NCBI RefSeq assembly: GCF_900589395.1
Contig: NZ_UUIS01000055.1
Location: 1-64,000, forward strand
Length of the DNA stretch: 64,000 nucleotides
Source of the DNA: Pseudomonas viridiflava
Lineage (GTDB): Bacteria; Pseudomonadota; Gammaproteobacteria; Pseudomonadales; Pseudomonadaceae
Direction of reading: 5' to 3'
In this document: positions 1-64,000 of the stretch, piece by piece
Numbering within the stretch: position 1 is the stretch's first letter
Layout: every line of letters starts with the position of its first letter
Notes under the pieces: generated by a model
The model's input: only the letters and a program-made list of their open reading frames with translations
The model's database searches: none
Told to the model about the DNA's origin: nothing
Program-made: the position numbers and the translations under genes

Positions 1-103
1 GAGCATTGGAACCACCTGATCCCATCCCGAACTCAGCAGTGAAACGATGCATCGCCGATGGTAGTGTGGAGCTTCTCCATGTGAGAGTAGGTCATCGTCA
101 AGA
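1..103 (+). rRNA. rrf: 5S ribosomal RNA, 5' end cut by window edge
   Basis: The sequence matches the Pseudomonas 5S core (helix II/III region, loop E, and the GTAGGTCATCGTCAAGA 3' end). The first 16 or so bases lie outside the window. It differs from the second copy mainly in helix II, where GCATT at 3-7 can pair with GATGC at 46-50. A rho-independent terminator follows directly, so this is the usual distal end of an rRNA operon. Confidence 0.95.
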
Positions 104-114
104 TTCAAACCCAG

Positions 115-147
115 AACCCCTGATCGCTTTGCGGTCGGGGGTTTTGT
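115..147 (+). terminator. Rho-independent terminator after first 5S rRNA
   Basis: A G+C-rich stem (AACCCCTGATCGC against GCGGTCGGGGGTT) with a three-base loop is followed by TTTTGTCTTT. It lies 12 bases after the 5S 3' end. A second 5S gene follows downstream, so termination here would need to be partial or the second copy needs its own start. The 62 bases between terminator and next 5S show no clear promoter to me. Confidence 0.85.
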
Positions 148-210
148 CTTTAAGTAGAAGTCACACGAATTCGCTGGAACGTTATTATCGACGTGCCGGC
201 ACACAGAATT

Positions 211-327
211 TCTTGACGACAATAGAGTGCTGGAACCACCTGATCCCATCCCGAACTCAGCAGTGAAACGGTGCATCGCCGATGGTAGTGTGGAGCTTCT
301 CCATGTGAGAGTAGGTCATCGTCAAGA
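211..327 (+). rRNA. rrf: 5S ribosomal RNA, second tandem copy
   Basis: This is a complete 5S gene. TCTTGAC at 211 pairs with GTCAAGA at 321-327 to close helix I. The 5' boundary could be a base or two earlier. It differs from the upstream copy at four positions, three at 228-230 and one at 271, all in the two strands of helix II. Pairing there is kept through G-U wobbles (GTGCT at 227-231 against GGTGC at 270-274). Tandem 5S genes at the end of one rRNA operon are known in pseudomonads. Confidence 0.97.
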
Positions 328-337
328 TTCAATTCCG

Positions 338-369
338 AAACCCCTGATCGCCCTGCGGTCAGGGGTTTT
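338..369 (+). terminator. Rho-independent terminator after second 5S rRNA
   Basis: Stem AAACCCCTGATCGC / GCGGTCAGGGGTTTT with a short CCT loop, followed by TTTTGTTTTT. It is nearly the same as the terminator after the first 5S copy, suggesting that the 5S-terminator unit was duplicated as a block. Confidence 0.88.
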
Positions 370-424
370 GTTTTTGGGTCGAAAAAGTGTCTGGCCCCAA
401 GCAGCGCCCATCAGGAGTCACGCA

Positions 425-1384
425 GTGAACAAGCAATGGATATGCACGGCCGCCTCACCCAGGACACAAGCAGCAGCCCGTCGTACAGCCACTGCCTCGG
501 CACTGGCTGCCCTCGGCCTGATCTGCGGCGTATTGACAGCGCCCACCGCCGTCCAGGCATTCGAGCGTCATACCTGCTCCGAGGAGTGGTACGACGGTAA
601 TATCCACGACTCGGTCCGTGATCGTCGCGTGCCCTACAAGACGCAAGCCTGCCCTGACACCGATACGCCTGTTCCGACCGGTTACCAGGTCATTGACGGG
701 CGTATCTTCTATGTCACCTCGTCGAGCAATCGCTACAGCGACTGTGGCGGTACCGGTGTAGGTTCACTGGGCAAGATATTGATGCCCAAGTGCTACCTGC
801 CAGAAAGGCTGCAAACCCATGAAAACGACGAAAAACGTACGTTCTGGCTGGTGAGCGAGGACGGTGCCCACCTGCGTACACTGGAATCCAGGCAGACCAG
901 CCTGACACCCGTGCAGCAGCGCCGGGCCGCGGCGTATGCCATGGACAGTACATCGGTGTACATGGATTCGGAAAAGATCGAAGGCGCCGACCCCGAAAGT
1001 TTCGAAGTGATCTTCCCCTTTGAGGACGACACCCGTCTGGAAAGGTTCTCGTTCGCCAGGGATCGCCAACACCTGTTTATCAATGGTGCGCCCGTGGCGC
1101 TCCTTGACCTGACACAGCTGAAGTGGCTATCGGTGCCGTGTACCGGCGAGAAAATGGAGTGTGACAACACCCAGTACTCGGCCCCCATGATCGGCAAGAT
1201 CGGGCGCGACATCCTGTACCTGGATTACGGTGCAAGCCCTACCGTCTTTCCCGGCCTGGCAACGCCGGACATCGAATGCTCACGCAAAGGCTTCAAGAAT
1301 TACTGCGCCAGCGCCGGCAAGCGCTACCTGTTCGAGGCGGGGGTCATGACCCCGGCCAAGCTGGTGGTGCAACCGGCTGAATAA
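425..1384 (+). CDS. Exported DKNYY-domain protein
   Basis: The protein has 319 residues. I place the start at GTG 425 because AGGAG lies 7 bases upstream; the frame stays open back into the 5S gene, but that part cannot be coding. An N-terminal Arg/Ala-rich stretch, a hydrophobic segment at about residues 24-42 and Ala-Val-Gln-Ala at 42-45 form a plausible Sec signal peptide. The mature part has several Cys residues and DKNYY-family phrases (YAMDSTSVYMDSEKIEGADP, then FARDRQHLFINGAPV). The family is of unknown function and is thought to form beta-repeats in the envelope. The gene stands alone between the rRNA operon and a convergent operon. Confidence 0.85.
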   Translation: MNKQWICTAASPRTQAAARRTATASALAALGLICGVLTAPTAVQAFERHTCSEEWYDGNIHDSVRDRRVPYKTQACPDTDTPVPTGYQVIDGRIFYVTSSSNRYSDCGGTGVGSLGKILMPKCYLPERLQTHENDEKRTFWLVSEDGAHLRTLESRQTSLTPVQQRRAAAYAMDSTSVYMDSEKIEGADPESFEVIFPFEDDTRLERFSFARDRQHLFINGAPVALLDLTQLKWLSVPCTGEKMECDNTQYSAPMIGKIGRDILYLDYGASPTVFPGLATPDIECSRKGFKNYCASAGKRYLFEAGVMTPAKLVVQPAE

Positions 1385-1398
1385 AGCCCGCGTGAATG

Positions 1399-1425
1399 TT
1401 CGCCCGGCGCCAGGCACCGGGCGAG
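1399..1425. terminator. Possible hairpin between convergent genes
   Basis: TCGCCCGG at 1400-1407 pairs with CCGGGCGA at 1417-1424. It lies in the 56-base gap between the convergent DKNYY and pvfD-like genes. No T-run follows on either strand, so a role in termination or mRNA 3'-end protection is only possible. Confidence 0.35.
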
Positions 1426-1440
1426 CTCAGTGAGCAAGCG

Positions 1441-1917
1441 TCAGCCGAACAGGCTGCGCAGGTTATTCATCGAAGTGTCGGCAAAACCCTGCAGAAATGT
1501 CTCAAAGCCGGCCAGGTCCTGGTCGGCATCAGCCTGCGGATCGGCCACGATGGTCCAGGTCACCCTGCTGGACTGCTCATCGACCGGCGTCACTGTCATC
1601 GCAGCCCACAGGTTACCGACCCCCAGACTGGTGTAGATCAACGTCCAGGTCATGCAGCGGGCCTGATCATCCCGAGTGTTCAACTGCTCGACGGCCACAT
1701 GACCGTCCTTGAAGCGTTTATGGCGCACCGAGCCTGGCCCCTGGCCGATCACCTCGATGTCCTCAAGACCCGGCACAAACGCCTGAAAACCACCAAAGTC
1801 ACCCGCCACGGCCCAGGCGCGCGTGGCGTCGGCCGCGACCTGCACGCTGGACACCACCCGGCAGGCGGTGGCGTTATGGATACGGGTGTCGGGTTGCAGT
1901 GCTGTGAATACAGTCAT
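1441..1917 (-). CDS. pvfD: SRPBCC/polyketide cyclase-like protein, PvfD/MgoD type
   Basis: The protein has 158 residues. The start is ATG at 1917, preceded by GGAG at a spacing of 6; a longer frame to 1959 would run into the NRPS gene. It reads as a START/SRPBCC-fold (lipid-transport, polyketide-cyclase-like) domain: a conserved N-terminal VVSSVQVAADATRAWAVAGD segment, central beta strands, and a long C-terminal helix ending in TSMNNLRSLFG. It is the last gene of the four-gene pvf/mgo-like operon, 28 bases after the NRPS stop. In P. syringae the equivalent mgoD belongs to the mangotoxin-generating operon. Its exact chemical role is unsettled. Confidence 0.85.
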   Translation of the reverse strand: MTVFTALQPDTRIHNATACRVVSSVQVAADATRAWAVAGDFGGFQAFVPGLEDIEVIGQGPGSVRHKRFKDGHVAVEQLNTRDDQARCMTWTLIYTSLGVGNLWAAMTVTPVDEQSSRVTWTIVADPQADADQDLAGFETFLQGFADTSMNNLRSLFG

Positions 1918-1945
1918 GTCGTTCTCCGTTGTTTCAACAGTAAGG

Positions 1946-4900
1946 TCAGATAAAGGCAATTTCTTTCAGGTAGGTGCAGCCCTTGCTCAGCAGCGCCGGC
2001 GTCTTGTGCGGGTAGTGCTCGCCCATCTGGTGAATACCGGCCAGGGCGTTGTGGTACTCGATCATCGAAATGTCGCCGATGTCCTCTTCAAAGCCATCCA
2101 GGTAGAAGCCCAGGACACCGAACAGCGCGTTCTGGCTGTCGACCCGACCCAGTTGGGCCTGCCACTGCGCGACGCTGACCAGCTCGAACTTTCGGCCGGC
2201 GTCCCGAAAGGCCTGTACATAGCTGCCCCAGCTCAACGGTTCAGGGTTATGCAGGTTGAACACCGCGCGGCTGGCCTGGTAACGGCTGGCATGAAAGCCG
2301 ATGAAGCGGGCCAGGAAATCCACGGGCATCAAGTCGAAATTGATAGCGAAATCCGGCACCTGGCCCAGCTGCAGCGAGCCTTTGAGCATCAGCATCAACC
2401 GATTTTTCTGCGGCTGGCAGACCCCGGTGACGCTGTTGAAGGCAATGTTGCCGGGACGATAGATATTCACCCACGCCCCCAGGCCACGCGCCTGCTCCAG
2501 CACCCGCTCGGCCACCCATTTGGACAGGTTGTAGCCGTTCTTGATGTAGATCGGCGGGGTCGCGGCCGCCGGTTGCTCCAGCACGCTGCCCGCGGCATCG
2601 ACGGCACTGGACGCCGACAGCGTCGAGACAAAATTGAACACTTTCTTGCTGCGTCCCTCGCACAGCTTCAGGCACTCGAAAATCGGCGCCACGTTGTCGC
2701 GGGCCAGCGCTTCGTAATCCTGCACGTGATTGACGTTGGCGGCGTTGTGCACCAGCGCGCCGAACTCACGGTCCAGCCGTTCATACACCGCCTCGTCCAG
2801 GCCCAGGCGCGGCTGCGTGACATCGCCGGCATGGAGGCTCACCCGGCTCAGGTCCAGATGCTCCAGGCGGTTTTCCTGCAATGCCTGCATGAAACGTTCA
2901 TGCGCACTCACGCCGTTGCCCTCACGCACCAGGCAGGCCACCTCGGTCGCGCCCCAATCGAGCAGCGCCTGCACGATGTGCACGCCGAGAAAGCCATTGG
3001 CGCCCGTGACGATCACCTTGTGCACATCGCCCAGCGCACTAATGGGCAGCACCGGCAAATGCAGCGGTGCGCTGGCATCGCGCAAGGCCTGCGGGCTGAC
3101 TGTCCAGCTCGCGCCCGCGTCGCTGCCCAGCAACCGCGCCAGGGTCTGGATGCTCGGCGCCTCGATAAAGCGGTTGATCGCAATACTGCGCCCGAACTGC
3201 TCGCGGACCCCCAGCAACAGGCGCGACAACAGGATCGAATGCCCGCCCAGATTGAAGAAGCTCTCATCAGTGGCAATGTCCTGCGCCGGCAGCTCCAGCA
3301 ACTCGGCCCACAACGCCTGCAGACGCTGTTGCTGCTCATTGTCGGGCCGGCGACGCGGCCCGGCCCCGGCAATCTTCAACGGCATCTTCAGCAGCGCCAG
3401 GCGGTCGACCTTGCCATTGCCGGCAAACGGCAAATGCTCCAGCACGGTATACAGCGTGGGCTGCATGTAGTCTGGCAACAAACGCTGCACATGATCCTTG
3501 AGCGTTTGCAGCGTGGTCGTCAGCCGGGCGTCATGGGGCTGGGCGACAAAGGCCAGGATCCGCCGTTGCTCGTCAATCACCACCGCCACCTGGCGAAACA
3601 GCTGCGCGCTGCGCAAGCCATGCTCGATTTCCTCAGGCTCGACCCGGAAACCCCGGATCTTGACCTGATTGTCTCGCCGCCCAGCCAGCTCGATGCCGTC
3701 CGCGGTCCACTTGCCCAGGTCACCGGTGCGATAGGCACGCAAGCGCTGGCCATCGGGCAATGCCAGCTCGACATAGCGCTCGGCGCTTAGCTGTGGATGG
3801 TTGATGTACCCCAATCCCACGCCGGGCCCGGCAATGTACAACTCACCCTGCACGTGTTCGGCCACCGGCTGCAGGTCCTCATCAAGAATCCACACCTGGC
3901 TGTTGGCAATCGGCCGGCCCAGGCTACGGTTGCTGCTGCCCGCCGCGAATGGCCGGGCCGTGACCAGCACCGTGGCCTCGGTCGGTCCATACAGGTTGTA
4001 GAAGTGGCACTGTCCGGCCAGGCGGTCGATCACATACGGCTCGCAGACATCGCCACCGGTCACCAGGTGCGTCAGGCCCAGCGGTTCCTCCAGCGGCAAC
4101 AGGCTCAGCAGTGCCGGGGGCAGAAACGCGTGGCTGATACCCTCGCGCAGCAGGGCCAGCAGTTGCAGCGGGTCGCGGCGCTGATCCTCGTCGGCGACGA
4201 CCAGTTCGGCGCCACTGAGCAGGGTGGGGAAGATGTCGATTACCGACGAGTCGAAACTCAAGGTCGAGAACTGCAAGACCCGGCTGTGCTCGGACAGCGC
4301 CACATAGTCGGCATACCAGGCCGTGAAGTGGCTGAGATTATGCTGGCTAAGCAACACGCCCTTGGGCTGGCCAGTGGTGCCTGAAGTGTAGAGCGCCATG
4401 CACGGGCTGTTGTTGTGCGGCACTGTCTGCACCCGCGGCTGGTCGCACGGCGTCACGGCGATGGCGGCAATGTCCAGCGCCGCGAACCCGGCGGCAGCCA
4501 GCGGATGCCCGCCGTCGTGCAGCAGCAACACAGCCCCGGCATTTTCCAGAATGTACTGCTGGCGTTGCAGTGGCTGGTTGGGGTCCAGCGGCAGGTAGAT
4601 CGCGCCGCTGCCCAGAATCGCCAGCACACCGGCAAACAACGCCACCGACTTGGGCAGGCAGATGCCCACCACCGGCGCAGCGTGCCCTTGGCGCAGCGTG
4701 GCCAGGCGAGCCAGCAACGCTTGCTGGATGGCCACCGCCTGCGCCTGTAGCTGCCCATAACTGAGCGTCTGTCCGCCCAGCGTCAGCGCCGGGCGTTCGG
4801 CGAACACGGTCAGGCTGTGCGCCAGGCGGGTGCTCAACGGCGTATCAGCCACCGCCAGCAAGGCCGGGTGCGCGGTCTGGTTCAAGCGATGCTTGAACAC

Positions 4901-5404
4901 CAGCCGCTCCAGCGCGTGCAAACCCTCCAGCGGCACGGGCGGTGCCGCTGTCACTTCGCCCAGACCGGCAAAATAATCCGCATCCCGGGACAGCCGGCTG
5001 ACCTGCAAGGCCAGCAGGTCCACCAGCGTTGCCACGGTGTCATCGCGCAACTGCCGGCCATTGCCTGCCGCCTGCGCGGGCTGCCATTGGTGCACGATCA
5101 GGCGCCGGCTCCGGGCGCGGCCATGCCAGCACAACAGCGCCAGCGTGGGCAGGCTTTGCGAGCCATCGGTCTTGAACCCGAGCCGCAGGCTCAGGCAATG
5201 CCCGGCGGCCAGCGCATCCAGGCGCCTCTCATCCAGCGCCAGGCTGCCGTCGTCGATCAGCAGTGCAGGCTCATCGACTGCCTGCGCGCGCACAGCCTGC
5301 GGATCGCGCCAGTGATGCACGGCATGGCCGTGGTCCAGCAGCTCATGGTGCAGCGCCTCCAGCACGCCGCTGCAACCGATCAGTACAATCTCCAGGCGTC
5401 TCAT
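1946..5404 (-). CDS. pvfC: Single-module NRPS (A-T-thioester reductase), PvfC/MgoA type
   Basis: The protein has 1152 residues. The start ATG at 5404 overlaps the upstream stop as ATGA; the frame extends to 5731 but only inside the upstream gene. Residues 1-185 form an N-terminal region without an obvious catalytic motif. The adenylation domain covers about 190-675 (LYTSGTTGQPKG at 338, YRTGD at 558, GKVDR at 664). The carrier domain is at about 685-755 with LGGHS and Ser723. The NAD(P)-dependent thioester reductase runs from about 795 to the end (VTGANGFLG at 799, catalytic YNLSK with Tyr958 and Lys962). There is no condensation domain, so it should load one amino acid and release it reductively as an aldehyde. 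My reading of the specificity pocket (D-S-I-F-V-G-L-V-L-K) is hydrophobic, fitting the Val or Leu known for pvf/mgo enzymes. It should act with PvfB to make N-oxidised signals (leudiazen/valdiazen, pyrazine N-oxides). Confidence 0.93.
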   Translation of the reverse strand: MRRLEIVLIGCSGVLEALHHELLDHGHAVHHWRDPQAVRAQAVDEPALLIDDGSLALDERRLDALAAGHCLSLRLGFKTDGSQSLPTLALLCWHGRARSRRLIVHQWQPAQAAGNGRQLRDDTVATLVDLLALQVSRLSRDADYFAGLGEVTAAPPVPLEGLHALERLVFKHRLNQTAHPALLAVADTPLSTRLAHSLTVFAERPALTLGGQTLSYGQLQAQAVAIQQALLARLATLRQGHAAPVVGICLPKSVALFAGVLAILGSGAIYLPLDPNQPLQRQQYILENAGAVLLLHDGGHPLAAAGFAALDIAAIAVTPCDQPRVQTVPHNNSPCMALYTSGTTGQPKGVLLSQHNLSHFTAWYADYVALSEHSRVLQFSTLSFDSSVIDIFPTLLSGAELVVADEDQRRDPLQLLALLREGISHAFLPPALLSLLPLEEPLGLTHLVTGGDVCEPYVIDRLAGQCHFYNLYGPTEATVLVTARPFAAGSSNRSLGRPIANSQVWILDEDLQPVAEHVQGELYIAGPGVGLGYINHPQLSAERYVELALPDGQRLRAYRTGDLGKWTADGIELAGRRDNQVKIRGFRVEPEEIEHGLRSAQLFRQVAVVIDEQRRILAFVAQPHDARLTTTLQTLKDHVQRLLPDYMQPTLYTVLEHLPFAGNGKVDRLALLKMPLKIAGAGPRRRPDNEQQQRLQALWAELLELPAQDIATDESFFNLGGHSILLSRLLLGVREQFGRSIAINRFIEAPSIQTLARLLGSDAGASWTVSPQALRDASAPLHLPVLPISALGDVHKVIVTGANGFLGVHIVQALLDWGATEVACLVREGNGVSAHERFMQALQENRLEHLDLSRVSLHAGDVTQPRLGLDEAVYERLDREFGALVHNAANVNHVQDYEALARDNVAPIFECLKLCEGRSKKVFNFVSTLSASSAVDAAGSVLEQPAAATPPIYIKNGYNLSKWVAERVLEQARGLGAWVNIYRPGNIAFNSVTGVCQPQKNRLMLMLKGSLQLGQVPDFAINFDLMPVDFLARFIGFHASRYQASRAVFNLHNPEPLSWGSYVQAFRDAGRKFELVSVAQWQAQLGRVDSQNALFGVLGFYLDGFEEDIGDISMIEYHNALAGIHQMGEHYPHKTPALLSKGCTYLKEIAFI

Positions 5405-6348
5405 GCGTACACCTCGCCAGCGGGCAGGTAGTCGACCAGGGCCTGACGCACACAAGGCGCTTCCAGCATCGTGCTGTTGCGAAAGAAGCGCACGATATTG
5501 CCCACCAGCGGGTGATGGCTGCTGATCGGAAAGCTCAACGCCAGGGTTTCCGCCTTCAGGGCCTGCTTCACGACCTCGGCCACCGGCAGGTGATTGATGA
5601 GGATGAAGTCGAAGCCGTTCTGGATCTCGTTGGTCAGGTACTGGTCGATGAACACCGGCAGGATCTGCGCGATGGCGGCACGGTCCGCCGGCGCGGCGGT
5701 CTGCCAATAGATACGCACCAGGCGTGTCCAAAAGCCCGAGTGACGGCCTTCATCGAGCAGGTGATCGGCCATCAGGCCCTTGACCGACTGCTTGACCGTA
5801 TCGTCCTTGGCAAACGCGGCCACATCGTGGGTCACGGTGTTCTCGGCAATGGCCACGCAAATCAGCTCCACGGCACTGCGCAGGTGTTCAGGCGCCTGTG
5901 CCAGGGCCGCCGGGATGGCCCGGCTCAGCTCGATTTGCGTTGGCAACGTGATCGGCTCGATACCGGTCAGGGCAATGGTCTGTTGCATGAAGTCCATCGC
6001 CACCAAGGCGTGGTAATCCTCATCGACCACCACGCTCATGGCATCGAAGCGGCACGCGAACGGGAAACGGATCGCAAAGCGGTCCTTGGCGATGCTGCGC
6101 GCGGTCTTGTCGACGATCTCGGTCTCGAAGATCACCACGTCGTTGATGAATTTGTAGAGGCTCTGGACCAGCGCGTAATCGCGCAGTGCCGGGCACTGGC
6201 GGGTGAAGGTTTCGCTGAGCACCAGCGGCTGGCGGCTCAGTGGATAGATCAAGCGTTCATCGTCCTCGACGATGCGCCGTGGGCGCGTACGAATCGTGGC
6301 GCGCGCTTCCCAGGCATCGACGAATGACACGTAGTCTTCGGCTTTCAT
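5401..6348 (-). CDS. pvfB: AurF-like diiron N-oxygenase, PvfB/MgoC type
   Basis: The protein has 315 residues. ATG at 6348 has AGGA about 8 bases upstream, and the stop overlaps the NRPS start (ATGA), implying translational coupling. The sequence has the ferritin-like diiron ligand series of p-aminobenzoate N-oxygenases: Glu in FETEIV, Glu/Asp and His in DEDYHALV, Glu and His in IAENTVTHD, and His-x6-His in ADHLLDEGRHSGFW. The family oxidises amines to hydroxylamine, nitroso or nitro products. In the pvf/mgo/ham pathways this enzyme supplies the N-oxidation behind diazeniumdiolate and pyrazine N-oxide signals. It sits between the haem-oxygenase-like gene and the NRPS, the canonical order. Confidence 0.9.
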   Translation of the reverse strand: MKAEDYVSFVDAWEARATIRTRPRRIVEDDERLIYPLSRQPLVLSETFTRQCPALRDYALVQSLYKFINDVVIFETEIVDKTARSIAKDRFAIRFPFACRFDAMSVVVDEDYHALVAMDFMQQTIALTGIEPITLPTQIELSRAIPAALAQAPEHLRSAVELICVAIAENTVTHDVAAFAKDDTVKQSVKGLMADHLLDEGRHSGFWTRLVRIYWQTAAPADRAAIAQILPVFIDQYLTNEIQNGFDFILINHLPVAEVVKQALKAETLALSFPISSHHPLVGNIVRFFRNSTMLEAPCVRQALVDYLPAGEVYA

Positions 6349-6385
6349 GATGGCGTCCTTTCAGGCGGCAGGGGGCGGCGATGCG

Positions 6386-7162
6386 TCATGCGCTGGCCTG
6401 CATCAGTGGGGCGTGCAGGTTCCGGCGCAGGGTGTCCCACAGCGCCATGCGGCTTTCCACGGCGGCGATTGCCGCCTGGTACACCTCGTGCTCACGTTGC
6501 TCGTCGCCGGCCACCAGGCGTGCCAGCAGATGCTCGGCCGCCGGACCATGGTCCTCGGAATCGAGTTCGATATGCCGTTGCAGGTAGTAGCGAAAGGTCG
6601 GCGCCTGCGCGGTGCCGATATTCCATTTATCGAGCAGGGTCTGGAACATGGCCGGGATCACACTTTCCCGCCCGTGCAGGAACGAGGCGGCGACACAGTG
6701 CGCCGGTGCATGCAGGGCCGTGTCCAGGGTCTGGGTGACGAACCTTGCGGCGCCCGGGTCGGCATTGACCCGTTGCAAGGCGGTGGCGTAATGCACGCCC
6801 TGGCGTTGCAATTCGATGAAGCGCTCCGCTTGCGTGGTGCTGGCGCCAATCTCGCGCATGGCATCCAGGTACAGTTCAAAGTGGCTGTAGTGGCCGTGCC
6901 CGGGCCGTTCATCCGACTCTTCGCCGAGCACAATGTCATTGATCAGGCGTGCGGCGGCAGGGTCGCGCGGCGGCAGCCACGGCAGTTGCGTACACGTCAG
7001 TTCCTGTTGCAGGCGCTTGGTCAGCGACATGAAGTCCCAGACGGCGAATACATGCGTCTCCATAAAGCGACGCAACACCGGCAAGGCATCGATTTCGGAA
7101 AAAACGGGGTGCTGGCTAAGTTCTTTTTTCTTGCGTTCAAGTTGATTTTTCTGACAAGTCAT
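6386..7162 (-). CDS. pvfA: Haem-oxygenase-like (DUF3050) protein, PvfA/MgoB type
   Basis: The protein has 258 residues from ATG 7162, the most likely start because homologue-like sequence begins with the charged helix there. The frame continues to 7255 and the ribosome site (GGGAT, about 6 bases away) is weak, so an earlier start is possible. It is helical with the metal-ligand pattern of haem-oxygenase-like oxidases: Glu in [13 protein letters not shown], His in GHYSHFEL, and [19 protein letters not shown] near the C-terminus. In mgo/pvf clusters this protein is needed for signal production, but its reaction is less clear than that of PvfB. It is the first gene of the operon, with a long upstream region. 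Confidence 0.86.
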
Positions 7163-7471
7163 GACGGTATCCCGGGGTTGTAAGTGCACCGGAAAGTTGC
7201 AACTCTGCATGCCTGTTTCGCACCGTTGGCAACATTCCATGTTGGTTGCAGCCACCTTGACTTCATGAACTTGAGGCGAGCGAAAGCCGACGTGGTCATA
7301 CGTCGATCCTTCGGGTTTACGTCATGTTTCACGGGGTGTCAGCGCGTGTTTAAACGCGCAGGTGGCCTGCGGCACAACCGGCGTGCAGAACAGTCGACGT
7401 GTTTCGATAACGGTTCATGTACCGGCTGCCAATAAAAGTTAAAGCACTTGTAATCCGGATCGCAATGTTTT

Positions 7472-7501
7472 TTTATATTATTTTAAATGTGTGTTTTTCA
7501 A
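7472..7501 (-). promoter_or_regulatory. Sigma-70-type promoter candidate for the pvf operon
   Basis: On the minus strand TTGAAA (7501-7496) and TATAAA (7477-7472) are separated by 18 bases, each matching the consensus at five of six positions, within an A+T-rich stretch. Transcription would start near 7465, giving a leader of about 300 bases before the chosen pvfA start. This is read by eye; a start site has not been measured. Confidence 0.55.
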
Positions 7502-7518
7502 GTATGAAGAGGGCCGTA

Positions 7519-7540
7519 TAAAACATGTCATTATGTTTTA
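7519..7540. promoter_or_regulatory. 22-bp palindrome upstream of the pvf promoter
   Basis: TAAAACAT and ATGTTTTA form perfect 8-bp inverted arms around the 6-base spacer GTCATT. The centre is about 64 bases upstream of the predicted transcription start, where an activator often binds. The pvf/mgo pathway is known to regulate itself and other genes through its product, so a regulator site here would make sense. The bound protein is unknown. Confidence 0.5.
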
Positions 7541-7942
7541 CAGGCGCGTGAGTGATCCTTTCGGCCAATAACAGCCAAAATTGAAGTTAATGAACGAATG
7601 CCTCGTTCGGCGTCACTCTCGGGGCGGATTGATTAAGTTTTCATCTCGGGGTGGGCGATAGGCGAAGACCACTCGCTATCTGGCGGCCCTGGGCAAGAAC
7701 TCCTTTTGCCGTGTCGTTCAAACAGATGAACACTGTCCTGTGCCGCTTGGGCTGTTCAGGCGCGTCCCGGCCGACACCATGCGCATGGCGCAGCCGGGAT
7801 CAATGCGAGTTTGCCTTATCCGTCAGGCAGTCCAGGCAAATGGCCAGAAAAAAGGCGAGCGCACAGCCCGGGCGCTCTACCGGGCTGGCGAATAGGTCAG
7901 ATCATGATCAGGAGCGAGTCGGGCAGCATGCAGCCCGGTGCG

Positions 7943-8683
7943 TCAGGCGAGGCTTTTCTTGCGCTGGCGCTTTGGCCGGGTGTCGGCGGCCTTGCTGGCC
8001 AGATAGCGAGTAATGGCCTGGACGGCACGGTTGAGGTGCAGCTCCAGCTTGGCCACGGTCTGCTCGACCTCTCCGGCTTGCGCCAGGCGCAGCAGTTCCC
8101 AGTGGTCATCCTGGGCCAGCTTTCCCAAGCCCATGTCCGACAGGTTGAAGCGCAGGAAGCGCTCCTCTTCGTTGAGGCCGGCCTCGACCAGACGCATCAG
8201 GCGCTTGTTGGGGGTCTTGGCATACAGCGCCATGTGAAACTGGCGGTTGAGCGTGCCGATGCGGGTGTAGTCGGTCTCGACCTCCAGCGCCTCGATGCAG
8301 CCGCGGGCCTGGGCATAGTCGTTTTCGTCCAGAAGCGGGATCGACAGACGCAATGCCTCGCACTCGAACAGCATGCGCAAGGCGTAGGCCTCGACGGCAT
8401 CCTCGGTGATCAGCGGCGCGACCACCGCGCCCTTGTGCAACTCGACCCGCACCAGCGATTGCGCTTCAAGCTGGCGCAGGGCTTCGCGTACCGGCATGCG
8501 GCTGACGCCAAACAAGGTCGCCAGCTCCTGTTGCCGCAAGGCCGTGCCACTGGGCAGGCGGCCATCGATAATGGCGCTGCGCAGCTTTTCTTCGATCACG
8601 GTCCTGGCAAGGTGCGCAGGAGGCTGCTCGTTACCGAGCACCTCGTACAAAAAAGCTTCTCTATCGATCTTGCGCATCGCCAT
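7943..8683 (-). CDS. GntR-family regulator, FCD (FadR C-terminal) type
   Basis: The protein has 246 residues; the start could be Met1 or Met3. Residues about 25-95 form a GntR winged helix-turn-helix (LRSAIIDGRLPSGTALRQQE, then SRMPVREALRQLEAQSLV). Residues about 105-225 are an FCD effector domain with likely metal ligands in LNRQFHMALY, DDHWELL and LELHLNRA. Such proteins are usually repressors answering to small carboxylates. The C-terminus is basic. It lies upstream of the pvf operon and downstream of an aldo/keto reductase gene, all on the same strand but separated by 290-780 bases, so its targets cannot be read from context. Confidence 0.9.
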   Translation of the reverse strand: MAMRKIDREAFLYEVLGNEQPPAHLARTVIEEKLRSAIIDGRLPSGTALRQQELATLFGVSRMPVREALRQLEAQSLVRVELHKGAVVAPLITEDAVEAYALRMLFECEALRLSIPLLDENDYAQARGCIEALEVETDYTRIGTLNRQFHMALYAKTPNKRLMRLVEAGLNEEERFLRFNLSDMGLGKLAQDDHWELLRLAQAGEVEQTVAKLELHLNRAVQAITRYLASKAADTRPKRQRKKSLA

Positions 8684-8972
8684 AAATCTTTATCAACCTG
8701 GCCGAATAGGATCCAATCAAACAAGCGGTCTGCCCACAGACTAGCCAAAACCCCTGCAATTGGTAGAAAAAAATACGGCATCACCCGCATCAGCACCGCG
8801 CGTCGCCAGGCGGCGCGCAAAGCGAGACGCATTTTTCGTATTCAAGGGACGTTCATCAACACATTCGTTGTGTATTTTAATGTCGTTCGTCGGCCTGTCT
8901 GGTATGAGCATTTACCTACATACCAGAAAAAACGCAGCCGCCGTGCAGGTCCAGCCCGCACGGCGAGCCGTA

Positions 8973-9980
8973 TCAGCGCAGCAAACGACCTGACACAAAG
9001 TGCTGCACATCGTTGAAGCCGGGCGTCGAGGCGTGGCCTGGCGTGACCAGCGAGTCGATGAACGCTTCGTCTTCGGCACTGATGCGCACCTCCAGCGCCT
9101 TGAGGTAGCCGTCCCACTGCTGCTCGGTGCGCGGGCCGACGATGGCCGAGGTCACGGCCCGGTTATTGAGGACCCAGGCGATGGCAAACTCGACGATCCC
9201 GACGCCCTTGTCGCTGGTGTATGCCTGGATCTGCCGGGCAATGCGCAGCGACTCCACGCGCCACTCGGTTTCCAGCAGGCGCTTGTCCTGGCGCCCGGCC
9301 CGGCTGTCGCCGCTGGGAGCGATGTCCGGCGCATATTTACCACTGAGCACGCCACGCGCCAGCGGGCTGTAGGGCACCACGCCCAGGCCGTGGAACGCGG
9401 CGGCCGGAATCTGCTCGAGTTCGGCCTGCCGGTTGACGATGTTATACAGCGGCTGGCTGATGATCGGCTGGTCCACCCCCATGCGCTGGGCGACGTTGGC
9501 AATCTCGGCGATGCGCCAGCCACGGAAGTTGGACACTCCCCAGTAACGGACCTTGCCCTGGGCGATCAGGTCGCCGATGGCCGACACCGTCACTTCCAGC
9601 GGCGTGTCGTGGTCTTCCTTGTGCAGGTAATAGATGTCTACATAGTCGGTGTCGAGCCGGCGCAGGCTGTTATCGATGGCATTGAAGATGTGCTTGCGGT
9701 TGAGCCCTGCGCGGTTGGGAATACCGTCGGCAGGACCCACCGCCACCTTGGTGGCCAGCACCCATTCGCTGCGGCGTGCAGCAATGGCTTCACCGACGAT
9801 TTCTTCGGAGCGGCCACTGTTGTAGACATCGGCCGTGTCGATGAAATTGACCCCCTGGTCCCAGGCCTTGTCGATGATGCGCAGCGACTCCTCGGTGCCG
9901 GTCTGTTCGCCGAACATCATCGAGCCCAGGGTCAGGGTGGAAACCTTCAGGCCTGATTGGCCCAGTGTGCGGTAGGTCAT
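8973..9980 (-). CDS. Aldo/keto reductase
   Basis: The protein has 335 residues. ATG at 9980 has GGAGG 9 bases upstream, preferred over an in-frame start at 10001. It is an NADPH-dependent (beta/alpha)8 reductase with the family's catalytic tetrad Asp48, Tyr53, Lys78 and His120 (FIDTADVY, ATKV, YYLHKED). It also has the late cofactor-binding segment AIVGPRTEQQWDGYL. The length and the VSNFRGW motif fit the broad tas/YajO-like group. The substrate cannot be inferred. It lies 47 bases downstream of a HAD phosphatase gene on the same strand, so the two may be cotranscribed. Confidence 0.93.
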   Translation of the reverse strand: MTYRTLGQSGLKVSTLTLGSMMFGEQTGTEESLRIIDKAWDQGVNFIDTADVYNSGRSEEIVGEAIAARRSEWVLATKVAVGPADGIPNRAGLNRKHIFNAIDNSLRRLDTDYVDIYYLHKEDHDTPLEVTVSAIGDLIAQGKVRYWGVSNFRGWRIAEIANVAQRMGVDQPIISQPLYNIVNRQAELEQIPAAAFHGLGVVPYSPLARGVLSGKYAPDIAPSGDSRAGRQDKRLLETEWRVESLRIARQIQAYTSDKGVGIVEFAIAWVLNNRAVTSAIVGPRTEQQWDGYLKALEVRISAEDEAFIDSLVTPGHASTPGFNDVQHFVSGRLLR

Positions 9981-10027
9981 GTTCAACACCCTCCATGTCA
10001 TTGAATAGGATTACAGGTAAAGCGCAC

Positions 10028-10720
10028 TCAGGCCGGCAGGGCAGGCAACCCCCACTGTGCCAGCGGCGCCTCGCCCAGCGAGCCCAGGATCAGGTCGGCA
10101 TGCCGGTAGCGCTCGGCGGGCATGTGCACGTCCGGGATCGCCACGGCCATCATTCCGGCGGTCTTGGCCGCCGTCACGCCGAACGGCGAGTCCTCGAACA
10201 CCAGGCAGTCGGCGGGGGCGACGCCCAGGCGCTCGGCCGCCACCAGAAAGATGCCCGGCGCCGGCTTGGCCGCCGTCACCTGTGGGTCATCGGCGGTCAC
10301 CACCGTGTCGAACAGTTCGAACCAGGCCTGGTGCCGGGTGATCTTGGCGTGAAAGTAATGCACCGACGAGCTGGTGCCCACGGCAATCGGAATCCGGTGT
10401 GCGGCCAGGTGGCGTACCAGCGCTTCGGCACCGGGCATGGCCTGCGCCTGTGGAAAACGCTCATCGAGCATGGGCTGGCGCAGGGCGAGAAATTCGTCCA
10501 CCGACAGCGGCAGTTCCAGGGTGTCGATGATGTAGCCGGAGAAATCCCGGGCGCCACGCCCGATGGTGTTCTGCTTGATGCTCCAGTCGAAATGCTTGCC
10601 ATAGCGCCGGGCAATCGTTTCGGTGACCTCGGTATAAATGCCCTCGGTGTCCAGCAGCAGGCCATCCATATCGAAAATGACGGCCTTGATCGGCCGGCGG
10701 TTAGCTTGCGGTGCACTCAT
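10028..10720 (-). CDS. HAD-superfamily phosphatase
   Basis: The protein has 230 residues. ATG at 10720 has GAGG 8 bases upstream; an in-frame start at 10768 lacks support. It carries the four HAD motifs: DMDGLLLDTE (Asp nucleophile and acid), GTSSS, the Lys in AAKPAPGIF, and VFEDSPFGVTAAKTAGM. A helical cap sits between motifs I and II, as in the beta-phosphoglucomutase / pseudouridine-5'-phosphatase group. Sugar-phosphate or nucleoside-phosphate substrates are typical; none can be chosen here. It is probably cotranscribed with the aldo/keto reductase downstream. Confidence 0.9.
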   Translation of the reverse strand: MSAPQANRRPIKAVIFDMDGLLLDTEGIYTEVTETIARRYGKHFDWSIKQNTIGRGARDFSGYIIDTLELPLSVDEFLALRQPMLDERFPQAQAMPGAEALVRHLAAHRIPIAVGTSSSVHYFHAKITRHQAWFELFDTVVTADDPQVTAAKPAPGIFLVAAERLGVAPADCLVFEDSPFGVTAAKTAGMMAVAIPDVHMPAERYRHADLILGSLGEAPLAQWGLPALPA

Positions 10721-10984
10721 GTGATCGGCCTCAGTGTCAGTCCGCTTGCAGCCTAACGCTTCAAACAAGACCGTGGCTACCCGATAACCTTTCCCGGGAT
10801 GTGCAACGAAATCTCCGGAAATGTGTCGAACCGCGCATTCAGGCCACGTCGCCGCGTCATTGGGCGTGGCGCAGTGTTAATCTCCCCCAACTTTTTTTGT
10901 CTGGCCTCCACCGGTCCGGTGCCATGTTGTGATCGGGTGCAGGGAAGGCTTATCAACCACTAGAACGGACATCTCCAGGTCGAC

Positions 10985-12469
10985 ATGAATAAATCAGTAG
11001 GTATTGTTGCAGGCGTCATCATCGTAGTGGGCGCCGTGGCAACCGGAGGCGCCTGGTACACCGGCCAGCAGTTGCCTGGCGTGCTCAACGACACGCTGGC
11101 CAAAAGCAACAAGGAACTGGCCCAGGCGTTCGTCGGCAGCGAGTACAAGGCCGTCGTGCAGATGGAGTCGCTGCAAAGCGGTCTGTTCAGCAGCACGGCA
11201 CGCTACCGCGCCACCTTCGAGGCGCCGGACGCAGAGGGTCAGGTAAAGACCCTGGAACTGTTCTTCATCGACCATATCGAGCACGGCCCGCTGCCGCTGT
11301 CGCGCCTGACCTCGCTCAAGTTGCTGCCGGTCATGGCGGTCAGCAATGGCGAAATCGAAAAGACCAAGGACTCCGAGAAGTGGTTCGCCTTGAGCCAGGG
11401 CGCGACGCCGCTCAAGAGCCAGGCCAGCATCGGTTATGACCGCGCCGTCAACGGCACGCTGACATTGGCCCCGATGCAGATGAAAGACGCCGACGGCGAA
11501 TTCAACTTCTCGGGCATGGTCGTGCACAGTGACGTGTCGGCCGATGCCGAGAAGATCAAGGTCACCGGCAACGCCGACAGCCTGCAGCTCAATGCCCAGG
11601 CCGTCGATGGCCCGGTCGCCCTGAACATCAAGGGCATCAGCTTCGACACCGGCGGCACCAAGGGCAAGACCGGTTTCTACCTGGGTCACAGCAACATCAA
11701 GGTCGAGCAGATGATCCTGCAGCCGGCCGGTACCGGAGCCGTGCAGCTCGACCAGTTGGCCAACACCAACCTGATGCAGGAAGAGGGCGACAAGCTCTCG
11801 GCGCAGGTCAACTACGACATCGGCAAGATTACCTTCAGCGGCAAGGAGATCGGTGCGGCGCACATGGGCATGCGATTCAGCAGCCTCGACGTCGCGGCCA
11901 CCAAGGCGCTGTATCAGCTGTTCCAGGAGAAAGTAGTGCCGCAGCAGCAAGCCGCCGCGGCTGCCGATGAGCCGCTTGACGTGCAACTGAGCCCGGCCGA
12001 CCAGGCCTTGGTGGATGCCGAAATGACCAAGCTGCTGGCCGGCAAGCCACGCGTAGAGCTGGAGAAGCTTTCGCTGCGCACCGCCAACGGCGAAAGCCAT
12101 GCACACCTGAGCCTCGAACTGGCCAACCCCGGCTCGTTTGATCAGCCGCAGGATGAGCTGGTCAGCAAGGTCATCGGTACTGTCGATGCGCGCCTGGTCC
12201 TGTCCAAGGGCATGATCCAGGACCTGGTCGGTCTGCAGGCCTCGTTGCAAGGCGTGACCGACACCAAGGAAATCAGTGAGCAAGCCACCGCCACCAGCGA
12301 AATGATCGGTTCCATGGCCCAGGGCATGCAACTGGCCAAGATCGAAGGCGACAACATCGTCACCACCCTGCAGTACACCAACGACAACGTCGACTTCAAC
12401 GGCCGCAAGATGACCGTCGAAGAATTCATCAGCTTTGTCATGTCCAGCAGCGGTGCCCTGGGCCAGTAA
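10985..12469 (+). CDS. YdgA/DUF945-family protein
   Basis: The protein has 494 residues. A single N-terminal hydrophobic segment (VGIVAGVIIVVGAVATGGAWY, about residues 4-24) anchors a large periplasmic part. The pattern YTGQQLPGVLNDTLAKSNKEL and the segment around ESLQSGLFSSTARYR are typical of YdgA-like proteins. These are envelope proteins of unclear function that resemble AsmA-like lipid-transfer folds. The upstream 264 bases hold no gene and should contain the promoter; the gene is monocistronic and converges on the MscS gene. Confidence 0.85.
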   Translation: MNKSVGIVAGVIIVVGAVATGGAWYTGQQLPGVLNDTLAKSNKELAQAFVGSEYKAVVQMESLQSGLFSSTARYRATFEAPDAEGQVKTLELFFIDHIEHGPLPLSRLTSLKLLPVMAVSNGEIEKTKDSEKWFALSQGATPLKSQASIGYDRAVNGTLTLAPMQMKDADGEFNFSGMVVHSDVSADAEKIKVTGNADSLQLNAQAVDGPVALNIKGISFDTGGTKGKTGFYLGHSNIKVEQMILQPAGTGAVQLDQLANTNLMQEEGDKLSAQVNYDIGKITFSGKEIGAAHMGMRFSSLDVAATKALYQLFQEKVVPQQQAAAAADEPLDVQLSPADQALVDAEMTKLLAGKPRVELEKLSLRTANGESHAHLSLELANPGSFDQPQDELVSKVIGTVDARLVLSKGMIQDLVGLQASLQGVTDTKEISEQATATSEMIGSMAQGMQLAKIEGDNIVTTLQYTNDNVDFNGRKMTVEEFISFVMSSSGALGQ

Positions 12470-12480
12470 CCGGACCGGCT

Positions 12481-12498
12481 GCGGCGCCTAGGCGCCGC
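12481..12498. terminator. Perfect 18-bp palindrome between convergent genes
   Basis: GCGGCGCC-TA-GGCGCCGC begins 12 bases after the YdgA-like stop and covers the MscS-like stop codon at 12488-12490. The two convergent genes are only 18 bases apart. There is no T-run, so it would at most be a weak or 3'-end-protecting hairpin. Confidence 0.35.
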
Positions 12499-13297
12499 TG
12501 GCCTGCTCGCGCAAGCAGCGCCGGATCACCTCCAGGCTCTGGTGGTACACCGGCCAGTAATGATCGTTGTGGCAATACGGCCTGACCGCCAGGGTCAGGC
12601 TGTCGGCGCTCAGGCAGGTCAGCTGCACGTCCACCGACGGGGTTGCCAGCACATGCGGGATGGCCTGCAACTGCTCGCTCAGCCTGGCCCTTACGCGCTG
12701 ATCGTCCGCCGTCGCCGGCAGCGTTGCCATCAGCTCCACGCGGCGATAATCGTTGACCGAATAGTTGACGATGGTGCCTGAAAACACCTTGTTGTTGGCC
12801 ACTAGCACCCGCACGTTTTCCGTCGTATCCAGAGACGTTGAAAACAGCCCTATCTCTTCCACCCGCCCGCTGACTGTATCCACTGTAATCGAGTCGCCGA
12901 CCTTGAACGGGCGCAGCACGATGATGAACCCGCCTGCCGCCAGATTGGCCAGCAGGCCCGACCAGGCCATGCCGATGGCCAGGCCCACCGCCGCCAGCAA
13001 GGCCGCAAAGCTGGTGGTCTCGATGCCGCAATACCCCAAAATCGCCACCACCAGAATGATGTTCAGGGTCACCGTCACGAACGAGCCCAGGTAGCGCAGC
13101 ACCGTCGGGTCGAACCGCTGCCGGGTCAGGTAGCGTTGCAGCATCCGCACCACCATGCCGATCGACCAGCGCCCGACAATCCATATCAGGGCGGCGACCA
13201 GCAGCTTCAGGCCAAAGGTGGCCGCGTACTGTAAAACCAGATTAAGCAACGAATTGACCTTGTCGGTCCCGATGTTGATGACATTCAGCGCATCCAT
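12488..13297 (-). CDS. Small-conductance mechanosensitive channel (MscS family)
   Basis: The protein has 269 residues. ATG at 13297 follows GGAGG at a spacing of 8. Three transmembrane segments lie at about residues 20-45, 60-85 and 90-125. The third is the Gly/Ala-rich pore helix (ALLAAVGLAIGMAWSGLLANLAAG), followed by the signature RPFKVGDSITV. The C-terminal part forms the cytoplasmic cage. The length is close to E. coli MscS. It should release solutes on hypo-osmotic shock. It stands apart from the T6SS genes. Confidence 0.93.
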   Translation of the reverse strand: MDALNVINIGTDKVNSLLNLVLQYAATFGLKLLVAALIWIVGRWSIGMVVRMLQRYLTRQRFDPTVLRYLGSFVTVTLNIILVVAILGYCGIETTSFAALLAAVGLAIGMAWSGLLANLAAGGFIIVLRPFKVGDSITVDTVSGRVEEIGLFSTSLDTTENVRVLVANNKVFSGTIVNYSVNDYRRVELMATLPATADDQRVRARLSEQLQAIPHVLATPSVDVQLTCLSADSLTLAVRPYCHNDHYWPVYHQSLEVIRRCLREQASGA

Positions 13298-13342
13298 GGG
13301 TGGCACCTCCGCAGGTAAGGCCACACAGGCTTCCAGGCGCGC

Positions 13343-13600
13343 TCATGCACCGCCCGTGCGACAGAACCCCACAGTGTGCAAGGCTGCCGGCAAACGTCTA
13401 CTGACAGTTTTGACAGGAGGCACAGTGCCTTGTGCACAGCCCTGCGCGACCCGCTGCAACCATTGGCCAAGCAACACCTCGCCATCGTCCTGGCGGGTGT
13501 CGATCACGAACTCAGGCGCCAGCGGGGCTTCATAAGGGCTGTCGATACCGGTGAAAACAACACAGGCAGTTTTTAGAGGTGCCCGAAACAGACGTGGCGG
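13343..13600 (-). pseudogene. Remnant resembling the C-terminus of APS kinase (CysC)
   Basis: Reading the minus strand from 13600 to the TGA at 13343-13345 gives an uninterrupted frame. It includes VVFTGIDSPYEAPLAPEFVIDT and then DDGEVLLGQWLQRVAQ. The FTGIDSPYEAP phrase is the hallmark near the C-terminus of adenylylsulfate kinases, followed as expected by a short strand and final helix. A TGA interrupts the same frame near 13625 and no start codon or kinase P-loop is present. I read it as a leftover of cysC or cysNC. It adjoins the Rhs region and may mark an old insertion or rearrangement edge. Confidence 0.6.
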
Positions 13601-13731
13601 TTTTTCTGGCCCTGTCGCCGGCCACTCTCACTGCATGGATGCCGGGCACTCATTCCAGCCACGACATCAATCACTCTGTGGGAGGCGGCTTGCCGGCGAT
13701 GGCTGCGCGGCAGGCACCGCCGGCCTCCCGG

Positions 13732-13992
13732 TCAGGGCGTGGTCAGGCACTCATGGGCCAGGTCGACGACCTTGCCCAGCAGCGCTTCCTGTTCCAGCGA
13801 GAAGTCGCCGTACTGGGCCATGGCCATGCAGGTCGACAGGCGCTTGAGGCTTTCATGATGCTCGGCGGCGCCCAGGTTGGGCTGGCGCAATTGGGCGGCA
13901 CGGTCGGCAAAGAATTCGGCCGAGGGCTTGCCGTCCTTGTTCTGGGCCTGGATCAGGTTGTCCAGGGCAACCAGCAGTTCGTTCAAGGGCAT
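13732..13992 (-). CDS. Small protein coupled to Rhs1, likely immunity protein
   Basis: The protein has 86 residues. Its ATG shares one base with the Rhs stop (TAATG, 13994-13990), so the two are translationally coupled. It is predicted helical and acidic, with no signal peptide or membrane segment. This fits a cytoplasmic partner such as LNELLVALDNLIQAQNKDG followed by LSTCMAMAQYGDFSLEQEALLGK. I recognise no family. Position directly after a polymorphic toxin tip is the usual place for the cognate immunity gene, so its role is inferred from context. Confidence 0.75.
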   Translation of the reverse strand: MPLNELLVALDNLIQAQNKDGKPSAEFFADRAAQLRQPNLGAAEHHESLKRLSTCMAMAQYGDFSLEQEALLGKVVDLAHECLTTP

Positions 13993-16900
13993 TACCAGGG
14001 CACTCCTTTGGTGTTGATGACCCAGGCGCGGGGCAGGTTGGTGACGACGCCTTGATATGCACCACCGGGATAACCCGGGCCTTGCGGGGCGGCGGTGCCT
14101 TCGCTGATCCAGGTGCCTTTGGGCACCTCGAATTCCGAAACCTTGGTGATCTTGATGTTCCAGGCCCGGTCGATGGCCAGGTCCTTGCGCAACTGGTCTT
14201 CGGTGCCGAATTTCTTGTTGGCCAGCCACGACACCTTGCGCCCGGTGCGGTTATCCACGCCATGGTACTTGTAGTAGCGCTCGTTACGCGTCAGCTGACG
14301 GTTCTTGTACACACCACCGGTAAAGCTGTCGGTGGTGCGCTGGTCATGCACAGGCCCCGGCGGACGCTTGCCACTGGCAGTGCCGCACTTGCTCAGGCCC
14401 AGCGGGTCGGCCCATACCAACGGATTGGGCGCATAGGCATACAGGTTCAGGCCGCCGGCCAGGCCGATCGGGTCGGGGGTGGTAAAGCGGCCGATGTCCG
14501 GGTCGAAAAAGCGCAGGGTGTTGTAGTGCAACCCGGTCTCGCGGTCCAGGTACTGGCCCTGGAAGCGCAGGTTCTGCTCTTCGACGTAATGGGCGGCGCG
14601 GGTTTCGCGCACGGTATTGCCCCACACCTGGTACTGCGCCTGCCACACCGCCTGGCCGTCGCTGTCGGTCAGTTGTTCGGGCAGGCCGTTGAGGTCGTTG
14701 TGGTAGTAGCGCACCTGTTGCTGGCTGCCGCTGCCATCGACCCGCGCCAGCGGCTCGAAACTGCCCTGGGTATAGAGGTACAGGCTGGTCAGGTGGTTCT
14801 TGTGCTCCTGCAACAGGCGCATGCCGTCCCAGACAAAACGGGTCTCGCACAGCACCAGGCCGCTGGCGTGCCGCTCGACCTTGGCGATGCGCCGGCCCAG
14901 CGGGTCGTACTGCATGCACACGCGATGACCGTTGGCGTTGCGCACCTCGATCAGGCGGTGTTCGGCGTCGTAGGCAAAGCGTTGCACGCCGTGGCGGGTG
15001 CTGCGCTTTTCGATCAGCCGGCCAAAACCGTCGTAGCGGTAGCGCTTGTCCTGCCACACCAGCAGCCTGTTATGCCGCACCAGGCCGCCGTTTTGCGGCC
15101 CGTCGAGCAGGTTGGCGGCGGCGTCATAGGCGAAGGTTTCGCTCTGGCCGGTCAGGCTGTCCTGGCTGGCGATGATGCGCCCGGTGCTGTCATGGCCCAG
15201 CAGCTGGCGACCATCGCCGGGCGGCTGGCGATCGCGCCGGATACGGGCCACCAGGTTATCGATCTGGTCGAACTGATAGTCGGTCTCGCCCAGCCCCGGC
15301 AAGGCCGCCGGCTGGCCGGTCGGGCGGCGCAGGCGGCTGCGCAGCCGGCCACTGCGGTCGTACTGACTGCGGGTGCTGATCTGCCCCTGGGTGCGCAGCA
15401 CTTCGCGGTGCAGGCGGTCGCGCTCGAAATCGCTGATCACCTGGCCATCGAGGTTCAACTGGTGCAAATGCCCGCTGCCGTAATACAAGCGGTTGAGCCA
15501 GCGCCCGTCAGGCAGGCAGGTCTGCACCAGATTGCCCAGCTCATCGTGACGATGCGCCAGGCGCCCGGCCGCACTGCGCTCTTCGCGCAACTGGCCCAGG
15601 GCGTCATAGGCAAAGTCCAGTTGTTGCCGCTCGCCAGCCGGGTCGGTGAAACTCACCGCCGTCAGGTTGTCCAGCGCATCGTACTGGTAGTCGGTGCGTC
15701 CGTTGCCGGTGATCTTGGTCGTCAGACGGCCGGCGGCATCGTGCTGCAACTCGTGGATGATGGGCGCCGCGGGCGGCTCGACCAGGGTCGCCACGGCGGT
15801 GGCCAGCGGCGCCGGCAGGTGCTCGACACGGGTCAACTGGTCGCGGGCGTCATAGGCATAGCGACGACGTCCGCCATCAAGGCCCTGTTGCTCGACCAGC
15901 CGGTCGCCGGCGTCCCAGGCAAAGCGGTAGCGCTCGCCGTTTTCATTGCTCAGCGCCAGCAGCCGCGCATAAGCGTCGTATTCGAACTGCACCTGCCGGC
16001 CCTGGGCATCGATGCGCTGGCGCACCTGGCCACGGCGGTCATAGCGATAGCGGGTGGTGTGGCCGGCCGCATCGGTATGGCCGATCAACTGGCCGTGGGC
16101 GTCGCGCAGGTACTGCTCGCGGCGTCCGTCAGGCAACTCGTGCGCCAGCAGCCGGCCCTGGGCATCGTGCTGATACAGCGAACGCTCGCCCAGCGCATCG
16201 GTAATGCAGGTCAGGTTGCCGTGCCGGTCGTAGGCGTAGTCGGTGGGGTAGCCGGAACAGTCACTGCGCTGGATCAACTGGCCAAAGCGGTTCCAGCGCA
16301 ACTGCTGGCGCTTGTCGGCGGCATCGATGATCTCAACGGTCTGGCCATGGGCGTCGTAGCGGTAGCGGGTCACCTGGCCAAGCGGATCGGTCTCGCGAAT
16401 GCAGTTGCCGCGGGCGTCATAGTGAAACTGCCAGGTGTTGCCGGCCGCATCGGTCTCGGCCTGCGGCAGCGCCCAGTGCTCCAGCCACACCGTGGTGGTG
16501 CGCCGGCCCAGCGGGTCGAGGCTGGCGCTGAGGTTGCCAGACTCGTCGTAGTCAAAGCGGTACTGCCCGCCTTGCGGGTCGGTGGCGCCGAGCAACTGGC
16601 GCTCGTCGTCCCACTCGAAGCACCAGGTCTGGCCGAGGTTGTCGCGGTATTCGGTGACCTGGTGCTGGGCGTTCCATCGGCGCTCGCTGGTGCGGCCCAG
16701 GCCATCGCGCACGGTGGTGCGCCCGGCCTCCAGGTCGTAGTCGAAGCCGTACTCGTCGCCGTCATCGGTCCAGTGCCGCACCACCCGCCATTCGCGGTCC
16801 TCGACCAGCGCCCAGGCATAGAAACAGCGCAGCCCGGACGGCAACTGATGCTCGACCATGCGCCGGCCGGCGTCATAGGCAAAGCGCCGGCGCACCTGAT

Positions 16901-18407
16901 CCTCGGCGTCACGCACCTCGCTCAGGTCGCCGGCTGCATCGTAGGCATAGCGGCTGAGCACATCGCGCTGGCCGTCCGTATACAGGCGTTCGATATGGCT
17001 GACCCGTTGTGGCCATTGCGCGCTGTAGCCCAGCTCGACCTGCACCGCTTGGTCTTCATCGTGCAGGCGCTGCAGGCGGCCATGCTCGTCGTACACCAGG
17101 TGGATGCGGTTATCGTTGCGGTCGCCCTGTTGGGTCAGGCGCAGGTGCCGGGCGTCGTGGGGGCTGGGCTCGAACAGGCGGTACAGGCCGTCGTCGCTCT
17201 CGATCAGCAACTGGCCATTGCTGTGCCGGCGTACGACCAGGCCTTCGCCGGCACTGAACACCGCGCCACCCAAGGGGATGCTGCCCATGTCGATGCGCCG
17301 GCCCTGTTCGTCGACATACAGCAGCGACTCGCCGCCGTCGGCATGCGCTTCAAGCGTCACGCTCACTTCCCAGCCCACGCTCCAGCCGGCGCCGAACAGA
17401 CCGTCACGGCGCTCGTCACGGCTGTTGTAGACGCGCTGCCAGTCAATGGGCAGCAAGGCCGGCACGACAAAGTCCAGCTCCATCGCCTCGCCCAGCACCT
17501 TGGCGCCAGTAGGCGCATGCACCGGGTTGGGCGAGCCGACAATGGCCTGGGTGAGGGCATTGGTGGCCTGGCCGACGACAAACGCATTGACGCCCCCGAG
17601 CAGCATGCACGGCAGATTGCTGAGGAACTTGCCCTTGCTGCCCTTGAGCATCAACAGGGCGGTCACCGCCAGGCCCACGCCCGGGGTCTTGCCGCTGCGA
17701 ATCTCGCGCACGGTCAGCGTGCCGCCGCCGATGCGCACATTCGACGAAATCGGCCCGGACGACACCACCACGGCCTCGCAGGTGCTACGGTCGCCGCTGC
17801 GCACCGCCGGCTGGCTGTTGATGGTGACCTTGTCCGAGCCTTCGGCCAGGTATTGCGGCGGCATCGGCGGGTGCTTGGCGCACAGCACCAGGTCCTCGGG
17901 CAGCGGCTGCGCCCCTGGTGCCGGCATGGCCACCGTAGGCCGCCACATCTGCGAAAAGAAGCCCTTGGCGATGTCGAGGTAACTGGCTTCGGCGTCGTCC
18001 GAGCCTTCCTGGTCACTGGGCGCTGCACCGGGCGGCACCCAGCCGGCGGCGCGCGCGGCCGGACGGCTGTTGGTCAGGGTGTCGAGCGAGCCGGTGCTGA
18101 TGGTGGCCTGGACGGTGGGCGGGAACAGGCTGTTGCCGATGCCCTCGCATAATCGCGACAGCCCGGTGTCGGCACCGGTCTTGGCCATCACCACGCCGAC
18201 CACCAGCCCGACCACCGCCCCCAGCAGGCAGGCGCCCAGCCCGCCGGTGGCGACCGTGATACCGGTGGCCGCCACCACGGCGGCGGTGGCCAGTGCGCCA
18301 ATCGCCACGCTGGCGGCGACCTCCAGCACGCCGCCGACAATGTCGGCCAGCATCGAGGTGTGTTCGAGTCCATCGCCCAGCCGGGCAGCCCAGATCGCGT
18401 CAGACAT
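13992..18407 (-). CDS. rhs: PAAR-Rhs polymorphic T6SS effector 1 (unrecognised C-terminal toxin)
   Basis: The protein has 1471 residues. The N-terminus (about 20-75) has Ala/Gly-rich transmembrane helices of the type bound by Eag chaperones. A PAAR-like region follows (about 95-250, with SDKVTINSQPAVRSGDRSTCE). Then comes the YD-repeat Rhs shell, and the autoproteolysis-type core end (GLHYNTLRFFDPDIGRFTTP, then NPLVWADPLGLS) at about 1300-1336. The last 134 residues are the toxin tip. They contain RYYKYHGVDNRTGRKVSWLA and later VPKGTWISEGTAAPQGPG, a layout faintly like NAD-using (ADP-ribosyltransferase or NADase) toxins, but I cannot assign a family. A coupled 86-residue gene follows. The shell is nearly the same as Rhs2 while the tip is unrelated, as expected for tip exchange. 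Confidence 0.93.
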   Translation of the reverse strand: MSDAIWAARLGDGLEHTSMLADIVGGVLEVAASVAIGALATAAVVAATGITVATGGLGACLLGAVVGLVVGVVMAKTGADTGLSRLCEGIGNSLFPPTVQATISTGSLDTLTNSRPAARAAGWVPPGAAPSDQEGSDDAEASYLDIAKGFFSQMWRPTVAMPAPGAQPLPEDLVLCAKHPPMPPQYLAEGSDKVTINSQPAVRSGDRSTCEAVVVSSGPISSNVRIGGGTLTVREIRSGKTPGVGLAVTALLMLKGSKGKFLSNLPCMLLGGVNAFVVGQATNALTQAIVGSPNPVHAPTGAKVLGEAMELDFVVPALLPIDWQRVYNSRDERRDGLFGAGWSVGWEVSVTLEAHADGGESLLYVDEQGRRIDMGSIPLGGAVFSAGEGLVVRRHSNGQLLIESDDGLYRLFEPSPHDARHLRLTQQGDRNDNRIHLVYDEHGRLQRLHDEDQAVQVELGYSAQWPQRVSHIERLYTDGQRDVLSRYAYDAAGDLSEVRDAEDQVRRRFAYDAGRRMVEHQLPSGLRCFYAWALVEDREWRVVRHWTDDGDEYGFDYDLEAGRTTVRDGLGRTSERRWNAQHQVTEYRDNLGQTWCFEWDDERQLLGATDPQGGQYRFDYDESGNLSASLDPLGRRTTTVWLEHWALPQAETDAAGNTWQFHYDARGNCIRETDPLGQVTRYRYDAHGQTVEIIDAADKRQQLRWNRFGQLIQRSDCSGYPTDYAYDRHGNLTCITDALGERSLYQHDAQGRLLAHELPDGRREQYLRDAHGQLIGHTDAAGHTTRYRYDRRGQVRQRIDAQGRQVQFEYDAYARLLALSNENGERYRFAWDAGDRLVEQQGLDGGRRRYAYDARDQLTRVEHLPAPLATAVATLVEPPAAPIIHELQHDAAGRLTTKITGNGRTDYQYDALDNLTAVSFTDPAGERQQLDFAYDALGQLREERSAAGRLAHRHDELGNLVQTCLPDGRWLNRLYYGSGHLHQLNLDGQVISDFERDRLHREVLRTQGQISTRSQYDRSGRLRSRLRRPTGQPAALPGLGETDYQFDQIDNLVARIRRDRQPPGDGRQLLGHDSTGRIIASQDSLTGQSETFAYDAAANLLDGPQNGGLVRHNRLLVWQDKRYRYDGFGRLIEKRSTRHGVQRFAYDAEHRLIEVRNANGHRVCMQYDPLGRRIAKVERHASGLVLCETRFVWDGMRLLQEHKNHLTSLYLYTQGSFEPLARVDGSGSQQQVRYYHNDLNGLPEQLTDSDGQAVWQAQYQVWGNTVRETRAAHYVEEQNLRFQGQYLDRETGLHYNTLRFFDPDIGRFTTPDPIGLAGGLNLYAYAPNPLVWADPLGLSKCGTASGKRPPGPVHDQRTTDSFTGGVYKNRQLTRNERYYKYHGVDNRTGRKVSWLANKKFGTEDQLRKDLAIDRAWNIKITKVSEFEVPKGTWISEGTAAPQGPGYPGGAYQGVVTNLPRAWVINTKGVPW

Positions 18408-18809
18408 GGCGGCGGCTCATCAAGGCGCTGCAAAACTTGTGGGCGGCGGCTTGCCGGTGATGACGGCGGTACAGGTCCAGCAGGCTGAAACGTCGAGATC
18501 GACCCAATTGAGTGGCCATCCATTCTGGCAGGCTGAGTGTGGCTGTAGAAGTCGCGGCACCTTACCGCAAGTCGGGGTACTGCACCTGATTTACCACGCC
18601 AGGTCGCCGCTTTTTGACTGCCGGAAACAGAACGTGGTTCTCCTCAAACACAAAATAACCTACTGATTTTTCAGGATATGAATTCACCGCTTGTAGGAGC
18701 GCGCTTGCCCGCGACCGAGTGCGCAGCGCTCGTAAAAATTGTGTAGGCGCTGAAAATTTACGACTGCTAACGCAGCCGGTCGCGGGCAAGCGCGCTCCTA
18801 CACACCCCC
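18408..18809. other. 402-base gap with a REPIN-like element
   Basis: This separates the last small gene of the immunity array from rhs1. Positions 18693-18801 are the first REPIN-like repeat. In 18408-18692 I see no coding frame, no strong ribosome site for rhs1 and no clear promoter; a remnant cannot be excluded. Confidence 0.6.
18693..18801. repeat. REPIN-like palindromic element, copy 1
   Basis: A 109-bp element. Arms of about 25 bp (GTAGGAGCGCGCTTGCCCGC and its complement) enclose an inner block reading GTGTAGGCGCTGAAAATTTA and CTGCTAACGCAG. The arms resemble paired REP sequences of pseudomonads. Four more copies lie at 28690, 30850, 38836 and 60146. The inner block is in the same orientation as in copies 2 and 5. 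Confidence 0.85.
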
Positions 18810-19424
18810 CTAACCTTGCAGCAGCGCAAGGTCGAACGCCTTGTTTTTGACAATCGCCCGGCGCGTCCTGAGGGTTTCCATCAGCCCTGAGGCCAGCAGG
18901 TCCGGATTGCACGCGGCAGCACAATGAATGAACACGGCGGGGTAGCTGTAATCCCCCGGCGCCTCCAGCACATGGGCCAGGGTGGACTCATCCGGAAAAA
19001 TGCACCCGGTGATCAGCGGGATGTAGTGGTTTTCCAGCACGCCCTTGATGTGCTCGCACACCTGCGCCGTGGCGCTGGCGGGCGGGATGGGAATCACGCC
19101 GTCAATGCGCGGGCTGAATTTCTTGTCCTGCCTGCCGCTGGTGCAGAAGGAAAAACACCCTGGGTTGCCCGCATTCAGGTTGCTGCGGTAGGGCGCGTTG
19201 ATGCCTTGCATGCGCTCGAACACCGGACCACCCGTGACCATGCCACTCAAGTAATAGGCCCGCGAGTTGATCGAATAGAGAAAATACAGCTCGGCCACCA
19301 CGACCTTGTTCAGGCGAAACTTCAGGTGGAATTTGGAAGCACTCATGGGCAGCGCCGAGCATTTCAGGGTTTTGAGCATGCTGTTCAGGGCGGTCTGGAA
19401 GGCGAGCTTGTCGTCGGCGAACAT
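18810..19424 (-). CDS. Unrecognised protein of the inter-Rhs array
   Basis: The protein has 204 residues starting at ATG 19424; the longer frame to 19559 lies inside the preceding gene. It has no signal peptide and no membrane segment. Mixed alpha/beta composition is seen, with KFHLKFRLNKVVVAELYFLY near the N-terminus and ADDKLAFQTALNSMLKTLKC at the start. I recognise no family. It is the last of eight small same-strand genes between the two rhs genes, so an orphan immunity or accessory role is the simplest guess. G+C content is below that of the Tss genes. Confidence 0.65.
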   Translation of the reverse strand: MFADDKLAFQTALNSMLKTLKCSALPMSASKFHLKFRLNKVVVAELYFLYSINSRAYYLSGMVTGGPVFERMQGINAPYRSNLNAGNPGCFSFCTSGRQDKKFSPRIDGVIPIPPASATAQVCEHIKGVLENHYIPLITGCIFPDESTLAHVLEAPGDYSYPAVFIHCAAACNPDLLASGLMETLRTRRAIVKNKAFDLALLQG

Positions 19425-19482
19425 GATTTTCCGGGTCCGGGTGATTGGGCAATGAGGGGGCGTTGCGATTGCGCAACAGACC

Positions 19483-19785
19483 CTAGTCACCGGCGAATGC
19501 AATCTCTGCCAGATCAACGTCGCCAAGCAGAGCCAGCACATTCTCCAGCGCCTGGGCATGCTCTGCAGGCAGGCGGGTTTTCTCTGATTCGAGCGCCGTC
19601 ACAAGCCTGAGAATCTCATCGTTCCTGAATGAACAGTCGGTCAGGTAATAGTCCTTCAAATGATAAAGAATGGATGTTTTCCTGATCCTCACGTCGTTCC
19701 TGAACAGGGCTTGATGAAGACCCTCCGGGAATTCGGCCCTCGACGTGGTGCCGTCGGTTTTACGAATCATGATATCCAGCGCCAT
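19483..19785 (-). CDS. Orphan paralogue of the Rhs2 immunity protein
   Basis: The protein has 100 residues and aligns without gaps to the protein at 23529-23831, with 68 of 100 positions identical (shared LKDYYLTDCSFR and EFPEGLHQ). That paralogue sits directly after the Rhs2 toxin tip; this one follows a zinc-ribbon gene by three bases and has no toxin next to it. It is best read as an orphan immunity gene kept after its toxin tip was lost or replaced. It has no signal peptide, so it would act in the cytoplasm. Confidence 0.75.
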   Translation of the reverse strand: MALDIMIRKTDGTTSRAEFPEGLHQALFRNDVRIRKTSILYHLKDYYLTDCSFRNDEILRLVTALESEKTRLPAEHAQALENVLALLGDVDLAEIAFAGD

Positions 19786-19788
19786 CGT

Positions 19789-20313
19789 TCAACCTCGTAC
19801 CTGTTCGGTTCCCGTGTCCATCGCTTCCTGTTCGACCCTGGCTTCGTAATCTTCAGGATGCTGCTCCAGCGGCGCCGGTGCCCATGCTGTGTGCGTTTTT
19901 TCATAGCAGGCCGCACGGTAGGCGTAGCGGGCAACTATTTGGCTGATCTCACGTTGTAGAGCCGCTTCGTGATACCACTGGCTGCCGCACTCGCCGCAAC
20001 CCAGAAAGGCAGGCGTATCAGCAATCCACTCGACCCACCCGGAACACTGCGCAACAGGGCACCGGTAGGCACCCGATTGCTCCTGCGGCGACACCTGAAT
20101 GTCGCGACTGTCCACATACTGCGTAGAAGTGCCGCAATAAGGGCACTCGATCATCATGAATGGCTGCCCTTTATCCTTCATTGCCTTAACGAATACCTGC
20201 TGTTGTTCGTCAAGGTTGAAGACGTGCCTGCACACTTGGCAGCGTGCACGTTCAAGGGTGTTCATAAGGCGTTCATCCGGTTTGAGTGTGCCTTTGGTCT
20301 GCGGCTTTTGCAC
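19789..20313 (-). CDS. Zinc-ribbon protein in the inter-Rhs array
   Basis: The protein has 174 residues. I choose GTG 20313, which has a perfect AGGAGG 7 bases upstream, over the TTG at 20352. Four Cys pairs (CQVCRHVF, CPYCGTS, the pair in CPVAQC, CGECGSQW) predict two zinc ribbons. The sequence between is polar, and the C-terminal 50 residues are helical and acidic. No nuclease or polymerase motif is visible. The ribbons could bind nucleic acid or simply hold the fold. It is followed 3 bases later by the orphan immunity paralogue. Function is unknown. Confidence 0.65.
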   Translation of the reverse strand: MQKPQTKGTLKPDERLMNTLERARCQVCRHVFNLDEQQQVFVKAMKDKGQPFMMIECPYCGTSTQYVDSRDIQVSPQEQSGAYRCPVAQCSGWVEWIADTPAFLGCGECGSQWYHEAALQREISQIVARYAYRAACYEKTHTAWAPAPLEQHPEDYEARVEQEAMDTGTEQVRG

Positions 20314-20375
20314 GGGGTTCCCTCCTTGTATTTCAATCGCTCTTTTCGTCAAGGCAGGCGATCAGCCCGGCCCCA

Positions 20376-20966
20376 TCAGCACGACTGTTGAAGGGTGAGA
20401 TAAGAGTGGTCATGCGCGTTGAAAAAAACGTAGGCCTGTGAGGTGTCATGACTCAGCCCGCTGACATCCAGTTGCCCGACAAACACCAGGGGTTTGCCCT
20501 GGTCAATAGGCCAGGCAGGCGCCTGTAGCCACTTGGGCGGTGTTTTCAGGTAGCGAAATTCATGTTTGATCCTGTCTTTGAGCCAGGCCTGTAGCGCCTT
20601 GGGCTTTTGCGACGGCGCACTGTCCAGAAGGGTCGACAGATAATCAGCCGACAGGCTCAGCCATTTTGGCTGGACGCTGAGCAGCAGATTGAATAAATCC
20701 TCATACTTCTGGCTGCGTTCATGCTCGACAGAGCGGCTGTTCAAGAACCCGGACAGCAGGACTTGAGTGTTGAAGACAGACGCGATATCGGTGTAATCCT
20801 GCTCGCTTAAAAACGTATGCAAGTCAGGCGCTTCGACATAGGCCGGAAGCGCAAATGGCTCTTTGAGGACTGTCAGTAATGTGGGCGTTTCTGCCAAGTG
20901 GTGCGCGAACGCTGCAGGCGTTATCGACCCTTCTACGAATGCCTGTATGAGGCTCAGCGGTGGCAT
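20376..20966 (-). CDS. Unrecognised array protein, immunity-like
   Basis: The protein has 196 residues, soluble, with a helical N-terminal two-thirds. The C-terminal segment reads KPLVFVGQLDVSGL and then AYVFFNAHDHSYLTLQQSC, with beta strands similar in style to SUKH/Imm-type proteins. A DNA fragment resembling its 3' end recurs at 22666-22712. It lies between an Imm11-like gene and the zinc-ribbon gene on the same strand. I infer an immunity or orphan-immunity role from position only. Confidence 0.65.
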   Translation of the reverse strand: MPPLSLIQAFVEGSITPAAFAHHLAETPTLLTVLKEPFALPAYVEAPDLHTFLSEQDYTDIASVFNTQVLLSGFLNSRSVEHERSQKYEDLFNLLLSVQPKWLSLSADYLSTLLDSAPSQKPKALQAWLKDRIKHEFRYLKTPPKWLQAPAWPIDQGKPLVFVGQLDVSGLSHDTSQAYVFFNAHDHSYLTLQQSC

Positions 20967-21041
20967 GGAGGTCTCCTTGAGTGTCCCTTCACCAAGGACG
21001 TAGCTCGGTACCGCGTACGCTTGAATAGCATAGGGAACAAT

Positions 21042-21650
21042 TCAATTCTGAGCGTAGGGAATAAGCTTGCGTTGCAGGCTATAGAAGCTTATTCCGGTTC
21101 CAGTATCGAACCCGCCAGCAATAAGTTTTTCCGCCAACATTTCCGAGACAAGAAGATCCAGGGATTGTGCCTCCCTGGCAATGGCGTGCTGAGTCATGGC
21201 GTCCTCCATCAAGTGGATTTTTTTGAAATAAATAATCGTTCCTTCTTCGTCAGCTTTCGCATCGGATTTTTCAAGGTCGATGGCATTTATTGCATGCGTG
21301 GCATTGAGGATTAAATAGTCAAGTTGCGTCTTGCTGCCTGCCGCATGAATGGCCTTGGGGCGGATAGTTTGAATATCTGCGCTCACCTGTGCGAGAAGAA
21401 ACTCAGCCAGCCGGGCGCTGACCAACGGGATGCCACCCAACAGCCACAAACAATCAAAACGGCTTATTTTTTTCTCTGGATCAGCAAAATAAAGCGTGGG
21501 GATGTCCATGTCGACAGGGTAACGCTTGCCTTGTAACAGCGCGAGGTAATCGAAGTCTGAGCCGGGCGACTCATAAGCCCCTTCTTCATTATCGTAGGCG
21601 CCAATTGATTTTTCTCGGTAGTCGATGGGGGCTTTCCAGGTCAGTGTCAT
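21042..21650 (-). CDS. Imm11-like (DUF1629-type) putative immunity protein
   Basis: The protein has 202 residues. The pattern matches what I know of the Imm11/DUF1629 group. CLWLLGGIPLVSARLAEFLL and IQTIRPKAI are followed by DYLILNATHAINAIDLEKSD, and near the end by SEMLAEKLIAGGFDTGTGIS. That order (a position for an Asp-rich turn, then a C-terminal GxTGxxF-like segment) is typical. The family neutralises diverse polymorphic toxins. No cognate toxin is adjacent; the gene is one of eight between the rhs genes. The assignment is by motif memory, without a search. Confidence 0.6.
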   Translation of the reverse strand: MTLTWKAPIDYREKSIGAYDNEEGAYESPGSDFDYLALLQGKRYPVDMDIPTLYFADPEKKISRFDCLWLLGGIPLVSARLAEFLLAQVSADIQTIRPKAIHAAGSKTQLDYLILNATHAINAIDLEKSDAKADEEGTIIYFKKIHLMEDAMTQHAIAREAQSLDLLVSEMLAEKLIAGGFDTGTGISFYSLQRKLIPYAQN

Positions 21651-21747
21651 GGTGTCTCCTCGATCATCAAGGCGCCTGGCACAGGGGCAGGCTCCTCTGG
21701 AACAGGCGGACAGAAAAGCGGCCGTATCAGCGGCATACCCGACCTGC

Positions 21748-22602
21748 TCAGCTTCTTTTCTTCAGACACTGCTCAACCTCAGGCCGGGTATGCGTGTAGT
21801 GTTTTTTCTGGGGAAAAAAGTCGACCTGCTCCAGGCCGGCAGCCGCCAAGAGTGGATTTAAATTGCCATCCTTCAAATCCCAGAACTTGAAGGCCTTCAA
21901 TGATTTCATCGCGGGAACAAAAGCGACGGAGTCAAGCGAGGAAATAAAGACATGTTCCAGACTTTCCTGTCTGGCCAGCAGGCTGAAATCAGTTAATCCC
22001 TTGCATTTTTCAATGGCCAGACGGCGCAGGTGAGCCAGTCCGTTTATCGCGGAAATGTCGTTCAATTTGCTGCAATGATCAATGCTCAGATAGTCGAGAT
22101 GCTTGAGCCTGTCCAGACCGTCAAGAGTGCTTATCGAGCCTCCGCTGATTCTTAATGTCGTCACGCCGGGCGCATCAAGAAATGAAAGGTTCGTATTCTT
22201 GAGCCCCGTCAGGAGCAGGTCCTTGACGCCAGGCAGTGACAGGGGGGCGATAACATCGCTCGAACGCGTCAAGTAAAGCGTATCCAGTGTGTGCAGCCGA
22301 CCATAGTCCAGCGCTCCGGCGAGGTAGGGCAGGCTCAGCGAGGTCAGGGATCGACACGCATAAAGGGGCGACAGGTCAGTCTTTTTCAGGTTGATGTCAC
22401 TGGCAATATCCAGTGAGAAGACATCATGGTCGTCGGCCAGGGGGCTCAAATCCAGAGGCGTGTCAGACGCACCTGCGGTTTCGTCCTTGAGGACTCTTAT
22501 GCGGTGATGGCCTTTGCTTTTGGCCTGTTTGAAGCCCGACGAAAAGTAGGGGGCAAGAATATCAAAGGTGTCGATTTCTTCATTGTAGATGTGGTTTTTC
22601 AT
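21748..22602 (-). CDS. Leucine-rich-repeat protein in the inter-Rhs array
   Basis: The protein has 284 residues from ATG 22602; the frame opens earlier with a TTG at 22620, which I think is not used. Six to eight degenerate LRR units of about 21-24 residues can be read (LTSLSLPYLAG, LDTLYLTRSS, VKDLLLTGLKN, VTTLRISGGSI, LDYLSIDHCSKL, LRRLAIEKCKGL, LEHVFISSLDS). There is no signal peptide. LRR scaffolds bind proteins, and some Rhs immunity loci encode them. A binding role against a toxin tip is plausible but not shown. Confidence 0.68.
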   Translation of the reverse strand: MKNHIYNEEIDTFDILAPYFSSGFKQAKSKGHHRIRVLKDETAGASDTPLDLSPLADDHDVFSLDIASDINLKKTDLSPLYACRSLTSLSLPYLAGALDYGRLHTLDTLYLTRSSDVIAPLSLPGVKDLLLTGLKNTNLSFLDAPGVTTLRISGGSISTLDGLDRLKHLDYLSIDHCSKLNDISAINGLAHLRRLAIEKCKGLTDFSLLARQESLEHVFISSLDSVAFVPAMKSLKAFKFWDLKDGNLNPLLAAAGLEQVDFFPQKKHYTHTRPEVEQCLKKRS

Positions 22603-22660
22603 CTTCGGATTATCCCGCAATCAGGCTGGCGGCTCGTCAAGACACTGGCCGTCTGGAGGG

Positions 22661-22720
22661 TCGATCAGCACGACTGCTGGTCTTTCAGGTGAGAAAGGGC
22701 ACAGCTTTCTTGATCCATAG
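22661..22720 (-). other. Short fragment resembling the 3' end of the 20376-20966 gene
   Basis: On the minus strand a 17-codon stretch ends in LSHLKDQQSC and TGA. The gene at 20376 ends in SYLTLQQSC and TGA. CAGTCGTGCTGAT and a nearby TCTCACC are shared at the DNA level. The fragment lies in the 148-base gap between two array genes and may be the scar of a lost paralogue. Confidence 0.4.
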
Positions 22721-22750
22721 CGATGACTTTTCATGACAACCGTTTGCCTT

Positions 22751-23467
22751 TCAATTATCCAACGCGCTAGCGTGCTGCCCGCTGTTGTTGTCGGTGGACT
22801 CTTTCGCTTGCGTTATATCGGAGCGAGTGGCGATGAAGGCCAGAAGGGCCTCCTTTTCTGCCGCCTTGAGATGATTGGCATGCAGGGCACAAAGGCGGGC
22901 ATCGTCAAACTCATGGTTCAAGGCATGGATAATGGACAGGTATTGTGGGTAGCCGTATTTATAATCCCAGGTCAGGCCTGTGCCAAAGTTTTTGCGCAGG
23001 TGCGGTGTTTTCATAAGGCGCTCATTCGAGAGTTTACGAATGTCGACCAGGCTCGATGCAAACTGATCAAACAGCGTAATGTCCTTTATCAAGACCTCAA
23101 GGTGGGTATCCTCGTGCGTGGAGAGATCAACGTAGTAATTAGTGTCCTGTGCGCTATTGGCAGGTGTGAAAAGTCTGATATTGCCCCACAGCGTAGCCGG
23201 ATTGACAGCAGGCGGCACAAACAGGCTTGCCCCCAAGGCGTTGACATCAAGTAAATCAATGAATACCAAAATATTCACGGCAATGATATTTTTCGGATAG
23301 CCAGCCGTATTGAGATCACAGGCTATTCTGATTTCAAGGCGGTCCAGCGCCTTTACATAGGCGGCCCGCTTTTTTTGCTCGCTGTACCCAAGGCCTGCAA
23401 GCGTGTCTGCCAAGCCTTGGGAAACTGTTTTTTTCAATGCGGTTTTTAGGGGCTTTAGCGATAGCAT
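22751..23467 (-). CDS. Unrecognised array protein
   Basis: The protein has 238 residues. ATG 23467 has GAGG five bases upstream; the longer frame to 23587 overlaps the Rhs2 immunity gene. It is soluble and mixed alpha/beta. Recognisable phrases are RLEIRIACDLNTAGYPKNII, NYYVDLSTHEDTHLEVLIKD and LTWDYKYGYPQYL. It is the second gene after rhs2 and its A+T content is higher than that of the T6SS core. It could be a second immunity gene for Rhs2 or belong to an older tip. Confidence 0.62.
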   Translation of the reverse strand: MLSLKPLKTALKKTVSQGLADTLAGLGYSEQKKRAAYVKALDRLEIRIACDLNTAGYPKNIIAVNILVFIDLLDVNALGASLFVPPAVNPATLWGNIRLFTPANSAQDTNYYVDLSTHEDTHLEVLIKDITLFDQFASSLVDIRKLSNERLMKTPHLRKNFGTGLTWDYKYGYPQYLSIIHALNHEFDDARLCALHANHLKAAEKEALLAFIATRSDITQAKESTDNNSGQHASALDN

Positions 23468-23528
23468 AGTTGCCTCATTGGACGATGGGTCCAGCCAATA
23501 CGCGCCACCAGCGATCGATGATCGAGCC

Positions 23529-23831
23529 TCAATCACCCGCGAATGAAACCTCTGCCGCATCAACCTCAGTGAGGGCAGTGAGTACATTTTCCAGTGCCTG
23601 CACCTGGTCTTCAGGCAGTCGGGATTTTGCTGATTCGAGAGCCGCTATAAGCTTGGGAATGTCGTCGCCCCTAAATGAACAATCGGTCAGGTAGTAATCT
23701 TTCAGGGGAAAAAGAATGTTGTTTTTCTTGATCTTGACGTCTTTCCTGAACAGTGACTGATGAAGGCCTTCCGGAAACTCATGCCTTGATGTGGCGCCCT
23801 CTCGTTTACGAATGATGATGTCTAAGGCCAT
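23529..23831 (-). CDS. Likely immunity protein for Rhs2
   Basis: The protein has 100 residues. Its ATG at 23831 lies 10 bases inside the 3' end of rhs2, so it is translationally coupled to the toxin. It has no signal peptide and no membrane segment, with a predicted alpha/beta start and a helical C-terminus. A 68%-identical paralogue lies at 19483-19785 without a toxin. I do not recognise the family. If the Rhs2 tip is an RNase, a small acidic protein that blocks its active site would be expected. Confidence 0.78.
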   Translation of the reverse strand: MALDIIIRKREGATSRHEFPEGLHQSLFRKDVKIKKNNILFPLKDYYLTDCSFRGDDIPKLIAALESAKSRLPEDQVQALENVLTALTEVDAAEVSFAGD

Positions 23832-26800
23832 TCTGTTATCTCTCCTCGTTCCAGCGGTTTGAAGTCTTTTTGCGGAAAACTGGTAACAATGTCACCATTT
23901 TTCTCGACGACGACACGCACCTTGCTCAAGGGCGCTCCGTCAGGATCAACCCCGAAGACCTTGCCCTTGTAGTCTTTTTCATAAATGTATCGATCACCGG
24001 ATTTCACGATCCTGTCAGGATTTCGAAACACATTGCGCGCTGTTTTTTTCCACTCTGCATTGGAGACCGTCCATTTGCTCTTGTGAGCCTTGCCTGGCCG
24101 GTTGCCAACATGGCCCTCCTTGATATGTGCCACACCTTTCCTGCTTAGTTTCAGCTTGGTTGGCCGGCAACTCCACCCCCACGGATCCACCCACCCCAGC
24201 GGATTCGGCGCGTACTGGTACAGGTTGATCCCACCCGCCAACCCGATCGGGTCGGGCGTGGTGAAGCGTCCGATGTCCGGGTCGTAGAACCTGAAAGTGT
24301 TGTAGTGCAGGCCGGTTTCCCGGTCCAGGTACTGGCCTTGGAAGCGCAGGTTCTGTTCTTCGACGTACCAAGGCTCGCGCACTTCGCGCAGGGTGTTGCC
24401 CCACACCTGGTACTGCGCCTGCCACACGATCTGGCCGTCGTGGTCGGTGAGTTGTTCGGGCAGGCCGTTGAGGTCGTTGTGGTAGTAGCGGATGCGCTGC
24501 TGTTCGCCGCTGCCATCGACACGGGCCAGGGGTTCGTAGCTGTCTTCGCGGTAGACATAGAGGCTTTGCAGGCCGTTGCGGCATTCCTGCAGCAGGCGCA
24601 GGCCGTCCCAGGTGAAGCGGGTTTCGCTCAGCAACTGGCCGTGGCGGTCGTGTTCGGTCTTGGCGATGCGTCGGCCCAGCGGGTCGTAGTGCATGCGCAG
24701 CCGGTGGCCGTTGTCGTGGCTCACTTCGATCAGCCGGTGTTCGGCATCGTAGGCAAAGCGCTGTACGCCGTGGCGGGTGCTGCGCTTTTCCACGGTGCGG
24801 CCAAAGGCGTCGTAGCGGTAGCGTTTGTCCTGGTAGGTCAGCACCTGGTTGTGCCGCACATATGCTGCGCCATCCAGCGGGCGGTCGAGCAGGTTGGCGG
24901 CGGCGTCCCAGGTGAAGGTTTCGCTGTGCCCGGTCAGGCTGTCGTGGCCGGCGACGATGCGGCCGCTGGCATCGTATTGCAACAGGTCGCGGCGGTCCTG
25001 GCGCGTGGCGCGATCACGCTGCAGGCGCCCGACCAGGTTGTCGGCCGGGTCGAAGTCGTATTGCTTTTCAGCCTGGGCCGGCAGTTGCGGCGGCTGCTGG
25101 GTCGGCCGGCGCAGTCGTGCGCGCAGGCGGCCGGCGCGATCGTACTGGCTGCGGGTGCTGACCTGCCCTTGGGTACGCAGCACTTCGCGGTGCAGGCGGT
25201 CACGTTCGAAGTCGCAGATCACCTGGCCGTCGAGGTTGACCTGATGCAAATGGCCGCTGCCGTAGTACAGCTGGTTGAGCCAGCGCCCGTCGGGCAGGCC
25301 GGTACGGATCAGGTTGCCCAGTTCGTCGTACTCATGCTGCAAGGTGCCGTCGCGGCTGTGCTGCTCGCGCATCTGCCCCAGGGCATCGTAGACAAAGCCC
25401 AGTTGCTGCACCTGGCCGTCAAGGCCGGTGAAGTCCACCCCCGCGAGCAGGTCCAGCGGGGTGTAGCGGTAGGCGGTCAGGCCATCGGCCGTGGTCTTGG
25501 CCACCAGCCGGCCCAGGGCGTCGCGTTCGAAGTGCTGCTCAAGCGCCGGCAGCGGCTGCTCGGGCATCAAGGCCAAGCCATTGCCATGCGCGGCCGGCAG
25601 GTGCACCAGGCCGATCAGGTTGTCTTGTGCGTCATAGGTGTAGCGTTGGGCGCTGCGGTCCAGGTCCTGCTGCTCGACCAGGCGGTCGGCGGCATCCCAG
25701 GCAAAGCGGTAGCGTTCGTCGTTCTCGTTGCTCAGCGCCTGCAGGCGACCATAGGTGTCGTACTCGAACCGCACCCGATGCCCGAGCGGGTCGAGGCGCT
25801 GCTGCACCTGGCCACGGCGGTTGTAGCCATAGCGGGTGGCGTGGCCGGCCGGGTCGATGTAGGCGGTCAGCAGGCCGCTGGCATCGCGCTGGAACTGCTC
25901 CACCCGGCCATCGGGCAGCTCGCTGCGCAGCAGGCGGCCCTGGGCGTCGTGTTCGAACAGCGTCTGTTCGCCCAGGGCATCGGTGATGCTGCGCAGGTAG
26001 CCGTGGTGGTCGTAGACGTAATCGGTGCTGTAGCCTGTGCAGTCGGTGTATTGCAGCAACTGGCCGGTCGCGTTCCAGCGCAGGTGCTTGTGCCGGCCGG
26101 CGGCGTCGGTGATCTCCACCACCTGGCCCTGGCTGTCGTAGCGGTAGCGGGTCACCTGTCCCAGCGGATCGGTCTCGCGGATGCAGTTACCGCGCGCGTC
26201 GTAGCGATACTGCCACTGGCCGCCGGCCTTGTCGGTGTCGCTTTGTGGCAGCGACCAGTGCTCCAGCCACGCGGTCGACTCGGTCTGCCCCAGCGGGTCG
26301 CTGGTAGTGGTCAGGTTGCCGGCCTCGTCGTAGCTGAACTGCCATTGACCGCCCTGCGGGTCGGTAGCGCCCAGCCACTGGCGCTCGTCATTCCACTCGA
26401 AATGCCAAGTGTGGCCCAGCGGATCGACGGACTCGACGATCTGGTGCTGGGCGTTCCAGCGTCGCCGGCTGACGCGGTTCAGGCTGTCGCGAATGGTGGT
26501 GGTGCCGGCCGCCAGGTCATAGTCGAACGCGTAGTCCTCACCCTCGTCGGTCCAGTGCCGCGTCACGCGCCATTCACGGTCCTCGACGTGCGCCCAGGCG
26601 TAGAAGCAGCGCAGGCCGGTGGGCAACTGGTGCTCGACCATGCGCAGGCCGTCGTCGTAGCAGAAACGCCGTTGCACCCGGCCGGTGGCATCACACACCT
26701 CGGCCAGTTGTCCCAGGTCATCGAAGGCATAACGGGCCAGCACCAAGGGTGGCGCGTCCGGGTAGAGGCGCTCGACATGGCTGAGCCGGCGCGGCCATTG

Positions 26801-28186
26801 CGCGCAGTACACCAGCGCCAGGCGCACGTCGTCGAAGGTGTCGCGCAGGCCGCTTATCCGGCCCAGTTCGTCGTAGTCGATGAAAATGCGGTTATCGTTG
26901 CGATCTCCCAACTGGCTCAGGCGCAAACAAGTGGCCTCCAGCGGACTGGGCTCGAACAGCCGGTACAGGCCGTCGTCGCTCTCGATCAGCAGCGTGCCAC
27001 GGGCATGACGGCGCACCACCAGGCCTTCGCCGGCGCTGAACACCGCCCCGCCCAAGGGGACAGTGCCCATGTCGATGCGCCGTCCCTGCTCGTCGGTGTA
27101 CACCAGCCGTTCGCCGCCCTCAGGGTGCGCCTCGACCTGCACGCCGACTTCATAGGCCACGCTCCAGCCGGCGCCGAACAGCCCGTCGCGCCGTTCATCA
27201 CGGCTGTTGTAGAAGCGCTGCCAGTCGATGGGCAGGATGCCGGGCAGGACGAAATCCAGCTCGTCCTGGCCGCTGAGCACCTTGGCGCCAGTGGCGGCAT
27301 GCACCGGGTTGGGCGAGGCGCTGGTGGCATTGACGATGGCCTGGGTGGCCTGGCCCGACACGTAGCTGTTGGCCAGGCCCAGCGCCATGCACGGCAGGTT
27401 GCTGAGGAACTTGCCCTTGCCGCCCTTGAGCATCAGCAGCACGGTCACCGCCAGGCCCACGCCGGGGGTCTTGCCGCTGCGGATTTCGCGCACGGTCAGC
27501 GTGCCGCCACCGATGCGCACGTTCGACGAAATGGGCCCGGCCGACACCACCACCGCCTCGCAGGTGCTGCGGTCGCCGCTGCGCACCGCCGGCTGGCCGT
27601 TGATGGACACCTTGTCCGAGCCTTCGGCGAGAAACTGCGGCGGCGTGGGCGGGTGCTTGGTGCACAGCACCAGGTCCTCGGGCCGCGGTTCGGCACCGGG
27701 GGCCGGGGTGGCGACGGTGGGACGCCACATCTGCGAAAAGAACTCACCGGCCATATCGAGGTAACTGGCCTCGGGCGCCTCGCCTTCCTGTTCGACAAGC
27801 TGCACACCTGGCGGCACCCAGCCGGCAGCACGGGCGGCCGGACGGTTGTTGGTCAGGGTGTCGAGCGAGCCGGTGCTGATGGTGGCCTGGATGGTGGGCG
27901 GGAACAGGCTGTTGCCAATGCCCTCGCATAATCGCGACAGGCCGGTGTCGGCGCCGGTCTTGGCCATGACCACGCCCACCACCAGCCCGACCACCGCCCC
28001 CAGCAGGCACGCGCCCAGCCCGCCGGTGGCGACGGTAATGCCGGCGGCGGCGGCCACGGCGGCGGTGGCCAGTGCGCCGATCGCCACATGGGCGGCGACC
28101 TCCAGCACGCCGCCGACAATGTCGGCCAGCATTGAGGTGTGTTCAAGGCCATCGCCCAGGCGGGCGGCCCAGATGGCGTCAGACAT
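23822..28186 (-). CDS. rhs: PAAR-Rhs polymorphic T6SS effector 2 (possible RNase tip)
   Basis: The protein has 1454 residues with the same plan as Rhs1: N-terminal transmembrane helices (about 20-75), PAAR-like region (about 95-250), YD-repeat shell, and GLHYNTFRFYDPDIGRF leading to NPLGWVDPWGWS at about 1333. The 119-residue tip differs fully from Rhs1. It is basic, with GVAHIKEGHVGNRPGK, KSKW, a central RYIYEKDYKGKVFGVDPDG and a closing RVVVEKNGDIVTSFP. His-rich starts and a final VTSFP-type strand are common in BECR-fold toxin RNases, so an RNase is my best guess without search support. The eagR gene lies 33 bases upstream and an overlapping immunity-like gene follows. Confidence 0.93.
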   Translation of the reverse strand: MSDAIWAARLGDGLEHTSMLADIVGGVLEVAAHVAIGALATAAVAAAAGITVATGGLGACLLGAVVGLVVGVVMAKTGADTGLSRLCEGIGNSLFPPTIQATISTGSLDTLTNNRPAARAAGWVPPGVQLVEQEGEAPEASYLDMAGEFFSQMWRPTVATPAPGAEPRPEDLVLCTKHPPTPPQFLAEGSDKVSINGQPAVRSGDRSTCEAVVVSAGPISSNVRIGGGTLTVREIRSGKTPGVGLAVTVLLMLKGGKGKFLSNLPCMALGLANSYVSGQATQAIVNATSASPNPVHAATGAKVLSGQDELDFVLPGILPIDWQRFYNSRDERRDGLFGAGWSVAYEVGVQVEAHPEGGERLVYTDEQGRRIDMGTVPLGGAVFSAGEGLVVRRHARGTLLIESDDGLYRLFEPSPLEATCLRLSQLGDRNDNRIFIDYDELGRISGLRDTFDDVRLALVYCAQWPRRLSHVERLYPDAPPLVLARYAFDDLGQLAEVCDATGRVQRRFCYDDGLRMVEHQLPTGLRCFYAWAHVEDREWRVTRHWTDEGEDYAFDYDLAAGTTTIRDSLNRVSRRRWNAQHQIVESVDPLGHTWHFEWNDERQWLGATDPQGGQWQFSYDEAGNLTTTSDPLGQTESTAWLEHWSLPQSDTDKAGGQWQYRYDARGNCIRETDPLGQVTRYRYDSQGQVVEITDAAGRHKHLRWNATGQLLQYTDCTGYSTDYVYDHHGYLRSITDALGEQTLFEHDAQGRLLRSELPDGRVEQFQRDASGLLTAYIDPAGHATRYGYNRRGQVQQRLDPLGHRVRFEYDTYGRLQALSNENDERYRFAWDAADRLVEQQDLDRSAQRYTYDAQDNLIGLVHLPAAHGNGLALMPEQPLPALEQHFERDALGRLVAKTTADGLTAYRYTPLDLLAGVDFTGLDGQVQQLGFVYDALGQMREQHSRDGTLQHEYDELGNLIRTGLPDGRWLNQLYYGSGHLHQVNLDGQVICDFERDRLHREVLRTQGQVSTRSQYDRAGRLRARLRRPTQQPPQLPAQAEKQYDFDPADNLVGRLQRDRATRQDRRDLLQYDASGRIVAGHDSLTGHSETFTWDAAANLLDRPLDGAAYVRHNQVLTYQDKRYRYDAFGRTVEKRSTRHGVQRFAYDAEHRLIEVSHDNGHRLRMHYDPLGRRIAKTEHDRHGQLLSETRFTWDGLRLLQECRNGLQSLYVYREDSYEPLARVDGSGEQQRIRYYHNDLNGLPEQLTDHDGQIVWQAQYQVWGNTLREVREPWYVEEQNLRFQGQYLDRETGLHYNTFRFYDPDIGRFTTPDPIGLAGGINLYQYAPNPLGWVDPWGWSCRPTKLKLSRKGVAHIKEGHVGNRPGKAHKSKWTVSNAEWKKTARNVFRNPDRIVKSGDRYIYEKDYKGKVFGVDPDGAPLSKVRVVVEKNGDIVTSFPQKDFKPLERGEITEWP

Positions 28187-28219
28187 GCCTGCGGTCCATC
28201 ACATTCACCCCGTCCAGGT

Positions 28220-28654
28220 TCAGATCACCGTGTTGAAGCTCAGTGACTGCTTGATGCCCGCCCAGTGCGCGGCTTCCGCCGCTCCCAGTGGCTGGGCCTT
28301 GACGTAGCTGAGCGCCAGCATGCGCCGGGTGTCGGGCAGCACCAGCGCCAGCTGGAATTGCCAGATCTTCTCGTTGCCCTTGCTGAACTGGCTGCGCAGC
28401 TCGATGGCTTCGATTTCCTGGTTCAGGCCCACGTGCAGCGTCTGCACCGGCTCATGCCGCAGGTCCTGCACCTGCTGGCCCAGGCGCTCCAGTTGCGCGG
28501 CAAAGTTGCTGTGCAGCGTCTCGCCGTCGGCCAGCACGCTGCGGCTGACGATCAACGACGTGCCCAGCTCGCCGAACTTGAGGATGTTGATGGTTGCATC
28601 CTGCACCTGTGGGTCGGGCAGGGCGAAACTGAATTCATTGAGGCGGTAAGTCAT
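28220..28654 (-). CDS. eagR: Eag-type chaperone (DUF1795) for Rhs effectors
   Basis: The protein has 144 residues. The sequence (YRLNEFSFALPDPQVQDATI at the start, the middle QTLHVGLNQEIEAIELRSQF, and the end LALSYVKAQPLGAAEAAHW) fits the DcrB-like DUF1795 fold. Eag chaperones bind the N-terminal transmembrane helices of PAAR-Rhs proteins and help load them onto VgrG. It lies directly upstream of rhs2. Since both Rhs N-termini are almost the same, it may serve both. vgrG is upstream, separated by a REPIN-like repeat. Confidence 0.9.
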   Translation of the reverse strand: MTYRLNEFSFALPDPQVQDATINILKFGELGTSLIVSRSVLADGETLHSNFAAQLERLGQQVQDLRHEPVQTLHVGLNQEIEAIELRSQFSKGNEKIWQFQLALVLPDTRRMLALSYVKAQPLGAAEAAHWAGIKQSLSFNTVI

Positions 28655-28689
28655 AAAACGATTCCGTCTGGTTTACACAAATGACGCGC

Positions 28690-28799
28690 GTAGGAGCGCG
28701 CTTGCCCGCGACCGAGTGCGCAGCGCTCGCAAAAATTGTGTAGGCGCTGAAAATTTACGACTGCTAACGTACTCGGTCGCGGCCAGAGCGCGCTCCTAC
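28690..28799. repeat. REPIN-like palindromic element, copy 2
   Basis: A 110-bp hairpin between vgrG and eagR. It has the same arms and inner block order as copy 1. The right arm is imperfect (GGTCGCGGCCAGAGCGCGC) compared with the left. It could form a large stem-loop in the vgrG-eagR transcript. Confidence 0.85.
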
Positions 28800-28817
28800 A
28801 GGGCCCAGGCACTGGCG

Positions 28818-30746
28818 TCAGGTCTTGGGAAATATCTGCTTCACCGCCGCGTCGATCTCGCCCTTGACGCCCTGGCCCTTGGGTTCGGTGCCGGCGCCGG
28901 AGCCGTTGTTCAGGTGCAGGATGTCGCCGGTGTTGATCGTCGCGGTGCCGCTGGCGTAGACGCTGATGTTCACCCCCGTCAGGTTGATCTGCCCGCTGGC
29001 GTTGAGCTCCAGCACGCTTTTGCCGCACACCAGGCGCAGGTTCTCGCCGACCTCGATCAGGTAGCTGCGGCTGATGGCATCGGTCTTGGTATTGCCCACC
29101 AGCAACAGGTCGTCATGCGCCACCGCACGGATGCGGTCGACGCCGATGGTCACCGTCTCGGTGTGGTCCACCACCTTGGTGCGGTTGTTGCCCACCCAGT
29201 GGCTTTCGTCGTTCTCGACCTCGATGTCCTGGTTGCGCTCGGCATGAATGAACAGCTGCTCCTGGCCCTTCTTGTCCTCCATGCGGATTTCGTTGAAGTT
29301 GGCCGGCGTGCCGCCTTTGCTCGAGCGGCTCTTCATGCCGCTCTGGGTCGCGTTGGCCGGCAGGTCGTAGGGCACGGTCTGCTCGGCGTTGTACACCCGC
29401 CCGGTGATGATCGGCCGGTCGGGGTCGCCTTCGAGAAAGCTGACGATCACTTCCTGGCCGATGCGCGGCACCTGCATCGAGCCCCAGTTCTTGCCGGCCC
29501 AGGATTGCGACACACGTATCCAGCACGAGCTGTTCTCGTTGGACTGGTCGTGCCGGTCCCAGTAGAAATGCACCTTGACCCGACCGTATTGGTCGGTCCA
29601 GATTTCTTCGCCGGCCGGGCCCACCACGCGCGCGGTCTGCGGGCCCATGACCTGCGGCTTGAGGGTGCTGGCCAGCGGCTTGAAGCTTTGCTGGGCGTCG
29701 ATGCAGGTCAGCCCGACCTCGAACTGCATGCCGCCACTGCTGCCGGTTTCCAGGTTTTCCTGGGCCACGTAATACCGCGCCGCCACGATCAGGTATTCGC
29801 GGTTCTGGTCCTGGCGGCCGAAGCCGGTCAGGCTGAACAGATGGCCGGCGCTCACGCCCCGGGCGTTGCCGCTCAGCTCGATGCGCTCGTGCAGGCTTTG
29901 CAGGGCTTCCAGGCGCGTGCGGGCGTAATGCTCGCCGTCCTGGTTCTGCTCGTAGGCGCCAGGGTAGTCGTACAGCGGGTAGTCGCCGGCGGTGTGCGGG
30001 CGCGGCATGCTCGAGCGCACTTCCAGGCGCGCACTGGGGCGCTGGAAGTCATAGTCGTTGAGCTCCAGCGAACCTGGCTGCACTTCCTGGGCCAGGCGCC
30101 AGTCGTTGAAGTGATCACGCTCGCGGTGCTGGCCGTCAGGCGGGTAGTACGGCACCGACTCGTAGCCCGGTGCGGTCTGGTGTGCGCCATAGGCGTCGGC
30201 CAGCACCAGCACATGGCGGTCTTTCTCGTGGCGGAAAAAGTAGTAGATGCCTTCGTGTTCCATCAACCGGCTGACGAAATCCAGGCTGGTCTCGCGGTAC
30301 TGCACGCAGTACTCCCACTCCCGGTAGGGGCGGCTGAGGGCGTCCTCGAAATCGGAAAAACCCAGGTCGCGAAACACCTGCTTGATGATCTGCGGCACGG
30401 TCTGGTGCTGGAAGATCCGGCAGTCCGAGGTGCGGCTGAGCAGCCACAGCCACGGCCGCAGGGTCACCTGGTAACTGGCGAACTGGCCACGGTCGACGTT
30501 CTGGCTGCAGCGCGCGACGATGCCGTGGAAGTGCCGCTGGGTCCCGCCGGTCAGTTGCAGCGACAGGCACATGGGCTTGCCGAGCAATTGGTTCAGGTCC
30601 AGGGCGCCATCAGTGGAGGTCAGCTGCAGTTCATAGTTGAACAGCCGCCCCAGCTCATCGCCGCCGCCCATATCCTTGAGCAACAGCACATCCGGCCCCA
30701 GGGGGCTGGTGATCTGCGCCATGCGTGTGAGTTGCTGGAAATTCAT
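28818..30746 (-). CDS. tssI: T6SS spike protein VgrG
   Basis: The protein has 642 residues. It follows the classical gp27/gp5 layout: N-terminal YELQLTSTDGALDLNQLLGK, the middle SLDFVSRLMEHEGIYYFFRHEKDRH, and the conserved IGQEVIVSFLEGDPDRPIITGRVYN OB-fold region. The DUF2345-type beta-helix ends at about residue 610. The C-terminus (ending KQIFPKT) has no added effector domain. VgrG caps the Hcp tube and carries PAAR-Rhs effectors, whose chaperone and genes follow directly. The start could also be Met9. Confidence 0.96.
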   Translation of the reverse strand: MNFQQLTRMAQITSPLGPDVLLLKDMGGGDELGRLFNYELQLTSTDGALDLNQLLGKPMCLSLQLTGGTQRHFHGIVARCSQNVDRGQFASYQVTLRPWLWLLSRTSDCRIFQHQTVPQIIKQVFRDLGFSDFEDALSRPYREWEYCVQYRETSLDFVSRLMEHEGIYYFFRHEKDRHVLVLADAYGAHQTAPGYESVPYYPPDGQHRERDHFNDWRLAQEVQPGSLELNDYDFQRPSARLEVRSSMPRPHTAGDYPLYDYPGAYEQNQDGEHYARTRLEALQSLHERIELSGNARGVSAGHLFSLTGFGRQDQNREYLIVAARYYVAQENLETGSSGGMQFEVGLTCIDAQQSFKPLASTLKPQVMGPQTARVVGPAGEEIWTDQYGRVKVHFYWDRHDQSNENSSCWIRVSQSWAGKNWGSMQVPRIGQEVIVSFLEGDPDRPIITGRVYNAEQTVPYDLPANATQSGMKSRSSKGGTPANFNEIRMEDKKGQEQLFIHAERNQDIEVENDESHWVGNNRTKVVDHTETVTIGVDRIRAVAHDDLLLVGNTKTDAISRSYLIEVGENLRLVCGKSVLELNASGQINLTGVNISVYASGTATINTGDILHLNNGSGAGTEPKGQGVKGEIDAAVKQIFPKT

Positions 30747-30780
30747 GGGTTATCTCGTCATGCGAAATTCATCGGCTATA

Positions 30781-30849
30781 CACGAACGCTGTTGCTGTGC
30801 GAATGACGCGCCTGCACGAACGCCGTTGTTCCTGTGCGAATGACGCTAT
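30781..30849 (+). repeat. Two-copy tandem repeat next to REPIN copy 3
   Basis: Units of 34 and 36 bases start CACGAACGC(T/C)GTTG and share CTGTGCGAATGACGC. The second runs directly into the left edge of the REPIN-like element at 30850. Confidence 0.75.
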
Positions 30850-31022
30850 GTAGGAGCGCGCTTGCCCGCGACCGGCTGCGTTAGCAGTCGTAAATTTTCA
30901 GCGTTTCGCAGATTTACAGTCGTAAATTTTCAGCGTTTCGCAGATTTACAGTCGTAAATTTTCAGCGTCTACACAATTTTTGCGAGCGCTGCGCACTCGG
31001 TCGCGGGCAAGCGCGCTCCTAC
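30850..31022. repeat. REPIN-like element, copy 3, with internal expansion
   Basis: The outer arms are intact. Compared with the 109-bp copies the element is 173 bp because a 32-bp unit (starting CAGTCGTAAATTTTCAGCGT) is repeated: 30885-30916, 30917-30948 and a partial third from 30949. Its inner block is inverted relative to copies 1, 2 and 5. Confidence 0.85.
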
Positions 31023-31048
31023 AACGGGTCATGCCGGGATACAACAGA

Positions 31049-33742
31049 TCATGCCGGCGCGTCATCGAATTCATAGTGCAATTGTCCGTCCTGCTGGCGG
31101 ATGCGTACGCCGGCCAGGGGTTTGCCTTCGAGCATGCGGGTCAGGAACTCGCGGCTCATGTCCGGCAGCAGGGTGTTGGTCAGGATCGCATCGATCATCC
31201 GGCCGCCGCTTTCGGTTTCGGTGCAGCGCGAGACGATCAGGTCGATCACCTCGGCATCGTAGTCGAAAGCCACCTTGTGGGTGCTTTCCACGCGCTTCTT
31301 GATCCGTCCCAGTTGCAGGTCGGTAATGGCCTTGAGCATCGTGTCGCTGAGCGGGTAGTAAGGGATGGTCACCAGGCGGCCGAGCAGGGCCGGCGGGAAA
31401 ATCTCCAGCAGCGGGCCGCGCAGGGCCTTGGCGATTTCCTCAGGGTCAGGCACGTTGGCCGGGTCCTGGCACACACGCGCAATCAGCTCGGTGCCGGCGT
31501 TGGTGGTCAGCAGGATCAGGGTGTTCTTGAAGTCGATCACCCGGCCTTCGCCGTCTTCCATCACGCCCTTGTCGAACACCTGGAAGAACATCTCGTGCAC
31601 GTCCGGGTGGGCCTTCTCCACCTCGTCGAGCAACACCACGCTGTAGGGCTTGCGCCGCACCGCCTCGGTCAGCACGCCGCCTTCGCCGTAGCCGACATAA
31701 CCGGGTGGCGCGCCCTTGAGGGTCGAGACCGTGTGCGCTTCCTGGAACTCGCTCATGTTGATGGTGATGACGTTCTGCTCGCCGCCATACAGCGCCTCGG
31801 CCAGCGCCAGCGCGGTTTCGGTCTTGCCCACCCCGGAGGTGCCGGCCAGCATGAACACGCCGATCGGCTTGCTCGGGTTATCGAGCCCGGCGCGCGAGGT
31901 CTGGATGCGCTTGGCGATCATCTGCAAGGCATGGTCCTGGCCGATGATGCGTTTGCTCAGGTGCTGGTCCAGCTTGAGTACGGTCTCCAGCTCGTTGCGC
32001 GCCATGCGCCCCACCGGAATCCCGGTCCAGTCGGCGACCACCGAGGCCACCGCCTGATAGTCCACGGTGGGCAGGATCAACGGCGTTTCGCCTTGTAGCT
32101 CGCTCAATTGCTGCTGCAACTCGACCAGCCGGATGCGCAGTTCATGACCGTTGTCGCCGGCGGCATCGGCAGTCACGTCGCTGTCGACCACGCCGACGCT
32201 GTCACGCAGTTGCGCGCGCAGCTTGAGCAGTTCGTCCACCAGCGCCTTCTCATCGGCCCAGCGCACTTCCAGCCCGGTCAGGCGTTCCTGCTCGGCGTCC
32301 AGCAGCGCCTGGGCCTGGCTTTGGCGGCTGCCGGTGTGCACGCCGATGGCATGCTCGCGGGCGATGATCTGCAGTTCGGTCTGCAGCGCCTCGATGCGTC
32401 GGCGGCTGTCGTCGACCTCGGCCGGCACCGCATGCAGGCTGATGGCAACCCGTGCGCAGGCGGTGTCCAGCAGGCTGACCGATTTATCGGGCAACTGGCG
32501 CGCCGGAATGTAGCGGTGCGAGAGTTTGACCGAGGCTTGCAGCGCTTCATCGAGCACCTGCACCTGATGGTGCTGCTCCATGGTCGAGGCCACGCCGCGC
32601 ATCATCAGCAGCGCCTTGTCTTCGGACGGCTCGGCCACTTGCACGACCTGGAAGCGCCGGGTCAGCGCCGGGTCCTTCTCGATGTGCTTCTTGTACTCGG
32701 CCCAGGTGGTGGCCGCCACGGTGCGCAGGCTGCCGCGGGCCAGCGCCGGCTTGAGCAGGTTGGCCGCGTCGCCGGTGCCCGCCGCACCGCCGGCACCGAC
32801 CAGGGTATGGGCTTCGTCGATGAACAGGATGATCGGCTTGGGCGAGGCCTGGACGTCCTCGATGACCTGGCGCAGGCGCTGTTCGAACTCGCCCTTCATG
32901 CTGGCGCCGGCCTGCAACAGGCCGACGTCCAGGCTGCGCAACTCTACATCCTTGAGCGCCGGCGGCACGTCGCCGGCAACGATGCGCAGGGCAAAGCCTT
33001 CGACCACGGCGGTCTTGCCGACGCCGGCCTCACCAGTGAGGATCGGGTTGTTCTGCCGGCGGCGCATGAGGATGTCCACCAGTTGGCGGATCTCTTCGTC
33101 GCGGCCGACAATCGGGTCCAGCTCGCCGTTGCGCGCCTGGGCGGTCAGGTCGATGGTGTACTTGTTCAGCGCTTCCTGCTTGCCCAGGGCGCTGGGTGCC
33201 ATGGCGCCGCTGGCTTCGCCGGGCACGGCGCCGGCATTGAAGCCGTCGCTGGCACGCAGGGCGTTTTCCGGTGAATCACCGACGTACTCGTCGAAGCGCT
33301 CGGTCAGGCTTTCGATCTTCAGCTTGCCGAATTCGGCCGACAGGGCCAGCAGCGCATTGCGCAGGCTCGGGGTCTTGAGCAGGCCGATCAGCAGGTAGCC
33401 GGTGCGCACCTGGCTTTCACCGAACATCAGGCTGCCATACACCCAGCCGCGCTCCACCGCTTCCTCGACATGCGAGGACAAATCGGTGATCGAGGTCGAG
33501 CCACGGGGCAGGCGGTCCAGCGCCTCGGTCAGGTCGGCCGCCAGGCGCGCCGGGTCCACGTTGAACTGGCGCAGGATGCGGTGCAGGTCCGAGTCCTGCA
33601 ATTGCAGCAACTGGTGCAACCAGTGCGACAGCTCCACGTACGGATTGCCACGCAACTTGCAGAAGACCGTGGCCGCCTCGATAGCCTTGTAGCCCACGCT
33701 GTTGAGTTTGCCGAACAACGCGGCGCGACTGATTTCACTCAT
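31049..33742 (-). CDS. tssH: T6SS ClpV AAA+ disaggregase
   Basis: The protein has 897 residues with an N-terminal ClpN-like domain (about 10-160), AAA1 with Walker A GEAGVGKTA at about 232 and Walker B LFIDEAHTLVG, a middle coiled-coil region (about 420-530), and AAA2 with GTSGVGKTETA at about 630. ClpV disassembles contracted TssBC sheaths so that they can be reused. Its ATG overlaps the tssG stop (ATGA at 33739-33742). The length is normal for the family. Confidence 0.97.
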   Translation of the reverse strand: MSEISRAALFGKLNSVGYKAIEAATVFCKLRGNPYVELSHWLHQLLQLQDSDLHRILRQFNVDPARLAADLTEALDRLPRGSTSITDLSSHVEEAVERGWVYGSLMFGESQVRTGYLLIGLLKTPSLRNALLALSAEFGKLKIESLTERFDEYVGDSPENALRASDGFNAGAVPGEASGAMAPSALGKQEALNKYTIDLTAQARNGELDPIVGRDEEIRQLVDILMRRRQNNPILTGEAGVGKTAVVEGFALRIVAGDVPPALKDVELRSLDVGLLQAGASMKGEFEQRLRQVIEDVQASPKPIILFIDEAHTLVGAGGAAGTGDAANLLKPALARGSLRTVAATTWAEYKKHIEKDPALTRRFQVVQVAEPSEDKALLMMRGVASTMEQHHQVQVLDEALQASVKLSHRYIPARQLPDKSVSLLDTACARVAISLHAVPAEVDDSRRRIEALQTELQIIAREHAIGVHTGSRQSQAQALLDAEQERLTGLEVRWADEKALVDELLKLRAQLRDSVGVVDSDVTADAAGDNGHELRIRLVELQQQLSELQGETPLILPTVDYQAVASVVADWTGIPVGRMARNELETVLKLDQHLSKRIIGQDHALQMIAKRIQTSRAGLDNPSKPIGVFMLAGTSGVGKTETALALAEALYGGEQNVITINMSEFQEAHTVSTLKGAPPGYVGYGEGGVLTEAVRRKPYSVVLLDEVEKAHPDVHEMFFQVFDKGVMEDGEGRVIDFKNTLILLTTNAGTELIARVCQDPANVPDPEEIAKALRGPLLEIFPPALLGRLVTIPYYPLSDTMLKAITDLQLGRIKKRVESTHKVAFDYDAEVIDLIVSRCTETESGGRMIDAILTNTLLPDMSREFLTRMLEGKPLAGVRIRQQDGQLHYEFDDAPA

Positions 33743-34773
33743 ATGAGGGGTTCCTTGAAGTGGGAGGGCGAACTGGCCTGTCGGGCATCGCCGGCCTGGT
33801 CGGCGTAATGCCGGGCCAGAACCAGTTCGTCGGCATCTGTATTGCGCAGGCCAAGCCAGGTGTTGAAACCCAGCCGCTGGCGACCATTGAGTTGCAGGCG
33901 TGGCACCTGTGGCTGTTCCAGCACCAGGTTCAAGTCCCAGTCCAGTTCAAAGCCCAGGTACTCGGCCACCCAGGCCACCAGCTCGCGAAAGGGCTGGCCG
34001 TCGGGAAGCATGCCCATGTATTGCGCCAGCGTGAGCGGCCCCAGGCGAATGCGGAATTTATGCTGGCGATCCCAGACATGGCTGCCCAGGCACAGGTCGA
34101 CACCCAGGCGGTTCGAACGGACCCCCACGCGGCTGCGCTCGGGCAGTTCCAGCCATTGGCCGACGTATTCCTCGATCTGCACCGGCAGGCCGAAATACTC
34201 GCCCAGGATCGCCCGCAAGCCATCCGGGTAACGGGTCTGCGCCGCCAGGTGGCCGCTGTAGTGCAGCTTGGCGGTGCCGGGCAGTTCGCCCTGCTCCAGC
34301 TGGCCGGGCAGGCCGCGCCCGCACAGCGCCGCCAGGCGCCCGGACCAGTAGTCATCATCGGCACGGTCATGGCTGACGGTCGGCCGCGCCTCGGCCCAGG
34401 CCCGATAGAACAGGCTCAGCAGGCGGTGGTGGAACACATCCAGAAAGCGCTTGCTGGTGCTGTCGGCGTGGTTGCGCTGGCGCTCGCGCACGTATTCGGT
34501 CAGGTGCAGCGGCAACGGCCCGTTGGGCCCGCCCAGGCCAAAGAAGAACTGCTCCAGGCGCGCGGCCGTGTCGTCGTCGCCCGGCTGCACGCCGGCCAGG
34601 GTCGAGGGTGCAAAGGCGCTGTCCTGGCGCTGGCCGAGGCGCACCGGGTCATCGCTCAGGCGCAACGAATGGCCGAAGCGCGGCAGGTCAGGGTTTTCAC
34701 ACTCGATACGGCGCAACGCCTGGAAGAAGTCGTACGCCCAGGGCTGGTCGTGCATGGCCTCAAGCGTATTCAT
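33739..34773 (-). CDS. tssG: T6SS baseplate protein TssG
   Basis: The protein has 344 residues. The N-terminal YDFFQALRRIECENPDLPR and the phrases FFFGLGGPNGPLPLHLTEY and RVGVRSNRLGVDLCLGSHVWDRQ are typical of TssG (ImpH/VasB). TssG forms the wedge with TssE, TssF and TssK. It overlaps tssF upstream and clpV downstream by four bases each (ATGA), so translation is coupled. Confidence 0.96.
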   Translation of the reverse strand: MNTLEAMHDQPWAYDFFQALRRIECENPDLPRFGHSLRLSDDPVRLGQRQDSAFAPSTLAGVQPGDDDTAARLEQFFFGLGGPNGPLPLHLTEYVRERQRNHADSTSKRFLDVFHHRLLSLFYRAWAEARPTVSHDRADDDYWSGRLAALCGRGLPGQLEQGELPGTAKLHYSGHLAAQTRYPDGLRAILGEYFGLPVQIEEYVGQWLELPERSRVGVRSNRLGVDLCLGSHVWDRQHKFRIRLGPLTLAQYMGMLPDGQPFRELVAWVAEYLGFELDWDLNLVLEQPQVPRLQLNGRQRLGFNTWLGLRNTDADELVLARHYADQAGDARQASSPSHFKEPLI

Positions 34774-36626
34774 AGGGTCGGCCGCCGGCCGGGCTGGGCT
34801 TTCCAGCGCATGATCTCGCCACGTTCAGTGCCGCGCAGCACCGTCTCGGTAAAACTGTTGACCGACACGTAGCGGCTCAGGAAACGCTCGAACACCGCGC
34901 CCAGCAGGAACACGCCGGTGCCACGAAAGGCGTTTTCGTCGAACACCAGGGTGATCTCCAGGCCGCGCCCGAACACGATCGGGCCGGGCATCGGCAAGCG
35001 CCGCGTGCAGGGCTTGCTGCTGACTTCGCGCAGGCCTTCGATCTGCAGTTGCAGTGCCGCGTCCTGATCGTCGCCGTACAGGCGCAGCAGTTCGCGCAGG
35101 GCGGCGGCGCCTTGGCCTTGCTCGCTCAGCGACAGGTAGTTGAGCGACAGCTGGCTGATCAGGCGCCAGGCCTTGTTGTCGTGGGCATGGCTGGCGCGTG
35201 GCCGACTGGGGCCGGCCAGGCAGCGGATGGCCTGCACCGGTGCGCTGTCGGCCAGTGTGAAGTCACTGGCACCGCCCAGGCGCATGAACAGCGGCAGGTC
35301 GCGGTTGGTGCACAAGGCCGTCAGGCCCAGCTGGCGCAGATCGTGGCGGTAAGGCGCCTGCTGGCTGTCGACCAGGCTGATGAAGCTTTCGCTGCCCACG
35401 TAGGTCGAGCGCGTGCCGGTGCGCCGTTGCTCGCTGGACAACACCCGCGGCTCGCGGCGCAGGCTGTAATAGGCCTGGTCGCGGCCATAGCGCGACGGGT
35501 CGCGCACCGCGTAGAACGGCAGGAACGGCTGGTCGGGCCCGGTGCCGAAACCGGTGACGCCGGTCAGCGAGTGAATCTCGAAATCCATCGGCCGGGTGCG
35601 GTCGGCAATGGCATGGTGTTCATGCACCCGGTCGCTCAGGTGAATGCGGTCCAGGCGCTTGGGGAACAGGTTGATCGCCGGGGTGCAGTAGGGCACGAAC
35701 TGCTCGCGTCCGACACTGTTTTCCAGGCTCTGGTCAAAGCGCTCCAGCAGCACGATCAGTTCCAGTTCTTGCCCGGTGCAACGGCCCACTGCGCGTTCCA
35801 GGCCCGTGAAATCGATGAACAGAAAGCGCTGCGGCAAGGCGAAGTATTCCTGCAGCAGGCGATAGCCCTGGAATGCCTGCGGCACCACCGGCAGCGCCGC
35901 CTCGCGGTCATCGAAGCCGCACGGGCGCAAGGCATCCACCGGCAGGCGCTCGACCCAGTCGCTGCCGGGCTGGCGGGCAAATACCGCGCAGGTGTTGGCC
36001 AGCAGTTGCTCATACAGGCGATAGGGCAACTCATCGGCGCCGTGCAGGTACAGCGGCAGATTGCCCAGGGCCAGGCTGTCGAACGGCAATTCGGCGCCGG
36101 TGCGCAGGGTGATGCGCAAGGCCGCCTTGGCCTTGGGTTCGCTGGCGGCCAGGCGTCCCAGCACAGCGGCCGGGTTGCCGAAATAGTCGGCCTGGCTGAC
36201 CTGCACCGGCCACAACGTCACCGCCTGGGTGCTGCGGTATTCGCATGAGGTCTGCGAGTCGCGGCCCAGGGCAGCCCGCAGCACGCTGTCGCGCGGCAGG
36301 GTAAAGCCGTCGGCCAGCGAGCCTTCGTCGGGGTCGGCGTGCATCTGCACCACGGTCATCGACGGCGTGGGCGCCAGATAGTGCGGGTAGGCGATTTCCA
36401 GCAGGTTGTGGGTGAAGGTCGGGTATTCGGCCTCCAGCTTGAGCTGCACGCGAGCGGTCAGGTAGGCGAAGCCTTCCAACAGGCGCTCGACATACGGGTC
36501 GGCGCAATCGAGCCCCGACAGCGTCAGGCGCCCGGCGATCTTGGGGTACTCGCGGGCAAACTCCTGGGCGCTTTCGCGGATGTGCTGCAATTCCTGGTTG
36601 TACAACCCGAGCAAGCGCGGATTCAT
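34770..36626 (-). CDS. tssF: T6SS baseplate protein TssF
   Basis: The protein has 618 residues. The start [19 protein letters not shown], the segment [20 protein letters not shown] and the motif [12 protein letters not shown] match TssF (ImpG/VasA). It is the largest wedge component of the baseplate. Its ATG overlaps the tssE stop (36623-36626) and its end overlaps tssG. The length is as expected. Confidence 0.96.
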
Positions 36627-37126
36627 GAACGTCTCCGTTGTTCGGCAGGCAAGACCTTTACATGGCCCGATTCAAGGTCCAGCTCGGTGCGCAGCAACAG
36701 CGGCAACGCCACCGGCTGCGCCCACAAGTCGCCCTGAATCTCGAAACTCAGCGCGTTATGGTTCATCTGTTCATGGCCCAGATGGGCCCGCACTCGCACG
36801 GTGTGTGCCAGCAGGCGCGGCTCGAAGGTGGTAATCGCCCGATGGATCAGGCTTTCGAGCACCGCAATGTCGACCCCCGACACACTGCTGCCGGCCAGCG
36901 CCGGCAGCCCGTAATTGACCACCGAGGTGCCGGCGGGGGTGTGCAGCGTGGCGTCGGCGTCGAGCAACGAGGTGGTGTTGAGCAGCCAGGTCAGGTCGCG
37001 CAGCACCGAGGCCTTGAGCTGGCTCAGCGACAGCACGCGCTTGTCCGTGCCCTCTTGCAGGTTGCCCGGGTCATCGTCAGTGAGGCGATCAAGCAGGGAA
37101 GGCTGCAGGCGCTCGCGCGGGGTCAT
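36623..37126 (-). CDS. tssE: T6SS baseplate protein TssE (gp25-like)
   Basis: The protein has 167 residues from ATG 37126; a GTG three codons earlier and a longer frame to 37186 are alternatives, since no strong ribosome site marks the start. The gp25 core is clear: [23 protein letters not shown] and the closing [20 protein letters not shown] with the conserved Glu-Pro-Arg-Leu. TssE helps start sheath polymerisation. It is 108 bases downstream of the Tae4 partner gene. Confidence 0.93.
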
Positions 37127-37234
37127 GTTGGTCACCAGTCGAAATTCCAGATCAAGGCTTTCTGATCCCAGTGAGCAGGGCCACACCCCGCAATCCGGCT
37201 GACAGGGCTGTAACTCGGCAAAGTGCCTTCGTGG

Positions 37235-37684
37235 TTACCAACGGAACAACCCCGTGAACATTTTCTGATCTTGCTGACCGATATGGCACATAGCGCTTCT
37301 GTTCACCCTTGAGGTTTCCAGCGTGTTGTCACGCAACCGCACGGCTTGAGATGTTTTCACGCAGTCTGTGTCAGGTGCCGGGTTGGGCTGACTGTGCTCT
37401 ACCAGCACGATAGGGACCGAATTGTGCACTTCAGTCTGAACCTTGCCCTGTTTGTCCGGAGTGAACTGGCAAGGCCAGTTCATCTCCAGTTTCAGGTCAC
37501 TGTTGTCTGGCTTGCGCAGCACACATTGCCCCTCATGCTCTACCAACTGCAAAGGCTGGCCGGCGAGCGTGGCCTGGGTCAGAGGCGTCGACGATGCGGG
37601 GACTTGCTCTTGCGGCTGTGCACAAGCGCTGAGGCTGAACAGAGCCCCCATGAGGAGGGTAATGCCTGAGTATGTTCTGGTCAT
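37235..37684 (-). CDS. Lipoprotein partner (likely immunity) of the Tae4-like amidase
   Basis: The protein has 149 residues. A signal peptide ends in the lipobox LSAC with Cys21, so the protein should be a periplasm-facing lipoprotein. The remainder contains four Cys residues (QCVLRKP, WPCQF, DCVKTS, MCHIG) that could form two disulfides. It overlaps the tae4-like gene by four bases (ATGA at 37681-37684). Periplasmic location and coupling fit immunity against a peptidoglycan amidase. It does not resemble the small helical Tai4 proteins I know, so it may be a different immunity type. Confidence 0.78.
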   Translation of the reverse strand: MTRTYSGITLLMGALFSLSACAQPQEQVPASSTPLTQATLAGQPLQLVEHEGQCVLRKPDNSDLKLEMNWPCQFTPDKQGKVQTEVHNSVPIVLVEHSQPNPAPDTDCVKTSQAVRLRDNTLETSRVNRSAMCHIGQQDQKMFTGLFRW

Positions 37685-38118
37685 GGCAGCTCCCAGAACC
37701 AGATTTTCTTGGACATGTAGTTGCCGTCGTCAAAACCTTGAGTGATACCGCGATTCCATAGGTCAATGTGGTCTCCGGTGCGGTCCTCCAGTTTCTCCGA
37801 AGCTCTGGCAAAACAGTCCTTGAAAAAGATGATGCCGCGCTTGTCACGAATAGTCTGTCGAGCGCTGGCAGTACCTTCAATGATCAAGGGCCTGCCCAAA
37901 TGATGGCGCCATAACCAGTTGGCCAGAGACTCGGCACCGCGAGCGTGTTCATGCTTGCATTTCGGATCTGTGTAGGTGGAGTTGTTGACGCGGATGCTTC
38001 GCTCACCGTTCAGGGCAATGCTCATGCGAATGGCGCACTGGTTTCCCCACGGTTGATCACAAGGGCTAGCCACTTTGGGATAGGCCTGCTGCAAATTGAT
38101 AAACGAAGGTTTGGCCAT
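37681..38118 (-). CDS. tae4: T6SS amidase effector, Tae4 family
   Basis: The protein has 145 residues. Tae4 hallmarks are present: SPCDQPWGNQCAIRMSIAL with catalytic Cys28, CKHEHARGAESLANWL, the RGIIFFKD strand, and the catalytic His117 in RTGDHIDLWN. Tae4 enzymes are papain-like (NlpC/P60-type) amidases that cut peptidoglycan peptide crosslinks or stems in the target periplasm. There is no signal peptide, as usual, because delivery is through the Hcp tube. GAGGAG lies 9 bases before the ATG. The gene occupies the hcp-tssE gap, the place of tagJ in the P. aeruginosa H1 cluster. Confidence 0.93.
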   Translation of the reverse strand: MAKPSFINLQQAYPKVASPCDQPWGNQCAIRMSIALNGERSIRVNNSTYTDPKCKHEHARGAESLANWLWRHHLGRPLIIEGTASARQTIRDKRGIIFFKDCFARASEKLEDRTGDHIDLWNRGITQGFDDGNYMSKKIWFWELP

Positions 38119-38199
38119 CTGTGTGTCTCCTCACCGCCTGCCTGGCAGGCATCCTGATGCCAATTGCCCCCGGCCGGAGCGGCCGGGGACGCCAAGACC

Positions 38200-38688
38200 T
38201 TAGCGCTTGGTATTGGAGCGGATGTTCCAGCCGTACTTGATCGGGCCGCCTTCCTTGCTGCCGTCGGCTTTCTGCGGCTGGTAGTCGACCAGGACCTGGG
38301 CGAAGTTCAGGGTCACGTTCTCGATCAGGCGGTCATCGGCGCCCGAGCCACCGGTGCTCAGCGAGGTGACCAATACTTCTTCGAGGTTGATGATCAGGTA
38401 CTCGACCTGGTTGTCGCCGCCGGCCTTGCGCACGGTCAGGGTGACCTTGTCGATGTGCTTGCCGCTGGAGCAATGCATCATCAGGTTGGGGGTCGCCTTG
38501 TCGACGTACTTGGTGATCGACAGGTCCTGAATGTTGACCTTGCCCGCACCGCCACCGGTGCCCATGTGCATGTTGCCGGACTGGGACATGCCCCAGCTCC
38601 AGTTCAGCACTTCGATTTCGTCCTTGTGAGTCTTGTCGACCGACTCGCCCTTGATGTCACCGATCTTGATGAAAATATCGACAGCCAT
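38200..38688 (-). CDS. tssD: T6SS tube protein Hcp
   Basis: The protein has 162 residues. ATG 38688 follows AGGAG at a spacing of 7; the frame to 38739 is not used. The sequence MAVDIFIKIGDIKGESVD, then HKDEIEVLNWSWGMSQSG and LTVRKAGGDNQVEYLIINL, is the Hcp1 type. Six subunits form each ring of the inner tube; small effectors such as Tae4 are often held in the ring lumen. It lies between the effector pair and a repeat-rich gap. Confidence 0.97.
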   Translation of the reverse strand: MAVDIFIKIGDIKGESVDKTHKDEIEVLNWSWGMSQSGNMHMGTGGGAGKVNIQDLSITKYVDKATPNLMMHCSSGKHIDKVTLTVRKAGGDNQVEYLIINLEEVLVTSLSTGGSGADDRLIENVTLNFAQVLVDYQPQKADGSKEGGPIKYGWNIRSNTKR

Positions 38689-38750
38689 GGTTTCTCCTGA
38701 TGTGGCACAGCGCCACTGTATTGAGTTGTGCGACAACACCGCTTTTCTAA

Positions 38751-38835
38751 CTACGCCGCCTATGACGCCTATGACGCCTATGCCGCTTACGCCGCTTACG
38801 CCGTCTACGCCGCCTATGCCGCTTACGCCGTCTAT
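38751..38835 (+). repeat. Nine-copy 9-bp tandem repeat next to REPIN copy 4
   Basis: Units of nine bases, (C/T)TA(C/T)GCCG(C/T) with some ATGACGC variants, run from 38751 and end at the left edge of the REPIN-like element. The length of nine keeps any frame open, which explains an apparent Ala-Tyr-repeat ORF here that I do not accept as a gene. Confidence 0.85.
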
Positions 38836-38944
38836 GTAGGAGCGCGCTTGCCCGCGACCGGCTGCGTTAGCAGTCGTAAATTTTCAGCGCCTACACAATT
38901 TTTACGAGCGCTACGCACTCGGTCGCGGGCAAGCGCGCTCCTAC
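38836..38944. repeat. REPIN-like palindromic element, copy 4
   Basis: A 109-bp element between tssC and hcp with well-matched arms (GTAGGAGCGCGCTTGCCCGC and complement). The inner block is in the inverted orientation, as in copy 3. It ends 13 bases after the tssC stop and could act as a transcript-processing or attenuating hairpin that separates hcp from the tssABC part. Confidence 0.86.
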
Positions 38945-38957
38945 GGCGGTTTCAGGG

Positions 38958-40457
38958 TCAGGCGCCTTTTGTCGATGGCAGCTTGGATACCAGGCGCAGC
39001 GACACGGTCAAGCCTTCAAGCTGGTAATGCGGGCGCAGGAAGAACTTGGACGTGTAGTAGCCCGGGTTGCCTTCGACGTCCTCGACCACCACTTCGGCGG
39101 CAGCCAGCGGATGCTGGGCCTTGGTGGTTTCGGTGGAATGCGCCGGGTCCCCGTCGACGTAGTTGAGGATCCAGTTCTGCAGCCAGCGCTGCATCTCGTC
39201 GCGCTCTTTGAACGAGCCGATCTTGTCGCGCACGATGCACTTGAGGTAATGCGCAAAGCGGCAGGTGGCGAACAGGTACGGCAGGCGCGCGGCCAGGTTG
39301 GCGTTGGCGGTGGCGTCCGGGTCGTCGTATTCGGCCGGTTTCTGCAGCGACTGGGCACCGATGAACGCCGCAAAGTCGGTGTTCTTCTTGTGCAACAGCG
39401 GCATGAAGCCGTTCTTGGCCAGCTCGGCCTCGCGGCGGTCGGAAATGGCGATCTCGGTCGGGCACTTCATGTCCACGCCACCGTCGTCGGTGGGGAAGGT
39501 GTGCGCCGGCAGGTTCTCGACCTCGCCACCCGATTCCACGCCACGAATGCGCGAGCACCAGCCGTAGTGCTTGAACGAGCGGTTGATGTTCACGCCCATC
39601 GCATAGGCGGCGTTGGCCCAGGTGTAGTTGGCGCTGTCGGCGCCGTCGGTGTCTTCCTCGAAGGCAAAGGCTTCGACCGGGTCGGTCTTGGCACCATACG
39701 GCAGGCGGGCCAGGAAGCGCGGCATGGTCAGGCCGATGTAGCGCGAATCTTCGGACTCACGCAGCGAGCGCCAGCCGGCGTACTCGGGGGTGGTGAAGAT
39801 CTTGGTCAGGTCGCGCGGGTTGGACAGCTCCTGCCAGGAACCCATGCCCATCACCGTCGGCGAGGCCGCGGAAATGAACGGCGCGTGCATCGCCGCGCAG
39901 ACTTTCGACAGCTCGCCCAGCAACTCGACATCCGGTGGCGACTGGTCGAAGTAGTAGTCGCCGATCAGGCAGCCATACGGCTCGCCGCCGAACTGGCCGT
40001 ATTCCTCTTCGTACATCTTCTTGAACAGCGGGCTCTGGTCCCAGGCCGTGCCCTTGAACTTCTTAAGGGTCTTGTGCAGCTCCGGCTTGGAGATGTTCAG
40101 CACGCGAATCTTCAGTTGCTCGTCGGTCTCGGTGTTGTTGACCAGATAGTGCAGGCCGCGCCAGGCACTTTCGACCTGCTGGAACTGCGGGTGATGAATG
40201 ATCTGGTTGACCTGGGCGGTGAGCTTGGCGTCGATGGCCGCGATGATCGACTCGATGGATTTGATCGCGTCGTTGGACACCAGGTCGGTCTGGGCCAGGG
40301 CCTGTTCGGCCAGGGTGCGTACGGCGGTCTCGACCGCTTCGCGGGCGCGCTCGGTCTTGGGCTTGAATTCCTGCAGCAGCAGCGAGGCGAATTCGCTGGT
40401 GTGTTCTACGGTGCCCGCCGGGGCCTGATTGTCACGCTGTAAATCGGTCATGGTCAT
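38958..40457 (-). CDS. tssC: T6SS sheath large subunit TssC
   Basis: The protein has 499 residues. ATG 40457 has AGGA five bases upstream; Met3 is an alternative. Signature segments are WRGLHYLVNNTETDEQLKIR, GEPYGCLIGDYYFD, GWCSRIRGVESGGEVENLP and, near the C-terminus, AHYLKCIVRDKIGSF. TssC and TssB form the contractile sheath around Hcp. It follows tssB by nine bases. Confidence 0.97.
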   Translation of the reverse strand: MTMTDLQRDNQAPAGTVEHTSEFASLLLQEFKPKTERAREAVETAVRTLAEQALAQTDLVSNDAIKSIESIIAAIDAKLTAQVNQIIHHPQFQQVESAWRGLHYLVNNTETDEQLKIRVLNISKPELHKTLKKFKGTAWDQSPLFKKMYEEEYGQFGGEPYGCLIGDYYFDQSPPDVELLGELSKVCAAMHAPFISAASPTVMGMGSWQELSNPRDLTKIFTTPEYAGWRSLRESEDSRYIGLTMPRFLARLPYGAKTDPVEAFAFEEDTDGADSANYTWANAAYAMGVNINRSFKHYGWCSRIRGVESGGEVENLPAHTFPTDDGGVDMKCPTEIAISDRREAELAKNGFMPLLHKKNTDFAAFIGAQSLQKPAEYDDPDATANANLAARLPYLFATCRFAHYLKCIVRDKIGSFKERDEMQRWLQNWILNYVDGDPAHSTETTKAQHPLAAAEVVVEDVEGNPGYYTSKFFLRPHYQLEGLTVSLRLVSKLPSTKGA

Positions 40458-40466
40458 GGGTCCTGA

Positions 40467-40982
40467 TCAAGCGGAGGGCTCGGAATCCTTGGGCTTTGGC
40501 GCACTGGCCAGGGCCTGCAGCAGCGCCGGGTCCTTGATGGCTTTCAGAATGATTTCTTCGGCGCCGGTCTTGCCGTCCATGTAGGTCAGCAGGTTGGCCA
40601 GCTGGGTGCGGGCTTCGAGCAACTGGTTCAGCGAGTCGACCTTGCGCGCCACGGCGGCCGGGCTGAAGTCGTCCATGCTCTCGAACGTGATGTCCAGGCT
40701 CAGGTTGCCTTCGCCGGTCAGTTCGTTGGGCACATGAAAGGCCACCCGCGGCTGCATGGCCTTGAGTCGCGAGTCGAAGTTGTCGACGTCGACTTCCAGG
40801 AACTTGCGCTCGTTCACTGGCGCCAGCGGTTCGGCGGGCTTGCCGGTCAGGTCGGCCATCACGCCCATCACGAACGGCAGCTGCACCTTCTTCTCGGCGC
40901 CGTACAGTTCCACGTCGTACTCGATCTGCACGCGAGGCGCACGGTTGCGCGCAATGAATTTCTGCGAACTGGTTTTCGCCAC
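40467..40982 (-). CDS. tssB: T6SS sheath small subunit TssB
   Basis: The protein has 171 residues. AGGAG lies 8 bases before the ATG. The conserved PRVQIEYDVELYGAEKKVQL and the phrase FVMGVMADLTGKPAEPL are diagnostic. A C-terminal helical segment carries the helix that interacts with TssC. It lies 86 bases downstream of tssA. Confidence 0.97.
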   Translation of the reverse strand: MAKTSSQKFIARNRAPRVQIEYDVELYGAEKKVQLPFVMGVMADLTGKPAEPLAPVNERKFLEVDVDNFDSRLKAMQPRVAFHVPNELTGEGNLSLDITFESMDDFSPAAVARKVDSLNQLLEARTQLANLLTYMDGKTGAEEIILKAIKDPALLQALASAPKPKDSEPSA

Positions 40983-41068
40983 GTTGCTTCTCCTGGTCGC
41001 TGCTGCGACGGTGTTGGCCTCAAAGCCGGTAACAGGTTGCGCATCCCAAGCGTGATCCGCCTCGCGGA

Positions 41069-42103
41069 TCAGTCAGGCTCCGGGCCGCGCAAGGTTTCAA
41101 ACTGGGACATGCCGTCGGGAATCAGATTGCGCACGATGGTTTCGAAGTCGGCGTTGACCAGGCCCTTGGCGCGCTTCAACAGCATCGGCAGCGGGCTGGA
41201 AGGCTCGTGGCGGGCGTAATAGGCCAGCAGGCGGTCAAGGCTGCGCAGCACGTCTTCGCGGCTGCTGATCTCGGCGCTGGCGCGCGGCGCAGCCGGTGCG
41301 GCAAATGCCTGGGCGCTGGCACCGGCAGGCTCATGGACCGCCTGCGTCACCGGCACCTCGTCGTCGCCAGCGTTGTCGGCCGCCGGGGCATGCTCGTCGA
41401 GCACCTGCAAAGCCTGGCGCAAGGGCTGTTTCAGCGCGGCCAGGTCGATGCCTTGTGCAGAACCTACCTGGTCATTGACGAATTCTTCGATGGCGGCTGC
41501 CCGCTGCAGGGCCTGGCGCACGGCGGCATGAGTGTCCTGCAGGGTCTGCGGGTCGCTGTCGCGCAAGGCGGCACCAAAGGACTCCAGGCTCAGCGACTCG
41601 TCGCTGGCGTATTGCAGGCCGCTGGCATGCAGCACCGCGCGCAGGCTCAAGGTGCCGAAAGCGCGCGAACGCACCAGCGCGCTTTCGCGCAGCAGGCGCA
41701 GGTTGGTGTCACAGGCCAGGCCCGCCAGCGCATTGATGCGCAGGGTCGGGTCATTGTCGTCGTCGGCGTCAAGCTGCGGGTACAGCGTGTCCCAGTACTG
41801 GCGCAGCAGTTGGTCGATCAGTTCAAGGGTGTTGGCCAGGCCCGCCATACCGTCGAGGGCCAGCGCGCTCTGCACCAGGAAATGGGTGATGCGCAAATCC
41901 TTGCTGCGTTGCAGCAAGTGGCTGGCCGACTGCTCGATCAAACGCCAGGCAGGCGGCTCGGCAGGCTGCACGGCATCGCCCATGACGCGCTCGGGTTTGC
42001 CCTGTGCGTCACGTTCCAGTTGCAGGAAGTCGGCGTCGTATTCCAGATCTTCCCCACAGGGAAAGTTGGGTGAAACAGCGCTGAGCAACAGTGCGACATC
42101 CAT
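41069..42103 (-). CDS. tssA: T6SS cap/baseplate protein TssA
   Basis: The protein has 344 residues. I choose ATG 42103; the preceding TTG at 42106 is also in frame and is better spaced (7) from AGGAG. The N-terminal ImpA domain (ALLLSAVSPNFPCGEDLEYD; YWDTLYPQLDADDDNDP) is clear. A variable Ala-rich linker (about 235-285) leads to a short C-terminal helical domain ending in MLLKRAKGLVNADFETIVRNL. TssA coordinates baseplate and sheath-tube growth. It is the first gene of the minus-strand T6SS operon, divergent from fha. Confidence 0.94.
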   Translation of the reverse strand: MDVALLLSAVSPNFPCGEDLEYDADFLQLERDAQGKPERVMGDAVQPAEPPAWRLIEQSASHLLQRSKDLRITHFLVQSALALDGMAGLANTLELIDQLLRQYWDTLYPQLDADDDNDPTLRINALAGLACDTNLRLLRESALVRSRAFGTLSLRAVLHASGLQYASDESLSLESFGAALRDSDPQTLQDTHAAVRQALQRAAAIEEFVNDQVGSAQGIDLAALKQPLRQALQVLDEHAPAADNAGDDEVPVTQAVHEPAGASAQAFAAPAAPRASAEISSREDVLRSLDRLLAYYARHEPSSPLPMLLKRAKGLVNADFETIVRNLIPDGMSQFETLRGPEPD

Positions 42104-42493
42104 CAAACGTGATCTCCTTATCGACTCAGATGATGTCTACGGTTATGTAGGAAAATTTTTTGAACTATTCGAACGCGCTGTAGTCATCCATAACTTGCTA
42201 GATGTCATAGTGACACTACAGAGTTTTTAAAGTTGTGCATTTTTGGAGTAGTTAAAGGGCAATGTCAAGGTTAGGATAGGCGCCCTCTTGGGGAGTTGTG
42301 ACGCAGCTAACAGCTTGCATGCTATTTTGACATCGCTTTGTGGGGCGCGATTATCATGCGCGCAAAGTCGCCGAAATCCATCGTTCGCGTGGCGATCATG
42401 GGTTTTTGAACTTTTCCGCAAGTGACCTGTCTGGCAGGCATCCCCACGGTTTGCAAACCCGGTTTCACCAGCGCGATATAGCAGGGAGGCACG
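42104..42493. other. 390-base divergent promoter region of the T6SS operons
   Basis: The region separates tssA (minus) and fha/tagH (plus) and must hold both promoters. It is A+T-richer than its surroundings. Near its middle, TGTCA-TAG-TGACA at 42203-42215, flanked by TAG(A) and CTA, forms an imperfect palindrome that could be an operator. I searched for a sigma-54 (GG-N10-GC) site and found no convincing one, and no strong sigma-70 pair. No ORF here looks real. Confidence 0.55.
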
Positions 42494-44017
42494 ATGTCGC
42501 TGTGTTTGACGATCACCAGTTACCACAAGATCACGCCGGGCCAGTGTGCAGAAAAGACCCTGGATCAAGGCGTAATGGCAATTGGCCGCAGTTCGGAAAA
42601 TGACTGGATACTTCCCGACCCGGAGCGGTTGGTGTCGTCGCGGCACTGCGTCATTCAATATAAGGACGGTCGTTATTACCTGACCGACCACAGCACCAAC
42701 GGTGTCGAACTGGTAGAAGCGGGCATTCGCCTGCGGCGCGGTAACAGCGAAGTATTACAGGACGGTGAACTTATCCGCATCGGCGAATACGAGATTCGCG
42801 TGCGCCTGGACTTCAACATGCAGTTGCCCGAAGCGGGCCTGAAGGCCGGTGAAGCGGCAAACAGTTTCGAAGCGCTGATGAGCCGCCAGGACAACCACTG
42901 GCAGACCACGCCCGATGCCGCGCCAGGCCTGCAACCGATTGACGCCCCCGGCATGGCCCGGCTGCAAGGCGGTTCGGCGCAGGACACCTTTGCCGACCTG
43001 TTCGACTTTCTGACCCCTGCCAGCGTGGCGCCGGCCACCCAGCCCGACCATGTTCCGGCTCGCCAGCATGACTTCCGGCCACCGACGCCGGTGATGCCAG
43101 CCCCGCCGGCCGTGGCGCCTGCACCTGCCCAGGCCCCGGTCCCGACCGCTGCGCCGGGCATGATTCCCGATGACTGGGACCCGCTGGCCGACCTGGCCGC
43201 GCCGGCGCCCGTGGCACCGTCGGCCCGTCCGGCCGTGGTCGCCGCCCCGGTGCTGCCCGTCGCGCCACCGCCCCAGCCGATCAGCACCTTGCCGCCGGCG
43301 GCCGAGCCGCCGCCTGTTGCACCTGCACTTGCACCTGCACCTGCACCAGCGGCCGTTGCGCCGCCTTCGGCAGCGGCCGTGGCTGCACCGGCCGACCCGG
43401 TTGTCGCCGCGTCGCCTGCCGCCCAGTCCCAGGACCTGCTGCAAGCCTTCCTGCGCGGTGCCGGCCTTGATCAAGTCAGCCTCGACCCGGCCCAGGCCGC
43501 CGCGCAGATGGAAGCCATCGGGCGCAGCTACCGGCTGATGGTCGACGGCCTGATCGATGTGTTGCGGGCCCGCACCAGTCTCAAGGGCGAGTTCCGCATG
43601 CAGCAGACCATGATCCGCCCGGTGGAAAACAACCCGCTCAAGTTCGCCCCCAATGCCGATGAAGCGCTGCTGTTGCTGCTGCGCCACGGCAACCAGGCGT
43701 TCATGGGCCCCGAGCAGGCGATCCAGGACAGTTTCGACGACCTGCGCGCCCACCAGTTGGCCGTCATGGCCGGCGTCGAGGCGGCGATCAAGCACCTGCT
43801 CAAGCGCTTCGAGCCGGCCGAACTGGAAACCCGCATGGGCAAGCCCGGCGGGCTGTCGAATCTGTTCGGCGGCACGCGTCAGGCGCAGTACTGGCAGCAA
43901 TTCACCGCGCTCTACCAGCGCATTTCGCAGGAAGCCGAAGACGACTTCCAGGACCTGTTCGGCCGCGAGTTCAGCCGTGCCTACGAAGCGCACAGCCAAC
44001 GCTTGCGCCGCCCCTGA
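42494..44017 (+). CDS. tagH: T6SS-associated FHA protein Fha/TagH
   Basis: The protein has 507 residues. GGGAGG lies 4 bases before the ATG. Residues about 25-100 are an FHA phosphothreonine-binding domain with the conserved GRSSENDWILPD, SSRHC and STNG motifs. A Pro/Ala-rich linker (about 175-310) joins it to a TagH-type C-terminal domain (about 315-500, including LMVDGLIDVLRARTSLKGEF and FSRAYEAHSQRLR). In the H1-type pathway Fha1 is phosphorylated by PpkA and triggers assembly. It opens the plus-strand operon. Confidence 0.95.
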   Translation: MSLCLTITSYHKITPGQCAEKTLDQGVMAIGRSSENDWILPDPERLVSSRHCVIQYKDGRYYLTDHSTNGVELVEAGIRLRRGNSEVLQDGELIRIGEYEIRVRLDFNMQLPEAGLKAGEAANSFEALMSRQDNHWQTTPDAAPGLQPIDAPGMARLQGGSAQDTFADLFDFLTPASVAPATQPDHVPARQHDFRPPTPVMPAPPAVAPAPAQAPVPTAAPGMIPDDWDPLADLAAPAPVAPSARPAVVAAPVLPVAPPPQPISTLPPAAEPPPVAPALAPAPAPAAVAPPSAAAVAAPADPVVAASPAAQSQDLLQAFLRGAGLDQVSLDPAQAAAQMEAIGRSYRLMVDGLIDVLRARTSLKGEFRMQQTMIRPVENNPLKFAPNADEALLLLLRHGNQAFMGPEQAIQDSFDDLRAHQLAVMAGVEAAIKHLLKRFEPAELETRMGKPGGLSNLFGGTRQAQYWQQFTALYQRISQEAEDDFQDLFGREFSRAYEAHSQRLRRP

Positions 44018-44026
44018 GAACCTGCC

Positions 44027-44542
44027 GTGAGCATTGCGATGTTGCGTATCTGTGCCCCTCTGGTTGCCCTGGCCCTGCTGCTGGGTGGCTGTGCATCGAA
44101 ACCTGGCGAACCGTCCGCCCCGGCCTCGGTGGAGGCCGCCCAGGACAATGCGGTGACCCTCGACCTGCACGCCGCGGCCGGGCTCAATCCCGGCGCCAGC
44201 GGCCAGCCGGCCCCGGTGCGGGTGCGGCTCTTCGAACTCAAGAACAGCGCCGCCTTCAACCGCGCCGACTACTTTGCCCTGGCCGAGCGTGCCGGCGATG
44301 CGCTGGGCCCGGACCTGATCGACCAGGATGAAGTGCTGGTGCGCCCCGGCGAAAGCCGCCGCGTGACGCGCAGCCTCAACCCGGCCACCCGGCATATCGG
44401 CCTGGTGGTCGGCTACCGCGAAATCGACCGCGCCCTGTGGCGCCTGGTGCTACCGGTGGCGCCACGCCAGGGCCAGCCTTACCGCATCGAACTCGATGCG
44501 CAGGCCATCCGCAGCGCCCCTGCACCCCTTCCTGCTCACTAG
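44027..44542 (+). CDS. tssJ: T6SS outer-membrane lipoprotein TssJ
   Basis: The protein has 171 residues from GTG 44027 (ATG at 44039 is an alternative). A lipoprotein signal ends in LLGGC with Cys22. The transthyretin-like fold is marked by VRVRLFELKNSAAFNRADYF and by VLVRPGESRRVTRSLNPATR, then GLVVGYREID. TssJ anchors the TssLM membrane complex at the outer membrane. It starts 9 bases after the fha stop. Confidence 0.94.
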   Translation: MSIAMLRICAPLVALALLLGGCASKPGEPSAPASVEAAQDNAVTLDLHAAAGLNPGASGQPAPVRVRLFELKNSAAFNRADYFALAERAGDALGPDLIDQDEVLVRPGESRRVTRSLNPATRHIGLVVGYREIDRALWRLVLPVAPRQGQPYRIELDAQAIRSAPAPLPAH

Positions 44543-44557
44543 GCAATCGGAGAACCC

Positions 44558-45892
44558 ATGTCCTGGAACAATCGTGTGGTCTGGTCGGAAGGCATGTTCA
44601 TTGGAACCCAGCATTTCCAGCAGCATGACCGCTACCTGGAAAACCTGATCGACGCCCGCAGCCGTCCACTGTCGGCCGCCGCCTGGGGGTTTTCCGAACT
44701 GCTGATCGACCAGGGCCTGCTGGCCCAGGGCAAGCTGGCGATCATCAGCGCGCGCGGGCTGCTGCCCGACGGCACGCCGTTCAACATTCCCCATGACGAC
44801 CCGGCACCCAGCCCGTTGATCCTCGACGACAACGTGCGCGACGGCCTGGTGTACCTGGGCCTGCCGCTGCGCCGCGCTGGCGTGCGCGACACGGTCGATG
44901 AAGGCGAGGTGCCTGGCGCGGCGCGCTACCTGAGCCAGGTGCGCGAAGTGCGTGACGACAACGCACCGTTCGAAAACCGCGCGCCGGTAGCCGTCGGCGC
45001 CCGCGCCTTGCGCCTGCTCACCGAACAGGAAGGCCTGGGCGACTACGCCGTGCTGGGCGTGGTGCGGGTCATCGAAAAACGCGCCGATCACGTCTTGCTG
45101 CTCGATGAGCAGTACATCCCGCCGCTGCTGGACATCGCCGTCAGCCGGCCGCTCAGTGCCTTTCGCAGCGAGCTGCAAGGCCTGCTGCGCCAGCGCGGCG
45201 AAGCCCTGGCCGGGCGCGTGGTCGCCTCCGGCGCCGGCGGTGCCTCTGAGATTGCCGATTTCATGCTGCTGCAACTGGTCAACCGCGCCGAACCGCTGGT
45301 TCAGCACCTGGGCCACCTCAGCCCGCTGCACCCGGAGCGGCTGTACAGCGAGCTGGTCAGCCTGGCGGGCGAGTTCGCCACCTTCTCGACCCGCGAGCAC
45401 CGCCCGCAGGAGTTTCCGCGCTACCAGCACGACGACCTGCAAGCCAGCTTTGCCCCGGTCATGCAGGCGCTGCGCGAAGCCTTGTCGATGCTGATCGACA
45501 GCAAGGCGGTGCCGATCCCGATCGTCGAGAAAGCCTACGGCGTGCACGTGGCCATGCTGGCCGACAAGAGCCTGCTGGACAACGCCAGCTTCATCCTGGT
45601 GGTGCGCGCCGACATCCCGGGCGAAACCCTGCGCGGCCGTTTCGGCCAGCAGAGCAAGGTCGGTTCTGTGGAGCACATCCGCGACCTGGTCAACCTGCAA
45701 CTGCCGGGCATCGGTCTGCTGCCACTGCCGGTGGCGCCGCGCCAGTTGCCGTTTCACGTCGGCTCGACCTACTACGAACTCGACCGGGGCAGCGAGCACT
45801 GGCAGCAACTGAGCCGCTCCGGCGGTTTTGCGTTCCATATCGCGGGTGAATTCCCGGGCCTGAACCTGGCGTTCTGGGCAATCCGAGGATAA
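44558..45892 (+). CDS. tssK: T6SS baseplate protein TssK
   Basis: The protein has 444 residues. GGAG lies 6 bases before the ATG. The start NNRVVWSEGMFIGTQHFQQH is the family signature. Other marks are LLDEQYIPPLLDIA and, near the C-terminus, LPFHVGSTYYELDRGSEHW. TssK links the baseplate wedges to the TssLM membrane complex. It is followed by tssL after five bases. Confidence 0.97.
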   Translation: MSWNNRVVWSEGMFIGTQHFQQHDRYLENLIDARSRPLSAAAWGFSELLIDQGLLAQGKLAIISARGLLPDGTPFNIPHDDPAPSPLILDDNVRDGLVYLGLPLRRAGVRDTVDEGEVPGAARYLSQVREVRDDNAPFENRAPVAVGARALRLLTEQEGLGDYAVLGVVRVIEKRADHVLLLDEQYIPPLLDIAVSRPLSAFRSELQGLLRQRGEALAGRVVASGAGGASEIADFMLLQLVNRAEPLVQHLGHLSPLHPERLYSELVSLAGEFATFSTREHRPQEFPRYQHDDLQASFAPVMQALREALSMLIDSKAVPIPIVEKAYGVHVAMLADKSLLDNASFILVVRADIPGETLRGRFGQQSKVGSVEHIRDLVNLQLPGIGLLPLPVAPRQLPFHVGSTYYELDRGSEHWQQLSRSGGFAFHIAGEFPGLNLAFWAIRG

Positions 45893-45897
45893 GCGGC

Positions 45898-47190
45898 ATG
45901 CACCCCACCGATGACCGTACTCAATTCATGCCGCGCCCCGGTGGCCGCCCGGCCAGCACCGGCGAGGCCGCGCCGGCTGCGCGCGAACCCGAGCCGCAAG
46001 GCCCGGCGCTGACGCCCGGCCAGGCCCAGGGCCTGAACCCGCTGGAGGCGGCCGCCGGCCCCCTGCTGGCCTTGCTGACCCGCCTGCGCAACACCATCGC
46101 CCACCCGGCGCCGGCCAGCCTGCGCGCCCAGTTGCTGGCGCAGCTGCGCCAGTTCGAAGAGCGTGCCGAGGCCGCCGGCGTGGCGCGCAATGACGTGCTG
46201 CTGGCGCGCTACGTGCTGTGCACCGCGCTCGATGAAGCGGTGATGAGCACGCCGTGGGGCAGCAGCAGCGAGTGGACCCAGCAAAGCCTGTTGATCACCG
46301 TGCACAACGAAGCGTGGGGCGGCGAAAAGTGCTTCCAGTTGCTGGAGCACTGCCTGCAAACCCCGCGTGAGCGTCTGTACCTGCTGGAGCTGTTGTACCT
46401 GTGCATGAGCCTGGGCTTCGAAGGTCGCTACCGGGTCATGAACAACGGCCGCAGCCAGCTTGATGCGTTGCGTGAGCGCACCAGTGCGGCCATTCGCAGC
46501 GCCCGTGGCGAGCGCGAGCAGGGGCTGTCGCCACGCTGGCGCGGCCTGCTGATGGCCCGCGACCGCCTGGCGCAGTTCATGCCGCCCTGGGTCGGCGTGG
46601 CCATCGGTATCGCGCTGTTGCTGCTGTTGCTGTTTATCCTGCGCCTGCAACTGGCCGCCGAGGCCGAGCCGGTGTTCAAGCGTATCCATATGCTGGGCGA
46701 GATCCCGGTGCAGGCCATCGACCGTCCCGTGGTACAGCCCAAGCTGGTCGAGCGCCCACGTCTGGCGGGATTTTTGTCCGACGAGATCCGCGCCGGCAAG
46801 GTCGCTGTGCAAGACGCGGTGGACCGCTCGGTGGTGACCATTCGCGGCGACGAGCTGTTTGCCTCCGGCAGCGCCACCGTGGTCGACGCCTACCAGCCCC
46901 TGATGCTGCGCATCGCCGAAGCGCTGGGCAAGGTCAAGGGCGAGGTGCGCATCACCGGCCACAGCGACAACCGGCCCATCGCCACGTTGCGCTTCCCGTC
47001 CAACTGGGCCTTGTCCCAGGCCCGTGCCGAACAGGTGCTGCAGATCCTGGCGGCGCGCACCGGGCAACCACAACGCTTCACCGCCGAAGGGCGCAGCGAC
47101 ACCGAGCCTCTGGCCCCCAACGCTACCAGCGAAGGGCGCGCGAAGAATCGCCGGGTTGAAATCACGGTATTGGCGGAGGGCGTGGAGTGA
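45898..47190 (+). CDS. tssL: T6SS membrane protein TssL with OmpA-like domain
   Basis: The protein has 430 residues. Residues about 45-215 form the DotU/IcmH cytoplasmic domain (VLCTALDEAVMSTPWG; AWGGEKCFQLLEHC). One transmembrane helix lies at about 227-247 (GVAIGIALLLLLLFILRLQL). The periplasmic C-terminal part (about 300-428) is an OmpA-like peptidoglycan-binding domain (ITGHSDNRPI and NRRVEITV), so this is a specialised TssL with a built-in wall anchor. Its stop overlaps the tssM GTG. Confidence 0.96.
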   Translation: MHPTDDRTQFMPRPGGRPASTGEAAPAAREPEPQGPALTPGQAQGLNPLEAAAGPLLALLTRLRNTIAHPAPASLRAQLLAQLRQFEERAEAAGVARNDVLLARYVLCTALDEAVMSTPWGSSSEWTQQSLLITVHNEAWGGEKCFQLLEHCLQTPRERLYLLELLYLCMSLGFEGRYRVMNNGRSQLDALRERTSAAIRSARGEREQGLSPRWRGLLMARDRLAQFMPPWVGVAIGIALLLLLLFILRLQLAAEAEPVFKRIHMLGEIPVQAIDRPVVQPKLVERPRLAGFLSDEIRAGKVAVQDAVDRSVVTIRGDELFASGSATVVDAYQPLMLRIAEALGKVKGEVRITGHSDNRPIATLRFPSNWALSQARAEQVLQILAARTGQPQRFTAEGRSDTEPLAPNATSEGRAKNRRVEITVLAEGVE

Positions 47191-50100
47191 AGGCGTTTCT
47201 GGGGTTTGTCATTCGCTGGGTGATCCCGGTGCTGGGGCTGATCGCCCTGAGCCTGATCATCTGGTTCGTCGGTCCGCTGCTCGATGCGCTGGTGCCCGAA
47301 GGCCGGCGCTGGCTGCTGATCGGCCTGCTGTGGGCGGTGTGGATCGGCTGGCGGGTGTTTCGCATCATCCAGGCCCGGCGCCAGGCGGCGCGGGTCATCG
47401 AAGGCCTGGCCGCCGAGACTGAACCGGACGCGGCCAGCGTGGCCACCGCCGAAGAACTGGCCACCCTGCGCCAGCGCATGGACGAGGCCCTGGCCCTGCT
47501 GAAAAAGGCCCGGCTGGGCGGTGACCAGCGGCGCAACCTGTATGAGCTGCCGTGGTACGTGATCATCGGCCCGCCCGGCTCGGGCAAGACCACCGCGCTG
47601 GTCAACTCGGGGCTGGACTTTCCGCTGGCCGCGCAAATGGGCAGCGGAGCGATTCGGGGCGTGGGCGGCACGCGCAACTGCGACTGGTGGTTCACCGACC
47701 AGGCCGTGCTGCTCGACACCGCCGGGCGCTACACCACCCAGGACAGCCATGCGCAGGTCGACAAGGCCGCCTGGCTGGGCTTTCTCGATTTGCTCAAGAC
47801 CCAGCGTCCGCGCCGGCCCATCGACGGGGCGTTCATTGCCATCAGCCTGTCGGACCTGCTGCTGGGCAGCGACGAAGAGCGCGCCGCCCATGCGGTGGCG
47901 ATCCGCAGCCGGGTGCAGGAACTGCACGACCAGTTGGGCGTGCGCTTTCCGATCTACCTGATGCTCACCAAGCTCGACCTGCTGCCCGGCTTCATGGAGT
48001 TCTTCGATGCCTTGAGCAAGGAAGAGCGCGCCCAGGTGTGGGGCACCACCTTTGCCCTGGACGACGGCAAGCAGGCCGCCGGTCCCCTGCAGGATTTTCC
48101 GGCCGAGTTCGCCGCCCTGGAGCAGCGCCTCAACGAGCGGCTGGTCGAGCGCCTGCAACAGGAGCGCGACCCGGCCCGGCGCGACCTGATCTATGGTTTC
48201 TCGCAGCAGTTCGCGGCCCTGCGCCAGGCGCTGCAAAGCTTTCTCGAGGGCGTGTTCAGGCCCAACCCGTACGAAGAACGGCCCCTGCTGCGCGGGGTGT
48301 ATTTCACCAGCGGCACCCAGGAAGGCAGCCCCATCGACCGCCTGATCGGGGTCATGGCGCAGAGCATGAGCCTGGACCGCCAGCACTTGGCGCGGCAGAA
48401 CGGCACCGGGCGCAGCTACTTCATCGAGAAACTGTTTACCGACGTGGCCTTTGCCGAGCAGGGCCTGATGAGCGCCGACCCCAAGGTCGAGCGCCGGCGA
48501 CGCTGGATCGCCCGCGGTGTGCTGGCTGCCACCGTGGCGGTGGTGCTGACCGTGGCCTCGCTGTGGTGGGTCAGCTACCGCGCCAACCAGAACTACATCG
48601 CCCAGGTCGACGGCAAGGTCGCACCCCTGGGCCCGCAAGTGCAGAACCTCAGCCCCGCGCAGCGTGACGTGCTGGCGGTGCTGCCGCTGCTCGATGCGGT
48701 GCGCAACCTGGCCGGTGACGCACCGGGCTGGTCCGAGGGCCTGGGGCTGTACCAGGGCGACATGCTCGAAGCCGAGTCCGGCAGCGTCTACCGCAAGCTG
48801 TTGATCGCGGTGTTCGCGCCACGGCTGGTCAGCCGCATCGAAGAGCAATTGCGCTCCGGTGGCTCGTCGGACTACCTGTACGAAGGCTTGAAGGCCTACC
48901 TGATGCTCGCCGACCAGGAGCACTACGACGCCGACTTCATCAAGGCCTGGATTGCCCTGGACTGGGAGCGCAGCCTGCCGCGCGACCTGCCGGCGCAGCA
49001 GCGCCAGGCCCTGGACGGCCACTTGCAGGCGCTGTTCGAGCGTCATCCGCCCAAGGCACGGCTGGACCAGCCGCTGATCGACGACCTGCGCCGCCAGTTG
49101 CAGCAGTTGCCGATGGCCCAGCGCGTCTATGACCGGGTCAAGCGCCAGAAGCTGCCGGCCGGCGTGCCGGACTTTCGCCTCAACGAAGCGGCCGGGCGCG
49201 ATGCCGCGCTGGTGTTCAGCCGCAAGAGCGGCAAGCCGCTGGGCGAGCCCTTGAGCGGCCTGTTCACCGCCAAGGGCTACCGCGAAGGCTTTTTGCGCAA
49301 CAGCCTGAGCCAGGCCGGCACCCTGGCCGAGGAACAGTGGGTGCTGGGCGGCGGGCAGGGCAGCGTGCAAGGTGCCGCGCTGGATGTCGCCAGCCTCGCC
49401 GCTGAAGTACGACGCCTGTACTTCCAGGATTTTGTCCGCGAATGGGACGCGCTGCTGGCCGACATCGACTTTGTGCCCATCACCAGCGTGGCCCAGGCGG
49501 CCGACGTGTTGCGGGTGATTTCCGGCCCGGATTCGCCACTGAAAAAACTGCTGGTCGAAGTGGCGAAACAGACCGACCTGCAAGAAGAGCAGCGCCTGCT
49601 CAATGCCCAGGGCAAGAAAGCTGACGACAGCGTCGACCAGCTCAAGCAACGCCTGGGTTCCTTGCTCGGCCAGGAACAACAGAGCGGCGCGGCCCAGGCC
49701 CCGGCAACCACCGATGACCCGGTCAGCACGCACTTTGCCGAGCTGCGCCGGCTGGTCGGGCAGGGCGCCGAGGGCAATCAGCCGGCCGGCATCGACGCCC
49801 TGCTGGCCGACATGAATGCGTTGTATGTGCAGGTCAGCGCCATGGTCGGCGCCAGCGGCGATGCGCTCTTGGGCGAGGCCAAGAATCAGACCACCGCCGC
49901 GGCCAACCGCGTCAATCTCAGCGCCGAACGCCAACCGGCGCTGGTGCGCGGGCTGGTCAAGTCGGTGGTCAACTCCACCACCAACACCATGATGGGCGGG
50001 GTGCGCAACCAGTTGAACGCGGCCTGGACCAGCGAGGTGCTGAACGTCTATCGCCAGTCGCTCAGCGGTCGCTACCCGATGTCGCCCGGCAGCAGCCGCG

Positions 50101-50711
50101 ACGCCACGCTGGATGACTTCGGCATGTTTTTCGGGGTCGGCGGGGTGATGGACAACTACTTCCGCAAGTACCTGCAGCCTTATGTCGACACCTCGACCAA
50201 CCCGTGGCGCTGGCAGCCGGGTGCGGCGCAGAAACTGGGCATCAACAGTGGCGTGCTGCAGACCTTCCAGCGCGCCAGCATGATCCGCGATGCGTATTTC
50301 CGCGCCGGCGGCACCCAGCCGGTGGTGCGGTTCGAGCTCAAGCCGGTGGCCATGGACGCCTCGATCACCCAGTTCCTGCTTGACCTGGACGGCCAGCAGA
50401 TCAGCTACGACCACGGTCCCAGCCGCCCGGTGGCCATGCAATGGCCCAACCCCGGCAGCAGCGGCGTGGTGCGTTTGTCGATCAGCCCGCCTTCGGCCAA
50501 CGGCCGCTCTGGCGTCACCCTGGATGGCCCGTGGGCGTGGTTCCGCCTGCTGGAGCAATCGGACCTGACCGGTGGCAACGCGCCGGACCGCTTCAACCTG
50601 CGCCTGCGCGTCGATGGCGTCAGCATCGCCTACGAGTTGCGCGCCAACAGCGCTTTCAACCCTTTCAAAAGCCGTGTCCTGAGCGGTTTCAGCCTGCCGG
50701 AGCGGTTATGA
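47187..50711 (+). CDS. tssM: T6SS membrane protein TssM (IcmF)
   Basis: The protein has 1174 residues from GTG 47187, preceded by GGAGG at a spacing of 7 and overlapping the tssL stop (GTGA). Two N-terminal transmembrane helices (about 5-60) are followed by a cytoplasmic GTPase-like domain with intact Walker A GPPGSGKTT at about 128. A third helix lies at about 435-457. The large periplasmic part (IcmF-related and C-terminal TssM domains) contacts TssJ. The length is typical. Confidence 0.97.
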   Translation: MKAFLGFVIRWVIPVLGLIALSLIIWFVGPLLDALVPEGRRWLLIGLLWAVWIGWRVFRIIQARRQAARVIEGLAAETEPDAASVATAEELATLRQRMDEALALLKKARLGGDQRRNLYELPWYVIIGPPGSGKTTALVNSGLDFPLAAQMGSGAIRGVGGTRNCDWWFTDQAVLLDTAGRYTTQDSHAQVDKAAWLGFLDLLKTQRPRRPIDGAFIAISLSDLLLGSDEERAAHAVAIRSRVQELHDQLGVRFPIYLMLTKLDLLPGFMEFFDALSKEERAQVWGTTFALDDGKQAAGPLQDFPAEFAALEQRLNERLVERLQQERDPARRDLIYGFSQQFAALRQALQSFLEGVFRPNPYEERPLLRGVYFTSGTQEGSPIDRLIGVMAQSMSLDRQHLARQNGTGRSYFIEKLFTDVAFAEQGLMSADPKVERRRRWIARGVLAATVAVVLTVASLWWVSYRANQNYIAQVDGKVAPLGPQVQNLSPAQRDVLAVLPLLDAVRNLAGDAPGWSEGLGLYQGDMLEAESGSVYRKLLIAVFAPRLVSRIEEQLRSGGSSDYLYEGLKAYLMLADQEHYDADFIKAWIALDWERSLPRDLPAQQRQALDGHLQALFERHPPKARLDQPLIDDLRRQLQQLPMAQRVYDRVKRQKLPAGVPDFRLNEAAGRDAALVFSRKSGKPLGEPLSGLFTAKGYREGFLRNSLSQAGTLAEEQWVLGGGQGSVQGAALDVASLAAEVRRLYFQDFVREWDALLADIDFVPITSVAQAADVLRVISGPDSPLKKLLVEVAKQTDLQEEQRLLNAQGKKADDSVDQLKQRLGSLLGQEQQSGAAQAPATTDDPVSTHFAELRRLVGQGAEGNQPAGIDALLADMNALYVQVSAMVGASGDALLGEAKNQTTAAANRVNLSAERQPALVRGLVKSVVNSTTNTMMGGVRNQLNAAWTSEVLNVYRQSLSGRYPMSPGSSRDATLDDFGMFFGVGGVMDNYFRKYLQPYVDTSTNPWRWQPGAAQKLGINSGVLQTFQRASMIRDAYFRAGGTQPVVRFELKPVAMDASITQFLLDLDGQQISYDHGPSRPVAMQWPNPGSSGVVRLSISPPSANGRSGVTLDGPWAWFRLLEQSDLTGGNAPDRFNLRLRVDGVSIAYELRANSAFNPFKSRVLSGFSLPERL

Positions 50712-51373
50712 CCTACGCAGGGTTCTACGGAAAACTGGCCGGCCGTGGCGACTTTGTCAGCCGCGACTTGCCGCAAGCGTTCATTCAGCCTTGGGACCGG
50801 TGGCTGGCCGCCGGCCTGCTGGCCAGCCAGCAGCAGCTGGGCAACGACTGGCTGCAAGCCTACCTGGTCAGCCCGCTGTGGCGCTTTGTGCTGGCGCCGG
50901 GGGTGTGCGGTCCGCAGGCCGTGGCCGGGGTGTTGATGCCAAGCATTGACCGGGTCGGGCGTTACTTTCCGCTGACCGTGGCCGCGGTGCTGGACGAGCC
51001 GGCACCACTGAGCCCGTGGCTGGCGGTGGACGACTGGTTCGAACAGGTCGAGGCGCTGATGCTCGACAGCCTGACGCCGGATAACCGCTTCGAAGCCTTC
51101 GAGGCCGGCCTGCAAGCCTTGCCGGTGCCGACGTTCGAAGCCGCCGCTGTCGCCGAGGTACAGGGCGACCTGCAACGCCTGGCCGCCACCACCGCGCCGA
51201 CGCGCCTGGCCGTACTGGCCGAGCAGGGGTGCGTGGGCGCCAGCCTGTGGTGGGGCCGCGGCGGCGAGCACATCGCGCCGGGCCTGTGGCGCTGCAACGG
51301 CTTGCCCGATGCCGCCGACTTTGCCCGGGCCTTGCTGGGTCATGACGGCGCCGGTGTCGAGGGGCAGGCTTGA
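50708..51373 (+). CDS. tagF: T6SS regulator TagF
   Basis: The protein has 221 residues. The ATG overlaps the tssM stop (ATGA) and GGAG lies 6 bases upstream; a longer frame to 50441 lies inside tssM. It starts with GFYGKLAGRGDFVSRDLPQA, the hallmark of the TagF/ImpM domain, followed by DRWLAAGLLASQQQLG and VGRYFPLTVAA. TagF represses H1-type T6SS post-translationally, partly through Fha. In some bacteria TagF is fused to PppA; here the two are adjacent and overlap. Confidence 0.95.
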   Translation: MTYAGFYGKLAGRGDFVSRDLPQAFIQPWDRWLAAGLLASQQQLGNDWLQAYLVSPLWRFVLAPGVCGPQAVAGVLMPSIDRVGRYFPLTVAAVLDEPAPLSPWLAVDDWFEQVEALMLDSLTPDNRFEAFEAGLQALPVPTFEAAAVAEVQGDLQRLAATTAPTRLAVLAEQGCVGASLWWGRGGEHIAPGLWRCNGLPDAADFARALLGHDGAGVEGQA

Positions 51374-52089
51374 TGGCGCTCACTTTTCAGTCGGCCAGCT
51401 ACAGCCACACCGGCATGGTCCGCCAGTTGAACGAAGACGCCTGCCTGGCGCTGTCCGAACGCGGCCTGTGGGTGGTGGCCGATGGCATGGGCGGGCATGC
51501 GGCCGGCGACTATGTCAGCAGCCTGATCGTCGATGCCCTGCGTGGTGTACCGCCTTTGGCGGACCTGACGGTTTACGGCGAGGCGCTGGTGCAGCGCCTG
51601 CAGGACCTCAATGCCGAAGTGCGCCAGGAAACTGCGCGCCGGGGCCTGTCGATGATGGGCAGCACGGTGGTGGTGCTGGCCGTGCGCGAAGACCAGGGCG
51701 AGTGCGTATGGGCCGGCGACAGCCGCCTGTACCGCCTGCGCGACGGCGTGCTGCAGGGCTTGTCGAGCGACCACAGCTATGTGCAGGAACTGATCGACAG
51801 CGGCCTGCTCAACGAAGCCCAGGCGCGCGTACACCCGCGGGCCAATATCGTCACCCGCGCCATCGGCGTCGAGGACCGCCTGGCGCTGTCGCGGGTAACC
51901 GTGCAGATCCTGCCCGGCGACACCTTCCTGCTGTGCAGCGATGGCCTGAACAAGACCGCCGAGGACCACGAGATCCGTGACGTCCTCGCGCACCCCAACC
52001 CTTATGAAGTGGTTCGCAGCCTGGTGCACCTGGGGTTGACCCGTGGCGCGCCGGACAACATCACCGCCATCGTCGTCAAGGCCAGTTGA
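51373..52089 (+). CDS. pppA: PP2C-type Ser/Thr phosphatase PppA
   Basis: The protein has 238 residues. ATG 51373 shares a base with the tagF stop (TGATG). PP2C metal and phosphate motifs are all visible: RQLNEDACL, VADGMGGHAAGD, WAGDSRLYRLRDG, LLCSDGLNK and APDNITAIVV. PppA removes the phosphate placed on Fha by PpkA and so resets the T6SS. There is no membrane segment. Confidence 0.96.
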   Translation: MALTFQSASYSHTGMVRQLNEDACLALSERGLWVVADGMGGHAAGDYVSSLIVDALRGVPPLADLTVYGEALVQRLQDLNAEVRQETARRGLSMMGSTVVVLAVREDQGECVWAGDSRLYRLRDGVLQGLSSDHSYVQELIDSGLLNEAQARVHPRANIVTRAIGVEDRLALSRVTVQILPGDTFLLCSDGLNKTAEDHEIRDVLAHPNPYEVVRSLVHLGLTRGAPDNITAIVVKAS

Positions 52090-52097
52090 GAGCCGTT

Positions 52098-55000
52098 ATG
52101 GACATGCAGATTCCTGGATTCGACATCGACGGTGAAATTGGCGAAGGCGCCATGGCCACGGTGTACCTGGCCACCCAGCGTTCGCTGGAGCGCAAGGTTG
52201 CGCTCAAGGTCATGGCCGCAAGCCTGGCCGAAGACCCCAGCTTCTGCGAGCGCTTCCTGCGCGAAGGCCGCACCCTGGCGCGGCTGTCGCACCCGCACAT
52301 CGCAACCATCCACGACATCGGCAATGTCGGCCCGTTGTACTACATGGCCATGGAGTACCTGCCCAGCGGCACGCTCAAGGAGCGCATCGGCGCGGGCCTG
52401 GCCGCCGAATATGGCCTGGTGTACATCCGCCAGATCGCCGCCGCGCTCGGCTATGCCCATGCCCAGGGCCTGGTGCACCGCGACGTCAAGCCGGCCAACA
52501 TTCTGTTCCGGGCCGACGGCACCGCCGTGCTCTCGGACTTCGGCATTGCCAAGTCGATGGACGACCGCACCCAGTTCACCCAGGCCGGCTTTGCCATCGG
52601 CACGCCCAGCTACATGAGTCCGGAACAGGCACGCGGCCAGGACATCGACGGCCGCGCCGACCTCTACGCGCTGGGCGTGGTGCTCTACGAAATCCTGGTC
52701 GGGCGCCTGCCGTACAGCGGCCCCGATGCGCTGTCCACCGCCCTGGCGCACCTGACCGAGCCGCTGCCGGAGCTGCCGCTGCAGCATGACCGCTACCAGG
52801 ACATCCTCAGCCGTTTGCTGGCCAAAGACCCGGCCGACCGCTTTGCCACGGCCCAGGCGCTGGTCGCCGCCCTTGATGAGCTGGCCCAGAGCGACCCGGT
52901 GCGCGACAGCGAACGTACGCAGTTCCGGCCCTTGCCCGACCCGCAAGCCGTCAAGCCGCTACCGGCCCCCGGTGACGACCTGGCCGGCCTGACGCCGGTG
53001 TCCATCGATATTCCGGGCCAGGCGCCGTTGAGCCTGGACAAGCCGCTCTCCGGGCCGTCATCGCCGCCGCAACCTGCGCCAGGCCTGGACAAGCCCCAGG
53101 CCCCGCCACCGCCCAGGCCCGGCTTGTCGCCGCAGCCATCGCCATCGCCATCATCAAGCCGCCGTGGCCCGGCCAAGGCCCTGTTGGCCGTGGCGGTGGC
53201 CGCCGCGCTGGGCATCGGCATTGGCGGCTACCTGTGGCTGGGCGTGGGCCAGCCGCAGCCGGCGGTGCAGCCGCCCTCGAACGTTGACTACGCCACGAGC
53301 GCCGACACGCCCGGCAAGGACGCTACGGCTCCGGCGTCGACACCTGCAGCGCCAGCCGCCACTACCGCTACCACCGCCACCGCCGCCGCGCAAGTCCCTG
53401 GCGATACCGGCCGGCCCTTGTTGATGGCCGGCAAGAAGACCCTGTACCAGCGCGTGCTGAGCAAGCCCGGCGCGCAACTGGCCGCCGAGCCGGGCAGTGC
53501 CGGCGGGCAAGCCTTGCCGGCGTTTTCGGTGCTGTATGTCTATGAGCGCCGCGACGCTGCCGGCGGCCAGTGGCTGCGGGTCGGCGCCGGCAGTGACGGG
53601 CGCAGCCAGGGCTGGTTGCCGGCCGCGCAGGTCAGCGACTGGAAGCAGAGCCTGGTACTCAAGTTCACCGAACGCTCCGGCCGCTCGCCGGTAATGTTCG
53701 TGCGCGACGCCAAGCAACTGGAAAGCCTGATCGCCAACCCGATCACCGCACGCAAGCTGCTGATGCAGGCGCAGAACGAACCCCAGGACAACAGCCAGGT
53801 GCTGGCCCTGGAACCGACCGCCAGTGCGGTGCCGCAGGAGCAGTTCTACCTGCTGCCGATCTTCGATGCCAAAGAGGGCTTCGACGAGGACGGCCAGCCG
53901 ATGCAGATGCTCAACGTGGCGTCCATCGACCCCGGCCGCCAGGCCGCCAGAAACGACCTGAACCTGGCCGGCGCCCTGGGTGCCAGCGCCGCCAACCAGG
54001 CCCATGGCCAGACCCAGGCCGCCCAGGCCCAGGCACCCGCCCAGGCCCAGGCCAAGGCCTTTCGCACTGCCGTGGTGCTGGTGGTCGACACCTCGGTGTC
54101 GATGCAGCCCTACATTGATCAGGTGCGCGAGGTGGTGCACCAGTTGCAGAGCAAGATCGCTCAGCGCGGCGAGCTCGACAGCGTCAGCTTCGGCCTGGTG
54201 GGCTTTCGCAACAACATCAGCAAGACGCCGGGCCTGCAGTACCTGGCCAAGACCCTGGTCACCCTGGAGCAGGGCAGCGACCCGCAGCGCTTCATGCAAC
54301 TGGCACAACAGGTCAAGGCCACCTCGGTGTCCAGCCATTCGTTCAACGAAGACGCCTTCGCCGGCATCATGCAGGCGGTGGACGGCATGGACTGGTCCGG
54401 CTACGGCGGGCGCCTGATCCTGCTGGTCAGCGACGCCGGCGCCCTGCGCAAGAGCGACCCGCTGAGCAGCACGCAGATGAACGAGGCCGAAGTGCGCCAG
54501 GCCGCCCTGGGCAAGCAGATCAAGATCTATGCCCTGCACCTGCGCACCGACGCCGGCAAGAAAAACCACGACTCGGCCGAGCAGCAATACCGGGTGCTGA
54601 CCGCCGACGCCAACCCGCGCATCGGTGACCTGTACGTGCCGGTGGCCGGCGGTGACGTGGCGCAGTTCGGCCAGCGGGTCGACGAGATCGGCACGGTGTT
54701 CGCCGACCTGGTGCACCAGGTGCGCAGCAACCAGCCGCAGGCCGTGCCGCTGCTGGCCAAGGCGCCAAGCCTGGGCGAAAAGTCCGCGGCCATCGGCTAC
54801 GCCATGCACATGGACTTTCTCGGCCGCAAGAGCGCCAGCCAGGCGCCGCAACTGGTCAGCGCCTGGGCCGCCGACCGCGACCTGACCAACCCGGCGCTGC
54901 CGGCCTTCCAGGTCTGCGTGATGCTCACCAAGCTGCAGCTCAACGACCTGCAACAGTCGCTCAAGCTGATCGTCGATGCGGCGCGCAAGACCCAGAGTTC

Positions 55001-55328
55001 GCCCAAGGATTTCTTCCAGGAAATCGCCAGCGCCAGCGCCTACATGAGCCGCGACCCGCAAGCGCTGCGTTCGGGCGGCAACCTGGCCCGTGGCGGGGTG
55101 CTGGGCGAGTACCTCGAAGGCCTGCCGTACCGCAGCAAGTCGCTGAACATGACCCAGGACCTGTGGCTGTCGCTGAGCGTGGCCGAGCAGGAAGACTTCA
55201 TTGACGAGCTGGAATCGAAGATCCGCCTGTACGAGACCTTCCACAACGACCTGGCCAACTGGGTGCGGTTCGGTGACGCGGAGCCAGGGGACGCGCTGTA
55301 CCGCGTGCCCCTGTCGACGCTGCCGTGA
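52098..55328 (+). CDS. ppkA: Transmembrane Ser/Thr kinase PpkA with vWA domain
   Basis: The protein has 1076 residues from ATG 52098. The kinase domain spans about 8-265 with GEGAMATVYLA, Lys37 in VALK, HRDVKPANIL and SDFGIAKS. A Pro-rich linker (about 290-355) precedes one transmembrane helix (about 357-380). The periplasmic part holds an SH3-like segment (about 435-530) and a vWA domain from about 654 with the MIDAS motif VDTSVSM. PpkA phosphorylates Fha on Thr after an envelope signal from TagQRST. The layout and length match P. aeruginosa PpkA. Confidence 0.95.
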   Translation: MDMQIPGFDIDGEIGEGAMATVYLATQRSLERKVALKVMAASLAEDPSFCERFLREGRTLARLSHPHIATIHDIGNVGPLYYMAMEYLPSGTLKERIGAGLAAEYGLVYIRQIAAALGYAHAQGLVHRDVKPANILFRADGTAVLSDFGIAKSMDDRTQFTQAGFAIGTPSYMSPEQARGQDIDGRADLYALGVVLYEILVGRLPYSGPDALSTALAHLTEPLPELPLQHDRYQDILSRLLAKDPADRFATAQALVAALDELAQSDPVRDSERTQFRPLPDPQAVKPLPAPGDDLAGLTPVSIDIPGQAPLSLDKPLSGPSSPPQPAPGLDKPQAPPPPRPGLSPQPSPSPSSSRRGPAKALLAVAVAAALGIGIGGYLWLGVGQPQPAVQPPSNVDYATSADTPGKDATAPASTPAAPAATTATTATAAAQVPGDTGRPLLMAGKKTLYQRVLSKPGAQLAAEPGSAGGQALPAFSVLYVYERRDAAGGQWLRVGAGSDGRSQGWLPAAQVSDWKQSLVLKFTERSGRSPVMFVRDAKQLESLIANPITARKLLMQAQNEPQDNSQVLALEPTASAVPQEQFYLLPIFDAKEGFDEDGQPMQMLNVASIDPGRQAARNDLNLAGALGASAANQAHGQTQAAQAQAPAQAQAKAFRTAVVLVVDTSVSMQPYIDQVREVVHQLQSKIAQRGELDSVSFGLVGFRNNISKTPGLQYLAKTLVTLEQGSDPQRFMQLAQQVKATSVSSHSFNEDAFAGIMQAVDGMDWSGYGGRLILLVSDAGALRKSDPLSSTQMNEAEVRQAALGKQIKIYALHLRTDAGKKNHDSAEQQYRVLTADANPRIGDLYVPVAGGDVAQFGQRVDEIGTVFADLVHQVRSNQPQAVPLLAKAPSLGEKSAAIGYAMHMDFLGRKSASQAPQLVSAWAADRDLTNPALPAFQVCVMLTKLQLNDLQQSLKLIVDAARKTQSSPKDFFQEIASASAYMSRDPQALRSGGNLARGGVLGEYLEGLPYRSKSLNMTQDLWLSLSVAEQEDFIDELESKIRLYETFHNDLANWVRFGDAEPGDALYRVPLSTLP

Positions 55329-56047
55329 TGCTCAGCCTGCGCGACGTGCGCAAGACCCGTGGCGTCGGTGCCCAGCGCTATAGCCTGGAGGTCCCGCGCC
55401 TGGAACTGCAAGGCGGCCAGCACTGTGCGCTGGTCGGCCCCAGCGGCTGCGGCAAGAGCACCTTGCTCGACCTGCTGGCGCTGGTGCTGGCGCCGGACCA
55501 CGCCCAGCGCTTCGATTTTTCCACGCCCCAGGGCGAGTTCGACATCAAGGGCCTGTGGCGCGAAGACCAGCAGACCCAACTGGCCGCGCTGCGCAGCCGG
55601 CACTTGGGCTATGTGCTGCAAACCGGCGGGTTGCTGGGCTTTCTTGACGTGCGCGGCAATATCGAGCTGTCACGGCGGCTGCTGGGGCTGGGCAACGATG
55701 GCAGCGTCGAGCACCTGGCCGAGCAACTGGAAATTGCCGATCAGTTGCGCAAGAAGCCCGCCGCCCTGTCGGTGGGCCAGCGCCAGCGAGTCAGTTGCGC
55801 CCGCGCCCTGGCGCATGGCCCGCAATTGCTGCTGGCCGACGAACCCACGGCCGCGCTGGACCCGCTCAACGCCGGGCGGGTGATGCAACTGCTGCTCAAG
55901 CAGGCGCACAAGCAGCGTGCCTGCTGCATCATCGCCACGCATGACGAAGGCCTGGCGCGCCAGGCCGGCTTGAGTGTGCTGCGCATCGGTTGCCGGCGCG
56001 ACGCCGATGGCGGCGTGACCGCGACCCTGGGCGAGGTGCGCGCATGA
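55328..56047 (+). CDS. tagT: TagT, ABC-transporter ATPase of the T6SS sensor
   Basis: The protein has 239 residues; ATG 55328 shares a base with the ppkA stop. Walker A GPSGCGKST, the Q-loop region YVLQTGG, signature LSVGQRQRVSCARAL and Walker B LLLADEPTAALD are intact. With TagS it forms a LolCDE-like transporter placed upstream of PpkA in the threonine phosphorylation pathway. Its stop overlaps the tagS start (ATGA). Confidence 0.94.
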   Translation: MLSLRDVRKTRGVGAQRYSLEVPRLELQGGQHCALVGPSGCGKSTLLDLLALVLAPDHAQRFDFSTPQGEFDIKGLWREDQQTQLAALRSRHLGYVLQTGGLLGFLDVRGNIELSRRLLGLGNDGSVEHLAEQLEIADQLRKKPAALSVGQRQRVSCARALAHGPQLLLADEPTAALDPLNAGRVMQLLLKQAHKQRACCIIATHDEGLARQAGLSVLRIGCRRDADGGVTATLGEVRA

Positions 56048-57252
56048 AGCCGGCCACGAACCTGATGCTGGTGGCCAGCCTGGCCTGGCAGGACTACCGC
56101 GCCGACCGGCGCTTGTCGGCGTGCAGTGTGCTGGCGCTGGTGGCGGTGATCGCGCCGCTGCTGGTGCTGTTCGGGCTCAAGTTCGGCCTGATCGGTAGCC
56201 TGACCGACCGCCTGGAGCACGACCCCTCGGTGCGCGAAGTGATCCCGCTGGGCGGCGGGCGCTTCACCGGCGAGGCGATCACGGCGCTGGGGATGCGCGC
56301 GGACGTGGCCTTCGTGGTGCCACGCACCCGGCAGATTGCAGCGACCGCCGACGTAAGCCTGTCCGGGCAGGCACCCCTGAACGTCGAGATGATCCCCAGT
56401 GCCGATGGCGACCCGCTGCTGGGCCCGGTCATGCCGCCGCGCGGCCTGGACAGCGTGCTGTTGAGCAAGACCGCCGCCGAGAAACTCAAGGCCCAGACCG
56501 GTGACTGGCTCGATGCAGTCTTCACCCGCCAGGTGGCCGGGCGGGTCGAATCGCGCCGGGTGCAGGTCAACGTCATGGCCGTGCTGCCGCTTGAAGCGTT
56601 CCAGCGCGATGCCCTGTTTGCCGACCTGGCGTTATTGCAGGCGGCCGAGGATTACCGCGACGGCCGGGCCGTGCCGGCTCTGGGCTGGCCGGGCGAGCCG
56701 CGTACTGACGTGGCGCGCATCTACCCGGCGTTTCGCCTGTATGCCCGGGGCCTGAACGATGTCGAAACCCTGCGCCGGCATTTCGCCGATGCAGGGTTCC
56801 TGGTGTCGACCCAGGCACAGGCCATCGCCCAGGTGCAGTCGCTGAGCCGCAACCTGTCGATCGTGTTCTGGGTGATTGCCGCCCTGGCCATGGGCGGCGG
56901 CTGTGCGGCCATCGTCGCCGGCACCCTGGCGACCATCGAACGCAAGCGCCGCGAGCTGTCGGTGCTGCGCCTGCTGGGTTTCGGCACGGGCGCATTACTG
57001 ACTTTCGTGGTGCTGCAGGCGCTGTACAGCGGTGTGATGGCGGCCTCAATTGGCGCACTTTTATATGCAATTGCAGAGCTGGGGCTGAACCGTTTATTCG
57101 TTCAGGTGTCTGGCGAGTATGCCAGTCAGCTGTTACTGCGCCATTATCTGGTGGCGCTGGTCGCGGTGCTCGGTATCAGTGCCTTCGCGGCACTGTTGGG
57201 CGGCTGGCGGGTGTCACGGATCGAAGCTTCGGAAGGAATCAGAGATGTTTGA
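56044..57252 (+). CDS. tagS: TagS, ABC-transporter permease of the T6SS sensor
   Basis: The protein has 402 residues with four membrane segments (about 20-45, 275-300, 320-345, 370-395) and a large periplasmic loop after the first, as in MacB/LolCE-type FtsX permeases. The C-terminal GGWRVSRIEASEGIRDV is the usual FtsX-type end. It works with TagT. The tagR ATG lies 8 bases inside its 3' end. Confidence 0.93.
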   Translation: MKPATNLMLVASLAWQDYRADRRLSACSVLALVAVIAPLLVLFGLKFGLIGSLTDRLEHDPSVREVIPLGGGRFTGEAITALGMRADVAFVVPRTRQIAATADVSLSGQAPLNVEMIPSADGDPLLGPVMPPRGLDSVLLSKTAAEKLKAQTGDWLDAVFTRQVAGRVESRRVQVNVMAVLPLEAFQRDALFADLALLQAAEDYRDGRAVPALGWPGEPRTDVARIYPAFRLYARGLNDVETLRRHFADAGFLVSTQAQAIAQVQSLSRNLSIVFWVIAALAMGGGCAAIVAGTLATIERKRRELSVLRLLGFGTGALLTFVVLQALYSGVMAASIGALLYAIAELGLNRLFVQVSGEYASQLLLRHYLVALVAVLGISAFAALLGGWRVSRIEASEGIRDV

Positions 57253-58972
57253 GTTGCGCAGGGCCTCGCAGGCACTGGCAGTCGCGGCGTTGTGCCTGGC
57301 GGCGACAGCCGTGCAGGCCGAAGAAGTCCCGAACAAGCTGGATAACCCCAAGCCGTTGCCCGACGACGTCAGTCTGCCGCTGCCGTGTGGCGGCGAGATG
57401 GTCATGCGCTACGTCTACATCCTGGCCGAAGGCAGCCTGGACGACCGCGAGATCAGCCTGGGCTACCCGTTCAACGAGGGCGAGGCCGGCTACAAGCAGT
57501 CGTTCATTTCCGGCTACCGGCGCGACTTCATCAATGGCCAGTTCACCTTGCAGGACCTGTCGGCCGACTGGCGCAAAAGCATCGGCCCGATGCTGCCCAA
57601 GGCCGAGGCCGGCACGCCGCTCAAGCCGATGATGTACTTCATTGGCAAATATGAAGTGACCCAGCGCCAGTACAGCCAGGTCATGGCCCAGGCGCAATCG
57701 CTGGCCAGCGGCGAGCCGGCCCCGGCCTGTGAAGCCGTCGAAGGCATGGCCGGGCGCTTGCCACAGGTCAGCCTGTCGCGCTTCGAGGCCGAGCGCTTTG
57801 CCGCGGTGTACAGCGCCTGGCTGATGAAAAACCACCGTGACCTGCTGCCGGTCAGCGGCCGGGGCAAGAGTGATGATGACGGTGGTATCGGCTTTGTGCG
57901 CCTGCCCACGGAAGTGGAGTGGGAATTTGCCGCCCGTGGTGCCCAGGCGGTCAGCCGCCAGGACCTGGAAGGCCGGTTGTTCCCACGCCGTCAGGAAGGC
58001 CAGGAGGGCGATGGCCCGCTGGCCGACTGGGCGGTGTACAACCAGGTGGCCGGCGGCACCGGCCAGGCGGCGCGGCTGATGCCCGTCGGCACGAAACAGC
58101 CCAACCCGATCGGTCTGTTCGATGTGATCGGCAACGCCGCCGAAATGGTCCAGGAGTCGTTCCAGCTGGTGCATGCCGGGCGCCGCCAGGGCACCTACGG
58201 GGGCTTTGTGGCCAAGGGCGGCAATTACCTGGAAGGCGAGGGCACGCTGTTTACCGGCATGCGCCGCGAATACCCGCTGTTTGCCGCCGACGGCACCGAG
58301 CAGCGCAACGAGACCACCGGTTTCCGGGTGGCACTGGGCGCCTTGTCGGCGCCGCGCTCGCGCTACAAGGAGCTGTTCGAGCAATGGCAGAAGGACGGCC
58401 GGCTGGCCTCGCTGACCGACGATATCGCCGCCGTCAACGACCCGACCCAGCGCCTGGATACCCTGATCGGCACCACCGCCGACCCGCGCCTGCAAGCCGA
58501 GCTGGGGCTGGTCAACGAAGAGCTCAAGCGCAACGTGGCGCTGATCGCGATGCAACGCGAAGAGGCCGCCGGCAACCTGATCCAGTCAGCGGCCCTGGTG
58601 GCCGAGACCATCAATAACTACAACATCCGCCTGACCAACCTGCAGAAAAGCCAGAAGCAGGCGGCTGACGCCAAGGACCAGGCCAGCGCCGCGATGTTCG
58701 ACGCCGCCATCGCCAACGGCCGCAGCGCGCTGGACGGCGCCGTGGCGATCTACATCGACAACCTGGCCACTGGCACGCGCTACACCGATGCGGTGATCCA
58801 GGCTCAGTTCCAGCGGGTCAAGGAAGAGCTCAATCGCAAGCCGGTCATCGGCAAGAGCCTGGTGAACCGCGCCACGCTGTTTGTGCGCCATGTCGGCGAG
58901 TACCGCCAGAACAAGCGCGCCGACCCAGCCTTGATCCTCAAGCAATTGCTCGCATCGGTCAGCACCCAGTGA
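57245..58972 (+). CDS. tagR: TagR, periplasmic SUMF1-like sensor protein
   Basis: The protein has 575 residues. AAGGA lies 8 bases before the ATG. A Sec signal peptide ends at about residue 24 (AVQA). A formylglycine-generating-enzyme-like domain (about 130-370) shows FIGKYEVTQRQYSQVM, VRLPTEVEWEFAARG, NPIGLFDVIGNAAEMVQESF and FRVALG. The C-terminal 200 residues are helical. In P. aeruginosa TagR is needed for PpkA activation; it is not thought to act as an enzyme. It overlaps tagS and is followed by tagQ. Confidence 0.93.
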   Translation: MFELRRASQALAVAALCLAATAVQAEEVPNKLDNPKPLPDDVSLPLPCGGEMVMRYVYILAEGSLDDREISLGYPFNEGEAGYKQSFISGYRRDFINGQFTLQDLSADWRKSIGPMLPKAEAGTPLKPMMYFIGKYEVTQRQYSQVMAQAQSLASGEPAPACEAVEGMAGRLPQVSLSRFEAERFAAVYSAWLMKNHRDLLPVSGRGKSDDDGGIGFVRLPTEVEWEFAARGAQAVSRQDLEGRLFPRRQEGQEGDGPLADWAVYNQVAGGTGQAARLMPVGTKQPNPIGLFDVIGNAAEMVQESFQLVHAGRRQGTYGGFVAKGGNYLEGEGTLFTGMRREYPLFAADGTEQRNETTGFRVALGALSAPRSRYKELFEQWQKDGRLASLTDDIAAVNDPTQRLDTLIGTTADPRLQAELGLVNEELKRNVALIAMQREEAAGNLIQSAALVAETINNYNIRLTNLQKSQKQAADAKDQASAAMFDAAIANGRSALDGAVAIYIDNLATGTRYTDAVIQAQFQRVKEELNRKPVIGKSLVNRATLFVRHVGEYRQNKRADPALILKQLLASVSTQ

Positions 58973-59058
58973 CTGACCGCCGCAAGCAGGTAACGCAAGA
59001 AACCCGGACGGCATGGGGCCGTACCGGGGTGGTTGAAACCTCAAGAAGAGAAGCCGTC

Positions 59059-60006
59059 ATGTCCCTGTCTCGCAACCCCCTCGCAAGCTTCGTGAAAAGC
59101 CGCACCCTGATGATGGCCACGGCCGGATTCAGCGCTGTCCTGCTGACCGGTTGCGCCAGCTCCCCGGTGTCCAAGGTTGGCGCGACCACCAAGGTCGAGT
59201 ACTACCCGAGCTGCTACGAGCCGGTGCAGCACCTGCGCCAGACCGATTCGGACATGACCAAGTCCATTGTCACCGGTGCGGCCATCGGCGCGGTCGGCGG
59301 CGCGCTGACCGGTGTACTGACCGGCAGCAAGGAAAATAGCGGCCGCAACGCCGCCATCGGTGCGGCCGGCGGTGCTCTGGTGGGCGGCGCGGCCGGTTAC
59401 TACACCGAGCGCCAGAAGCAGATCGCCGATGACAACCAGCGCATTGCTTCCTATGCCACTGACTTCAGCAAAAGCTCGGCCGACATCGACCGCAGCACCG
59501 CCTACGCCCAGGCCTCGCAATCGTGCTACCAGCGCGAGTTCACCAGCCTGGTGTCGGGTCGCAAGGCCAACACCATCAACGAAACCGAAGGCCGCAAGCG
59601 CCTGGCGGAAATCGTGGCCGGCCTGAAGGAGTCCAACGACCTGATCGCCGCCGTCAACGGCCGCGCCAGCGAAGACCTGAGCAACTACACCCAGGCCTAT
59701 GAGGCCGACCTGCAGCAGGTGGGCGTCAAGCGTAACGACGTCGTGGTCGTGGCCGCTGCCGAAGCGCCGAAAGTGGTCACCACTTCGAGCAACGGTGGCA
59801 AGAAGCCGCCGGTCAAGAACCCGAAATCCGGCGGCAAGCTGCCTGTCGTGCCAAGGGAAGCGGTCAGCACCGAGAAGTCCCTGCGCGATGCCAAGGACAA
59901 GCAGGAGCAGGGCAAGCAGGTGGCCGCTGCCGGCCAGACCCAGGTCAACAGCATGTGCAAGAACCCCGACGTGGGCGACTGGGCACCGGTGCCTTGCCCT
60001 GCGTGA
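59059..60006 (+). CDS. tagQ: TagQ, outer-membrane lipoprotein of the T6SS sensor
   Basis: The protein has 315 residues. The signal ends in the lipobox LLTGC with Cys32. Residues about 75-115 form two glycine-zipper stretches (IGAVGGALTGVLTG and AAIGAAGGALVGGAAG). A helical, Lys/Gln-rich part and a C-terminal Pro/Lys segment follow. Size, lipobox and place after tagR match TagQ, which tethers TagR to the outer membrane. It is the last gene of the T6SS regulatory block. Confidence 0.9.
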   Translation: MSLSRNPLASFVKSRTLMMATAGFSAVLLTGCASSPVSKVGATTKVEYYPSCYEPVQHLRQTDSDMTKSIVTGAAIGAVGGALTGVLTGSKENSGRNAAIGAAGGALVGGAAGYYTERQKQIADDNQRIASYATDFSKSSADIDRSTAYAQASQSCYQREFTSLVSGRKANTINETEGRKRLAEIVAGLKESNDLIAAVNGRASEDLSNYTQAYEADLQQVGVKRNDVVVVAAAEAPKVVTTSSNGGKKPPVKNPKSGGKLPVVPREAVSTEKSLRDAKDKQEQGKQVAAAGQTQVNSMCKNPDVGDWAPVPCPA

Positions 60007-60011
60007 TCTAA

Positions 60012-60146
60012 TCCGGGCTGACGCCTGATTCGGGCTGACGCCTGATCCGGGCTGACGCCTGATCCGGACCGACGCCTGATCCGGGCTGACGCCTGATTCG
60101 GGCTGACGCCTGATCCGGGCTGACGCCTGATTCGGGCTGACGCCTG
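60012..60146 (+). repeat. Eight-copy 17-bp tandem repeat
   Basis: The unit is T(C/T)CGGGCTGACGCCTGA, repeated eight times without spacers, with one variant unit containing GGACCGACG. It starts six bases after the tagQ stop and ends exactly at the REPIN-like element. Both strands stay open, so ORFs crossing it are artefacts. Confidence 0.92.
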
Positions 60147-60301
60147 TAGGAGCGCGCTCTGCCCGCGACCGAGTGCGAAGCGCTCGCAAAATTGATGAAC
60201 CGCCACAGATGTACGATCTGGCATCTGTGAAACGCTGAAAATTTACGACTGCTAACGCAGCCGGTCGCGGTGGTCCGGCATTCCGGCAAGCGCGCTCCTA
60301 C
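60146..60301. repeat. REPIN-like element, copy 5, with insertions
   Basis: A 156-bp variant. The left arm has GCGCGCTCTGCCCGCGACC, and the right arm is broken by about 14 extra bases (TGGTCCGGCATTCC). The inner block has an added ATCTGGCATCTGTGAAACGC-containing stretch with its own short inverted repeat (CACAGATGTACG / GGCATCTGTG). The orientation matches copies 1 and 2. Confidence 0.8.
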
Positions 60302-60336
60302 CAGGGCGCCTGTTCTTATCGTTTCAAGGAAGACCC

Positions 60337-61242
60337 ATGTCTGAAGTCATGATCGGGCTGCGCAACAGCCCTTCGCAAGTAATGGCCCGGCAACGGATCG
60401 AGGCCAGGATCAATACCCGCAAGCTGTACGCCGCCATTGACGCCGACCCTGCAATCGTCGGCGCCGGTGTGGTGTACATCGATGCCGATTTCAACGTCGT
60501 GACGCTGCGCGAATTCACCCCGCTGTGCAGTCTCAAGCCCAAGCGCATCATTGTGCGCGAGGCGCAGCGCAATATTTCGCCGCAGCAGTTTGCCCAGCAT
60601 GTGCAGAGCAACCCGCGCGAATCGCGGCTGCTGTACGAAGGTTTCAATGCCACGATGGCCTGCACCGGCGCCGTACTGGGCTGGATCGCGGTCATCGGCG
60701 GTACGGCCATCGTGCCGTTTACCGGCGGTGCGAGCCTGGTGATCACCTCGTTGGGGCTGGCCGCCACGGCGGCCAGTACCGCGCAGTGTGGCATCGGCCT
60801 GGCACGGGTTGGCAATGAAGTGCTCAGCCCGGCCAACAACGACGCGCTCGACAGCAACGAGTGGTACCAGGGCATCTCGCAGGCGCTGGACATCGTGGCA
60901 TTGGCGGGCGTAGGGGCGGCAGGGCTGACCGTTGCCAAGCTGCTCAATGCGCGCAAGGCCATGACCGGGCGCAGCTGGCTCCAGAGCCTGAAAAATCTCA
61001 ACCGGCAGGAGCGCAAGCGTCTGACCGATGAGCTGCTGCAGATCGAGAACCCGACCCTGACCCCCAAGCTGCGCAAGGCGCTGCAAGAGGCCGGCGCCCT
61101 GCCCAAGCGCTATGGCGCCACCGAAATCTCGGCGAAGTTTGCCGTGACGATCAAGGACGCACTGAGCATTGGCTCCGGACTGGCCGGCAGCGGCATCGTG
61201 CAAAGCTATGCCATCGGCCTGTATGAGGAGCTGGGCGAGTGA
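60337..61242 (+). CDS. Candidate membrane-active T6SS effector, unrecognised
   Basis: The protein has 301 residues. AAGGA lies 7 bases before the ATG. I recognise no family. The N-terminal 100 residues are soluble (RIEARINTRKLYAAIDADPA; GVVYIDADFNVVTLREF). A long Gly/Ala/Thr-rich hydrophobic hairpin follows at about 105-150 (TGAVLGWIAVIGGTAIVPFT, then GASLVITSLGLAATA). A second hydrophobic stretch lies at about 186-206, and the end is amphipathic. There is no signal peptide. It overlaps by GTGA a small integral-membrane protein. Soluble head, hydrophobic hairpin, membrane partner and T6SS location together suggest a pore-forming effector; this is inference. Confidence 0.6.
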   Translation: MSEVMIGLRNSPSQVMARQRIEARINTRKLYAAIDADPAIVGAGVVYIDADFNVVTLREFTPLCSLKPKRIIVREAQRNISPQQFAQHVQSNPRESRLLYEGFNATMACTGAVLGWIAVIGGTAIVPFTGGASLVITSLGLAATAASTAQCGIGLARVGNEVLSPANNDALDSNEWYQGISQALDIVALAGVGAAGLTVAKLLNARKAMTGRSWLQSLKNLNRQERKRLTDELLQIENPTLTPKLRKALQEAGALPKRYGATEISAKFAVTIKDALSIGSGLAGSGIVQSYAIGLYEELGE

Positions 61243-61679
61243 GGCCGGACATCGACTTTCTGACGATCCTGCGCCGGCATTTCCCCGTGTTCATCAGCGC
61301 CTTTTTCCTGGCGCTGTTTGCCTTGTCGGCGTCCCTGATCCTGTTGTTTGCGCTGTACCCCTCGGCACAGGCCGACTACGCACAACACTTGGTCATGGCC
61401 AACCTGGGGATGGCGGTCTACCTGTGCTCGGCCAATTTCCTGGTCATTCGCGGGCGCCCCTGGGGCGTGTGGCCCGTGGTGGCGGCCATGGTGGCGTGCC
61501 TGCTGGTGGTCGCCTTCAACTGGGGTCACCGAAGCGCGCCGCAGGCGCTGTACATCGTTGGCGTGCTGCTGCCGCTGCTGACCTTGCTGGTACTCAACAG
61601 CTCCCGCTACCGGGCCATGCTGGCGGCCATGGTGCAGGTGCGCGAACAACGCACCCTGGCGCGCAAACAGAAAAAGTAA
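61239..61679 (+). CDS. Four-span membrane protein, likely immunity partner
   Basis: The protein has 146 residues from GTG 61239, overlapping the upstream stop as GTGA. Four hydrophobic helices are visible at about 15-38, 48-66, 74-92 and 100-120. The cytoplasmic tail is basic (QRTLARKQKK). It resembles, in size and topology only, inner-membrane immunity proteins against pore-forming effectors. The tight coupling argues for a pair with the 301-residue protein. Confidence 0.62.
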   Translation: MRPDIDFLTILRRHFPVFISAFFLALFALSASLILLFALYPSAQADYAQHLVMANLGMAVYLCSANFLVIRGRPWGVWPVVAAMVACLLVVAFNWGHRSAPQALYIVGVLLPLLTLLVLNSSRYRAMLAAMVQVREQRTLARKQKK

Positions 61680-61743
61680 CCGCTTTATCCCATGAACGGG
61701 CCATCGCCCCTGTGCGGCTCAGGCCGCTTTTCAAGTGAAGCCC

Positions 61744-63891
61744 ATGAAAAACCTCAAGCTGATCGCGGTCTTGATCCTGTTGCCCTTGTGCCTGGCGTTG
61801 CTGGGCGGCTGGGAGTTGCAGCGCAGCCTGTCGAGCGACACTGAGCATTCCAGGCGGCTGGCCGAAATGACGCAGTTGCGCCCGGCGCTCATTGCGATGC
61901 AGGCACGCTCCAGCACCGCGACGCTCGACGTCGGCTCCCAGCGCATCTCGATCCCTGAGGCCTTGAAGCGCCAGGCGCGTGTCAGTGCACACCTGGACAC
62001 GCAGCTATTGATCGACCGGGTCCGGCATGGACTGGCCGTCATGGTCATGGTGACCAGCCTTCTGGCGGCGCTGATCGGTTTGATCGGGCTATTGGGGGTA
62101 TCGCGGGCGGCAGCACGGGCCGCGCATTCGCGTGAGCGTCTGCTGCAGACCTTTACCTGGGTCAGCCAGCGGCTGCCGTACGTGCTGATGGGCCATGTCC
62201 TGGCCATGAGCGCCGCCGTCGTTGGCATCATGGGGTTCGAAGCGCTGAGCCTTTGGCCTGAAGGCAAGCTGTCGCAAATGCGGCTTGGCGTCATGATCGT
62301 GGTCGGGGCATTCGGGCTGCTGTGTGTGTACATGCTGTGGCGCGCCATCCGGCAACTGCGTGTCATCCTGCACATGTTCGAGCCGGCGCCCTTGCCGGTG
62401 CTTGGGCAGGCCGTCAATCCCGAGCAGGCCCCGGGCCTGTGGACGTTCGTCGATGCCCTGGCCGGGCGCCTGGGCGCGCTGGCGCCGCAGCACATTGTCG
62501 TCGGTCTCAGCGAAGGCTTTTACGTCACCTCCAGCGATATCCGGCTGCAGCCGTGCGACACGACCTTGTCCGGGCGTACGTTGCATGTGCCTATCACCTA
62601 TCTGGGGTTGCTCGACAGCGCCGAGGTCAGTGCGGTGATCGGTCATGAGCTGGCGCATTTCGCCGGTGAGGACACCGAGTACAGCCTGCGCTTTCTGCCG
62701 ATCTACGACGGCATCGGCCGCAGCATGACGGTGATGGTCGAGATCCTGGTCGAGGGCGGGCTGCTGCAACGCTTGATCATGCAACCGTCCTTCATGCTGG
62801 GGCTGCATTTCCTGGCGTTGTTCGACCACTCGGTGAGCCGTTGGAACCGCCAGCGCGAGCTGGCCGCCGATGCAGCCGGTGCGCAACTGGGCGGGCAACT
62901 GGCTGCGGCCTCGGCGCTGGTCAGGATCAGCGCCATCGAGCCATTACTCGCCCAGGGACTGGAGGCGCGCATGGTCCCGGCCATGGCGGCCGACCCGGAA
63001 AAGCCCCGGGAGGTCGACCTGCCGGCCAGCCTGATCCACGAGCTGGCCCAAAAGCCCTTGGTCTTGCCCGACGATTACCTGGCCATGCAACTGCCACACC
63101 CTTCCGACACTCACCCTTGCAACGGCGAGCGCCTGGCGGCCTTGCAAGTCGAAACCGACGAGGCGGTCAACCGTGGCGTGCGGCCAGTGGACGCCGGGCA
63201 GGGCGAGCACGCCTTGCAGGGCTACTTCAGCGATGCACCCGGGCTGTGCGCCCGCCTGGGCCAGGACTTCATCGAATTCTACGCCGTCCAGGACGCCGAG
63301 CTGGTCCAGCAACTGCGCGACACGGCCGGCCAGGTCGAGGGCGACGTGCACCTGCATGAGGGCGCCAGGGTCCAGGGCTGGGTGACCACGGTGTTGTTCG
63401 GGGCGATTACCGGGGCCGGGCTGGTGGCGCTGCTGGCACCGCTTTTTCTGCCGCAGGAAACTTCCGACACCAAAGAGGTGCTGTTGATCGTCGGCTTCAT
63501 CGCCACCGGGGTCGGGGCCTCCCTGCTGCCTTCGTCCGTGCGCCTGATCCGCCGCGCCGGCCAGACCGCGCTGTCTCTGACGCCCGACCACCTGGTGTTT
63601 GCCAACATCAAGACACCGGTGCCGATCTGGGACATTGCATTCTTCAACCTGGAAATCCATCAGGGCACCCAGCTGAGCTTCATCCTGGAAGAACAGGTGC
63701 CCTTGCCCGAGATCACCCGGCGTGGGTATTTCCAGCCCGGAGCCAAGGTTGACCGCAAGCAACGGACCGTGACCCTGAAACTGGAAAAGTTCTGCCGTGA
63801 CGGCCAGTCGCTGCAGGTCGATGAGCTGGCCGGGCTGGTGCAGACCTACATCAACGCCGGTCATGCCCGGCACGTGTTGCAGCAGCTGTAG
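61744..63891 (+). CDS. Large membrane-bound M48-family metallopeptidase
   Basis: The protein has 715 residues from ATG 61744; a GTG at 61735 is possible. The zinc site is GHELAHFAGED with HExxH at about residue 301, and the third ligand is the Glu in RQRELAADAAGA. Hydrophobic segments at about 5-25, 95-120, 150-175 and 180-205 precede the catalytic domain, and two more lie at about 545-600. The C-terminal 110 residues are mainly beta. M48 peptidases of this kind (HtpX/YfgC-like) degrade membrane or misfolded envelope proteins. It is 64 bases after the four-span protein; a T6SS link is not shown. Confidence 0.88.
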   Translation: MKNLKLIAVLILLPLCLALLGGWELQRSLSSDTEHSRRLAEMTQLRPALIAMQARSSTATLDVGSQRISIPEALKRQARVSAHLDTQLLIDRVRHGLAVMVMVTSLLAALIGLIGLLGVSRAAARAAHSRERLLQTFTWVSQRLPYVLMGHVLAMSAAVVGIMGFEALSLWPEGKLSQMRLGVMIVVGAFGLLCVYMLWRAIRQLRVILHMFEPAPLPVLGQAVNPEQAPGLWTFVDALAGRLGALAPQHIVVGLSEGFYVTSSDIRLQPCDTTLSGRTLHVPITYLGLLDSAEVSAVIGHELAHFAGEDTEYSLRFLPIYDGIGRSMTVMVEILVEGGLLQRLIMQPSFMLGLHFLALFDHSVSRWNRQRELAADAAGAQLGGQLAAASALVRISAIEPLLAQGLEARMVPAMAADPEKPREVDLPASLIHELAQKPLVLPDDYLAMQLPHPSDTHPCNGERLAALQVETDEAVNRGVRPVDAGQGEHALQGYFSDAPGLCARLGQDFIEFYAVQDAELVQQLRDTAGQVEGDVHLHEGARVQGWVTTVLFGAITGAGLVALLAPLFLPQETSDTKEVLLIVGFIATGVGASLLPSSVRLIRRAGQTALSLTPDHLVFANIKTPVPIWDIAFFNLEIHQGTQLSFILEEQVPLPEITRRGYFQPGAKVDRKQRTVTLKLEKFCRDGQSLQVDELAGLVQTYINAGHARHVLQQL

Positions 63892-63952
63892 CGACCAGCG
63901 GTCGTGGAAGGGCCACTGTGCCTGCATTGGCTCTTTCGCGACCGTTGGTCGC
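63891..63952. repeat. Inverted repeat after the M48 gene
   Basis: GCGACCAGCGGTCG at 63891-63904 pairs with CGACCGTTGGTCGC at 63939-63952 with one mismatch, around a 34-base interior. It overlaps the last bases of the M48 stop region and resembles a REP-type pair distinct from the five REPIN-like copies. Confidence 0.55.
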
Positions 63953-63982
63953 TCCTGTGCGGCTTTACCGCAGGCAATAAAA

Positions 63983-64000
63983 AACCCGCCGAGGCGGGTT
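63983..64000. terminator. Rho-independent terminator, cut by window end
   Basis: AACCCGCC-GA-GGCGGGTT forms an 8-bp stem. An A-run precedes it at 63977-63984, so it would also work on the minus strand for a gene beyond the window. The plus-strand T-run lies outside the window. Confidence 0.8.

Follow-up and report, generated by a model that had tools for sequence, protein, structure and literature searches.

The window analyzed here, by which we mean the whole 64,000-nucleotide stretch of Pseudomonas viridiflava DNA (contig NZ_UUIS01000055.1), encodes on its minus strand a 1,471-residue polymorphic toxin, Rhs1 (13992..18407), identified from the list of open reading frames and from Pfam matches. 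In this protein, a PAAR_motif domain (1.7e-8) is combined with an RHS shell (RHS_repeat, 6.4e-85; DUF6531, 2.8e-17; RHS, 9.1e-15), and a weak match to the class I prePAAR model prePAAR_I (0.0074) falls under the cut-off of that model. Rhs1 carries an N-terminal PVHAPTGA at residue 295 and, as read from the sequence, a C-terminal autocleavage motif region, DPIGL-X17-DPLGL (residues 1312-1338; 14394..14474, minus strand), in which DPIGL occupies residues 1312-1316, DPLGL occupies residues 1334-1338, and the spacer is 17 residues. Beyond it lies the toxin tip (residues 1339-1471; 13995..14393, minus strand), for which we propose a Tne2/TNT-like NADase fold based on a family alignment, profile comparisons, and a fold model. 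The initial annotation was right to describe a distinct tip, but it comprises 133 residues after DPLGL rather than 134. The stop codon of rhs1 overlaps the start codon of the next gene as TAATG, and this gene (13732..13992, minus strand) encodes an 86-residue protein that is, judging from the reading frames, selection, and displacement, the probable cognate immunity protein. Compared with a second Rhs protein encoded in the window (23822..28186), Rhs1 shows 38-98% identity per 50-residue block up to residue 1350, beyond which identity is 14-20% in three 50-residue blocks, and it is this drop that identifies the Rhs1 tip as a real polymorphic unit.

Further genes for type VI secretion are found in the same window. 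A DcrB-family protein (28223..28654, minus strand; PF08786, 3.3e-18) is a candidate EagR-type chaperone for the prePAAR transmembrane region, as we take the DcrB family to be EagR-like. At higher coordinates lies the gene for the VgrG spike protein (28821..30746, minus strand; Phage_GPD, 6.5e-109; Gp5_trimer_C, 3.5e-34; Phage_base_V, 1.2e-14). The role of EagR proteins is described in PMC13285283. The T6SS core genes near the rhs1 locus (31049..50711) include those for a ClpV-type ATPase (31049..33742), Hcp (38200..38739), TssC (38958..40457), TssB (40467..40982), TssK (44558..45892), and TssM (47187..50711), and a Tae4 amidase is also encoded within the window. The sequence features of a polymorphic Rhs effector of the T6SS are found at this locus: a PAAR head, an RHS shell, a DPxGL motif, an exchangeable tip, a coupled downstream gene, and a nearby T6SS cluster.

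Four further Pseudomonas records carry the tip and its partner in this order, with tips 68-100% identical and partners 54-94% identical, so the pairing is beyond chance. Together with the reading frames, this recurrence bears out the initial description of an Rhs1 tip with an 86-residue, TAATG-coupled partner. A pattern-based scan of GTDB r220 contigs, which may miss relatives, gave five matching loci, four of them complete (L016, P. ovata F51; L017, sp. QS1027; L018, P. gingeri; L019, sp. FEN) and the fifth, L020, cut by a contig end. The partner lies immediately behind the tip in all four complete loci, as a TAATG overlap in L016, L017, and L019 and, from the coordinates, as a one-base overlap in L018. 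Both genes are under purifying selection, with dN/dS between the window and L017 of ~0.26 for the tip (0.221/0.865) and ~0.26 for the partner (0.434/1.692, where dS is near saturation), and the tips of the window and L016 are 100% identical in protein at 97% nucleotide identity. The tip is also rare among the genomes searched. Counting matches to the tip or a relative at E <= 0.001, and the tip's own genome each time, it was found in 7 of 298 genomes of the genus (close matches only in G000, G141, and G169), in 3 of 390 genomes of the order with profile A1, in 6 of 369 genomes of the class with profile A3, and in 1 of 150 genomes of the phylum with profile A8, this being its own genome. Plasmid and phage records gave no match to the tip query up to an E value of 1. 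Five of eight viral contig scans were empty, two gave one true relative each (L025 and L026), and a match on viral contig L021 was discarded as spurious, spanning 15 residues at a place with no toxin-like frame. The predicted RNA hairpin after the partner gene was not notable (z -1.38).

A profile search for the partner identified it in 4 of 149 Pseudomonas genomes, namely the window's own, G141, which also has the tip, G006, and G070. The G006 genome had no tip match in the genus search, G070 was not among the seven matching genomes, and tblastn found no tip in the partner locus of either (3.1-3.2 kb each). In the G006 locus (L036), the Rhs protein ends in a RES domain (5.6e-14), followed by a 102-residue open reading frame and then by the complete partner gene. 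RES domains are themselves known NAD-degrading toxins. Right at this partner gene, L036 retains unchanged the 19 bases GGAGTGCCCTGGTAATGCC, which in the window read Gly-Val-Pro-Trp-stop together with the partner start; these bases are present in 7 of the 37 loci compared (five copies of the window, L016, and L036), and CCCTGGTAATGCC is also found in L017 and L019. The G070 locus (L037) has the same RES tip, and its partner is reduced to a 50-residue frame. L036 and L037 are loci where the tip was displaced by a RES tip and the immunity gene was retained, decaying in one of the two. Since the partner gene survives the tip swap, preceded by the final codons of the toxin that was replaced, we infer that it protects, and the 86-residue protein is very likely the immunity protein of the tip.

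Neither the tip nor the partner has a match in Pfam up to an E value of 5 or in PADLOC and PHROGs up to an E value of 1, NCBIfam gave nothing above its cut-off (chance matches at 0.032 and 0.067), and PDB sequences gave none or chance-level matches for the tip, the partner, and subsets of the family. The TNT family of Pfam (PF14021) has a TNT-like palm fold that is common to Tne2 and Tse6, according to the available text of PMC10539506; the tip does not match the PF14021 model up to an E value of 5, and neither do the scanned relatives up to an E value of 1. That the tip has no nameable family, as the initial annotation had it, therefore holds for the curated libraries searched (Pfam, NCBIfam, PADLOC, and PHROGs). 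Genome searches and tblastn starting from the tip recovered relatives on several carrier types: Rhs proteins (L009 and L025), haemagglutinin/CDI-type proteins (L008, with DUF637 and PT-VENN, and L006, with DUF637), DUF6861 carriers (L005 and L007), an LXG carrier from a record labelled Enterococcus phage (L024), and frames with no recognised carrier, L004, L012, and L026 among them. The family search gave five plasmid matches, of which H1 and H5 were taken up. The open reading frame beside L007 carries a Tsi6 domain (E 9.9e-20), Tsi6 being the immunity protein of the NADase Tse6. An E. faecalis LXG protein was given a Phyre2 model on Tne2, as the available part of PMC7790226 describes, and this is in line with the LXG relative L024. 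A TNT family search of 114 genomes of the class led to a single site, L027, which contains an internal stop and was left unused, and the literature search found no papers on DUF6861 or DUF6966.

The alignment of this wider family, A8, has 15 rows. It omits the window itself (L001, L010, L032, L033, and L035); L002, L003, and L034, which lie on the same contigs as L017, L019, and L017, respectively; L016, whose tip is that of the window; L020, cut by the contig end; the frameshifted L006; L023, which lacks the domain start; and L005, L013, and L015, judged by eye to be too divergent. Because only alignable rows were kept, A8 is biased toward conserved columns. Its invariant residues, in the numbering of a 136-residue fragment from which 3 is subtracted to give tip numbering, are F27, G54, D74, A76, W81, P94, G96, G102, Q107, and Q117, and Y32, G113, and G114 are near-invariant. 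RYYKYHG, KVSWLA, and GTWISEGTAAPQ, which the initial annotation had singled out, are all present in the tip, with RYYKYHG and GTWISEGTAAPQ at positions that the wider family conserves. In tip numbering, the last of the conserved positions form a GG..Q motif, G110-G111..Q114, in which Q114 is found in all 15 rows; in A11, which includes Tne2, the Gln is present in 14 of 15 rows, L014 differing. Q114 would correspond to the catalytic-site Gln of TNT and AfNADase. The column of Lys42 holds Lys in all four rows of the window clade and Arg in all 11 other rows of A8, and the Tne2 rows of A11 have a gap there. The early-strand Arg of the characterized enzymes is Arg757 in TNT and Arg129 in AfNADase (PMC10539506, in its available part).

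The link from this family to a known NADase comes from profile comparison. A HMMER search of PDB sequences with A8 placed Tne2 (6b12) third, at an E value of 0.32 and after two chance matches to influenza haemagglutinin, which is a lead, not proof. With the 6B12 fragment as the query, the Tne2 homologues L028 and L029 were found in 2 of 249 genomes, L028 being 99% identical to the fragment, and tblastn added L031, a Streptomyces T7SS protein. An hhalign comparison of A8 with L028 and L029, leaving out L031, scored 28.6, a value reached in none of 300 shuffles, although the best came close at 28.4. Against the full Tne2 set of L028, L029, and L031, the score was 34.0 (E 5.8e-5, probability 65.6%) over 102 columns with GG..Q aligned between the two, a score that 400 column shuffles did not attain, their best being 20.6. 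As controls against the same set, 18 of 19 slices of the Rhs shell scored at most 15.3, the nineteenth running into the tip, and 265 of 266 open reading frame segments of the window, taken in six frames as single sequences and in many cases not genes, scored at most 19.2, the remaining one containing the tip. The window clade alone (alignment A4) scored 21.0 against the Tne2 set, with a probability of 4.4% over 49 columns, and its placement consequently depends on the intermediates.

In the tree, a long branch separates the window clade from Tne2, and for this reason we treat this clade as distinct within the superfamily and not as Tne2; the two groups have supports of 99/98 and 99/97, and the deep forks are weak (73/74). 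It is conceivable, if improbable, that the window clade is a separate, sixth type of NAD-consuming T6SS effector family that has an immunity fold of its own and whose change from Arg to Lys altered the chemistry, for example the dinucleotide preference or toward ADP-ribosyl transfer instead of hydrolysis.

A first AlphaFold2 model of the tip, built from five close rows, had a pLDDT of 50.2, and Tse6 had the highest Foldseek probability, 0.66, among the 50 matches listed. The second model, from six rows including L025 and L026, is also of low confidence, with a mean pLDDT of 61.1, a pTM of 0.54, and both ends under a pLDDT of 50. Of the 50 Foldseek matches listed for this model, Tne2 (6b12_A; probability 0.93, TM 0.47, E 0.20) and Tse6 (4zv4_D; probability 0.82, TM 0.46, E 0.14) had the highest probabilities, and there was no match at E <= 0.001. 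VIA-align ranked 6b12_A first (Z 5.0, rmsd 5.2, 92 residues) and Tse6 seventh (Z 4.4 over 91 residues), with unrelated entries between them (4.8 and 4.6) and all Z values for the tip model under the trusted range of the tool. TNT, the Serratia structure, and AfNADase were absent from the 50 matches listed by Foldseek or VIA-align, which excludes nothing. The best reading is that the tip represents a divergent clade of the Tne2/TNT-like NADase superfamily, to which it would be linked through the wider family, because the profile match, the fold matches, and the shared GG..Q combine, none of them being enough alone. The profile and structure searches that had been suggested for the tip gave a profile link to Tne2 by way of the wider family, weak fold matches to Tne2 and Tse6, and no curated family match. 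The earlier suspicion of an NAD-using toxin gains support from the profile-profile comparison and the fold search, but the suggestion of a new toxin class does not.

As NADase and ADP-ribosyltransferase (ART) toxins have related folds, the tip might instead keep an ART-like fold and ADP-ribosylate some protein or RNA in the target cell, with NAD as the donor and not depleted. Most studied ART-fold toxins of the T6SS act on translation, according to the available part of PMC13285283, and the Lys of the window clade could mean altered chemistry; however, the fold and profile matches name the NADases Tne2 and Tse6, and A8 has GG..Q as its conserved motif and no invariant Glu, so that we regard this alternative as quite unlikely. 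A loss of NADase activity, leaving the tip inactive or with another mode of action, could be argued from the replacement of the family Arg by Lys and from the low confidence of the tip model. The strong purifying selection apparent in the comparison with L016 argues against such a loss, as does the maintenance of the immunity gene, which is a complete orphan in one of the two genomes that lack the tip, and we give this possibility hardly any weight.

Among known systems, the best fold match of the tip is Tne2 of the Tne2-Tni2 pair of Pseudomonas protegens (PDB 6B12), an NAD(P)+ glycohydrolase that is, like Rhs1, a T6SS effector of Pseudomonas, and the profile match to it also aligns a GGF strand. 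The tip differs from Tne2 in being Rhs-borne, the Tne2 homologues L028 and L029 being frames of 430-445 residues, and in sequence, with 16-18% identity. Tse6-Tsi6 (Tne1) of P. aeruginosa provides the second-best fold match and, as here, a small immunity protein; unlike in that system, no sequence link to the tip was found, and the partner has no PDB sequence match. By description, the overall plan is also that of Rhs1-CT from the Serratia marcescens strains Db10 and SJC1036 (proposed Tne3 and Tne4): in the available text of PMC10539506, these are TNT-like NADases that are delivered on Rhs proteins and have immunity proteins unrelated to each other, so that Rhs tips of this kind have a precedent. 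Tne5 (Rhs-Pg of Pluralibacter gergoviae) is likewise an Rhs tip with a DPhGL-X17-DPhGL motif of the same spacing, a Lys in the pocket, and an N-terminal site resembling PVHAATGV, for which the window has PVHAPTGA (PMC13285283, available part). Tne5 also occurs on Rhs, CDI, and LXG carriers, and its pocket Lys is functional, which would suit a placement of the tip not on the Tne2 side but in a named ART-fold NADase family, be it Tne5 or another. The Tne5 tip, however, has 174 residues with Lys1392, Glu1482, and Gln1487, and its closest structure is the S. pyogenes NADase (4KT6); in a loose comparison by description from the available part of the same study, this spacing is a misfit to the 72 residues from Lys42 to Gln114 within the 133 residues of the tip, and a Tne5 identity is very unlikely.

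The partner had been called unrelated to known immunity proteins, and this stands as far as it was compared, that is, with Pfam, NCBIfam, the PDB, DUF6966, and the neighbours of L028 and L007. Its comparison with the gene that follows L028 gave nothing significant (E 0.27), a further difference from the Tne2 system, and it showed no similarity to the Tsi6-bearing frame of L007 (E 15). An alignment by eye had suggested a divergent DUF6966 protein (PF22294), a candidate that was rejected with an hhalign score of 10.1, equalled by 37 of 200 shuffles, and no Pfam match.

The model that we favor, at a probability of roughly three in four, is that Rhs1 is a T6SS-delivered toxin whose tip would hydrolyze NAD(P)+ and whose 86-residue partner would neutralize it. 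In this model, the Rhs shell would enclose the tip, self-cleavage of Rhs1 at DPLGL would release the tip, and the tip would enter the cytoplasm of the target following delivery by the T6SS. There, with a TNT/Tne2-like palm fold, it would hydrolyze NAD+ and NADP+ to nicotinamide and ADP-ribose(-phosphate), with the Gln of GG..Q predicted to lie in the active-site cleft and Lys42 to stand where relatives have Arg. In the producer and its kin, the partner would bind the tip and block the cleft. It may do so by inserting a basic side chain, for which K19 and R51, its invariant basic residues in five rows, are candidates by analogy with Tni2, Tsi6, and RhsI1, which place Arg153, Lys62, and His131, respectively, in the active site (PMC10539506, as far as the available text describes them).

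NADase tips on Rhs proteins are already known (the proposed Tne3, Tne4, and Tne5); new here are a clade that none of the curated family models searched covers, its replacement of Arg by Lys, and an immunity protein with no recognised family. We found no report of the window clade in the literature searched, which mostly excluded subscription papers and does not prove absence. An uncatalogued toxin-immunity pair can thereby be given a likely identity and an activity open to assay, and the NAD-depleting toxins would be extended to a clade that the curated family libraries searched do not match. That a RES tip took the place of this one while the former immunity gene stayed also constitutes direct evolutionary evidence that this small gene protects.

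A second Rhs protein, of 1454 residues, is encoded in the window on the minus strand (23822..28186), and its C-terminal tip is unrelated to that of the first Rhs protein and found no match in Pfam. The rhs gene is overlapped by a gene for a 100-residue protein (23529..23831, minus strand), which is probably its immunity gene. Between the two rhs genes lies a row of small minus-strand genes (18810..22620) encoding proteins of 249 and 100 residues, a zinc-ribbon-like protein of 187 residues, a 196-residue protein, an Imm11 protein (21042..21650), and an LRR protein (21748..22620), and this row looks like a store of orphan immunity genes.

The probable immunity gene that partners the rhs1 tip is itself found as an orphan. 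At locus L036 of another Pseudomonas (1492-3247, minus strand), an rhs gene of the window type bears a RES-domain tip and is followed by that tip's own small gene, after which comes the window-type immunity gene, preceded by a scar left from the end of the toxin that was displaced. In a further Pseudomonas genome (L037), this RES tip is again followed by the orphan, here as a truncated copy (1498-1650, minus strand) that is apparently decaying.

Relatives of the tip also occur in other records. A contig of a Mycobacterium-labelled MAG (L020, 1-3031) encodes a Pseudomonas-like Rhs protein with the same tip start, and the label is probably a binning error. A record labelled as an Enterococcus phage, which is probably host DNA, encodes an LXG (T7SS) toxin with small genes downstream (L024, 921-2982, plus strand). 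Two other relatives are apparently broken copies, one with a stop codon close to the match end (L011, 1510-2151, minus strand) and one with its toxin domain divided between two frames (L006, 2-1731, plus strand).

Two DUF6861 proteins (PF21724; L005, 1483-2835, and L007, 1447-2805, both minus strand) have C-terminal domains of the wider tip family, which suggests that DUF6861 is a toxin carrier. The L007 effector, whose domain is only distantly related to the tip, adjoins a 305-residue protein with a C-terminal Tsi6 domain (219-1133, minus strand; E 9.9e-20). Two tandem small genes lie 3' of the toxin relatives at L012 (1899-2564) and L024 (2377-2985), both on the plus strand, as if each pair had arisen by duplication of one immunity gene; aligned with the DUF6966 protein behind the L007 toxin, their products are 16-29% identical to it. 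Finally, two relatives from viral contigs (L025 and L026) match positions 328-444 of the 456 in phrog_24213, a PHROG without function, and its members may carry a toxin domain of the tip family.
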